Of a DNA stretch of 34,458 nt, positions 1 through 34,458 are shown one piece after another. The notes under the pieces were generated by a model. The model saw only the letters and a program-made list of their open reading frames with translations, had not been told where the DNA came from and did not search any database. Both the position numbers and the translations under genes were made by a program. The stretch's first letter is position 1, and each line of letters begins with the position of its first letter. This stretch comes from a virus. The stretch lies in IMG/VR virus record IMGVR_UViG_3300044675_005596, positions 1 to 34,458 of that record, one strand, 5' to 3'.

Positions 1-1339
1 CAGATAACAATGCAGTTAACTCAGCTTCAGCGTCGATGTTATGGAATGCAGCAACGTCTTGAGCTAACTCAGGAGACCATTGTGCTCTTAATTTTCTTTC
101 AGTTACAGAAACAGTTACTGATTCTAAGTCGAAAGAAACCTCACCAATTTGATCTTCAAATTCTAAGTTAGCATATCTTCTAAACCAAGCCGTAAATGAT
201 GTTCCTGAACCACCTGAAAATAATGTAGTACCTGTGTAACCATCTAATGATGTTGAGTCACAATCAGCACATACAGGACAAGATAAATCAACTTCTAACC
301 AGATATATCCGTTAGAGTCACAGATATCATTGTAGTTACCACCGTTTCCAGCATTTGTTGGACTATTAGGGTAAGATCCTGTATTACTAAACACCGTTCC
401 TTGGTTCTCACCATACTTAACGATACCTTTACCGTAAATTTGAGTTACAACTCTAAACAATAATGGTGCGTATACAGTACCACTGTTGTAAGTCGTTGTA
501 AGTACGTTACAAGGTGTAGTGTCCGCAGATAAACCGCTGTTAGCGTAAATTCTAAGGTCAGATAAGAATGATTCTGTATCCATCTCATTACCGTCAGGTC
601 CGATTAATTTACCAGCTCCTGATGTAGTGAATCCACCCATTTTAACAATAACTTTTCTGTAGTTACCATTTGGTATAATTTCACCTGAACCGATGTTTGC
701 ATCAACTAATGAAGATCCAACCCAAGCTTGAACTGTAGCGTTAGTTGTAACAGCTGTCCATTTACCTTTAGAGTAGTCAAACAACCCTGGAGGATCTAAA
801 GACGCCTCATTACCTTCATAAAATAAATCGTAAAGATCTTTTTTGTATGGGTATCCACCTGCAGTTAAATCATAACCTGCGTTAGTGTTATCCGGACCAT
901 TTGGTGCTCCGTAAGGTGCGAAGTGCTCACCACCCGCAGTTGAGTTAGACGGATCTGAGTTAGGGTATAAGTTAGCGTACTCTGAAGATGCGTTCTCATA
1001 TCCTTGGATTTTAGGTACGAAGTAGAACAATTTACCGATTGGTAAGTTCATAGCTTGTACTGATACGATATCGTTAGCCAATAATTTAGAGAATACACGT
1101 CTCACGATTGGGAATACAACTGTTTCGAACGCTCCGTTTGATTGACCGTCAGATGTTGCTTCGTTAATTAAGTAAGATGCTTGGTTCTCATATAATTGAG
1201 CTACGTTTTCTTTTAAGTGACCTTTAAGACCTTCCAAGAATCCTAATTTGTCCCATTTGTTAATTGTGTCTTCTTTGATAACTTTAAGGTGTTTTAACCC
1301 GATGTTACCAACAAGACCTGATTCTAATAATGCTCCCAT
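1..1339 (-). CDS. Major capsid protein, T4 gp23 family (3' end beyond window)
   Basis: This would be the hexameric shell protein of the head. I translated the minus strand from the ATG at 1337-1339. The frame stays open to the window edge, giving about 446 residues with the C-terminus missing. The N-terminus contains LGFLEGLKG and NVAQLYENQASYLINEA, followed by PIVRRVFSKLLANDIVSVQ, which resembles the gp23 N-terminal region around the delta-peptide and start of the shell domain. It lies directly downstream of the scaffold and protease genes, as in T4 (21-22-23). An oddity is a CPVCADC cluster near bases 255-285, which could bind metal or form disulfides. No TATTTATA box was found in the short gap to the scaffold gene, so it is probably co-transcribed with it. 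The family call is by motif and synteny. Confidence 0.88.
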   Translation of the reverse strand, partial: MGALLESGLVGNIGLKHLKVIKEDTINKWDKLGFLEGLKGHLKENVAQLYENQASYLINEATSDGQSNGAFETVVFPIVRRVFSKLLANDIVSVQAMNLPIGKLFYFVPKIQGYENASSEYANLYPNSDPSNSTAGGEHFAPYGAPNGPDNTNAGYDLTAGGYPYKKDLYDLFYEGNEASLDPPGLFDYSKGKWTAVTTNATVQAWVGSSLVDANIGSGEIIPNGNYRKVIVKMGGFTTSGAGKLIGPDGNEMDTESFLSDLRIYANSGLSADTTPCNVLTTTYNSGTVYAPLLFRVVTQIYGKGIVKYGENQGTVFSNTGSYPNSPTNAGNGGNYNDICDSNGYIWLEVDLSCPVCADCDSTSLDGYTGTTLFSGGSGTSFTAWFRRYANLEFEDQIGEVSFDLESVTVSVTERKLRAQWSPELAQDVAAFHNIDAEAELTALLS

Positions 1340-1374
1340 TTTTTGGTTTTTTTATTATTTGTGTTTATTGTTTA

Positions 1375-3012
1375 TTAAAGTTTTCCCATTAGATCCTTCA
1401 TTCTTAAGAATTGAGGATTTTCATAAGTTTTTGATTCAATCAAGTTTGTTGCCGATCCTGTAGAAACGGTTTTATTAACACTTCTTTCGATTGATTCAGT
1501 TAATTTTTGTTCTCCGTTAGAACCTGTAGATGATAACTCATTCTTAATAGTTCTGTAAAGATTTTTAGATTCTTTTAAAGATTCAACATTATCAAATCTT
1601 CTAAGAATATTTATTTTTTCTTGTTTAGTTGTTGAATGTTCTGTAAACAAACGAGTAGCGTAAGCCAAATTAGAGTTGAACGTTGCAACCTCATTCAATT
1701 TAGTTCTAAACAAATCAAGAGCTTTTTTGTATTCTTCATTTTTCTCTCTTAATAAGTTTACTTCATTTTGATTTGCAGATTCAGTAACTTTAAATGGATT
1801 ATATTGGTAGTTTCTGTTGTTAGTTTTAGCTTTTCTAAGTCCGCGACTTCCATCTTTAGATCCATTACCATAAGTTCTTGAAGCTTCTTTAGTTTCTCTT
1901 TTTTCGTAAGTTTTGTAATGACCGTTATCGTCACCAGCTTTTTTCTCAACTCCGTCTACTTTTTTACGTTTGTACTCGTGTTTGTTTGAACCAAAGTTTT
2001 TTTCCTCTTTGTATTCGAATTTCGCTTTACCTGTACCAACAGCCTTAGTCCCTTTTCCGAAAGCTTCTTTTTGTTTCGTTACAGGTAAGTTTTGGTTAGG
2101 TTTTTTATCGTAATTGAATTTAGGTCCTTTACCGATTCCAACACCTTTAGGTGTAATTGCCTTTTTGATTGCTTCCATAATAGAATCCATATCGTCATCT
2201 TCTTCCATCATTTCTTCTTCGAAGTCCATTTCGTCTTCTTCCATCATTTCCTCCTCAAAGTCAACTTCTTCCTCTTCTTCCATCATTTCTTCTTCGAAGC
2301 CCATTTCGTCTTCGTCATCCATTTCGATTTCATAGATTGTTTCTTCCTCTTCGTCTTCCATTTCCATTTCCTCGTCAAGTCCAAATCCTCCTTTGATTGC
2401 TCCAGCTGCAGCTCCACCCCAAGAAAATTCATCTAACTCACCGTCTTCCATTTCCATATCGTCGTCAAATCCTAAATCCATTTCATCATCCATTTCGTAT
2501 AATTCATCTTCCATTTCTGATTCTCCCAATTGGATCATATATTCATCATCGCCGTCCGTAAAGTGAATTTTATCACCTTCTTTTTTAACAACAATTCCAT
2601 CTTCATCACCCATAGCTTTAAAAACTCTTAAAACCTCATCGTCAGACGCATCTGTCATATCGATAGTTTCTTCGTCATCAAATTCCATCTCGTCATCCAT
2701 CTCGTCATCCATATCATCTTCATCTTCCATTTCGTCGTCAAACTCCATTTCATCTTCATCTTCCATCTCATCATCGATGTCTTCATCCTCAACTTCACTC
2801 TCATCATCAAGTTCTGCTTCGCCACCTATTACGGGTTCATCTTGTTCTTCAATCTCCTCATCATCTGATTCTTTAAGGGATTCTTTTACTAATTGTCTGA
2901 TTTCCTCACTCATTGTTGACTGAAGTATTCCTTTTGCATTCTCTTGTAGAGTTTCTTCCAAATTCTTAATTTGAAAAATCGCCTCTTCTACTACGTTTTG
3001 GTTATTTGCCAT
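1375..3012 (-). CDS. Prohead core scaffolding protein, T4 gp22-like, highly acidic
   Basis: This 545-residue protein sits between protease and capsid genes, where T4 has gp22, the internal scaffold degraded during head maturation. Residues about 50-280 are almost entirely Asp, Glu and Met in degenerate repeats such as EEEMMEEDEMDFEE. A short basic, low-complexity stretch of K/G/N follows. The last 130 residues are predicted helical (LLREKNEEYKKALDLFRTKL and KQEKINILRRFDNVESLKE), which resembles the conserved C-terminal part of gp22-type scaffolds. It is longer than T4 gp22 because of the acidic expansion. Several L/I-x-E tripeptides could be cleavage sites for the neighbouring protease. A near-match to the late octamer (TATTTATT, at 3037-3044 on the plus strand) lies 24 nt upstream of the start. 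Confidence 0.82.
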   Translation of the reverse strand: MANNQNVVEEAIFQIKNLEETLQENAKGILQSTMSEEIRQLVKESLKESDDEEIEEQDEPVIGGEAELDDESEVEDEDIDDEMEDEDEMEFDDEMEDEDDMDDEMDDEMEFDDEETIDMTDASDDEVLRVFKAMGDEDGIVVKKEGDKIHFTDGDDEYMIQLGESEMEDELYEMDDEMDLGFDDDMEMEDGELDEFSWGGAAAGAIKGGFGLDEEMEMEDEEEETIYEIEMDDEDEMGFEEEMMEEEEEVDFEEEMMEEDEMDFEEEMMEEDDDMDSIMEAIKKAITPKGVGIGKGPKFNYDKKPNQNLPVTKQKEAFGKGTKAVGTGKAKFEYKEEKNFGSNKHEYKRKKVDGVEKKAGDDNGHYKTYEKRETKEASRTYGNGSKDGSRGLRKAKTNNRNYQYNPFKVTESANQNEVNLLREKNEEYKKALDLFRTKLNEVATFNSNLAYATRLFTEHSTTKQEKINILRRFDNVESLKESKNLYRTIKNELSSTGSNGEQKLTESIERSVNKTVSTGSATNLIESKTYENPQFLRMKDLMGKL

Positions 3013-3088
3013 ATTTTACTTTAGTATAGTTTTCAAATAAATATCTATGCTTTTGAAAAAAATTACATTTACGGACATTTAAGACAAA

Positions 3089-3122
3089 AAAAATGGGAAA
3101 AGACAATATTGCCCTTTCCCAT
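3089..3122 (-). terminator. Rho-independent terminator between the 70-aa gene and the scaffold gene
   Basis: On the minus strand an AAATGGGAAA arm pairs with TTTCCCATTT and is followed by a run of eight T. It lies just after the stop of the gene at 3144-3356, so scaffold transcription probably restarts downstream or relies on read-through. Confidence 0.7.
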
Positions 3123-3143
3123 TTCCAGAAAATTTTATTCTTC

Positions 3144-3356
3144 TTATTCTTCGATTACCTCATCAATCTTACTTTCGCTGATAGAAGTGATTCTCCAATC
3201 CATTGTGTAGTTCTCGTAAACCTTAGTTACTTTTGCCTCAACATCAGTAGGGTTATAACCTCTCACTAATTTCTCTTCTCTTTGTTTTTTAACTTTCCCT
3301 GATTCATTATCAACAATGTCAGTGGTGATCTTTGCAATAAAATATTTTTCGTCCAT
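3144..3356 (-). CDS. Small protein (70 aa), DUF4494-like, function unknown
   Basis: A short soluble protein reading YFIAKITTDIVDNESGK, then a basic patch, then YNPTDVEAKVTKVYENY and an acidic tail. The pattern of a beta-strand pair followed by a 'DxxEAxxxV' helix resembles DUF4494 proteins of Bacteroidota, but this is only an impression from the sequence. It starts 6 nt downstream of the prohead protease stop, so it is in the same transcript, and is followed by a terminator. In T4 no gene of this type separates gp21 from gp22. Its role in head assembly is suggested only by position. Confidence 0.6.
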   Translation of the reverse strand: MDEKYFIAKITTDIVDNESGKVKKQREEKLVRGYNPTDVEAKVTKVYENYTMDWRITSISESKIDEVIEE

Positions 3357-3362
3357 AATTAA

Positions 3363-4091
3363 TTATTTATCCAAATAATCGGATAATCTACTCATTAAGT
3401 CAAGCGATTTAGATCCCATTTCTCCAATATGTCTATTTGCTTGTATTTTTTTCTCTTCATCTAAGTTCTCTTCGTAGTTCATTCTTTCACTTGGGTCTTT
3501 AAATAAGTAAGCCCCCGGTGTGGATGGTGATGATACAAGGTCAAAACAAATTAACTCGAAATCATCCTGAACTTCATTTTGTTCACCAACCTTTTTAAGT
3601 GACCCAACCCCACGAGAAGATATTCCTAAAGTAACCCCCTGACGTAGATAATTCGCTGCTAAATCCCCTTTGGTGGAAACAACACCTCTTTCGTGAAAAC
3701 CAGGACTTGTTAATAACTTAAGTTTACCCAATAATACGGGTCCGTCCCACCATACTTCTGTAATAATGTGGGATACTCGGTCCAAGTCAATTAAAGACGA
3801 CTCAGGGTGGTTTAATTCAGAAAGGGAAGTTCCTTTCTCAATCATTTTCTTATAGTTATCCGCTTCTCTCTTAAGGATTCTTTCGGGGTAAACTCTTCCG
3901 TTTCTATTTGGTGTATTATATTTCTGTAGAACCGCGTAAAACTCGAATGGTTTTGAGTGGTCTAACATATCTTTATTTTCTCTAATAAGATCTAAATTTC
4001 TTCTCTCATTAGGATTAATGTATCCAGCATCATACTCAACCAAAATTCCACGACCCGAATCTCTCGGACCTAATATCTTTAAATCTTTCAT
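3363..4091 (-). CDS. Prohead maturation protease, T4 gp21 family (peptidase S77 type)
   Basis: This 242-residue serine protease would cleave scaffold, core and capsid proteins inside the prohead. The likely catalytic His is H95 in SELNHPESS. The likely nucleophile is S158 or S159 in LGISSRGVGS, which matches the conserved Ser-Arg-Gly block of phage prohead proteases. The N-terminal PNRNGRVYPERIL motif is also typical. It lies between the 155-aa gene and the scaffold, as gp21 does in T4. The octamer TATTTATA (plus-strand 4105-4112) is 13 nt upstream of the ATG. T4 gp21 cuts after L/I-x-E, a motif found in the leaders of three other proteins in this window. The length is typical of the family. 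Confidence 0.92.
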   Translation of the reverse strand: MKDLKILGPRDSGRGILVEYDAGYINPNERRNLDLIRENKDMLDHSKPFEFYAVLQKYNTPNRNGRVYPERILKREADNYKKMIEKGTSLSELNHPESSLIDLDRVSHIITEVWWDGPVLLGKLKLLTSPGFHERGVVSTKGDLAANYLRQGVTLGISSRGVGSLKKVGEQNEVQDDFELICFDLVSSPSTPGAYLFKDPSERMNYEENLDEEKKIQANRHIGEMGSKSLDLMSRLSDYLDK

Positions 4092-4104
4092 TTAATATTT
4101 TATA

Positions 4105-4112
4105 TATAAATA
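4105..4112 (-). promoter_or_regulatory. TATTTATA late-type box upstream of prohead protease
   Basis: Exact octamer in sense orientation 13 nt before the ATG. The same octamer occurs before at least 13 other genes here, at plus-strand positions 5570-5577, 7907-7914, 9897-9904, 12628-12635, 13436-13443, 13995-14002, 18855-18862, 21113-21120, 22456-22463, 25192-25199, 26315-26322 and 26578-26585, and on the plus strand itself at 4634-4641. It is read as a probable phage late promoter element or conserved leader motif. Confidence 0.6.
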
Positions 4113-4580
4113 CTAAATACTTTCAGTTTCTTTCTTTATGGGTTTTTGATTTCCGTTTTTTGTAAGGGTTAGTTTAAAAAACTTATTTTTACTTAATACA
4201 TCCCCATATACTTCTTTGATAAGATTTTTAACGTACTTCTTTAACTTGGGGGATTTGAAGTCCATATGTTCGTGTAGAAATAAATTAATTTCTAAGTTCA
4301 TAAATGACTTCTTTTTTAATTGTAGACCGCTTGTTCTTAAATCCAGATCTACTATGAACTTTGAATCGAATACTTCTTTGTTTATGTTTTCTAAAACTGA
4401 ATGTTTGACAGATCTTGCCATATTTAGCACAACTCGACTCCAGTTCTCTACTTCGTCTTTTGGTTCCACCCACGTTTGGATGTTTACATAAATTGATTTT
4501 AGGTTTTGGGCATCTATGGTGCCGTAGTGTGATTTAAATGTTCTATACCCACTCAATTTTGTAGTTTTCCCTTTTTTCAT
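4113..4580 (-). CDS. Hypothetical head-region protein (155 aa)
   Basis: I do not recognise this protein. It starts with a basic stretch (MKKGKTTKLSGYRTF), then has alternating strands and helices: YVNIQTWVEP, a helix VENWSRVVLNMARSVKHSVLENI, a strand FIVDLDLRTSG and a basic C-terminus. There is no signal peptide or membrane segment. It sits between the 236-aa core-region gene and the prohead protease. This is the region that holds gp67/gp68 in T4, but its composition is not that of a core protein. The start codon is preceded by an AT-rich leader shared with the divergent S21 gene, which begins 80 bp away on the other strand. Confidence 0.6.
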   Translation of the reverse strand: MKKGKTTKLSGYRTFKSHYGTIDAQNLKSIYVNIQTWVEPKDEVENWSRVVLNMARSVKHSVLENINKEVFDSKFIVDLDLRTSGLQLKKKSFMNLEINLFLHEHMDFKSPKLKKYVKNLIKEVYGDVLSKNKFFKLTLTKNGNQKPIKKETESI

Positions 4581-4633
4581 AAAAATTTTCCATACTCTTA
4601 ATGTTTATTTTTATAAATTATAACGAATTATTA

Positions 4634-4641
4634 TATTTATA
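4634..4641 (+). promoter_or_regulatory. TATTTATA box upstream of the S21 gene
   Basis: The only plus-strand copy of the octamer found next to a plus-strand gene start. It lies 18 nt before the ATG at 4660. Its sense orientation supports a directional element and would place the S21 gene in the same temporal class as the capsid genes. Confidence 0.5.
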
Positions 4642-4659
4642 TCAACAACCTAAAAATTT

Positions 4660-4848
4660 ATGTTATTTGTAGAAGTAAAAAAAGGAAACATTGAAAAAGC
4701 ATTGAAGGACCTTAAAGGAAAAGTAATTAGAACCAAACAAAGTTCTATCCTTTTTGGTAAGAAAGAGTTTACAAAACCATCAGTAGAGAAACGAGCTGAA
4801 TTTAAAAAAGCGTCGTATATCCAAAGATTAAAGTCCAAACAGAATTAA
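4660..4848 (+). CDS. rpsU: Ribosomal protein bS21 homologue encoded by the phage
   Basis: This 62-residue basic protein matches bS21 end to end. It has an N-terminal strand MLFVEVKKGNIEKAL, a helix rich in Lys, then EFTKPSVEKRAEFKKASYIQ, which is the Bacteroidota form of the family. bS21 sits on the 30S platform next to the 3' end of 16S rRNA. In Bacteroidota it helps form the pocket that hides the anti-Shine-Dalgarno sequence, and Tyr53 here is in the place of the tyrosine reported to stack there. The gene is alone on the plus strand, divergent from the 155-aa gene, and its last 4 nt overlap the end of the convergent 236-aa gene. It has no Shine-Dalgarno sequence but a late-type TATTTATA box. 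Phage S21 genes are known from other environmental phages. Confidence 0.93.
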   Translation: MLFVEVKKGNIEKALKDLKGKVIRTKQSSILFGKKEFTKPSVEKRAEFKKASYIQRLKSKQN

Positions 4849-5555
4849 AGACCTTCGTTAAGTTGTTTCAACTTGTAGTAATTCAACTCGTTGAATGATT
4901 CGGTCTGCAATTTAGTTAACACCTTATCAATAGTTTGAGAAGTTTCAGAATCTGAAGTTGATTTTTGGTCGTTTAATTTACTAACAACCTCATCTTTAAT
5001 TTTGGAATAATTCTCAATTAAAGTTTCTTTAGGTATGGATAAGATAGTTTTTAATTCCTTTTGTTCTGACTCAGATAATGACGTAATGAATTTATCAACC
5101 GTTTTATTTGCGATACTAATCATAGATTTTAACGGAACCTGAATAACTTCTTTTTGATCTTTAGATTTGTTTTTCAAACCCTCTAAGATTACTTTTTTAC
5201 TTTTAATTTTGTTCTCCAACGTTAAAACATTTGTTGAGAATAAATCGTCAATACTTTTATATGTATTTTCACATTGTATGTGACCTACCCAAGATTTTAG
5301 TTCTTTAATGTTTTTTGGATTAATCTTATTAATCAAATTTTCATAAGCCGTAATAGATTCTTTAATGAATTCATTTGCAACGGATTCAGACAAACCTTTA
5401 TTTGACGATAGTTCATCGTATAAGAAAAATACTTTAGCAATATTTTTATTGTTCAAAACCAATTGTTCAAAAACAAATAGATCTTTTTTAAGATTTTTAT
5501 TTTTGTATGATTCTGATAAACAGGTTTCTATTTTTGATTTTAATTCTCCAAACAT
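4845..5555 (-). CDS. Hypothetical protein in the prohead-core position (236 aa)
   Basis: Not recognised by sequence. The protein is helical, Lys/Glu/Ser rich and lacks membrane segments. It carries several L-S-E-S motifs (near residues 14, 55 and 160), which fit an L-x-E prohead protease consensus. Its place between portal and protease corresponds to gp67/gp68 of T4, the minor core proteins of the prohead, so a core role is plausible but inferred from order only. An exact TATTTATA box (5570-5577) lies 14 nt before the ATG. The 3' end overlaps the end of the S21 gene by 4 nt in a convergent arrangement. Confidence 0.65.
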   Translation of the reverse strand: MFGELKSKIETCLSESYKNKNLKKDLFVFEQLVLNNKNIAKVFFLYDELSSNKGLSESVANEFIKESITAYENLINKINPKNIKELKSWVGHIQCENTYKSIDDLFSTNVLTLENKIKSKKVILEGLKNKSKDQKEVIQVPLKSMISIANKTVDKFITSLSESEQKELKTILSIPKETLIENYSKIKDEVVSKLNDQKSTSDSETSQTIDKVLTKLQTESFNELNYYKLKQLNEGL

Positions 5556-5577
5556 TTCTATAATTTTATTATAAATA

Positions 5578-6039
5578 TCAACTAATTTTTTTTACGTCAT
5601 CAATCTCCGTCCCAAGAGTTTCTTCATCATAGGATTCCGAATCTATCATCTCACCATCCCACCAATCATAATCGTCGTTTTCGACTAAAAATGTATTAAC
5701 ATCCTCGGGGTCCTCAAGAAAACTTTCATAATCCATTACCCACCATTGTTTTTCACGAAGTTCCGCAATCCTTCTAGTTTTAACCTCAAAAGTACCAAGT
5801 TTTGGTACCTTTAATGGTTCTGTTTCGTAATTAGGGTTTGATTTGTAAAGTTGTAGAATATAACTCATTTCAGAATAATCAAGATTTTTAAGATTAATTA
5901 AATCTAATTCATCCCTTATTAATTTATCGTTAGCGTAGTCAAATATGTTAGATGGTCTACCATAAGACTCCACTGAATTATAAATCATCCTTAAAATTAA
6001 TTTAAGGCTTTTTTCTGTGAGTTTTTGTAATCTATTCAT
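5578..6039 (-). CDS. Hypothetical protein (153 aa) downstream of portal
   Basis: Not recognised. The N-terminal half is helical and basic (RLQKLTEKSLKLILRMIYNSVES). The middle has a motif KVPKLGTFEVKTRR. The C-terminal third is strongly acidic and Trp/Tyr rich (DDYDWWDGEMIDSESYDEE). Its start is 11 nt downstream of the portal stop, so it is translationally close to portal, and it could be a chaperone or accessory factor for portal or core assembly. No database family is evident from the sequence alone. A one-mismatch late box (TATTTATT, 6043-6050) precedes it. Confidence 0.62.
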   Translation of the reverse strand: MNRLQKLTEKSLKLILRMIYNSVESYGRPSNIFDYANDKLIRDELDLINLKNLDYSEMSYILQLYKSNPNYETEPLKVPKLGTFEVKTRRIAELREKQWWVMDYESFLEDPEDVNTFLVENDDYDWWDGEMIDSESYDEETLGTEIDDVKKIS

Positions 6040-6050
6040 ATTAATAAATA

Positions 6051-7886
6051 TTAATCTTTTAACAATCTAGATAATTCTTCCTCAATTATTCCTAATGTTC
6101 CATTAACTTTTCTAAACTCTAAGAAATCATCTTCATCGAACCCATCTTCATTATGTTCGGTTAATAATTTAAATCTTTCTTTTTTTGTTGATTCAGGTAC
6201 CGTTGGTGCCGCTGTCTCTGCCCCTCCTTCAGGTGCTGGAGGTGCTCCTCCTCCTCCGAAGTCTCCACCCATATCAGGTGCTGGAGGTGCCCCTCCTTCA
6301 GGTGCCTCACCTTCAGTTGGTGTTGCTCCCGATGCCGGTGCTTTATATAACTTATCAACCGTATCAAATACACCTGTGTTTGTTATAATTGTTGCGGTGT
6401 TGTCAAGTTCTGCGGATACCGCTCTCTCCATTCTGATTTGTTGTAACTCAAGTTTAATTTCCTCATCAGAGAATCCAAAAATGTGTTTCTTAGCCCAAGT
6501 AGCGGACGTAGGTTGTACTGATTTAGGTATTTCAGTAACCATATCTTTATAAAGTGTTACCTTCTCCTTCCATACATCAATCATTAATAAATCCGCTTGT
6601 TTCGATGGATTTGTTAATTGTAATGTAAAGTTAGATATCTCATCCTCAAACCCCATTAGGAATAAGTGAATGATAGCAATTTTATTCATTTCTGAAATTG
6701 CTGATTTTTGTATTCTATTAATTGTTCTTGCAAAACGAATATCCAATAAAGATAAATTTTTACCATCACCAACAGGTTCCTCAAAACCTAAATAAGCTTT
6801 AGGTATTCTTAATGCGGTTACAAGTTTCTTTTGGATGTATTCTATATCGGCAATTTCAGATAAGTTCTGCGCTCCCGGTAATGTCTCAATTGGACTTGCT
6901 TGTGCTGGATCACGAACAGGAATGAAATAATCTTGGTCGACAGCCATTTGGTTAAAACGTAAATCTACATTACCTGTCTTTTTATCAACAACCTGATCTC
7001 TTTTAAATTTGTTGGCAACTCTTTGTACGTATGGTTCAACATCCTTATCATCCATATTCCCAACATATACTTTAAACACCCTTCTTTCAGGTGCTCTTGA
7101 TGTTCTATAGATTAACATCGCATCTTCAGACAATACTAATTGTTTCCAAATACGACGTGCCTTTTCTAACATCGATGTTCCGTATGGAAGTTTTCTATCA
7201 TCACCTAATAATCTAAAGTGAGCAACCTCCCAAGTGTTAAATTCCGCATCTTTTGTTTTCCAAGCGAATTTTAATGCCTTTCTACTAACATCTGCAGTGG
7301 CTTGATATGTTCTTGCGTCCATACCCCTTTCTAATCTTTCAATTTCAATATTTGGTAATTGTAAACATCCAGTTACCCCTTTATCTGGGTTTAATTTTAA
7401 ATAAACAAAATTATCACCGTACTTACACATATTTCTAATCCACATAGGTAAGTTGGTGTTAATGTCTAAGGTATTAACAAATAAATCAATCAAGATACTT
7501 TTAATCCTGTTTGATTCAGAATATACCTGTAAAACATAACCATTTTGGTCTGGTGTTGTCGCTTCCTCTGCGTAAATATCTAAAGCCGTTGATATCTCAG
7601 GCGTATATTCCATAGATTCGTAGTCGTAAAATGCCGCTAATCTCGTTGGCTCATAATAGATTGCTTGAGTATATAGATTGTTCTCTACTTTAGCCCAATT
7701 TGTACTTAAATAAAGAGATTGTTGATTCTGCAACTTAGCTTTCTCATATTCGGACTTATCGGTTGTTTTAAGTAATTCTTTCTTATCTAACTTATATTCG
7801 GGTTGACCTTGACCCAACGTTGAATCGGGACCAAATGTCTTGGCTAGCTTCTGCCAAACCGTTAGATTTTGATTATTATTTTCCAT
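6051..7886 (-). CDS. Portal vertex protein, T4 gp20-like
   Basis: This 611-residue protein would form the dodecameric portal at the head vertex where DNA enters. Supporting stretches are YEPTRLAAFYDYESMEYTPE, SRAPERRVFKVYVGNMDD and LRIPKAYLGFEEPVGDGKN, which match the crown, stem and wing regions of T4-type portals. The order terminase, small gene, portal also fits. The C-terminus (about residues 520-575) is a disordered Pro/Gly/Ala tract containing APDMGGDFGGGG, a motif shared with the 475-aa protein at 11167-12594. An exact TATTTATA box is at 7907-7914, 20 nt before the ATG. The ATG chosen gives a family-typical N-terminus (NLTVWQKLAKTFGP). Confidence 0.92.
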   Translation of the reverse strand: MENNNQNLTVWQKLAKTFGPDSTLGQGQPEYKLDKKELLKTTDKSEYEKAKLQNQQSLYLSTNWAKVENNLYTQAIYYEPTRLAAFYDYESMEYTPEISTALDIYAEEATTPDQNGYVLQVYSESNRIKSILIDLFVNTLDINTNLPMWIRNMCKYGDNFVYLKLNPDKGVTGCLQLPNIEIERLERGMDARTYQATADVSRKALKFAWKTKDAEFNTWEVAHFRLLGDDRKLPYGTSMLEKARRIWKQLVLSEDAMLIYRTSRAPERRVFKVYVGNMDDKDVEPYVQRVANKFKRDQVVDKKTGNVDLRFNQMAVDQDYFIPVRDPAQASPIETLPGAQNLSEIADIEYIQKKLVTALRIPKAYLGFEEPVGDGKNLSLLDIRFARTINRIQKSAISEMNKIAIIHLFLMGFEDEISNFTLQLTNPSKQADLLMIDVWKEKVTLYKDMVTEIPKSVQPTSATWAKKHIFGFSDEEIKLELQQIRMERAVSAELDNTATIITNTGVFDTVDKLYKAPASGATPTEGEAPEGGAPPAPDMGGDFGGGGAPPAPEGGAETAAPTVPESTKKERFKLLTEHNEDGFDEDDFLEFRKVNGTLGIIEEELSRLLKD

Positions 7887-7923
7887 ATTAAAATTTTAAC
7901 TATAGATATAAATATCTAAAGAG

Positions 7924-8109
7924 TTAGTTCGAGGTTGACCCACTTTGTGTTAATGAGTCCGATTTTTGACTCGACGTTAAATCATAAGGATTTGACTTTT
8001 GATTAAATGTTACCGGAAATACCTTTTGTCCGGTTGTGATTTGACCCTCAACAACAAGTCTAGATCCATTAGCAATTCTTCCTGATCTTTTTCTAAAACT
8101 TAGTCCCAT
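7924..8109 (-). CDS. Small basic protein (61 aa) between terminase and portal
   Basis: Not recognised. It begins MGLSFRKRSGRIANGSRLVV and ends in a Ser/Thr/Gln-rich tail. It starts 4 nt downstream of the terminase stop, so it is probably coupled to it. In T4 the sheath (gp18) and tube (gp19) genes occupy this interval. This small protein is far too short to be either, so the tail genes must lie elsewhere in the genome. Confidence 0.6.
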   Translation of the reverse strand: MGLSFRKRSGRIANGSRLVVEGQITTGQKVFPVTFNQKSNPYDLTSSQKSDSLTQSGSTSN

Positions 8110-8113
8110 ATTT

Positions 8114-9892
8114 CTATTTCATTATACCACCAAATAACCAACCATATGTTTCATAGTCATTTCTTGATGGACCGTTATTGTTTAAACCCGCTCTTTCTCT
8201 TAATACATTTTGATTTGGGATTAATGGATCAAAATGTGATTCTTTGGCAACTGCATCGTTATTTACGACCGCCCAAGATTCTATCATATTTTTAGTGTGT
8301 TCTGTGGCTCTTTCTAATTTGGAGAATGATGATTCCCCAACGTATAACGCCATAGATATACCCATAATAAGGTCATCGTGTTGTCCCTTTTGGTGATCTG
8401 GCCTACCATTGATGTAGACAAACGTATTCATCTCATTATATAGTCGAACACTTCGTATCTTAAACTTATGTCTAACTCCCTCCTCGAAGGCGGCAATAAT
8501 CTGAACCCTCTTATTGTTAAAGTTAATACCAGGTATCTTATCAACACCACCCTTATTAACCGCCCAAATATTCATAGAATCAACCCCATCAATATAAAGG
8601 TTCTTATAACCAAGTTCTTGCATTTTTCTCACCGTTGTAATACCCATACCACCGGTAATATCGACAACAACAAACGCACTATACAATACTCCCCACTTGT
8701 AAGCAATTTCCGCTAATGTATCAGGGGGGATTTTCCCAACGTATTCCAACACTTGTTCTCTATCGTCAAAATCTATAATTTGGATTGATGAAAAATCTTC
8801 ACTATCTCCACGAGAAACGTCGACACCCATAATATACTTATGACCTTCGATCGGCTCCTTCCAAATCCACAATGAGTTACCCATCAGTTTTGAAGGTGCT
8901 TCCAATAACGAGTTGTCCTTAATATCCTCAAGTTGTTTGTTATCAAATACGTTATCACCCGAACCTAAGAATTCACAATTCAACTCTTGGTTAATTTTTC
9001 TCTTATCGTACTTAAGTTTCTTAACCATTTTCTCATACCAAGTAGAGCATGGCTTATATCCTTGTTTAAAGAAATGTCCTAATTCTTCATAATCTCTATT
9101 GAATGGGTCTGTGTGTGCAAATGATATATTTTTGGACACATCAAAATCCTCACGATTCAGTAGATAATGAATTAAATCATCGGTCGGGACTAAATAAAGA
9201 TCTTTAGCGTACCTTGGATCTCGGTACCAATACATTTCAGAGATTTTAAAATTATTCATCCCTTTTAATGATTGGTCGTATATCTCATAGTAAATTGGAT
9301 CATACCCATTTGGAGTTGAGACCACGATAACCTTACCACCTGTGGATAAGGATGCCATACAAGCCGCCCAGAAATCACTATCAGCCTCAATAAAGGCTGC
9401 TTCATCAAATACAAGAATCGTAGGGGTAAATCCACGTAAGGCATCTTTTGATGTTGCCACCGCTTTTACCTCAGACCCATTTGTTAACTTATAATGTCTT
9501 TGTGAATTTTTATCGTTAGAGAACCCAACCCCTAACCAATTTGGCCATTGATCAACAAAAGCCCTAATCTTATTTGCCATCTCCATTGACGTATCAAGTT
9601 TGTTGGCAATGATTAGAATTTTTTCAGGTTGAGTTTTCTTAGCGAATACCAATCTTTTTGATATCCAAGCGGCGGTTACCGTTGATACACCCGCCTGACG
9701 GTATTTTAACGCAATATTTTCCTCAAAATTTTCATAATCATCTAATAGTGAAACTTGATCGGGAAATAGTTCGAGTGGGACGTATTTTGAAACCGTGTTA
9801 TCGTAAGTTTGTAAGTATGTTCTTAATGCGTATGGAGTATCCTGAAGACACTTCACATACTCAATCATTACTTGTTCTTTAGTTAAAGCCAT
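8114..9892 (-). CDS. Terminase large subunit, T4 gp17-like
   Basis: The DNA-packaging motor and headful nuclease, 592 residues. The ATPase half has a Walker A-like loop RQAGVST (65-71), the variant form seen in T4-type terminases. It also has Walker B VFDEAA (161-166) with the catalytic Glu, and a coupling motif STPNG (192-196). The RNase H-like nuclease half shows an acidic residue at D358 in MGVDVSRGDSEDF, a second in VVVDITGGMG and a C-terminal HDDLIMGISMAL block. The length is typical. An exact TATTTATA box (9897-9904) ends 4 nt from the ATG, so the mRNA may have almost no leader. Confidence 0.95.
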   Translation of the reverse strand: MALTKEQVMIEYVKCLQDTPYALRTYLQTYDNTVSKYVPLELFPDQVSLLDDYENFEENIALKYRQAGVSTVTAAWISKRLVFAKKTQPEKILIIANKLDTSMEMANKIRAFVDQWPNWLGVGFSNDKNSQRHYKLTNGSEVKAVATSKDALRGFTPTILVFDEAAFIEADSDFWAACMASLSTGGKVIVVSTPNGYDPIYYEIYDQSLKGMNNFKISEMYWYRDPRYAKDLYLVPTDDLIHYLLNREDFDVSKNISFAHTDPFNRDYEELGHFFKQGYKPCSTWYEKMVKKLKYDKRKINQELNCEFLGSGDNVFDNKQLEDIKDNSLLEAPSKLMGNSLWIWKEPIEGHKYIMGVDVSRGDSEDFSSIQIIDFDDREQVLEYVGKIPPDTLAEIAYKWGVLYSAFVVVDITGGMGITTVRKMQELGYKNLYIDGVDSMNIWAVNKGGVDKIPGINFNNKRVQIIAAFEEGVRHKFKIRSVRLYNEMNTFVYINGRPDHQKGQHDDLIMGISMALYVGESSFSKLERATEHTKNMIESWAVVNNDAVAKESHFDPLIPNQNVLRERAGLNNNGPSRNDYETYGWLFGGIMK

Positions 9893-9930
9893 ATAATATA
9901 AATATCAATTATGACCCTTTCTTGTAAATA

Positions 9931-10773
9931 CTACTTTTTCCCTATGGAAAACATCTTATTGATTGGTAACTCCATTGGAGCCTCATCAGAAAACATAGTT
10001 ACCTTTTTAGGTCTACGGATAATCATTGATTTTTGATTCTTAGTTTTTTTCTTAATCGTCTCAAGAAGATCTTTTTTTGACATTTTCGCCATTATGTTCA
10101 TCTCAACCATTTCAGAAATTTTTTCTTCTAAGAACTTTTCTAAATTTTCATTAGTTTTAACTTTTACCGATTTTTCTGGGTGAATTTTCTCGGGCATTTT
10201 TTTGTAATCTTTTTTGGTTGTGGAATCAGAGAATTCTTTTGCCATCTTACACCATTTTTTTTCTTCTTTTGTTTTACCCTTACCACAACGAGACCAAAAT
10301 AAACCTTGTTGTGCTTTAGATTCGAATTTTTCACTTATTGTTGATTCCGCCATACCCATATTAGATCTGTCATTATCTGAATCATCATCCATTCCATCAG
10401 GAGCTTGATCATTTGCATCGTGAGGTGCTTCTTGTCCTGTGTACGATTGTAATTCATTATCACCTTGAGCATTTGAGGATGTAACGTCATCCGTCTCATC
10501 TTCAGATATTTCTTTCTCAGCGACTTCCATAGTACCAGGTGCGGCATTTGGTGCTGGTTTTAAACTAACTTGAGTTTGACCCGGTTTTAACGGAACAACA
10601 CCGCCCTGAGGTCCAACCGTAGTGGTTGTGGTTTGTTTTTGTTGAACTTGTTCCTCAGTTTCTTTTTTGAATTTCTCAACAAGAACTTTTATTTGAGATT
10701 CACTTAAATTAGCAACGGTCTTTGCTGAAAGACCGCTCTCAATTAAAAAAATTATATTTTTGTTACTTTTCAT
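9931..10773 (-). CDS. Hypothetical structural-type protein (280 aa) upstream of terminase
   Basis: I chose the ATG at 10771-10773 rather than a TTG 18 nt upstream. The ORF overlaps the end of the 135-aa gene by 11 nt. The N-terminus (IIFLIESGLSAKTVANLSESQIK) is followed by a disordered Gln/Thr/Pro and acidic tract. Next comes a conserved-looking block QQGLFWSRCGKGKTKEEKKWCKMAKEFSDS and a basic C-terminus. The LIES and LSES tripeptides fit prohead protease sites. Its position before gp17 is where T4 has the small terminase gp16, but nothing in the sequence supports that function. A virion or head-internal role is an equal possibility. Confidence 0.62.
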   Translation of the reverse strand: MKSNKNIIFLIESGLSAKTVANLSESQIKVLVEKFKKETEEQVQQKQTTTTTVGPQGGVVPLKPGQTQVSLKPAPNAAPGTMEVAEKEISEDETDDVTSSNAQGDNELQSYTGQEAPHDANDQAPDGMDDDSDNDRSNMGMAESTISEKFESKAQQGLFWSRCGKGKTKEEKKWCKMAKEFSDSTTKKDYKKMPEKIHPEKSVKVKTNENLEKFLEEKISEMVEMNIMAKMSKKDLLETIKKKTKNQKSMIIRRPKKVTMFSDEAPMELPINKMFSIGKK

Positions 10774-11170
10774 AAACCACTTCCTTTTCAAATTGTAATA
10801 CTATATCTCTTTCGTATAGTTTGTTTTTAATATCTTCTTCGGTGTCACCAAAATTAAACACCAATCGTTTAACTAAAGAAAAATCAACGTTATCAGTTTC
10901 TTTTTCCCAACCTAAAGCAATTACTCCATCCATAGAATCTAACACCGAAAACACATCGGAATCTTGTATTAGTTCAAATGAAATTTCTTCATTTATCATT
11001 GTCCCCACTTTTCTAATATATTCCATATCAGGTGGTGATGGATATCCGTTTGCTGGTTTTGATTCCCAGTTTTCACCAAAAACCTCTAAAGTGTCAGAAA
11101 AAATAAATTCATAAATGTTATCCCCCTTGTAATTAGGACCCAAACCATTTATATAAATTAATTTAATCAT
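10763..11170 (-). CDS. Hypothetical protein (135 aa)
   Basis: Not recognised by family name. It is a compact alpha/beta protein beginning IKLIYINGLGPNYKGDNIYEFIF, with a middle motif WESKPANGYPSPPDMEYIRKVG and a C-terminal strand-helix pair. It shows no signal peptide or membrane segment. It overlaps the upstream 475-aa gene by 4 nt (stop and start interleaved) and the downstream gene by 11 nt, so the three are translationally coupled. Such tight coupling suggests joint use in the virion or in packaging. Confidence 0.66.
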   Translation of the reverse strand: MIKLIYINGLGPNYKGDNIYEFIFSDTLEVFGENWESKPANGYPSPPDMEYIRKVGTMINEEISFELIQDSDVFSVLDSMDGVIALGWEKETDNVDFSLVKRLVFNFGDTEEDIKNKLYERDIVLQFEKEVVYEK

Positions 11171-12594
11171 ATGATATTACCTTCAGTTGTTATTCTAACT
11201 TCATTTATACCTTCTTTGAAGATTAAATTACCTTTGTTGCTTAAACCCATTAATTTAACTCTTGGGTTTTCTCTAACGAAATCCAACGCAACGTCTAATT
11301 GTTCTGTAGATTCTGAAAGTTTAATAATGTTTTGTTTGTTTTGTTTGTAGTTTTCGTTAGTTCTTCTTTCTTTTTTTACCTTTTCTTCATCAGTTAAAGT
11401 AAAATATTTAGATAAAACTTTATCTACAGATGACTCACCGAAAGTTCCGTGTTCAAAACTATCAACAGCCGGATAATGTCTTCTACCTCTTCTTCTTTCT
11501 TTGTTGTATTCGTCATCCTCTTCATCTAATTCGGATTCTGTTTGTTCACCACTCATTCCTCTAAGTGCAACATTACCATAGGCTCCCGGTAAATAATCTC
11601 TAAACGCTTCACCATAACTATCATATGTTTCTTTCATTTCAGGTTCTTCATCACCTGGTGCCGGTGGAGGAGTAATCTCATCTTCCATTTCATCAGAAGA
11701 TCCTTCAATATCCTCTTCTTCGAAAGATACGTCTTCCCCATCTTCATCATCCTCATTACCACCTTCTAATTTACCAATGATTTCTTCAATATCATCTTCA
11801 TCCAATACATCAACGTCAATTGCCGATAGGATTGAATTAATAACATATTTAACGTTTTGAGCTGAAAGTTCTTTTTCTTCTTCGTATGATCTGATTTTTT
11901 GAGCTAACTTACCAACAAGGATCTGTATTCTTTTAAGATCCGAAACCTTTTTTTCTTTTGGTTTTTCCTCAACATCGATATCAAGTTCTTCTTCACCACC
12001 CATATCAGGCATTTCACCACCCATATCAGGCATTTCACCACCCATATCAGGCATTTCACCACCCATATCAGGCATTTCACCACCCATATCTGGTGGGGGT
12101 GGAATCGCCCCTTCACCTCCCATATCAGGAGCAGGGGGAAGTTCAGCATCCACAGGTGCTGGTACTTCAGGTATTACTGGTTCAGCTGCCGGAGCCGCTG
12201 TTGTTTTAGCTTTAGGAGTTTTTAGTATGAACTTTTTTTTTTGCTCCCCAAAAAGAGAAGTACCTTCTTCGTTCTCATAAAGAGTGTTAATCTCCTTAGT
12301 CATCAAGTTCAATCTCTTCAACGCTTGAGAATACGACGGGTAATATTTTCTACTTTTCATAGGTTCAATATAATCCGCCTCAGATTCATTGATTGATTGT
12401 TTAATGATATACCCTTGTCTTTCTTTTACGATTTCATAAGAGTTACCATCCGCTAAAGAAATTTTATATTCACTAGAGTTTGATTCGTTTAATGATTGAG
12501 GTGTATTTTCGTTATAACGAGCAATTTCCATTATTCGTCTAATCTTATCCATTCCTTCAAGTTTTTCACTACCGATAGGTTTTAATCCTGCCAT
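11167..12594 (-). CDS. Large acidic virion-type protein with PDMGGEM repeats (475 aa)
   Basis: I do not recognise a family. The N-terminus (MDKIRRIMEIARYNENTPQSLNES) resembles a short helical leader with an L-x-E site. A Pro/Ala tract follows, then about five heptad copies of PDMGGEM (near residues 165-205), a helical segment, an acidic region and a folded-looking C-terminus ending in a beta pair (VKLMGLSNKGNLIFKEGINEV). The Pro-rich motif APDMGG also occurs in the portal C-terminus. Position upstream of the terminase block and composition suggest a head-internal or decoration role. The exact TATTTATA box at 12628-12635 is 33 nt upstream, the longest spacing seen. Confidence 0.66.
   Translation of the reverse strand: MAGLKPIGSEKLEGMDKIRRIMEIARYNENTPQSLNESNSSEYKISLADGNSYEIVKERQGYIIKQSINESEADYIEPMKSRKYYPSYSQALKRLNLMTKEINTLYENEEGTSLFGEQKKKFILKTPKAKTTAAPAAEPVIPEVPAPVDAELPPAPDMGGEGAIPPPPDMGGEMPDMGGEMPDMGGEMPDMGGEMPDMGGEEELDIDVEEKPKEKKVSDLKRIQILVGKLAQKIRSYEEEKELSAQNVKYVINSILSAIDVDVLDEDDIEEIIGKLEGGNEDDEDGEDVSFEEEDIEGSSDEMEDEITPPPAPGDEEPEMKETYDSYGEAFRDYLPGAYGNVALRGMSGEQTESELDEEDDEYNKERRRGRRHYPAVDSFEHGTFGESSVDKVLSKYFTLTDEEKVKKERRTNENYKQNKQNIIKLSESTEQLDVALDFVRENPRVKLMGLSNKGNLIFKEGINEVRITTEGNII
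11994..12090 (-). repeat. 21-bp tandem repeat encoding PDMGGEM
   Basis: Four perfect 21-bp units begin at 11994, 12015, 12036 and 12057, with a fifth partial unit to about 12090. All are in frame inside the 475-aa gene. The repeat is protein-coding and likely variable in copy number by slippage. Confidence 0.92.
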
Positions 12595-12670
12595 AATTAT
12601 ATTATTTAATGTGAATTATTTTTTTCTTATAAATATATCGTTTTATAAGAATATTTTAGTTTTTGGGTAT

Positions 12671-13432
12671 TTATTGTTTCATTGATAACCCTTTATTCAG
12701 AATCTTACTTGGGGCTCCCCTTAATTTTTCTAGGTAACCATTTCTTCTTAATATTTTAAATACCAAGTTCTCGGATGAATATTCTCCGTTTTTCTCAAGA
12801 CCGCAAGTTCTAAACTTACTTAATTTCTCTTTATATTTCTCAATTAAATCTATTGAGTCATCAATGTCCTCATCTTCAATATTCTCCAATACCCCATCAA
12901 TGATATCCATCCATTGTTTTGCTTTACGATCAACGGTACCTTTATCAATTTTAACATCTTCCTTTTCAGGTTTATGTTGCCATTCATCATACAATAAAGA
13001 GTAAACTCCACTTGAGAAATGAGCATCCTCCTCACCTTCAACGTAAAGTTCCGTTTCATATCCGAATATCTTAATATCGTGATTTTTATTGAATAGGGTC
13101 TTTTTCAACATAAAGAGCTCCTTATACAGATCTATTTGTGCTGGTGGGAATTGTTGAAAGTTTGCAATAATATGTATATCAAAGTCGGAATATTTTGACC
13201 AATTATAATTTGCCAATGAACCAGTTAAAACTATGTCCGTAACTATAATATCAATTTTAAGATAATCCAAAAATTGATTTGCAATTTCTAATAGACGTTC
13301 CCTAACTTCTGGTTTCATCTTATATTTTTGACCCTCAGGATCGCCCATATGTTTTTCATTTGGTAGATACCAAATTTTAGGGTTTAATTCAGATTGAGGT
13401 TTAAAACTCTTAAGAAGTTCTTTTGTATTCAT
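12671..13432 (-). CDS. Predicted nucleotidyltransferase (253 aa)
   Basis: Pol beta-type nucleotidyltransferase signature: LTGSLANYNWSKYSDFDIHII, a G-S motif followed by D-x-D that binds metal and NTP. A third acidic residue may lie in the following strand (KIFGYETELYVEG). The C-terminal half is acidic and helical. The substrate is unknown, and related enzymes modify tRNA, proteins or small molecules. The gene sits at the upstream end of the head-gene series and has an exact TATTTATA box (13436-13443) only 3 nt before the ATG, so it may be made late and could be packaged. The motif is clear, the role is not. Confidence 0.8.
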   Translation of the reverse strand: MNTKELLKSFKPQSELNPKIWYLPNEKHMGDPEGQKYKMKPEVRERLLEIANQFLDYLKIDIIVTDIVLTGSLANYNWSKYSDFDIHIIANFQQFPPAQIDLYKELFMLKKTLFNKNHDIKIFGYETELYVEGEEDAHFSSGVYSLLYDEWQHKPEKEDVKIDKGTVDRKAKQWMDIIDGVLENIEDEDIDDSIDLIEKYKEKLSKFRTCGLEKNGEYSSENLVFKILRRNGYLEKLRGAPSKILNKGLSMKQ

Positions 13433-13448
13433 ATATATAAATACAATC

Positions 13449-13694
13449 TTAAACTAGTTTCTTGTATTTGTGGTTTTTGGAAATTCTAATATTGAAGTAA
13501 TTCCCCTGTGATGGTGCTGATCTAAATTCGGTATACATTTGGTGAGGAACATCCTCATATTCGTATCTCATACCATTTTTAAATTCCGCAATCATTTTTT
13601 TGGTGATAGTATCGTATTGTGTTCTCACAATATTCGATGATTGAACTTCATTTAAAATTGTAGTTCCGCTAATTGTTTCGCTTGTTATTGCCAT
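13449..13694 (-). CDS. KTSC-domain protein (81 aa)
   Basis: A single small domain with the pattern VQSSNIVRTQYDTITKKM, a strand FKNGMRYEYEDVP, then YTEFRSAPSQGNYFNIRI. This matches the KTSC domain (PF13619), a small beta-rich domain common in phages and fused to other proteins in bacteria. Its biochemical role is not established. It ends 16 nt before the NTase start on the same strand and begins 6 nt after the 96-aa gene, so all three are likely in one transcript. Confidence 0.8.
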   Translation of the reverse strand: MAITSETISGTTILNEVQSSNIVRTQYDTITKKMIAEFKNGMRYEYEDVPHQMYTEFRSAPSQGNYFNIRISKNHKYKKLV

Positions 13695-13700
13695 AATATA

Positions 13701-13991
13701 TTAATTTAATGGGGTTATGTCATCTATATGACGAAGTTTATCCATAATATAATAATGAATATCATCCCCGTCAACCTTAAATCCATAATCTCTAATTGTT
13801 TGATGTACCTCCTTCATCAATGGTTGAAATTTTGAGTGTAAAAACATTAAATCGTTTGGGTAATAAGGGGGACTTTCAATATCTTTTTGTGACCATCCCT
13901 CTCTTTGGAATACTTCTCTAATTTTGAGATATGTTTTTTCTAACTCTTCTGTTATCCCCAAAGATTCCGCAAATTTTTTCCATCCTTCCAT
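13701..13991 (-). CDS. Hypothetical protein (96 aa)
   Basis: Not recognised. It is a soluble, mostly helical protein (WKKFAESLGITEELEKTYLKI) with an internal PPYYPNDLMFLH motif and a helical C-terminus. It is the first gene of the leftward head series after a terminator. An exact TATTTATA box at 13995-14002 ends 3 nt before the ATG, so this is a likely transcription entry point. Confidence 0.62.
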   Translation of the reverse strand: MEGWKKFAESLGITEELEKTYLKIREVFQREGWSQKDIESPPYYPNDLMFLHSKFQPLMKEVHQTIRDYGFKVDGDDIHYYIMDKLRHIDDITPLN

Positions 13992-14008
13992 AACTATAAA
14001 TATATGAA

Positions 14009-14030
14009 AAAAAAATCCACCCGAAGGTGG
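14009..14030 (-). terminator. Terminator after the UVR-domain gene
   Basis: Minus-strand hairpin ATCCACC-TTCG-GGTGGAT followed by nine T. It separates the UVR gene from the late head series. Confidence 0.85.
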
Positions 14031-14037
14031 ATCTTTA

Positions 14038-14400
14038 TTATTTAAGAGATTTTATTTTATCTCGATATTCTATCGCCTTTTCGTATTCTTGTTTTTTCAC
14101 ACATTCATCTAATTTGGATTGTAATTCCGAAATTTTTTCTTTGTTTTCCTCAAAACTTTTTATTTTATCTCTCAATTCTACCGCTTGTTCGAAATCTTGG
14201 TTCTCAACCGCCTTTTCTAATTTAGCTTTTAAAAACTCAAGTTCATTAAATTTAGGTTCACCACCAAATCCTTTAGTCATAATTGTGTATGACGTAGTTC
14301 CGTCAGATGATTTAAATGTTTTTTTATCCCATCCCTTATTATCAAATGGGAATGAAAACATCTCGTTCATCATCTCATCAAATTCTTTCCAATTAAACAT
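14038..14400 (-). CDS. Tandem-UVR protein, candidate ClpC adaptor (120 aa)
   Basis: The C-terminal two thirds contain two UVR motifs in tandem: LKAKLEKAVENQDFEQAVEL (about 55-80) and LQSKLDECVKKQEYEKAIEY (about 90-117). Each is the helix-turn-helix hairpin with the E-x-A-x-x-x-R-D-x-I core. UVR motifs occur in UvrB/UvrC, in the ClpC middle domain and in McsA, which regulates ClpC in Firmicutes. The N-terminal 50 residues (MFNWKEFDEMMNEMF, then KSSDGTTSYTIMTKGFGG) lack the zinc-binding cysteines of McsA. The gene is divergent from the phage clpC across a 167-bp region containing a palindrome. An adaptor or inhibitor of ClpC is the simplest reading of motif plus context, but is inferred. Confidence 0.75.
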   Translation of the reverse strand: MFNWKEFDEMMNEMFSFPFDNKGWDKKTFKSSDGTTSYTIMTKGFGGEPKFNELEFLKAKLEKAVENQDFEQAVELRDKIKSFEENKEKISELQSKLDECVKKQEYEKAIEYRDKIKSLK

Positions 14401-14454
14401 TCTTTATTTTATTTTTAAGTTTATTTTTATGTTACAACATTTTTTACTAAATTT

Positions 14455-14508
14455 GTGCCAAACAACTAATACTGACATTTTGTCAGTTGTAAATAAATTA
14501 TACTGACA
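14455..14508. promoter_or_regulatory. Palindromic operator in the UVR/clpC divergent region
   Basis: ACTGAC-ATTTT-GTCAGT at 14471-14487 is a perfect 6-bp inverted repeat. A further half-site ACTGACA lies at 14502-14508, and TGGCAC is on the minus strand at 14455-14460. Both genes start within 100 bp. The layout suggests one regulator, or an alternative sigma factor, controlling both directions. Confidence 0.55.
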
Positions 14509-14567
14509 ATTTTACAATATTGGACTTTTTGTTTAATTTTTGTTAGTATTTGAAAAAACGAAAAACT

Positions 14568-16616
14568 ATGTTAGAAGAATTTGCGGGCGAAAACAACAAT
14601 GAAAAGGCGAAAAAGAAATCTGATGGTGGTACACCGGTGTTAGATAACTTTAGTAAGGACTTAAACAAATTAGCGGAAGAGGGGAAATTAGATCCTGTTA
14701 TCGGGAGAAAAAAGGAAATTATTAGGATTGCGCAAATTCTATCAAGAAGAAAGAAAAACAACCCAATTATTATTGGTGAACCAGGGGCGGGTAAAACTGC
14801 GATTGTTGAGGGATTATCAATGTTAATACATAACGGAGAATGCCCTAAAAACTTGATGGATAAGAGAATCGTCTCATTAGATATGAATTCCATTGTCGCT
14901 GGTACCAAATATCGTGGTCAGTTTGAGGAGAGAATGAAAGTAATCATTGAGGAACTCCAATCAACTCCGAACATCATTTTATTTATCGATGAAATCCATA
15001 CCATAGTTGGTGCTGGTAATAGTTCAGGTTCTTTAGATGCGTCAAACATCTTTAAACCGGCATTATCTCGAGGTGAAATCCAATGTATTGGAGCAACAAC
15101 ATTAGATGAGTATAGAACAAACTTCGAAAAAGACGGAGCCTTAGAGAGAAGATTCCAAAAAGTGGTAGTTGACCCATCCACAAAAGAAGAAACCTTCGAA
15201 ATCCTAAAACAAAGTAAGGAGAAGTATGAAGATCATCACAAAGTAACTTATGATGATGACACACTATGGACGTTTGTTGAATTAGCGGATCGTTACATTA
15301 CCGATCGTGAGTTTCCAGATAAGGCATTTGACATTTTAGATGAGGTGGGAGCAAGAATGCAAATTGATATTAAATTACCTGAAAGTATTGAACAACTTAA
15401 AGTAGAAGCTTCCAATATCAAACAAGAGAAGTATCGAGTTATCAAACAACAGAATTACGAACAAGCTGCAGAACTTCGCGATAGAGAACGAAACATATTA
15501 TCTAAATTAGAAGCAGAGAAAAAGAAGTTTGAGGACCACCTAAGAAGTAGTAAAAGAACTATCCCTGAAGAATTGGTTTATGAGGTTGTTTCAAATATGA
15601 CAAAAATTCCAATCTCAAATATTAACTTAGATGAGAGAAATTCGCTTATCAACTTAAACAATAATTTAAGTTCAAAAGTAATCGGTCAAGAAGAAGCGGT
15701 TATAAAGATCACAAAGGCTATTCGTAGAAATAGAATGGGTATTAAGGATCCAAACAAACCAATTGGGTCATTCATATTCTTAGGGTCAACAGGTGTTGGT
15801 AAAACTTACTTGGCAAAACAATTAGCGAAAGAAATGTTTGGTAGTGAAGACAATATGATCCGTGTGGATATGTCTGAATACCAAGAGAAACATACAATCT
15901 CTCGTTTAATTGGTTCTCCTCCAGGATATGTTGGTCACGATGAGGGTGGACAATTAACCGAACAAGTTAAAAACAAACCATATTCTGTGGTATTGTTTGA
16001 TGAGATCGAGAAGGCTCATAAAGACATATTCTCAACACTTCTTCAGTTGTTAGACGATGGACACATTACAGATTCATTGGGACGTAAGATTAATTTCAAA
16101 AATTGTTTAATCATTATGACTTCAAACATTGGGGTTAAAAAATTGCAAGATTTTGGAACCGGAGTTGGGTTTAAAACTATTAACTCAAGTGAAGTAGTTC
16201 AGGAAGAACAAAAAAGAGAAATCCTTAAAAAAGAATTAAGTAAGTTCTTTGCCCCTGAGTTCTTAAATAGAATTGATGATGTTGTAATTTTTAACTCATT
16301 AGAGAAAAAACACATTGACGTTATTACTAAATTGGAGGTGGATAAATTGTTAAAACGAGTTAGTGAGAAGAAATACAATTTCACTTACGAACAGGATTTA
16401 ATTGATTACATCTCAAAAGTTGGGTTCGATGAAACGTTCGGGGCAAGACCAATCAAGAGAGCAATCCAAGATAAGATTGAGGATTTAATTTCTGAAAAGA
16501 TATTAATGATGGAAATTGAGGAGGGTAAAGATTATGTCCTTAAAGTGGAGAATGATGAGGTTGTGACTTCCCTTAAAGAAGAAAAAATTAAAAAAACAAG
16601 AAAAAAGAAAGAATAA
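14568..16616 (+). CDS. clpC: ClpC-type AAA+ unfoldase lacking the N-domain
   Basis: A two-ring-domain Hsp100 ATPase (682 aa from the ATG; a TTG 18 nt upstream is possible). D1 has Walker A GEPGAGKT (70-77) and Walker B ILFIDE (138-143). The middle domain has a UVR-like hairpin (284-306). D2 has Walker A GSTGVGKT (406-413) and Walker B VVLFDEI (474-480). A VGF tripeptide (533-535) lies exactly where ClpC and ClpA carry the ClpP-docking loop, so it probably works with host ClpP rather than as a ClpB-type disaggregase. The usual 140-residue Clp N-domain that binds adaptors is missing, so substrate choice must use another route, perhaps the divergent UVR protein. It is on the plus strand with its own promoter region. 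Confidence 0.93.
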   Translation: MLEEFAGENNNEKAKKKSDGGTPVLDNFSKDLNKLAEEGKLDPVIGRKKEIIRIAQILSRRKKNNPIIIGEPGAGKTAIVEGLSMLIHNGECPKNLMDKRIVSLDMNSIVAGTKYRGQFEERMKVIIEELQSTPNIILFIDEIHTIVGAGNSSGSLDASNIFKPALSRGEIQCIGATTLDEYRTNFEKDGALERRFQKVVVDPSTKEETFEILKQSKEKYEDHHKVTYDDDTLWTFVELADRYITDREFPDKAFDILDEVGARMQIDIKLPESIEQLKVEASNIKQEKYRVIKQQNYEQAAELRDRERNILSKLEAEKKKFEDHLRSSKRTIPEELVYEVVSNMTKIPISNINLDERNSLINLNNNLSSKVIGQEEAVIKITKAIRRNRMGIKDPNKPIGSFIFLGSTGVGKTYLAKQLAKEMFGSEDNMIRVDMSEYQEKHTISRLIGSPPGYVGHDEGGQLTEQVKNKPYSVVLFDEIEKAHKDIFSTLLQLLDDGHITDSLGRKINFKNCLIIMTSNIGVKKLQDFGTGVGFKTINSSEVVQEEQKREILKKELSKFFAPEFLNRIDDVVIFNSLEKKHIDVITKLEVDKLLKRVSEKKYNFTYEQDLIDYISKVGFDETFGARPIKRAIQDKIEDLISEKILMMEIEEGKDYVLKVENDEVVTSLKEEKIKKTRKKKE

Positions 16617-16640
16617 TTTTTTTATTCACAATTTTAACAC

Positions 16641-16648
16641 TATGTTTG
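16641..16648 (+). promoter_or_regulatory. Host-type promoter (-7 box TATGTTTG) for the peptidase
   Basis: Matches the Bacteroidota -7 consensus TAnnTTTG 15 nt before the ATG at 16664. The -33 element is weak. Confidence 0.5.
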
Positions 16649-16663
16649 TAGAAACAATTTAAG

Positions 16664-17704
16664 ATGAATTTAAATAAATTTAAAGAACTTCTGTCTGTAC
16701 CATCTAAGACATACAAAGAAAGTAAGATGGTTGAGTATCTTATATCAACCATTGGTGATATGGAGGGAGTTACTCTTACTTGTGACGAACATAACAACAT
16801 ATATGTAACAAAAGGAACATTGGGTGAAGGTGAGTTTTACCCAATGTTTATTTCACATACCGATACGGTACACGAACTTGTTGATGAAATTATAGTTAAG
16901 GAAGAACACCTTATTCGTCCTTACACATTTGGTAAGGATTTCGGCAACGAACAATCTCTTTGTTTAAAGGCATACGATAAAAACGACAAACCAACAGGTA
17001 TTGGTGGTGACGACAAATGTGGTATCTATATTTGTATTGAATTGTTAAGTCAATTAGACAAAGTTAAGGTTGCATTATTTGTTTCCGAAGAAACAGGTTG
17101 TCACGGTTCAAGAATGGTAAATGAGGATTTCCTTAAAGACGTTGGATATTGTGTCCAATACGACGCACCAGGTGATCACCTGATCTCTTATAGTTGTTTT
17201 GGGACGGTATTGTTCGATAAAGATGGTGAGTTCTTTGAAACGTCTCTTAGATCAATTACAAAATCATTCAAAAATGAGATGTTAGTACAATCGCACCCAT
17301 ATACTGATATTATGATAATCAAACAAAAGTCTGACTTTTCTTGTTTAAATATGTCTTGTGGTTACTACAATATGCACACACCTAATGAGTTCATTTGTAT
17401 TGATGATGTTGAGAGAGCAATTGAGGCTGGTAAAAACTTGGTGAAAGATCTTGGTTTAACCAAATATGAATTCTTATATGAAACACCAAAACCTCTTTAC
17501 ACGGGTTCATCGTTATTAAATAATGATGATGAGGATGAAGATCCGTTTTATGAGGAAGTTCATCAGTTATCATCAATCGACGTGATCGAAGACAGAGGTG
17601 GAATTATTATTTCGGATTGTTACGATGAAAATCAATTTTACATCGATGATGAAGATGGTGTTATGTTATATGAGATCCTAAAAAAACGTTATGATTTAAA
17701 TTAA
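16664..17704 (+). CDS. Zinc metallopeptidase of the M20/M28/M42 type, PepT-like
   Basis: 346 residues with the metal-ligand series of di-zinc exopeptidases: SHTDTVH (H65, D67), GGDDKCG (D116, bridging), SEETGCHGS (E142 catalytic, E143 ligand) and YDAPG (D167). The spacing and GxDDKxG block are closest to peptidase T, a cytoplasmic tripeptidase, or to M42 aminopeptidases. The C-terminal 80 residues are acidic and not family-typical. It lies 47 nt after clpC on the same strand but has its own promoter box. It ends with a 4-nt overlap against the convergent 382-aa gene. In context it could trim peptides released by ClpC-ClpP, which is inference. Confidence 0.86.
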   Translation: MNLNKFKELLSVPSKTYKESKMVEYLISTIGDMEGVTLTCDEHNNIYVTKGTLGEGEFYPMFISHTDTVHELVDEIIVKEEHLIRPYTFGKDFGNEQSLCLKAYDKNDKPTGIGGDDKCGIYICIELLSQLDKVKVALFVSEETGCHGSRMVNEDFLKDVGYCVQYDAPGDHLISYSCFGTVLFDKDGEFFETSLRSITKSFKNEMLVQSHPYTDIMIIKQKSDFSCLNMSCGYYNMHTPNEFICIDDVERAIEAGKNLVKDLGLTKYEFLYETPKPLYTGSSLLNNDDEDEDPFYEEVHQLSSIDVIEDRGGIIISDCYDENQFYIDDEDGVMLYEILKKRYDLN

Positions 17705-18849
17705 CTTTTATCAACTCTAAATTCATATGGGTTAAATAGTCCTGGTTGTGTGGCAAGGTTAATTACCTCGTCAACCGGGGCATTACCATATTTACCGCCA
17801 TAACCCATATAATAGTTGTTGGATATATAAAACGTAACCATTAATGTTTCCGGATCAATACTTTTTACTTTAATGTAATATTCCCCATCACCAGGAATTC
17901 TTTTTGTGTCGAATAAACCTAGTTTTGAGATTTTATCAACAGATTCAATATACTTAGGGTTAAGTTCTTCTTGAGCCTTTTCGACGTATTTCTCAATCAA
18001 TTGGACCATATCCTCACACGCAAAGTCGTCATACATTTGTTGGTCAAAAATATTATATTCAATTTCGTAATATACAGGAGGATGACCCTTAAAATGTTTG
18101 TCAATATAATTAAACATAACATTTAAGACATTATCCGAAAAGTCACCCTTATCTAAAAACATTTGAACCAGCGATCCCCAACTAACAAAATAGGTATTAA
18201 AACAATTTTTAAGTTTCCCACTCCAATTTACAATACCTAAAGGTTTTAATCCATCGCAAAACGCATTTTCAATATATTCAGGGGCTAGTTTATCTAACAT
18301 TTTACTTTTTGAGGTACATATTATTTCATTTATATCATCCCCGATTCGACTGAAAAAGTTATCCAAGGTTGATGCAATTTCCGCATCTTCTCCATAAATT
18401 GTAACTTGGTTATTATTATTTGTTTTAAAGTATTTAAGTAAACTTGGGGATACTATTGAAATTAGTTCTCTTAACTTAACAATCCCTTCACCACAGATGT
18501 ACCCAAACGAATATCCTTCATTCCAATCATCATTTGATCTATTATAACATTCGTCACTCCAATCATAATTATTATAATACATACTATCATAATTTCTTGC
18601 ATCCCATTCGGAATCGCCGCCTTCTTCACCATAAATGTCAGGGAAAAAGAATTTCAAGAATTGTTCTAGATCGTCAAAATTGAAGATTAGTCCATCTGCG
18701 GTTATATCAATGATATTATCATAATCATTACCATTATTATCCAGAAATGAAACGTCGTCATAAGATAACTTCCTCTTATTTAAAAGAAGTATTTTTTGGA
18801 AATCATCCAATTCTTTAATTTCCTCTTCAATGATTAATTTTTTTCTCAT
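17701..18849 (-). CDS. Hypothetical protein (382 aa)
   Basis: Not recognised. The protein is acidic with an unusual Tyr/Asn/Asp/Trp-rich tract around residues 85-120 (NYDSMYYNNYDWSDECYN). The rest is helical with no membrane segment (a helix KFFFPDIYGEEGG; a C-terminal strand YYIKVKSIDPETLMVTFYIS). It faces the peptidase gene convergently, overlapping by 4 nt. The upstream 5-nt gap to an exact TATTTATA box (18855-18862, part of the larger palindrome TATTTATAAATA) puts it in the late class. Its neighbour upstream is the divergent tmRNA promoter. Confidence 0.65.
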   Translation of the reverse strand: MRKKLIIEEEIKELDDFQKILLLNKRKLSYDDVSFLDNNGNDYDNIIDITADGLIFNFDDLEQFLKFFFPDIYGEEGGDSEWDARNYDSMYYNNYDWSDECYNRSNDDWNEGYSFGYICGEGIVKLRELISIVSPSLLKYFKTNNNNQVTIYGEDAEIASTLDNFFSRIGDDINEIICTSKSKMLDKLAPEYIENAFCDGLKPLGIVNWSGKLKNCFNTYFVSWGSLVQMFLDKGDFSDNVLNVMFNYIDKHFKGHPPVYYEIEYNIFDQQMYDDFACEDMVQLIEKYVEKAQEELNPKYIESVDKISKLGLFDTKRIPGDGEYYIKVKSIDPETLMVTFYISNNYYMGYGGKYGNAPVDEVINLATQPGLFNPYEFRVDKS

Positions 18850-18864
18850 ATATTTATAAATATA

Positions 18865-18895
18865 TTGTTAAGTATAAGTTTTTGTATTATATTTG
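18865..18895 (+). promoter_or_regulatory. Host-type promoter of the tmRNA gene
   Basis: TTG at 18865-18867, a 20-bp spacer, then TATATTTG at 18888-18895, a full match to the Bacteroidota -33/-7 promoter. The mature tmRNA begins 19 nt downstream. Confidence 0.75.
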
Positions 18896-18914
18896 TATAA
18901 GTTCATTGATTTAT

Positions 18915-19313
18915 GGGGGTGTACTTGGATTTGACAGGTATTGGCTGAGGAATAAGGGCACGTGGAGACTGAATTAATCTCCTTAAAAACTGATTCACTT
19001 TTATAGACGGCAACGTTTTAGACAAAATGGAAACTCTTGGATTAGTAAGAGAATCTGAAGTTACTGTAGCTTAATAAGATACGGAAACGGGGGGTCGGTG
19101 GACATACAACCTAGCAACAGAAGTCTTTACAAAGGTGTGGTTTCTACCCAAAAAGAAACAAAACGGGTATGGTTCCCCGAAAGAACTGTCACCGTCACTG
19201 AGCGGTGTGAGAACTCAGATATTTCGGAAGGTATGACAAACCTTGACCTAAACGTGTAGTCCTTGTCTGACAGGATAAGCTGGACGAGGGTTCGAATCCC
19301 TCCACCTCCACCA
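18915..19313 (+). ncRNA. ssrA: tmRNA (transfer-messenger RNA), one-piece
   Basis: A complete tmRNA of 399 nt that rescues stalled ribosomes. The 5' end GGGGGUGUACUUGGAUUUGACAG is the family signature. The acceptor stem pairs GGGGGUG (18915-18921) with CACCUCC (19303-19309). The T-arm is GAGGG-TTCGAAT-CCCTC (19286-19302), and CCA is encoded at 19311-19313. A resume site UAGAC followed by GGC starts the tag reading frame at 19009. The internal region has room and paired segments for the usual pseudoknots. It is followed at once by a terminator and then by the smpB gene on the other strand. Phage tmRNAs are rare but known. Having its partner SmpB beside it is unusual. Confidence 0.97.
19009..19074 (+). 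other. tmRNA tag reading frame with non-standard degron
   Basis: From the GGC resume codon the frame encodes 21 residues starting GNVLDKM and ending SEVTVA, then tandem stops TAA TAA (19072-19077). The glycine start is like Bacteroidota tags (GETNYALAA type). The tag is roughly twice as long and ends V-T-V-A instead of A-L-A-A. Confidence 0.85.
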
Positions 19314-19347
19314 ACTATAAACCTCATCTTCGGATGGGGTTTTTTTA
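19308..19347 (+). terminator. tmRNA 3' end plus terminator (copy 1 of a dispersed repeat)
   Basis: After the encoded CCA, CCTCATC-TTCG-GATGGGG is followed by seven T. The block starting at CCACCA is repeated at 21152-21192, and more degenerately at 19880-19915. Confidence 0.9.
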
Positions 19348-19394
19348 TGCGGTAAAATTATTAATTAGTGTTGTGCGATTATTATATTTTTATG

Positions 19395-19422
19395 CAAAAA
19401 AAAGAGGTATTAATTACCTCTT
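19395..19422 (-). terminator. Terminator overlapping the smpB stop
   Basis: Minus-strand hairpin GAGGTA-ATTA-TACCTC followed by eight T. The smpB stop codon lies inside the stem. Confidence 0.8.
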
Positions 19423-19844
19423 TTAATATCACGATCAATATCTCTTGATTTTATTGTTTGACGTTTATCGTAAAGTTTTTTACCTCTGGCCAACGCAATT
19501 TCCAATTTTATTAAATTCCTATCATTCACAAATAAACGATATGGAACAATAGTTAACCCATTTATAAGTTGATCTTTTAAATTCTTTAATTCTTTTTTCT
19601 TAAGAAGTAATTTTCTGTCCACCACAGTTTCGTGAGACGACCCAAACCCATAATCTGATATGTTCATACCTTTAATGAATAATTCCCCGTCTCTGAAGTA
19701 GCAATATCCCTCAGAGATGGATGCTTTACCCATCCTTATTGCTTTCACTTCCGATCCCTTAAGTTTTATCCCCGCAATCTCAACTTGAATAAATTCATAC
19801 TCAAATTTAGATTTTTTGTTCACTATGTTAACTGAATTTTTCAT
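19410..19844 (-). CDS. smpB: SmpB, tmRNA-binding protein
   Basis: SmpB escorts tmRNA into the ribosomal A site. The protein (144 aa from the ATG at 19842-19844; a GTG 15 nt upstream would add five residues) shows NKKSKFEYEF, then IAGIKLKGSEVKAIRMGKAS, then ELFIKGMNIS. It ends with LEIALARGKKLYDKRQTIKSR and a basic tail that would line the mRNA channel. All family hallmarks are present and the length is close to normal. The gene converges on the tmRNA gene, 96 bp between ends. A TATATTTG box sits 4 nt before the ATG, implying a near-leaderless mRNA if it is the promoter. Confidence 0.96.
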   Translation of the reverse strand: MKNSVNIVNKKSKFEYEFIQVEIAGIKLKGSEVKAIRMGKASISEGYCYFRDGELFIKGMNISDYGFGSSHETVVDRKLLLKKKELKNLKDQLINGLTIVPYRLFVNDRNLIKLEIALARGKKLYDKRQTIKSRDIDRDIKRGN

Positions 19845-19879
19845 ACTACAAATATACACATAAAAATATTTTATTTAAT

Positions 19880-19915
19880 CAACTATAAACCCCATCTTCG
19901 AATTAAATTTTTTTA
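19880..19915 (+). repeat. Degenerate copy 2 of the tmRNA terminator block
   Basis: CAACTATAAACCCCATCTTCG followed by AT-rich sequence and seven T. The first 20 nt match copy 1 with one difference, but the right arm of the hairpin is lost. It lies just upstream of the smpB start. Confidence 0.7.
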
Positions 19916-20063
19916 TTTAAAATATTTTGTAAATATGAAAAATGTAAGTATTTTAGTGCTATGAAAAAGATCGGAACATATCCACATAATTTACCAATTT
20001 TATTGGTTATTTGAAAAGTTCTTCTTATTATGTAATTAAATAGTTAACCAATAAAAAAAAGAG

Positions 20064-20453
20064 ATGAGAAAGTTAGTATTAGTTTTATCGGTGGCATTTA
20101 TCGGAGTATTAAATGCACAACCAGATTTAGATAGTTTAAGTAAACTTCCATTTTATCATTGTCCAACCACTAAAAACGATTTGAAATCCTTTGATTTGAT
20201 AGAAGTTGAAAGTTTAGAAAGATTTGGTGAGTTATTATCCATCAGATATGGATGTTATGTAGGATGTGATCAGTTTGTGGATATCGATGGGTTTACAGAT
20301 GTTGCAATTTTTTTAAGACCGACAGATAGTGAAGTGTATGAATGTTCAGTTATGACTTTACTATCAATTACCGAAAATTTATTTAAACGAGGTATATTAT
20401 TAGAGAATGTAAACTTGTATTATGAAATTTGTACAACAACTTCAGAAGAATAA
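20064..20453 (+). CDS. Small exported protein with signal pept<br>ide (129 aa)
   Basis: Not recognised. The N-terminus is a clear Sec signal: MRKLVLVLSVAFIGVLNAQ, cleavage likely after NA or NAQ. The mature part, about 110 residues, is acidic with five cysteines (YHCPTT, YGCYVGCDQF, YECSV and YEICTT), suggesting disulfides in the periplasm. It is alone on the plus strand between smpB and a leader-type gene, and the two ends share a bidirectional terminator. An exported phage protein here could act at the envelope (exclusion, lysis control), but nothing specific shows this. Confidence 0.72.
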   Translation: MRKLVLVLSVAFIGVLNAQPDLDSLSKLPFYHCPTTKNDLKSFDLIEVESLERFGELLSIRYGCYVGCDQFVDIDGFTDVAIFLRPTDSEVYECSVMTLLSITENLFKRGILLENVNLYYEICTTTSEE

Positions 20454-20465
20454 TTAATAACAATA

Positions 20466-20503
20466 AAAAAATGGGACAGATTAATTTCTGTCCCATTTTT
20501 TAT
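20466..20503. terminator. Bidirectional terminator
   Basis: AAAAAATGGGACAG-ATTAATTT-CTGTCCCATTTTTT is symmetric and can end both the plus-strand exported protein gene and the minus-strand gene at 20510. Confidence 0.9.
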
Positions 20504-20509
20504 TGTTAT

Positions 20510-21097
20510 TTATGAAAATATATCAGATGATGATTTAATAAATTTAGGGTCCGTTGATAATTTGTAATATATTGAACCAAACACCGGATTAATTACTCCT
20601 GTCCCAAGATCTTTATAATTATTTTTCATTATTACTCTACCATTTTTAGTACTATACGGCATTATCGTTATAAATGTAGAACCCCCCATTTTATCAGAAA
20701 ATAAATAACCTGCCTTTGTTTTAGGGCTAAACACTACACTATTAATAGTGAACATACGAGGATCCAAAAGTTCTTTCGAATATTCCATTTGAAGTTTGTT
20801 AGTAATTGGTTTGAATCCAAATGCTAGTTTACCAACTAACATACTAGGATCCGATCCTTGACCAGTACCATAATAATTATAAATACGTTTGTAATTTTCT
20901 TCATTTATTTCATTAGTAGTTTTACTACCATTCGGACCTAACCATTCTGCATCATCTTCAGCAAATACAAATCCTGGTATTGGACTTGGTGTTGATGGTT
21001 TAGATGATACCTGATCACCTGACGCCACTTGTTCAGAGATAACTCTTTTTACTATATTAACCAATTCTGATTCTTTTAATCTTACAATTCTTGCCAT
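20510..21097 (-). CDS. Leader-type protein 1 (195 aa), candidate head-internal protein
   Basis: The first 23 residues (MARIVRLKESELVNIVKRV, then ISEQ) are identical to those of the 148-aa protein at 21994-22440 and similar to those at 33190-33654. The leader is a basic amphipathic helix ending in I-S-E, which fits the L/I-x-E cleavage consensus of T4-type prohead proteases. This resembles the capsid-targeting sequence of T4 internal proteins. The remaining part (Tyr/Gly-rich, FAEDDAEWLGPNG, then MLVGKLAFGFKPITNK) is unrecognised and looks globular. An exact late box (21113-21120) is 15 nt upstream. The 5' 112 bp are a perfect repeat of the other gene's start. Confidence 0.7.
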   Translation of the reverse strand: MARIVRLKESELVNIVKRVISEQVASGDQVSSKPSTPSPIPGFVFAEDDAEWLGPNGSKTTNEINEENYKRIYNYYGTGQGSDPSMLVGKLAFGFKPITNKLQMEYSKELLDPRMFTINSVVFSPKTKAGYLFSDKMGGSTFITIMPYSTKNGRVIMKNNYKDLGTGVINPVFGSIYYKLSTDPKFIKSSSDIFS

Positions 21098-21138
21098 AAT
21101 TATTTGTTTTATTATAAATATAACGATGTTTAAAAAAA
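21027..21138 (-). repeat. 112-bp perfect direct repeat, copy 1
   Basis: Identical base for base to 22370-22481. It spans the late box, the leader and the first 23-24 codons of two adjacent leader-type genes. Confidence 0.95.
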
Positions 21139-21151
21139 GGAATAGATTGTA

Positions 21152-21192
21152 CCACCAATTATAAACCTCATCTTAGGATGGGGTTTTTTTAT
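21152..21192 (+). repeat. Copy 3 of the tmRNA 3'-end/terminator block
   Basis: CCACCAATTATAAACCTCAT then CTTAGGATGGGG and seven T, nearly the same as 19308-19347 including the CCACCA of the tmRNA end. It can still form a terminator and lies upstream of the rhomboid gene. Confidence 0.82.
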
Positions 21193-21235
21193 TGTAAAAT
21201 TTGGTAGTATAATAAAATTTACTTAATTTAGTGGT

Positions 21236-21976
21236 ATGAGAACAATTAAAACATATTTCACTAATTTACCGGTAGGGGTGAAATGGATTGTGGGACTTAA
21301 TGTCTCAATCTATATTATTACATTAATTGTTTCTCTAATATTTGGCGTATCCTTACAAGATTACCTTGGGGCTTACCCAACATACTCCGAAAATTTTAAT
21401 GTCATCACAATCTTCACTAGTATGTTCGTCCACTCAATGGATTTTACTCACGTACTTTCGAATATGATTTTAATGTTAGTTTTTGCACCATTCGTTGAGA
21501 ACAAATTAGGATCTAAAAACTTTATTTTTTCTTACTTATTTATTGGTGTTATGGGATATGTTGCAATCAACCACTCGTACCACGTCAATAAATTAAACAT
21601 TACTGAATCAATAGAAAACTCAGGATTAGATGTGACCAAGATTAAAATAATTAATGGTAAAGTGTGTGATGAATGTTTAACCTCTTCCAATGGAGATCAA
21701 CCAAACATTACTAATGACTATAATTACGTAATTTCAAAAACTTACGGAGCGTCCTCATCATTATTTGGGATCATAGTTTTATACGTACTATTTAACCTTT
21801 TAATCGTTAAAAAAGTTTTATATAATGCTTTGGGTATCTATTGTATTTTAACTACGTCTCTTGAGGTTTTTAGTGATCAACATATTCTTAATGGTAGTCA
21901 ATACGCTCACTTCGGTGGTATTGTTGGGGGTGTGGTAATATTTATCATTTATAAAATAAAAAAGGGTATCGTTTGA
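21236..21976 (+). CDS. Rhomboid-family intramembrane serine protease (246 aa)
   Basis: Six or seven hydrophobic segments with the rhomboid hallmarks: H72-x3-N76 in THVLSNMILM, catalytic S173 in YGASSSLFG (GxSx), and catalytic H225 in YAHFGGIVGG. It would cut transmembrane substrates in the inner membrane. Between the early and late segments there is an insertion (about 115-168) containing VCDECL, a CxxC pair, probably on the periplasmic side. The length is that of a small bacterial rhomboid. The gene is on the plus strand between the two leader-type genes. A rhomboid is uncommon in phages, and the target could be a host envelope protein or a phage membrane protein. Confidence 0.86.
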   Translation: MRTIKTYFTNLPVGVKWIVGLNVSIYIITLIVSLIFGVSLQDYLGAYPTYSENFNVITIFTSMFVHSMDFTHVLSNMILMLVFAPFVENKLGSKNFIFSYLFIGVMGYVAINHSYHVNKLNITESIENSGLDVTKIKIINGKVCDECLTSSNGDQPNITNDYNYVISKTYGASSSLFGIIVLYVLFNLLIVKKVLYNALGIYCILTTSLEVFSDQHILNGSQYAHFGGIVGGVVIFIIYKIKKGIV

Positions 21977-21984
21977 TACCCTTA
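21961..21984. terminator. Terminator shared by the rhomboid gene and leader protein 2 gene
   Basis: AAGGGTATC-GTTT-GATACCCTT with flanking A and T runs. The rhomboid stop codon lies inside the stem. Confidence 0.82.
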
Positions 21985-21993
21985 ATTTTTTAT

Positions 21994-22440
21994 TTATTGT
22001 TGTATTGTTTCTTGAGGATTAAATCGTTGTAAATAATCAGCAAACCTTCTTAAGTAAGGGTTGTTATCTAACTGACCCCAATTTGCAGTTCTTGCCGATT
22101 GTGTTTCATCATACTCATCACCGTAACTCATATCGGTAGCAATGTATTTCATAATAGTATTATACCCTTCTTTCTTAACATAAGATAAACAAGTTTGGTA
22201 ATCCGCTTTATTTTTAATAGTGAAGACACCTGTTTGAACTTTAGCTTCGTCGGTACCTAACCCATCCATACCCGCTTTAATTAATTGGAATGCCTTTAAT
22301 CCATTATTAACCGCCGGTTTAGCTCCTGTTGCCATACCTGATTTAGCTCCTGCCGCCGCACCAGTACCTACTTGTTCAGAGATAACTCTTTTTACTATAT
22401 TAACCAATTCTGATTCTTTTAATCTTACAATTCTTGCCAT
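21994..22440 (-). CDS. Leader-type protein 2 (148 aa) with an annexin-like GTDE motif
   Basis: The N-terminal leader is identical to that of the gene at 20510 and ends ISEQ, a likely prohead protease site. A Gly/Ala-rich linker (residues 24-45) follows. The folded part then reads AFQLIKAGMDGLGTDEAKVQ, reminiscent of the GLGTDE core of annexin repeats, and ends with a helical Tyr/Arg/Gln-rich tail. An annexin-type calcium or lipid function is not claimed. The late box at 22456-22463 is 15 nt upstream. Packaging into the head followed by delivery into the host is the working hypothesis for this family. Confidence 0.7.
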   Translation of the reverse strand: MARIVRLKESELVNIVKRVISEQVGTGAAAGAKSGMATGAKPAVNNGLKAFQLIKAGMDGLGTDEAKVQTGVFTIKNKADYQTCLSYVKKEGYNTIMKYIATDMSYGDEYDETQSARTANWGQLDNNPYLRRFADYLQRFNPQETIQQ

Positions 22441-22481
22441 AATTATTTGTTTTATTATAAATATAACGATGTTTAAAAAAA
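22370..22481 (-). repeat. 112-bp perfect direct repeat, copy 2
   Basis: Matches 21027-21138 exactly. It points to recent duplication or gene conversion of the promoter-leader cassette. Confidence 0.95.
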
Positions 22482-22492
22482 AACAAACAAAA

Positions 22493-22518
22493 AAAGGGAT
22501 CGATTCACATCGTCCCTA
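22493..22518 (-). terminator. Terminator of the 22.5-23.5 kb transcription unit
   Basis: Minus-strand AGGGACGATGTG then AATCGATCCCT followed by seven T. It faces the two promoters at 23502-23621. Confidence 0.7.
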
Positions 22519-23482
22519 AATTTCTTTACTTAAATAAGTTTTACCTAAAAAATAAAAACCTGAGATTACAGTTTTTTGTGAGAACCTTTAGTAGTATTAT
22601 TGTTTCCCTACTTATCCACCATCTTTTGAATGGTATTTCTCAGTGACGATTGGTTAGACCAATCACTTCTTAAGATATCAGTTACTCTCTCATTACTCAA
22701 CTCTCTTCGAGACTGCCGTCCCAACTCTTCCTTGCGGGAATAGAGGTTTTTGGTAAGAATATCGTCAAACTTGCGGTCTGATCGATGCAATGAACGGCTC
22801 ATTACTATGTAGTCACCTTTCACTGATACCTGACGGACACTTTTGCTTTAAGTCTAATTTATGATTTTACTCTTCAATGTAAAAATAAAGTTTTGTGTCG
22901 TGGATTGGAGAAGTAGTGGTCCGTCACGGGCTTCGTTATCTTTTGAACAACGAAATACTCAACTACTCCTTGAAATGTCCCCATTTCGATATTTTAAGAT
23001 TACTTCGAGATCAATCCCTTGGTAGAGATTCATCAAGGACAATGTCAGCACCACCTGTTTGTTGTCATACCTTTCGGTTTTAAGTACCCTCTGATACTGG
23101 AACCCACAATTGTAAAGTCGGATAACGATACTTTTTGTTTGATCCCTACGAGTTATTCCTATTGGTGTTCCCACCTCAATCAGACGACCCACATCGCCCA
23201 ATCGTTTAACCACTTTCCCTACATCGTTGACCTCGGTACTAAAGGTTATACGGTATCCCGCTTGTATACTCGACCTCGATTGCTCAAGACGCAAACCCAA
23301 CACACTTAAGGGTTCACTTTATCCTACTTTCGTAGTTTATTTTATGGACTATATACGGCCCAATATCTTTATCAGTTACACCCAAGCTGCGGACTTTCTG
23401 CCATTTACTCGGTGGATAATTCTATCACCGACACTTCGTGTTTCCTGAACGGATAATCTAATCTTTCAAAGAACGTTATCGG
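22519..23482 (-). ncRNA. Candidate large structured non-coding RNA (about 960 nt)
   Basis: This stretch runs from two host-type promoters (23502-23533, 23591-23621) to a terminator at 22493. It carries the leader AACGTTCTTTGAAAGATTAG (23462-23481 region) that also opens the RNA array at 29.7 kb. Long frames exist on both strands but start with GTG or a late ATG. Hairpins are dense: TTCGTT/AACGAA (22932-22953), TTTTAC/GTAAAA (22864-22885) and AAAGT/ACTTT (23115-23135). Its base composition is richer in G+C than the flanking genes. Large phage RNAs of this size near tRNA genes include the GOLLD and ROOL classes, and membership in either is not shown here. A short operon of small ORFs is the alternative. 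Confidence 0.45.
22608..22802 (-). CDS. Possible small basic protein (64 aa) inside the 22.5-23.5 kb unit
   Basis: From an ATG at 22800-22802 the frame reads MSRSLHRSDRKFDDIL, a charged helical protein ending NTIQKMVDK. AAAGGTG lies about 11 nt upstream, a Shine-Dalgarno-like site, which is unusual in this window. It may be genuine or an accident of a structured RNA. No family is recognised. Confidence 0.3.
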   Translation of the reverse strand: MSRSLHRSDRKFDDILTKNLYSRKEELGRQSRRELSNERVTDILRSDWSNQSSLRNTIQKMVDK

Positions 23483-23501
23483 ACGTTTCCGATTTGTTTT
23501 A

Positions 23502-23533
23502 CAAAGTTAGGTAAACTTTTTCGATTTACCAAA
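23502..23533 (-). promoter_or_regulatory. Host-type promoter 1 for the 22.5-23.5 kb unit
   Basis: On the minus strand TTTG, a 20-bp spacer, then TAACTTTG. Full agreement with the Bacteroidota sigma promoter. Confidence 0.8.
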
Positions 23534-23590
23534 TCTTTTTTTGTTTTTTTTTTCGAGGTTAGTTTTTAACTATTTTCCCGATTTGTTTTA

Positions 23591-23621
23591 CAAAGTTAAG
23601 ACATTTATTTCGATTTGTCAA
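23591..23621 (-). promoter_or_regulatory. Host-type promoter 2, tandem to promoter 1
   Basis: TTG, 20-bp spacer, TAACTTTG on the minus strand. The following ACAAATCGG block is repeated after both promoters. Confidence 0.72.
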
Positions 23622-23638
23622 GTACTTTGTGGAATTTT

Positions 23639-23797
23639 TTATTTTGGTAAATCATCAACCGAAACTCTCTCAACATAAACCTTATCAGATCCGTAATGTT
23701 GTGCTCTAATTTCTGCAAACATCAAATTGGATGTCCAAAGGTATTTACCATTCGCGATGTAAGAATACATCTCAACCTCTTTTACTTCTTCAACCAT
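23639..23797 (-). CDS. Small acidic protein (52 aa)
   Basis: From the ATG at 23795-23797 the frame encodes MVEEVKEVEMYSYIANGKYLW, then SNLMFAEIRAQHYGSDK and a strand VYVERVSVDDL. The codon use and strand-helix-strand pattern look coding. The gene lies between the endolysin and the tandem promoters, which overlap its downstream side. No family is recognised. Confidence 0.6.
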   Translation of the reverse strand: MVEEVKEVEMYSYIANGKYLWTSNLMFAEIRAQHYGSDKVYVERVSVDDLPK

Positions 23798-23853
23798 TGT
23801 TTTAAATTTTTATATGACAAACATATGTTAATTAAATCGATAGGTCAAGTGGC

Positions 23854-25173
23854 TTATAGGATTTTTTTCATAATATCTTTAATTCTGTGAACTTCTTCAT
23901 TAACGTTTTCTTTTTGGATGTCCTTAAAGCTCTTTTCGAACGCTTTCTCATCACCCTTAACAAAGTCAATCATTGAATCTAAACCTCCTAAACCAAACAA
24001 CGATAATATCGATTTTTTCTTACCATCTGTTGTGTCGGGTTCAGAACTTGATGCGACATCACTTCCCGAGTCAGAACCAATTTTAAATTTTGCTAATACC
24101 TCCCTCGCTTTACTTTCACCTCTCTCGGTTGGTGTTCCACCTGCATTTCTTGTTACAAAGAATTCTAACGCCTCATCAGCACTCTTAAATTTGTTATTAA
24201 GGGACGAACCTTCTTTTGCTAAGAATTTTAACATAGCATCTGCCGCCCCGTCAGGTTCGTTAAGTGCGTCAGGGTTACTCTCAAACCCATATTTTCTGTA
24301 GTTTGATCTTCCTGTAATTTGATTAAATCCTCTACCTCTATATTTGTATCCGTCACCACGTTGAGTGTTACCTAAACCAGGTCCAGCACCTTCGGGTCCG
24401 TATACATAATTAAAGAAATCTTCAGGATCTTTTTTTAATCTATCTAATTTTCTATCTGAAAGTCCTTTTGTTGACGAAAATATTTTTCTAATTGTTGAAT
24501 TGTCGGTATTAGTATAAGGGACTTCGTTTTGTGGAATGAACCCACTTTCCTTACCTATCGTTGCCAATATTCCAGCCTGAACCATTGGGTTTGTTATTCC
24601 CATATTTTTCATTTTACCAATAATCATATCTATATTGGATTTTGCTTCACCTTTGTAAAAAGTTTGAGTCAATCCCGCTGCAACGGCAGGTTTAACCACC
24701 GAAGGGATTTCATTTTTAGATGATGATCCACCCACTCTTTTAACTCCAACGTGAATATGATCGTAGTGACCCGCAACTCTCCATCCGAACTGATATCTGT
24801 ACCCACCAACATTAACGTTTAACCATTCACCGCCTTTATAATTACTATTGGATCCTCCATTCCATTTTTCCATTATACAAGCAAGTAATCTATCACCAGA
24901 TTTACCTCTTGCCGGAATATCAATAGCATATGAAGAATCATTACCTTCGAAATGGTCAGATACATTTCCTGATGCCGTCTTAACTCTTGATCTTTTTTGA
25001 GATGATAATGGGTTTGATTTTCCACTACATTCAGATGCTAATTTACCAATACTTAAAGCTTTCGGCATCGATCCATCCCAATCACCACCAATACCACCAG
25101 TGGTGACTTTTCCACTATCAACAGGTCCGACAGGGAATCCCATTGTATTAACTTCGTTAAGAATCTTAGACAT
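23854..25173 (-). CDS. Two-domain endolysin: M15-like peptidase plus GH19-like muramidase
   Basis: A 439-residue peptidoglycan hydrolase. Residues about 60-150 carry SDHFEGNDSSYAIDI and HYDHIHVGV, the His/Asp ligand pattern of M15-type zinc peptidases. Residues about 190-365 carry ATIGKESGF with the likely catalytic Glu, and YRGRGFNQITGRSNYRKYG, the signature of glycoside hydrolase 19 lysozymes. The C-terminus ends VHRIKDIMKKIL, a short basic helix. No signal peptide is visible, so release depends on a holin. The candidate holin is 1.2 kb upstream on the same strand. The late box (25192-25199) is 18 nt before the ATG. A baseplate-associated lysin is the alternative role. Confidence 0.87.
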   Translation of the reverse strand: MSKILNEVNTMGFPVGPVDSGKVTTGGIGGDWDGSMPKALSIGKLASECSGKSNPLSSQKRSRVKTASGNVSDHFEGNDSSYAIDIPARGKSGDRLLACIMEKWNGGSNSNYKGGEWLNVNVGGYRYQFGWRVAGHYDHIHVGVKRVGGSSSKNEIPSVVKPAVAAGLTQTFYKGEAKSNIDMIIGKMKNMGITNPMVQAGILATIGKESGFIPQNEVPYTNTDNSTIRKIFSSTKGLSDRKLDRLKKDPEDFFNYVYGPEGAGPGLGNTQRGDGYKYRGRGFNQITGRSNYRKYGFESNPDALNEPDGAADAMLKFLAKEGSSLNNKFKSADEALEFFVTRNAGGTPTERGESKAREVLAKFKIGSDSGSDVASSSEPDTTDGKKKSILSLFGLGGLDSMIDFVKGDEKAFEKSFKDIQKENVNEEVHRIKDIMKKIL

Positions 25174-25188
25174 TATATAAAAACTTTT

Positions 25189-25671
25189 TTATATAAATAC
25201 CTCACAACTTGAAAACCATTCGGGGGTCTCCCTGTTTTTCCATACTGCAAAGTCTTTTTTTGCTCCACGATAGTAATTACGATATGATTCAATAACATCA
25301 TTACCAATTTTAAATTCGTCTCCCATTGCCAATGGAGGTGAGGTAAAATCAACATCGTGAATGTTTGGTCTGTTAGTTAAACACCATTCGATCACATCTT
25401 GAGATTTGTGACGTTTACCGTATCGGTAAGTGTATTCCTTACACAACTCCAAACCAAGATCACATAAATAAAGATAATTTGATAATGAAGATCTTACCCA
25501 AATTGCGCAGGGGTGATTTTTATGAGATAATTTGTATTGAGCTTCGGATCCTACAACCCAATGAACACCACACAATAACTGAGCGGTTTCAAGAATCATT
25601 TTAACTACGTGCTTATCACAATGATATTGTGCACATTTTTGTGTATCAAAATCTAAAAAGAAAATATTCAT
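25189..25671 (-). CDS. HCDKHVVKM-family phage protein (160 aa), function unknown
   Basis: The protein begins MNIFFLDFDTQKCAQYHCDK, then HVVKMILETAQLLCG, followed by SHKNHPCAIWVRSSLSNYLYLC and a C-terminal ESYRNYY and W-x-NRETPEWF. This combination of conserved His/Cys/Asp residues occurs in a widespread family of phage and bacterial proteins of unsettled function. The conserved residues suggest an enzyme or metal site. It ends 15 nt before the endolysin start and begins 23 nt after the GAF-like gene, so it lies in the lysis-region transcript. No TATTTATA box precedes it. Confidence 0.7.
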   Translation of the reverse strand: MNIFFLDFDTQKCAQYHCDKHVVKMILETAQLLCGVHWVVGSEAQYKLSHKNHPCAIWVRSSLSNYLYLCDLGLELCKEYTYRYGKRHKSQDVIEWCLTNRPNIHDVDFTSPPLAMGDEFKIGNDVIESYRNYYRGAKKDFAVWKNRETPEWFSSCEVFI

Positions 25672-25694
25672 ACCGTAAAGATATGAAAAAATAA

Positions 25695-26306
25695 TTACTG
25701 AGCCAAATATGTCATAAGAACTCCACCTAAAGATGAAGCGTGAACTTGTAGGTGGTTAATTTGTTCCATATTTAACTTGGTCTTTCTCTTTGTGTATTCC
25801 AAAGATAGAACTCCAATAAATTTATCCTCAATTGTTTTAATTGCGAATAAATAAGATGACTTACAACCAGTTTCTTCTGCAATGTATTTTAATCCGAACG
25901 TTGAAATTGACTCATCTTTAAAATCAGATATCTCTATTGCATCATTTTGTAATAATTCATTAATTGATCTTGAAAATAAATTCACGGGGATGTTTTTAAA
26001 GTTAGATTGAACTGAACTTGCGTTTGCACCTACAGTTTCATACATAATTGAAAACTTAGCCATTGATCTACCTGTTGGGTAAAAGTTACCTCCGTTATGG
26101 AATTGAGAGACCCATACTCTATCGGCAGAAAATTCATCCTTAATATGGTCTATTTTTTGATTTACTAGTTCACTAACTCTTAGTGTGTCCATTACCATAT
26201 CTGGTTTCTTCTTCTTTGAATCCATAATATGTTTGATGTATAAAACCGCAATTGGACCTATAACTCCTGTTATAAATGCGACTATAATAGTGGCCAAATT
26301 TTCCAT
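25695..26306 (-). CDS. Membrane-anchored GAF-like protein (203 aa)
   Basis: I chose the ATG at 26304-26306, eight nt after an exact late box (26315-26322), instead of a longer frame. The N-terminal 25 residues (ENLATIIVAFITGVIGPIAVLY) form one transmembrane helix, followed by a basic linker. The rest, about 165 residues, has the alternation and motifs of a GAF-like sensor domain (DRVWVSQFHNGGNFYPTG, IGVLSLEYT). It lies between holin and endolysin genes. A sensor that times lysis or monitors the host membrane is one idea. Only the domain architecture is supported by the sequence. Confidence 0.68.
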   Translation of the reverse strand: MENLATIIVAFITGVIGPIAVLYIKHIMDSKKKKPDMVMDTLRVSELVNQKIDHIKDEFSADRVWVSQFHNGGNFYPTGRSMAKFSIMYETVGANASSVQSNFKNIPVNLFSRSINELLQNDAIEISDFKDESISTFGLKYIAEETGCKSSYLFAIKTIEDKFIGVLSLEYTKRKTKLNMEQINHLQVHASSLGGVLMTYLAQ

Positions 26307-26333
26307 AGTTATAATATAAATATTAAAACCAAT

Positions 26334-26362
26334 AAAAAAACCCACCGAAGCGGGTTTTTTCT
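26334..26362 (-). terminator. Terminator after the holin gene
   Basis: Minus-strand CCCGC-TTCG-GTGGG followed by seven T. Confidence 0.85.
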
Positions 26363-26377
26363 TATTTTTTATTCTGT

Positions 26378-26551
26378 TTATGCCTTGTTTTTACCAACAA
26401 TAGACCAGATCGCACCTACCAATGTAGTTGCCCCACCAAGCACTTCCTCAATCATTGAGTCATCCATTAATCCTTTCATTACAAGGATACCCCCAATAAA
26501 TGTAATTGAGTGTCTTACAATTCCCAACAATTGCTCTTTTGTTAATTTCAT
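26378..26551 (-). CDS. Candidate holin (57 aa)
   Basis: Below usual ORF-length cut-offs but well supported. MKLTKEQLLGIVRHSITFIG begins the first hydrophobic helix (GGILVMKGLMD), a short acidic loop follows, then a second helix (LGGATTLVGAIWSIVG) and a Lys-rich end. This two-helix pattern matches small phage holins of the Pam3 gp28/r1t-like kind. It has an exact late box (26578-26585), 26 nt upstream, and its own terminator. The endolysin is on the same strand nearby. Confidence 0.72.
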   Translation of the reverse strand: MKLTKEQLLGIVRHSITFIGGILVMKGLMDDSMIEEVLGGATTLVGAIWSIVGKNKA

Positions 26552-26593
26552 AGTAAACTATTTTAGGTTTATTTTACTATAAATATCACAAAC

Positions 26594-26683
26594 TTAACGA
26601 TCCTTATAGGTAACCCAAGAATAAATGAATATTCCCAAGATAATACAAGGGACTATTAATGATAATAAAATTTCAGTTGACAT
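26594..26683 (-). CDS. Single-span membrane peptide (29 aa)
   Basis: From the ATG at 26681-26683: MSTEILLSLIVPCIILGIFI, then YSWVTYKDR. One transmembrane helix with a charged C-terminus. Close spacing with the holin and the 65-aa membrane protein suggests a lysis or membrane role. Confidence 0.5.
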   Translation of the reverse strand: MSTEILLSLIVPCIILGIFIYSWVTYKDR

Positions 26684-26758
26684 AGTTATTTTTTTTTATA
26701 TAAACGTAAAAATAATACCACTGGTGTGGTATGATTGTACTTTTTTTGTAATGACATA

Positions 26759-26956
26759 TTAAACATTAATGTCTTCATTCCATAGTGTTTTGTGCCATTT
26801 TTTAATTGCGGGAAAAAGAATAATAAATCCTGATGTCCCAACAATAATACTAGTAACACTAATTTCGTTAGACAAATAAAAGTGAGTTAAAAACGCTCCC
26901 AACATTACAATTACCACAGAGACAAGAGCCTTAAGTACGGATTTTATTTTTTTCAT
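26759..26956 (-). CDS. Two-span small membrane protein (65 aa)
   Basis: A basic start (MKKIKSVLK), then helix 1 ALVSVVIVMLGAFLTHFYL, a short loop, helix 2 SVTSIIVGTSGFIILFPAI and a Trp/Lys-rich tail. The topology is compatible with a second holin, an antiholin or a spanin-like partner. It is read from the transcript that includes the tRNA-Met upstream, 17 nt away. No family is recognised. Confidence 0.6.
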   Translation of the reverse strand: MKKIKSVLKALVSVVIVMLGAFLTHFYLSNEISVTSIIVGTSGFIILFPAIKKWHKTLWNEDINV

Positions 26957-26972
26957 AAGTTATAATTTAAGT

Positions 26973-27045
26973 GGTCCATCCAGGACTCGAACCTGGGACT
27001 TTCTCGTTATGAGCGAGCTACTCTAACCAACTGAGTTAAAAGACC
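26973..27045 (-). tRNA. tRNA-Met (CAT)
   Basis: T-arm CCAGG-TTCGAGT-CCTGG. Anticodon arm CTCG-CTCATAA-CGAG with anticodon CAT. The D-arm has GTTGGTT. The acceptor GGTC-TTT/ATGGACC has one mismatch. No CCA is encoded. The CAT anticodon could also be an isoleucine tRNA modified to lysidine. Confidence 0.88.
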
Positions 27046-27054
27046 TGAAGATTT

Positions 27055-27285
27055 TTATGCCTTCACTAAATGTTTCTCCATCATCTCCGTTGCTTTAGCT
27101 ACAGCTAAATCTTTGGTTTTGAATCCCTTCTCTTTCAATTTCTTAGCGTGTAAGATATTATACTCAGTCGATACAACTTGAGGTTTTGCACCTCTTTCTT
27201 TACTCGTTTTCATTGAGTCTTTTGCGTAGATATCGTAAAAACCTACTTTACAAATGTAACGTCCTTTGTCTGTTCCTTTACCCAT
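27055..27285 (-). CDS. Small basic protein (76 aa)
   Basis: Not recognised. MGKGTDKGRYICKVGFYDIY is followed by a Lys-rich linker and a helical C-terminus (ILHAKKLKEKGFKTKDLAVA). It may bind nucleic acid because of its charge and its setting among tRNA genes. The leader is a run of A and G with no Shine-Dalgarno. A TATATTTG box lies 34 nt upstream. Confidence 0.62.
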   Translation of the reverse strand: MGKGTDKGRYICKVGFYDIYAKDSMKTSKERGAKPQVVSTEYNILHAKKLKEKGFKTKDLAVAKATEMMEKHLVKA

Positions 27286-27318
27286 TTTTTCTTTTTTTTA
27301 TTTAGTTAAACAATAATA

Positions 27319-27326
27319 CAAATATA
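27319..27326 (-). promoter_or_regulatory. Host-type -7 box (TATATTTG) for the 76-aa gene
   Basis: Matches TAnnTTTG on the minus strand. A TTG lies about 17 bp further upstream, a little closer than optimal. Confidence 0.5.
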
Positions 27327-27364
27327 GTGATTTTATTTTAATACAATGAATAATTTTATCTTTT

Positions 27365-27757
27365 TTAATAAAAAATTTCTTTAGCCACTTCAGACACGAT
27401 AGAATTATCCGCTTTACCTCTGTAAATGGTATTGAATTGTTTCATAACCTTACTTACGTTATCATGCCCATTCTCAACCATCTCTTTGATTACAGAAACA
27501 ATCTCATCTCGAGACATAAGTTGTGGTAAATACGGTTTAATGTATTCTAATTCTTTAATAGATTCTTCCGTGTTTGTTTGTTTCAACGATTTCTCCATTT
27601 TGCGAAGGATTCCCATAACAACCTCATCGGTTACATTACCTGATCTACCTTCTTCATTTTGGATCTCACCTTTAACAACCCCAAGGAAGTTTTTCTTATC
27701 CATTTCTTTGTTTTTGAATGCAACCATAAAGTCATCATTAATTTTTTCTTTTAACAT
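27365..27757 (-). CDS. YqeY/GatB-like domain protein (130 aa)
   Basis: I chose the ATG at 27755-27757, because a longer frame would run into tRNA-Asp. The protein reads MLKEKINDDFMVAFKNKEMD, then LGVVKGEIQNEE and LEYIKPYLPQLMSRDEI, and ends VSEVAKEIFY. This is the YqeY family, related to the tRNA-binding tail domain of the amidotransferase subunit GatB. The family is found beside tRNA-related genes in bacteria. Here it starts 16 nt from tRNA-Asp. A role in tRNA handling is plausible but unproven for the family. Confidence 0.85.
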   Translation of the reverse strand: MLKEKINDDFMVAFKNKEMDKKNFLGVVKGEIQNEEGRSGNVTDEVVMGILRKMEKSLKQTNTEESIKELEYIKPYLPQLMSRDEIVSVIKEMVENGHDNVSKVMKQFNTIYRGKADNSIVSEVAKEIFY

Positions 27758-27772
27758 AATATTGGTAATTTT

Positions 27773-27847
27773 TGGCGGTCCATCCGGGAATCGAACCCGA
27801 AGCATATCCGTGACAGGGATATATGTTAGCCGTTACACCAATGGACC
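27773..27847 (-). tRNA. tRNA-Asp (GTC), copy 1, with encoded CCA
   Basis: Acceptor GGTCCAT/ATGGACC, discriminator G, and CCA encoded at 27773-27775. The anticodon arm is TATCC-CTGTCAC-GGATA. It is the only tRNA in the cluster where I see an encoded CCA. Confidence 0.93.
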
Positions 27848-28072
27848 AAAGTTTCCCCACCTTGAGATTAAGGGTGAGTATTATTTCCCGGTTTCCTATT
27901 TGTAACCCTGCGGATCTTACTCCTTGAAAACGTCAGTTCTTTACGTCGGCAGTGCTGAACCTTGCTACTGTTTTATCCCGAACCGATTGCCTTTGGGAGG
28001 CTTTTTTTAACCCTATCCATTGTTAAATGAGTCTTGGATAAAAGACTGGTGAGTATCTCTTACTCAATATTA
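27848..28072. other. Non-coding spacer with hairpins and a plus-strand terminator
   Basis: No gene recognised. GCCT-TTGGG-AGGC followed by seven T (27988-28008) is a terminator on the plus strand, opposite to all genes around it. TGAGTA-TCTCT-TACTCA (28049-28066) is a perfect hairpin. An antisense RNA could end here. Confidence 0.45.
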
Positions 28073-28196
28073 AAATGTAATATAATGGTTTATAAATTGG
28101 ATGTGAGTACACCTACATCACATTTGATCCTCTCATTAGGAAAAACCGTTCTATTTTCCTCCTTTCTACCAACCAGGCCGTTTTTATATTACATTT
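28073..28196 (-). ncRNA. Structured module closed by a 13-bp perfect stem
   Basis: AAATGTAATATAA (28073-28085) pairs perfectly with 28184-28196, enclosing 98 nt. It lies directly next to a tRNA-like gene (28199). The long closing stem resembles an RNase III processing stem. Confidence 0.5.
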
Positions 28197-28198
28197 AG

Positions 28199-28267
28199 TA
28201 GTTAGGACAGGATTCGAACCTATTCTACGAAGTGTGACCTCCTCAGTGCACCATACACCACCTAACT
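28199..28267 (-). tRNA. tRNA-like gene, 69 nt, anticodon uncertain
   Basis: Acceptor AGTTAGG/CCTAACT and T-arm ATAGG-TTCGAAT-CCTGT are good. The D-arm is short (GTGT-ATGGT-GCAC). The anticodon arm (GAGGAGGTCACACTTCG) pairs badly. T33 alignment would give CAC (Val). It may be a degenerate tRNA. Confidence 0.5.
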
Positions 28268-28388
28268 AAATAAAAGTAAATCTAACCATACCATTTGTGT
28301 ATTCCATTTGTCATTATACACTCGTGTGTTTTATGTATAGTTCTGCTTCAACCCAACTTTGACAACTTCACCAGGTTTTACTTTTTTG

Positions 28389-28515
28389 TAGTCAGGACAG
28401 GATTCGAACCTGCACGATGAGGTGTGTTTTTCTCTCAGGGCTTCTATTGCTTATACACCCGTCTTGATTACCGACACTTGTTACCAACCTACGTATTCCA
28501 ATACGCAACCTGACT
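28389..28515 (-). tRNA. Oversized tRNA-like RNA (127 nt)
   Basis: The ends are perfect: acceptor AGTCAGG/CCTGACT, T-arm GCAGG-TTCGAAT-CCTGT and D-arm GCGT-ATTGGAAT-ACGT. Between D-arm and T-arm there are about 80 nt instead of 22. They contain three related 14-nt units (GGTTGGTAACAAG, TGTCGGTAATCAAG, ACGGGTGTATAAGC) and a GGTGT/ACACC stem. No anticodon arm is convincing. Confidence 0.5.
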
Positions 28516-28520
28516 ATAAA

Positions 28521-28607
28521 AACACAACTCTATCTCCTTTGAGTGTTCAGGGTTGACATTGCCGTTTTTCAGGTATTCTTACATATCCTTACTCCCTTAG
28601 TTGTGTT
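28521..28607 (-). ncRNA. Structured module closed by AACACAACT/AGTTGTGTT
   Basis: A 9-bp perfect stem encloses 69 nt. It sits between a 127-nt tRNA-like RNA and a terminator, in the same minus-strand array. Confidence 0.42.
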
Positions 28608-28656
28608 ATAAAAAAAGATCCTGAATTGTCCCTGCACTAACTCAGGAGGATCTTTT
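28608..28656 (-). terminator. Terminator within the RNA array
   Basis: Minus-strand AAGATCC/GGATCTT stem with an inner CCTGA/TCAGG stem, followed by seven T. It may end the transcript that starts from the promoter at 29766. Confidence 0.7.
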
Positions 28657-28934
28657 AGTTTTCTTATATTTAGTGTCTCTATATCCCTCACCGTTATAAC
28701 TAGAATTCGCTAGCCCGTAGTAACCATCCCCGGTGGGTTTCTACTTTCACACTCCGTCCATACCTACTAACCTAATCGAAGTGAGTCATAGGCTTTCGTA
28801 TATAGCGTTCAGTGCTATCCTCAGAACATCTTCACCCTACCCCCAAAGTTACGTGGCGAGTCTCACTCGGAAGATCTGAGTGTATATTGTGAGATTGTTC
28901 AGTATTCTCACAACTTGTGGATTGTATTACGATC
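28657..28934 (-). ncRNA. Hairpin-rich non-coding stretch
   Basis: No ORF with a plausible start. Hairpins at 28711-28743 (GTAG..CTAC), 28803-28819 (ATAGC/GCTAT), 28867-28885 (CACTC/GAGTG) and 28888-28915 (TTGTGAGA/TCTCACAA). Confidence 0.4.
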
Positions 28935-29076
28935 ACTTAAGACCCCTCACCCCCTTAATCCATAATGGGGAATCCTTACCTAACCCGTGTAGCCTCCCCC
29001 ATAGCCTTGAAGCCTTCAAGTCAGGTTCACACACCATAACAGACGGATATTTCTGTTAATCGTGGGGTCTTAAAGT
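28935..29076 (-). ncRNA. Structured module closed by ACTTAAGACCCC/GGGGTCTTAAAGT
   Basis: An 11-12 bp stem with one bulge encloses about 117 nt. Inner hairpins are AACAGA/TCTGTT and CTTGAAG-GCTTCAAG. Its right arm overlaps the left arm of the next module by 5 nt, so the two folds compete. Confidence 0.48.
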
Positions 29077-29140
29077 AGAGTATGACGTATGCTCGTTTTA
29101 TAGTTGTTTCCATCCGCAAACTCACGGTTCTCTCTACTTT
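29072..29140 (-). ncRNA. Structured module closed by AAAGTAGAG/CTCTACTTT
   Basis: A 9-bp perfect stem around 51 nt. It abuts the 115-nt tRNA-like RNA at 29142. Confidence 0.42.
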
Positions 29141-29141
29141 G

Positions 29142-29256
29142 TAGTCAGGGTAGGATTCGAACCTACAATGAGCAACCTTATAACTCCTCTCGTCCAAATG
29201 GTTATGAACAGTAGTGTTTTTCGGACTCGGCACCATGCCTCATTACACTCCTGACC
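29142..29256 (-). tRNA. Oversized tRNA-like RNA (115 nt)
   Basis: Acceptor GGTCAGG/CCTGACT with one wobble and T-arm GTAGG-TTCGAAT-CCTAC are intact. Inside, AGTGT pairs with ACACT around a GGCA/TGCC hairpin in the D-arm position, and ATAAC pairs with GTTAT further 3'. No ordinary anticodon arm is visible. Confidence 0.48.
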
Positions 29257-29275
29257 CCTTGAGGTTGAGATCCTC

Positions 29276-29340
29276 TGTGTTGTAGAGCTTCCTTTAATAT
29301 CTCTCTTGGGTTTATATTCCTTTCTCAAGGGAACAACACA
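29276..29340 (-). ncRNA. Structured module closed by TGTGTTGT/ACAACACA
   Basis: An 8-bp perfect stem enclosing 49 nt, next to the following module. Confidence 0.38.
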
Positions 29341-29487
29341 ATATTGTTGATAGTGTTGGGATACCCATCTCGTCCCAATCTTAACTGCTTAATTGTAGTT
29401 TTACGATGCATCGGCAGGGGGTGCTGAATTCCTGGTCCACTCTGGATTGTCGACATCCGTTGAATGGGGAAAACCACTATCAATATT
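29340..29487 (-). ncRNA. Structured module closed by AATATT-GATAGTG stem
   Basis: AATATT..GATAGTG (29340-29355, 3-nt bulge) pairs with CACTATCAATATT (29475-29487). It encloses about 120 nt without an ORF. Confidence 0.42.
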
Positions 29488-29494
29488 TTAAAAA

Positions 29495-29719
29495 TGGTAA
29501 GACCTTAAGATTTACTTATTCGTGGGTCACCCCATCTCTACTACCTATACCTCGCCTTTAACATCCGTTCTACCCAAACCATCGTTTCTACACCTGTTAA
29601 CCTCTCGGTTATCTTTGAGTACCTCCTCAACTATTAATCTGATAGGGGCTCCGTCTTGCTCGTCATTTCTGACTCCGCCGTGGGGTTCTGCTGATATAGG
29701 TCTATCTGCTATCTTACCA
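29495..29719 (-). ncRNA. Structured module closed by TGGTAAGA/TCTTACCA (225 nt)
   Basis: An 8-bp perfect stem around 209 nt. It is the first element transcribed after the promoter at 29766 and the GTTCTTTGA leader. Confidence 0.42.
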
Positions 29720-29732
29720 ATTTATTTTTTCT

Positions 29733-29755
29733 AATCTATCAAAGAACGTTTTCTC
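29733..29755 (-). promoter_or_regulatory. GTTCTTTGA leader element (boxA-like)
   Basis: AACGTTCTTTGATAGATTAG on the minus strand. The same element with one change opens the 22.5-23.5 kb unit, and GTTCTTTGACATATTG precedes tRNA-Leu(TAA). It resembles the boxA antitermination site of stable-RNA operons (TGCTCTTTAACA). Confidence 0.5.
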
Positions 29756-29765
29756 TTTTGTCTTA

Positions 29766-29796
29766 CAAAGATATGTGTTTTTTTCATTCTACCAAA
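29766..29796 (-). promoter_or_regulatory. Host-type promoter of the 28.6-29.7 kb RNA array
   Basis: TTTG, 19-bp spacer, TATCTTTG on the minus strand. Confidence 0.8.
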
Positions 29797-29818
29797 TCTT
29801 TTATCAAACTTTTTTTTG

Positions 29819-29939
29819 TAGTCAGGACAGGACTCGAACCTGTAATAGTACCATACTCATTGATTTTACTCAACTTCAGAGATTCGAACTCCATCTCCCC
29901 TTTGATGAGAGGGGCGGTCTACCATTTCACCACCTAACT
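29819..29939 (-). tRNA. tRNA-Leu (CAA) of 121 nt with two T-arms
   Basis: Acceptor AGTTAGG/CCTGACT. D-arm GTG-AAATGGTAGAC-CGC as in tRNA-Leu. Anticodon arm CTCTC-ATCAAAG-GGGAG with anticodon CAA. Then, unexpectedly, a T-arm-like GAG-TTCGAAT-CTC and a GTTGA/TCAAT hairpin. After these come a normal variable arm (AGTA-TGG-TACT) and the true T-arm ACAGG-TTCGAGT-CCTGT. It looks like a fusion of two tRNA bodies. Confidence 0.6.
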
Positions 29940-29946
29940 ATTTATG

Positions 29947-30020
29947 AACTACCCATAGGACTCGAACCTATAACCCTTCGGCGATTGCCGATGTGCAAAC
30001 CAATTTACACCATAAGTAGT
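29947..30020 (-). tRNA. tRNA-like gene, anticodon uncertain
   Basis: Acceptor ACTACTT/GGGTAGT and T-arm ATAGG-TTCGAGT-CCTAT. D-arm GTGT-AAATTGGTTT-GCAC. The anticodon position folds as TCGGC-AATC-GCCGA, a 5-bp stem with only four loop bases. The length is normal (74 nt). Confidence 0.52.
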
Positions 30021-30116
30021 TAATCAAGAAGACAAACAGAAATTAGTGGATCCAAATCTCTTTAAGCTATATGACTCATCTTCTTGTTAGGATCGGTTAA
30101 TTACTCCGGTCTTCGC
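30021..30116. other. Spacer between tRNA-like genes
   Basis: I see no ORF or tRNA. A minor hairpin is present (GATCGG.. near 30091) but nothing convincing. Confidence 0.4.
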
Positions 30117-30208
30117 TGATTAAAATGGATTCGAACCATAATCCTGAGTCCCCTTTCCCAGTCGTTAACTCGTACTCCGTTCCTCTGTGCTCCTTTACAC
30201 CATAATCA
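30117..30208 (-). tRNA. Oversized tRNA-like RNA (about 92 nt)
   Basis: Acceptor TGATTAT/TTTAATCA (weak), T-arm around ATGG-TTCGAAT-CCAT, D-arm GTGT-AAAGGA-GCAC. About 47 nt lie between D- and T-arms instead of 22, with a GAGT/ACTC stem. The anticodon is not identifiable. Confidence 0.42.
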
Positions 30209-30257
30209 ATCGACAGTTTCGAACCTGTCAGTCTCAGGTTAATTACACCTGAGATTT
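30209..30257 (-). tRNA. tRNA fragment or D-armless mini-tRNA
   Basis: A T-arm-like ACAGG-TTCGAAA-CTGT (30213-30229 area) follows a perfect hairpin CTCAGGT-GTAATTA-ACCTGAG. No D-arm or proper acceptor stem is seen. It is best read as a tRNA remnant in the leader of the next gene. Confidence 0.3.
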
Positions 30258-30258
30258 G

Positions 30259-30330
30259 TAGTCGGTACGGGATTCGAACCCGTGTGACAAGGATGAAAAC
30301 CTTGTATCCTGACCCCTAGATGAACCGACC
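30259..30330 (-). tRNA. tRNA-Glu (TTC)
   Basis: Acceptor GGTCGGT/ACCGACT, anticodon arm ACAAGG-TTTTCAT-CCTTGT with TTC, T-arm ACGGG-TTCGAAT-CCCGT. No CCA encoded. Directly downstream of a host-type promoter. Confidence 0.93.
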
Positions 30331-30339
30331 ATTTTTGGG

Positions 30340-30498
30340 TTAACCCTTTTGTTTTACAAAGGTAGTTTTTCTTTTTGATCCACCAAAGCTTTTTTTAATT
30401 TTTTTCCCTAAGGATGTTAACAAATCAGTATTTCTATTAGTTTTAACAAAATTTACTCTTCCTGATTCGCAAGTCCCTGATAAAACTTCTCTCATCAT
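30340..30498 (-). CDS. Possible small basic protein (52 aa)
   Basis: From an ATG at 30496-30498 (a second ATG follows) the frame reads MMREVLSGTCESGRVNFVKT, then NTDLLTSLGKKIKKSFGG and a Lys/Arg-rich end. The sequence looks protein-like and could bind nucleic acid. Its 3' half overlaps the tRNA-Glu promoter. A-rich leader, no Shine-Dalgarno. Confidence 0.42.
   Translation of the reverse strand: MMREVLSGTCESGRVNFVKTNRNTDLLTSLGKKIKKSFGGSKRKTTFVKQKG
30357..30387 (-). promoter_or_regulatory. Host-type promoter upstream of tRNA-Glu
   Basis: TTTG, 19-bp spacer, TACCTTTG on the minus strand, 27 nt before tRNA-Glu. Confidence 0.78.
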
Positions 30499-30524
30499 TC
30501 ATTTGTTTTTGTTGTTTATTATTG

Positions 30525-30596
30525 CGGTCCCACGGAGAATCGAACTCCGAACTTCGCCGTGACAGGGCGACATTATAGCCGTTTAACTATGAGACC
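30525..30596 (-). tRNA. tRNA-Asp (GTC), copy 2
   Basis: Acceptor GGTCTCA/TGGGACC, anticodon arm TCGCC-CTGTCAC-GGCGA, T-arm CGGAG-TTCGATT-CTCCG, discriminator G. It differs clearly from copy 1 at 27773. Confidence 0.92.
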
Positions 30597-30607
30597 AATT
30601 AAAGAGT

Positions 30608-30720
30608 GTAAAAGATTCATCTTACCTAAGACCGCGAATCCTTGTAAGACTTAACTTCACCAATCTGTTGATTTGCAACTCATCAGATTGTCAGGTTACT
30701 ACTCATCAGGAACCTTTTAC
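30608..30720 (-). ncRNA. Structured spacer module closed by GTAAAAG/CTTTTAC
   Basis: A 7-bp stem encloses about 99 nt with an inner AATCTG/CAGATT hairpin. It lies between tRNA-Asp and the next tRNA-like gene. Confidence 0.38.
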
Positions 30721-30738
30721 TGCTTTGAATAATTCGTT

Positions 30739-30808
30739 CAGATAATACAGGAATCGAACCTGCTCCTCCGGATTCTTCTGTCCGGCGTGGTCGCCATTCC
30801 ACTAATCT
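30739..30808 (-). tRNA. tRNA-like gene with 8-nt anticodon loop
   Basis: T-arm GCAGG-TTCGATT-CCTGT, D-arm TGG-AATGGCGA-CCA. The anticodon arm is a perfect CCGGA/TCCGG stem around an eight-base loop CAGAAGAA that lacks the universal T33. The acceptor AGATTAG/ATTATCT has two mismatches. The loop resembles tRNA-Phe (GAA) with one inserted base. Confidence 0.5.
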
Positions 30809-30841
30809 CCCAAACTACTTATTTTCCACTTTTCTCTTTTG

Positions 30842-30915
30842 TGGAAGTAACGGGACTCGAACCCATGTTCTCGCAACAACAGTCGCTTTATTCTATCCTA
30901 TTAAACTATACTCCC
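30842..30915 (-). tRNA. tRNA-like gene, possibly Asn (GTT)
   Basis: Acceptor GGGAGTA/TACTTCC and T-arm ATGGG-TTCGAGT-CCCGT. CTGTTG in the anticodon region gives GTT after T33. The best stem is GCGAC-TGTT-GTTGC with a four-base loop, so the arm is abnormal although the total length is right. Confidence 0.5.
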
Positions 30916-31104
30916 AAATCACTTTACCCTACAAAGTGTAAGCAGGTTTAGTCGCGGACTTTCACGACCTATACGTCTATAGGTCTCCTTCCTGATGAGG
31001 TCTCTTTTCGTGACACGTACATTGTTACTATTTCAAACAATCCCATTGGTCATCACTGGCACGTCATTCATCTTTTTAACACGAAGCCACCGTGTTGCCC
31101 ATCG
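30916..31104. other. Spacer with strong hairpins
   Basis: No gene seen. Perfect hairpins are CACTTT/AAAGTG (30922-30940) and GACCTATA-CGTC-TATAGGTC (30968-30987). Confidence 0.4.
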
Positions 31105-31174
31105 TGGACACTGTGGGAATCGAACCCAAACGATCTGATTGCAAATCAGTCGACCTGCCGTCGGCATCAGGCCC
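31105..31174 (-). tRNA. tRNA-Ala (TGC)-like, short D-arm
   Basis: Anticodon arm CTGA-TTTGCAA-TCAG with TGC. T-arm around TGGG-TTCGATT-CCCA. The acceptor GGGCCTG/AGTGTCC is imperfect. The D position holds TGCC-GAC-GGCA, a stem with three loop bases and no GG. Confidence 0.55.
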
Positions 31175-31178
31175 ATAA

Positions 31179-31380
31179 AAAAAAACAAATCTTCCGTGCT
31201 CACCACGGGTGTGGATTTTACCGATGGTTTGTTCCCCATCACCTGTTACGTGGCCACGTAGAGCAGGGTCCATTACAGAGTACCTTGGGACATTCAAACT
31301 CTCCGTAAAGGTTGCGATCCTATGAGAGCCAAGGTTCCTTTCATCCGCGCTATTCGGACTTCTGTAAGATTTGTTTTTTT
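31179..31380 (-). ncRNA. Structured module closed by a 15-bp perfect stem (202 nt)
   Basis: Seven A followed by CAAATCTT (31179-31193) pairs perfectly with 31366-31380. It is the longest closing stem in the array. Inside are ACGTGGCCACGT (palindromic) and CCGTGCTCACCACGG. It sits exactly between tRNA-Ala and tRNA-Gly. Confidence 0.52.
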
Positions 31381-31381
31381 G

Positions 31382-31455
31382 AGCGGGTAGTGGGACTCAA
31401 ACCCACAACCCCCAGCTTGGAAGGCTAGTGCTCTAATCAATTGAGCTATACCCGC
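31382..31455 (-). tRNA. tRNA-Gly (TCC)
   Basis: Acceptor GCGGGTA/TACCCGC, D-arm AGCTC..GAGC, anticodon arm CTAGC-CTTCCAA-GCTGG, T-arm GTGGG-TTTGAGT-CCCAC. No CCA. Confidence 0.93.
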
Positions 31456-31670
31456 AGTTTGGTTACTCCCTTGGGTCAGTTTCACCATTAACGTGAATGG
31501 GGTGATCAAACCCACTAACATCACGAGTGTAAGTTTTATCGATAAACTATCTCCACAAAACGTCAGTTTTTATCGACCAAAACTGAATAAACGGCTTAAT
31601 ATCTTGTGGACCCATTTTTAAGTGCTCACCACTTCCATTCTTAAGCTGAACTCTACTGTCAACACTCCCG
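31456..31670. other. Spacer with stem-loops
   Basis: No gene seen. CCATT-CACGTT-AATGG (minus), a GTTTATCGATAAAC palindrome and TCCACAA/TTGTGGA (31552-31558 with 31604-31610) are present. Confidence 0.38.
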
Positions 31671-31751
31671 TACTGATGGTTGGATTCGAACCAACGTTTT
31701 CAACTTACCTCTACAGGTATGGACGATATAAGCGTCCACTGGTACATCAGC
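31671..31751 (-). tRNA. tRNA-Ile (TAT)-like with reduced D-arm and variable arm
   Basis: Acceptor GCTGATG/CATCAGT, anticodon arm GGACG-CTTATAT-CGTCC (anticodon TAT, T33 present), T-arm GTTGG-TTCGAAT-CCAAC. Only seven bases (TACCAGT) stand where the D-arm should be. A TACCT-GTAG-AGGTA variable arm is present, not expected for Ile. Confidence 0.55.
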
Positions 31752-31758
31752 ATTTTAG

Positions 31759-31831
31759 TTGCGGGAGCCGGACTCGAACCGACGATCTAGGCTTATGAGA
31801 CCCAGCGGATAACCATCTTCCACATCCCGCT
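31759..31831 (-). tRNA. Initiator tRNA-fMet (CAT)
   Basis: Stem GCGGGA/TCCCGC with position 1 A facing A72, unpaired as in initiators. Anticodon arm TGGGT-CTCATAA-GCCTA. T-arm GTCGG-TTCGAGT-CCGGC as in bacterial fMet. Phage initiator tRNAs are uncommon. Confidence 0.8.
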
Positions 31832-31838
31832 ATATTTG

Positions 31839-31913
31839 TGGTGTGAGAATGGAATCGAACCATCGGCACAGGAGTTTTCCGGCTCCTTGCTCTACCTACT
31901 GAGCTACCACACC
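31839..31913 (-). tRNA. tRNA-like gene with 8-nt anticodon loop
   Basis: Normal D-arm (AGCTCAGTAGGTAGAGC) and T-loop TTCGATT. The anticodon stem AGGAG/CTCCT is perfect but the loop CCGGAAAA has eight bases and no T33. One extra base also sits between the T-arm and acceptor. The loop resembles Phe (GAA) with an insertion. Confidence 0.55.
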
Positions 31914-31940
31914 ATTTTATGTAAAATTACTAAAAATATA

Positions 31941-32450
31941 TCACTTAAACAACTTACCTTGATAATTTTTAGCCACTTCTTTTAATTTTTCATTTGAGTA
32001 GTTTGAGTGTTCTAATCTATGACATAAAGCACATAATAAATCACACTTATCTAACTCATTTTTAACTCTATCCCAGCTCATATTTGCCATATTAAGAGCA
32101 CTGGAGTTAAAATCTTTTTCGTTAGGATTTCTGTGATGAAAATCATACCCTGATAAATCACCTTCCCATCCACATTTAACACATTTACCACCCAAGTATT
32201 TAATAGCAAATTCTTTTACTCGGAATCGTCTTATGTTAACTGAACACATTTGGCAAAAGTTTTTACTTGTTATTGTTTTACCACAAAGTCGGCAACAAGT
32301 TTCTTCTTTTTTATTGTATTCTAAACCATTTCTGTTTATTATCCTATAAACAGTTCTTCTCCCAATTCCTAGTTCTTTAGTTATTTCTGTGGGTGTTTTC
32401 TTTTCACCATACAATCTAATAACCTCCAATTCTTTCTCAGTTTTCTTCAT
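31941..32450 (-). CDS. HNH homing endonuclease, free-standing (169 aa)
   Basis: N-terminal helix-turn-helix (TEITKELGIGRRTVYRIINR, about 17-37), then a zinc-binding CxxC pair (CCRLCGK, CQMC) and a second pair (GKCVKCGW). The HNH core is YDFHHRNPNEKDF followed by LCALCHRLEH. Such enzymes cut a specific site and spread their own gene. There is no intron around it, and it lies between a tRNA-like gene and an RNA promoter. Mobile HNH genes often target tRNA-rich or intergenic phage regions, so it may explain the rearranged RNA genes nearby. A one-mismatch late box lies about 17 nt upstream of the start. Confidence 0.88.
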   Translation of the reverse strand: MKKTEKELEVIRLYGEKKTPTEITKELGIGRRTVYRIINRNGLEYNKKEETCCRLCGKTITSKNFCQMCSVNIRRFRVKEFAIKYLGGKCVKCGWEGDLSGYDFHHRNPNEKDFNSSALNMANMSWDRVKNELDKCDLLCALCHRLEHSNYSNEKLKEVAKNYQGKLFK

Positions 32451-32535
32451 ACCTTTTTATTTAATAAATATCAAGAAAAATAAGAAAAGACACACTTTTA
32501 TTAAAAAAAGTTTATATTTTTTGTGTCTCTTTTTG

Positions 32536-32634
32536 TAGTCAGGACAGGATTCAAACCTGTGTTGCCCTTAGTTGCTCTTACTTCTCAGTAAAGTGTGGGA
32601 TCGAACCACACCTGGACCAAAATTCCACCTGACT
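32536..32634 (-). tRNA. tRNA-like of 99 nt with two T-loop hairpins (Ser CGA or Leu GAG)
   Basis: Acceptor AGTCAGG/CCTGACT and terminal T-arm ACAGG-TTTGAAT-CCTGT. After a short D-arm (GGA..TCC) there is GTGTGG-TTCGATC-CCACAC. This could be a Ser CGA anticodon arm but has T-loop sequence. It is followed by a TTTACT/AGTAAG hairpin with CTGAGAA (possible Leu GAG). Either reading leaves an extra arm. Confidence 0.5.
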
Positions 32635-32740
32635 ATTTTTTTTTGTAATTAGTAGTTGACTCACACTCTCGTTTCACCATCTTGAGCCAACAGGTTAATG
32701 TACTTTACGAGTTTCCCGTTTCTTACCACCACTTGTTCTA

Positions 32741-32772
32741 CAAAGATATGTAATCACTTTTGATTTGCCAAA
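32741..32772 (-). promoter_or_regulatory. Host-type promoter upstream of the 99-nt tRNA-like gene
   Basis: TTTG, 20-bp spacer, TATCTTTG on the minus strand. Confidence 0.78.
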
Positions 32773-32813
32773 CACTTTGTAATTTATTTTTTATTTTTTT
32801 TTGTACTCGGGGC

Positions 32814-32886
32814 GGGAATCGAACCCGCACTCCCTACGGGAACAGCATTTTAAGTGCTGCGTGACTACCAATTCCACCACCCGAGC
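32814..32886 (-). tRNA. tRNA-Leu (TAA)
   Basis: Acceptor GCTCGGG/CCCGAGT, Leu-type D-arm GTGGAATTGGTAGTCACGC, anticodon arm CAGCA-CTTAAAA-TGCTG, variable arm TCCC-GTA-GGGA, T-arm GCGGG-TTCGATT-CCCGC. No CCA. Confidence 0.93.
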
Positions 32887-32907
32887 AAATCATTCATTAC
32901 CAATATG

Positions 32908-32965
32908 TCAAAGAACCCTTTTTGTTTTGTTCTACAAAGTTAATAAACTTTTTTAAACCAAACAA
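32908..32965 (-). promoter_or_regulatory. Promoter plus GTTCTTTGA leader before tRNA-Leu (TAA)
   Basis: TTG, 20-bp spacer, TAACTTTG (32935-32965) followed by GGTTCTTTGACATATTGG. The leader box is shared with the other RNA arrays. Confidence 0.7.
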
Positions 32966-32974
32966 GAATAAAAA

Positions 32975-33006
32975 CAAAAAACCCACCTCTTTTGGAGATG
33001 GGTTTT
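32975..33006 (-). terminator. Terminator downstream of the 24-aa peptide gene
   Basis: Minus-strand CCCATCTC-CAAAA-GAGGTGGG followed by six T. Confidence 0.85.
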
Positions 33007-33028
33007 AAAATTTCATATATGTAAATTA

Positions 33029-33103
33029 TCACACCATCTCCTTACAGGTAGTATCCTCAGCTATCGCCAATCCGCCTAATAATATGATATGTAAATTTTT
33101 CAT
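33029..33103 (-). CDS. Hydrophobic micropeptide (24 aa)
   Basis: From the ATG at 33101-33103: MKNLHIILLGGLAIAEDTTC then KEMV. Leader TTATAATAAAACAAATAA is very similar to that of the two 112-bp repeat genes, supporting expression. One short hydrophobic helix. No family known. Confidence 0.4.
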   Translation of the reverse strand: MKNLHIILLGGLAIAEDTTCKEMV

Positions 33104-33189
33104 TTGCGTTTTTATTTGTTTTATTATAAGTATATGATACTTTTTGAAAGTGTCAAGTTTTTTTATATTTTTAATTTTTATTGTAGACC

Positions 33190-33654
33190 TCAGACAACTG
33201 ATAATTGTAAGCTGTCGATATAATAGTTTGGTGTTACTCCCCTTAAATTGTAGACCTCACCCAACCACTCCTTCATAACTCCCTGAATTTTATTATACTT
33301 AAGTCCAAAACCCTCTCCCAAAAATGTCCAAATATTGTCGTAATTAACATTAGCGTACCCATTTTTTTTATTGTAAACTACCATATTTTTCCCTTTCACA
33401 TATCTAAATAAAGTCAAATTAGGTTTTTCTTCACTCTGAACTACATCCAGATCGTTAAATAAATTTAGGAATTCCATCGGAGTTTCAATACCCGTTAGTT
33501 TTTTAAGATTCTCAATCCCACCAACTAATTCAGCTGCAGAATTCCAACCTTCTTCTTTAATCATATCAATTAAAGTATCCTTAGCCGAGTTTTCTTTAAT
33601 TACCCTCTTTACAATATTGGTTAGATCTGATTCTGTTAGTTTGATGACTTTCAT
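33190..33654 (-). CDS. Leader-type protein 3 (154 aa)
   Basis: I start at the ATG 33652-33654, since the longer frame runs through a terminator and tRNA-Leu. The N-terminus MKVIKLTESDLTNIVKRV then IKEN is a diverged form of the leader on proteins 1 and 2, again ending I-x-E at the same position. This supports a shared targeting or cleavage signal. The mature part (SAKDTLIDMIKEEGWNSAAE, then FLNLFNDLDVVQ and a beta-rich C-terminus) is unrecognised. A one-mismatch late box (TATTTATC) lies just upstream. It stands apart from the other two by 11 kb, inside the tRNA region. Confidence 0.7.
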   Translation of the reverse strand: MKVIKLTESDLTNIVKRVIKENSAKDTLIDMIKEEGWNSAAELVGGIENLKKLTGIETPMEFLNLFNDLDVVQSEEKPNLTLFRYVKGKNMVVYNKKNGYANVNYDNIWTFLGEGFGLKYNKIQGVMKEWLGEVYNLRGVTPNYYIDSLQLSVV

Positions 33655-33675
33655 ATTGATAAATACTTTGTAAAA

Positions 33676-33704
33676 TAAAAAACCCCACTCTTTTGAAGTG
33701 GGTG
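33676..33704 (-). terminator. Terminator after tRNA-Leu (TAG)
   Basis: Minus-strand CCCACTT-CAAA-AGAGTGGGG followed by six T. Confidence 0.85.
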
Positions 33705-33708
33705 TTTG

Positions 33709-33790
33709 TACACAAGGTGGGACTCGAACCCACACACCTCTCGATACTAGATCCTAAGTCTAGCGTGACTACCAATTCCACCACTCGTGC
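33709..33790 (-). tRNA. tRNA-Leu (TAG)
   Basis: Acceptor GCACGAG/CTTGTGT (two wobbles), D-arm GTGGAATTGGTAGTCACGC as in Leu (TAA), anticodon arm TAGA-CTTAGGA-TCTA, long variable region, T-arm GTGGG-TTCGAGT-CCCAC. Confidence 0.92.
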
Positions 33791-33799
33791 ATATTATTG

Positions 33800-33870
33800 A
33801 GGTCCCGATTGGATTTGAACCAACGTAAACGGTTTTGCAGACCGCCTCCTAACCACTCGGACACAGGACC
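33800..33870 (-). tRNA. tRNA-Cys (GCA)
   Basis: Acceptor GGTCCTG/CGGGACC, D-arm TCC..GGA, anticodon arm GCGGT-CTGCAAA-ACCGT, T-arm GTTGG-TTCAAAT-CCAAT. Confidence 0.93.
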
Positions 33871-33872
33871 AA

Positions 33873-34325
33873 TTAACGGCAGTGGTGATCTGCCGCTTTT
33901 GTTGCTATTTGATTGTCAGGTTTAATGTTTGTCTTGTAACCAAGAGACATTGCCCACCCAACAACAGGTTGAACAAGTTTTGAACTGAAGTATTTTTCCT
34001 GACTATTGTAATCCAAATCGATCTCAACTTGGACTTTTACCTTTTTGGTTAACCATTCCGCAACCTCAAGAGAATAATCAGCTTCGTTCCACAATCTTGT
34101 CCACTTATCCTTAATTTTTTTCATTTTTTGTTTATGTAAGATGTAATGAACACCTCTGTTACCATACCTATACGCTATCACCGTAACGTATACCGTACTT
34201 CTTCTGTGGTTCTGAGAATCTGTACCAATGTGAACCTCAACGTATGGACATTCGTTTAAAACATCCAAGGTGTGAGATACCACATCCACTGATTCGCCCT
34301 GTACCGTTCTAAATACTCTGTTCAT
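33873..34325 (-). CDS. RNase H-like YkuK/DUF458-family protein (150 aa)
   Basis: I start at ATG 34323-34325, since the longer frame overlaps tRNA-Phe. Stretches VEVHIGTDSQNHRRSTVYVTVI and GVHYILHKQKM, with later KVQVEIDLDYN, match the DUF458/YkuK family, predicted to have an RNase H-like fold with an Asp in GTDSQ as metal ligand. Length is close to bacterial YkuK. The stop is 3 nt from the tRNA-Cys gene and the start 16 nt from tRNA-Phe, so it is embedded in the tRNA operon. A nuclease acting on RNA precursors is a reasonable but untested idea. Confidence 0.78.
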   Translation of the reverse strand: MNRVFRTVQGESVDVVSHTLDVLNECPYVEVHIGTDSQNHRRSTVYVTVIAYRYGNRGVHYILHKQKMKKIKDKWTRLWNEADYSLEVAEWLTKKVKVQVEIDLDYNSQEKYFSSKLVQPVVGWAMSLGYKTNIKPDNQIATKAADHHCR

Positions 34326-34340
34326 CGTTCTTATTTTTTG

Positions 34341-34413
34341 TGGGGTTGATGGGTATCGAACCCATTCCTCTGGATTTTCAGTCCAGCGCAATCACCTGAT
34401 CTGCCACAACCCC
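34341..34413 (-). tRNA. tRNA-Phe (GAA)
   Basis: Acceptor GGGGTTG/CAACCCC, anticodon arm CTGGA-CTGAAAA-TCCAG, T-arm ATGGG-TTCGATA-CCCAT. A canonical seven-base loop, unlike the two Phe-like genes near 30.8 and 31.9 kb. Confidence 0.92.
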
Positions 34414-34458
34414 TTATTTAATCTCGAACGCATAATTTAACGTTCTTCTTTTCTTAAC
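34414..34458 (-). CDS. C-terminal end of a gene entering from the right edge
   Basis: The frame VKKRRTLNYAFEIK followed by TAA (34414-34416) ends one base from tRNA-Phe. The fragment is too short to identify. Confidence 0.35.
   Translation of the reverse strand, partial: VKKRRTLNYAFEIK

Follow-up and report, generated by a model that had tools for sequence, protein, structure and literature searches.

A large virus of Bacteroidota bacteria encodes both RNA and protein of trans-translation, tmRNA and SmpB, as two intact, conserved, and linked genes, and its tmRNA carries a tag that is conserved as a peptide and distinct from the tags of Bacteroidota. We read this locus as a working trans-translation module owned by the phage, in which a 21–22-residue tag replaces the 9-residue tag of the host, and we put the probability of this full explanation at roughly 70%. 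Phage ownership of a rescue-and-tag module is well supported; that the module is active, when it acts during infection, and how it competes with the host pair we infer from the genes themselves. Trans-translation in phages thereby moves from a known curiosity, the phage tmRNA, to a testable system.

A convergent tmRNA–smpB locus in T4-type phages

The stretch of DNA analyzed, hereafter the window, is a fragment, 34.5 kb long, from a T4-type phage; domain scans identify in it a gp23-like capsid protein, a gp20-like portal, and a large terminase. Its lineage is that of T4-type jumbo phages of Bacteroidota. The tmRNA and smpB genes converge and are separated by 96 bp (Table 1). An earlier note, made from the sequence, had described a complete tmRNA and SmpB pair in one phage locus, and ARAGORN, Rfam, Pfam, and the contigs of relatives all confirm it. 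IMG/VR holds dozens of relatives of the window, from which 33 close ones were taken. The tmRNA faces smpB in 32 of the 32 that cover the site, while the 33rd contig stops 140 bases past smpB. With an identical layout in every close relative where the site is covered, the pairing is far above chance.

Table 1. Features of the tmRNA–smpB locus and the ClpC-like gene (window coordinates)
Feature	Position	Strand	Basis
ClpC-like AAA+ unfoldase, 688 aa, no N domain	14550..16616	+	Alignment to ClpC 6em8
Bacteroidota −7 promoter box of tmRNA (presumed), TATATTTG	18888..18895	+	TAnnTTTG match
One-piece tmRNA (ssrA), encoded CCA	18915..19313	+	ARAGORN; Rfam RF00023
Tag reading frame, GNVLDKMETLGLVRESEVTVA with stop	19009..19077	+	ARAGORN; conservation in relatives
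Intrinsic terminator of tmRNA	19319..19342	+	Terminator scan
Intrinsic terminator of smpB	19400..19424	-	Terminator scan
smpB, 144 aa	19410..19844	-	PF01668; alignment to solved SmpB; tree
Promoter box of smpB, TATATTTG	19849..19856	-	TAnnTTTG match, 12 nt before ATG

Scored with the covariance model, as the earlier note had advised, the window tmRNA matches RF00023 over the full model (positions 1–374) at 105.5 bits (E 1.8e-40), against a gathering cut-off of 47. In its tRNA-like domain the acceptor stem forms 7 of 7 pairs, including the G3.U of the G3.U70 alanine identity, and the T arm forms 5 of 5. The 7-bp acceptor and the G3.U are kept in all 15 aligned tmRNAs; their T-arm stem sequences vary by compensation with pairing kept, provided that the T loop is allowed to be 6 nt long in three of the 15. 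The window tmRNA and some relatives encode CCA, while several others lack it and hence depend on host processing. The Rfam model fits the window tmRNA poorly in part of the pseudoknot region. Across relatives the pseudoknot segment (approximately alignment columns 220–370) takes clearly different forms, one of them shared by G001, L008, and G013. These forms are independent of tag type, which suggests that modules may have been exchanged. A reading of ARAGORN output by which tmRNA was absent from relatives proved wrong, as Rfam and alignment recover the gene. ARAGORN overlooked or misread many phage tmRNAs of this sort, so the frequency of phage tmRNA is probably underestimated.

The window SmpB is equally complete. 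It matches PF01668 at 151.1 bits (cut-off 27; model positions 2–139 of 143), and residues 7 to 141 of its 144 align to solved SmpB proteins, including the basic C-terminal tail GKKLYDKRQTIKSRDIDRDIKRGN, needed for tagging, which aligns with the solved tails. Residues G121, K123, K127, K132, and D135 are invariant across 15 phage SmpB. The proposed phylogeny against Bacteroidota and phages was built with IQ-TREE from 70 SmpB proteins and places the window in an all-phage clade of 17 rows (support 99/99), nested inside the Bacteroidota radiation.

Each gene has its own transcription signals. The sequence TAnnTTTG, which we take to be the Bacteroidota −7 box, stands 27 nt ahead of the window tmRNA; in 14 of 16 loci it precedes the 5′ end of the tmRNA by 22–35 nt. 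It recurs at exactly −12 to the smpB ATG in 16 of 20 loci (window included), and a box so close to the start codon implies a near-leaderless smpB message. Generic sigma-70 promoters occur at chance level (11 matches versus 11.2 expected). Terminator-like sites in the 2-kb region number 5 versus 0.9 expected, with one for tmRNA and one for smpB on opposite strands. The host-type promoter and the separate terminators noted earlier therefore both hold, and in most loci the promoter box keeps its place before each gene.

Could these genes be a recent loan from a host, or an artifact of assembly? Chimeric assembly with a bacterial chromosome was the objection that the earlier note had raised against itself, and both the SmpB lineage and the promoter type are those of the host phylum. 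Against such an origin, the order of T4-type portal, ClpC-like gene, and tmRNA seen in the window is kept in 10 of the 10 close-clade contigs tested (up to 322 kb); a 318-kb contig, for example, has the portal at 45.7 kb, the ClpC-like gene at 56.9 kb, and the tmRNA at 61.2 kb. SmpB moreover falls within an all-phage clade, and the tag is unlike host tags. The colinear portal-bearing contigs and the SmpB tree rule out a chimera or host contamination, an answer that came from independent contigs and not from reads, and we give chimeric assembly or recent pick-up of a host segment a negligible probability. Nor is the locus likely to be what an integration into a tmRNA gene left behind, or a hitchhiker in decay. 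Although tmRNA genes are known integration sites, this one is intact and preceded by a promoter box of its own, and its T arm has changed by compensation; its tag is under selection at the amino-acid level, and domain scans of ten window proteins detected no integrase. This origin we consider very improbable.

A conserved tag peptide unlike that of the host

The tag read from the window, GNVLDKMETLGLVRESEVTVA, comprises 21 residues followed by a stop, and its resume codon, GGC, follows TAGAC. A tag of one conserved type, 21–22 residues long, is present in 32 of 32 related loci covering the gene (GNVLDKMATIGLIREDAAVVA, GNVLNKMALVGLVRQDELVNVA, GNVLDKMSAIGLIRAEEVVVA, GETIAKLSAVGLIRSEEVVTA, and similar). 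Searched on both strands of 550 kb of related sequence, the tag motif gives 32 matches, all of which are tags. Within the clade the tags end in xVA (VVA, TVA, NVA) or VTA, and GL(I/V)R is conserved at mid-tag. Of the 43 tag differences in four separate sequence pairs, 21 are synonymous where 10.7 are expected (P=2.5e-5), and this excess of synonymous change indicates that the peptide itself is under selection.

For the host side, 26 Bacteroidota genomes were picked via their SmpB, and 25 gave readable tags. The chromosomal ssrA and smpB genes resemble the phage pair in belonging to RF00023 and PF01668, in having G as the usual first tag residue, and in their related SmpB lineage. They differ in the tag, which in all 25 readable genomes has 9 aa and ends in LAA or MAA. 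The window clade lacks this host-phylum tag type, which marks the host type and not membership in RF00023. We found no earlier description of conserved long phage tags in the literature on phage tmRNA tag peptides, of which our coverage was partial, so their novelty is not certain. Conservation of a non-host tag suggests that the phage alters the fate of unfinished proteins, beyond copying ribosome rescue.

Tags and partners in other phages

The earlier statement that single tmRNA genes are known in a few phages is out of date: a count in 2022 found 402 phages with tmRNA, 2.3% of phage genomes (PMC9004378). Phage genes are included in the papers that describe the tmRNA database, and the most frequent tag length stated there is 10 aa. 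The pair of tmRNA and SmpB in phages is, as such, already known, having been stated for huge phages by Al-Shayeb et al. in 2020, in a paper whose passages on the pair do not take up tag peptides (PMC7162821). What looks new is the variant: an adjacent convergent pair, a lineage-specific long tag, and a clade-wide ClpC-like gene for a protein without its N domain.

Lak and other huge phages share with the window that one phage encodes both tmRNA and SmpB, as the same paper reports (PMC7162821), and we found SmpB relatives in Lak and in phage records of 634–735 kb. In Lak, however, the tmRNA lies far from smpB and the tags are short (DDEIEFRMAA and, counting one relative, DDTTTYRMAA), whereas the window genes are adjacent and convergent and the tag is long. 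In other smpB-bearing phages, too, the tags read as long, and they fall into several types (GDVYRNMEVAGVLATSKVAA, GNIFDIEENFLANASVEVVSGEVALA, GKKSVWDAINSFGTPVTEVEYAYAA, GNVITNEVGSKADVLAVLKTVKAKPSVAQVEELEIA, and others); in single cases the frame is a putative one, taken from the context of the resume codon and from the openness of the frame. For genome scans with SmpB a 5-row profile was used; one built from 15 diverse phages was too variable. Three huge phages (L047, L057, and L059, from records of 436–642 kb) have smpB and clpP, and no tmRNA scored above cut-off in them or in their full records. Either their tmRNA is too divergent to detect or their SmpB works with host tmRNA.

Phage-borne tmRNA also occurs in phages without smpB, namely Calle_1, Bacillus phage G, Melnitz/Mosig (PMC9004378), and mycobacteriophages. 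Their tags range from a host-like 9 aa in Mosig (GEDNFALAA) through 13 aa in phage G, where smpB was not found, to at least 22 aa in Calle_1. The last, a cultured phage of Cellulophaga, has a long tag of 22 aa by ARAGORN and up to 30 by its TAAAC resume context. Neither smpB nor clpP was found in its genome; a phage can therefore have a long tag without SmpB or Clp of its own. Since Calle_1 infects Bacteroidota, is in culture, and has a tmRNA with a long tag, it offers a way into laboratory work. Overall, long tags appear to be common, and not universal, in phages. One phage with a full tmRNA, L070 (LR756508.1, 413304–416415), has in addition a tmRNA-model hit of 112 nt (positions 1501–1612 of the extracted segment; 58.2 bits) that looks like the tRNA-like domain alone, similar in kind to mycobacteriophage DS6A.

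ClpC-like and ClpP genes and the fate of tagged proteins

A ClpC-like gene lies no more than 10 kb from smpB in 31 of 31 related contigs with enough flanking sequence to show it. Its product aligns to ClpC 6em8 from residue 146 onward (E 2e-216) and, like ClpC of S. aureus and B. subtilis, has two AAA+ modules, with two Walker A motifs, and a UVR-like middle segment; the VGF loop, which in ClpC binds ClpP, is present in all copies listed. It differs in having no ClpC N domain (residues 1–145), which is absent from the window protein and from all 22 relatives listed; we therefore call the protein ClpC-like and not a full ClpC. The N domain of ClpC binds adaptors. The window, being a fragment, does not extend to any clpP. 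ClpP is encoded in 6 of 6 relatives of 156–322 kb, and alignment puts its catalytic Ser, His, and Asp where known ClpP has them. The ClpC-like gene may have a role in the rescue-and-tag module. In one relative (G049, contig positions 149182–152909) this gene is split in two with about 1.7 kb between the pieces, possibly by an insertion or intron. An M20/M42-type peptidase gene (16664–17704, +) adjoins it in the window, and relatives have a 43–49% identical copy whose orientation with respect to smpB is reversed.

How would such a module work? The tmRNA and smpB would be transcribed separately from host-type promoters, and host alanyl-tRNA synthetase would charge the phage tmRNA through the kept G3.U70 pair. 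During infection, the charged tmRNA and phage SmpB would then enter ribosomes that have stalled on broken messages and set them free, and unfinished proteins would receive the 21–22-residue tag of the phage lineage in place of the 9-residue tag of the host, whose own tmRNA and SmpB presumably still work during infection. Tagged proteins might finally be degraded by the phage's N-domain-less ClpC and ClpP, and perhaps by host ClpXP too, since the tag has kept a small, nonpolar C terminus (xVA). This is the least certain step. E. coli proteases accept an LVA tag variant, which the VVA, TVA, and NVA ends resemble, so host proteases may suffice, and both this likeness and Calle_1 weaken the case that phage ClpC and ClpP read the phage tag. 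Control of ribosome rescue by the virus, as the earlier note suggested, is plausible from the gene content, its strongest support being the conserved non-host tag together with the phage ClpC-like and ClpP genes. A wider generalization, in which long lineage-specific tags have repeatedly replaced the host tag in large phages and are read by N-domain-less ClpC and ClpP as a private tag-and-destroy circuit, seems to us doubtful; if true, such a circuit would be a degradation code separate from that of the host. Should the phage ClpC-like/ClpP pair indeed read the tag, it would constitute a natural orthogonal degron system.

Three other readings concern what the pair does. The pair may add only dosage, working like the host pair, with tagged proteins taken by host ClpXP and a long tag that is tolerated without a dedicated partner. 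The host-type promoters fit, as do a C-terminal residue that is still Ala, preceded by a small or nonpolar one, and the long tag of Calle_1 without clpP; yet the tag is conserved at the amino-acid level, including the mid-tag GL(I/V)R, which is superfluous to a host degron located at the C terminus, and long tags recur in unrelated phages. We regard dosage alone as possible, if on the unlikely side. Rather unlikely is a role in counter-defence, with the pair replacing host tmRNA and SmpB, or clearing ribosomes from the many non-stop messages left by RNA-cleaving defences or by phage-driven mRNA decay. No direct link between module and defence was found in this analysis, but the tRNA genes present in the window point to a struggle over RNA, and CoCoNuT defence proteins have SmpB-like domains for which an action on tmRNA is predicted (PMC11090510). 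This role is compatible with the phage-owned module. Rescue without destruction, the new tag sparing or relocating truncated phage proteins, would fit the loss of the (L/M)AA end found in the 25 readable Bacteroidota tags. We think it improbable, as nearly all phage tags still have a small nonpolar end residue and the lineage keeps ClpC-like and ClpP genes.

Several neighbors of the module may be recorded. The tRNA genes, about 15 in number, form an array at 26971–34413 (-), and ARAGORN assigns some of them odd anticodon loops. A GOLLD RNA (325.5 bits) occupies 22557–22970 (-); in close relatives such an RNA often shares the strand of smpB and stands a short distance upstream of it, which places two large structured RNAs at one locus. 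Three unrelated-looking proteins, encoded at 20510–21097, 21994–22440, and 33190–33735 (all -), have in common an N-terminal motif resembling MxRIVRLxESELxNIVKRVIxE, perhaps a targeting or leader segment.
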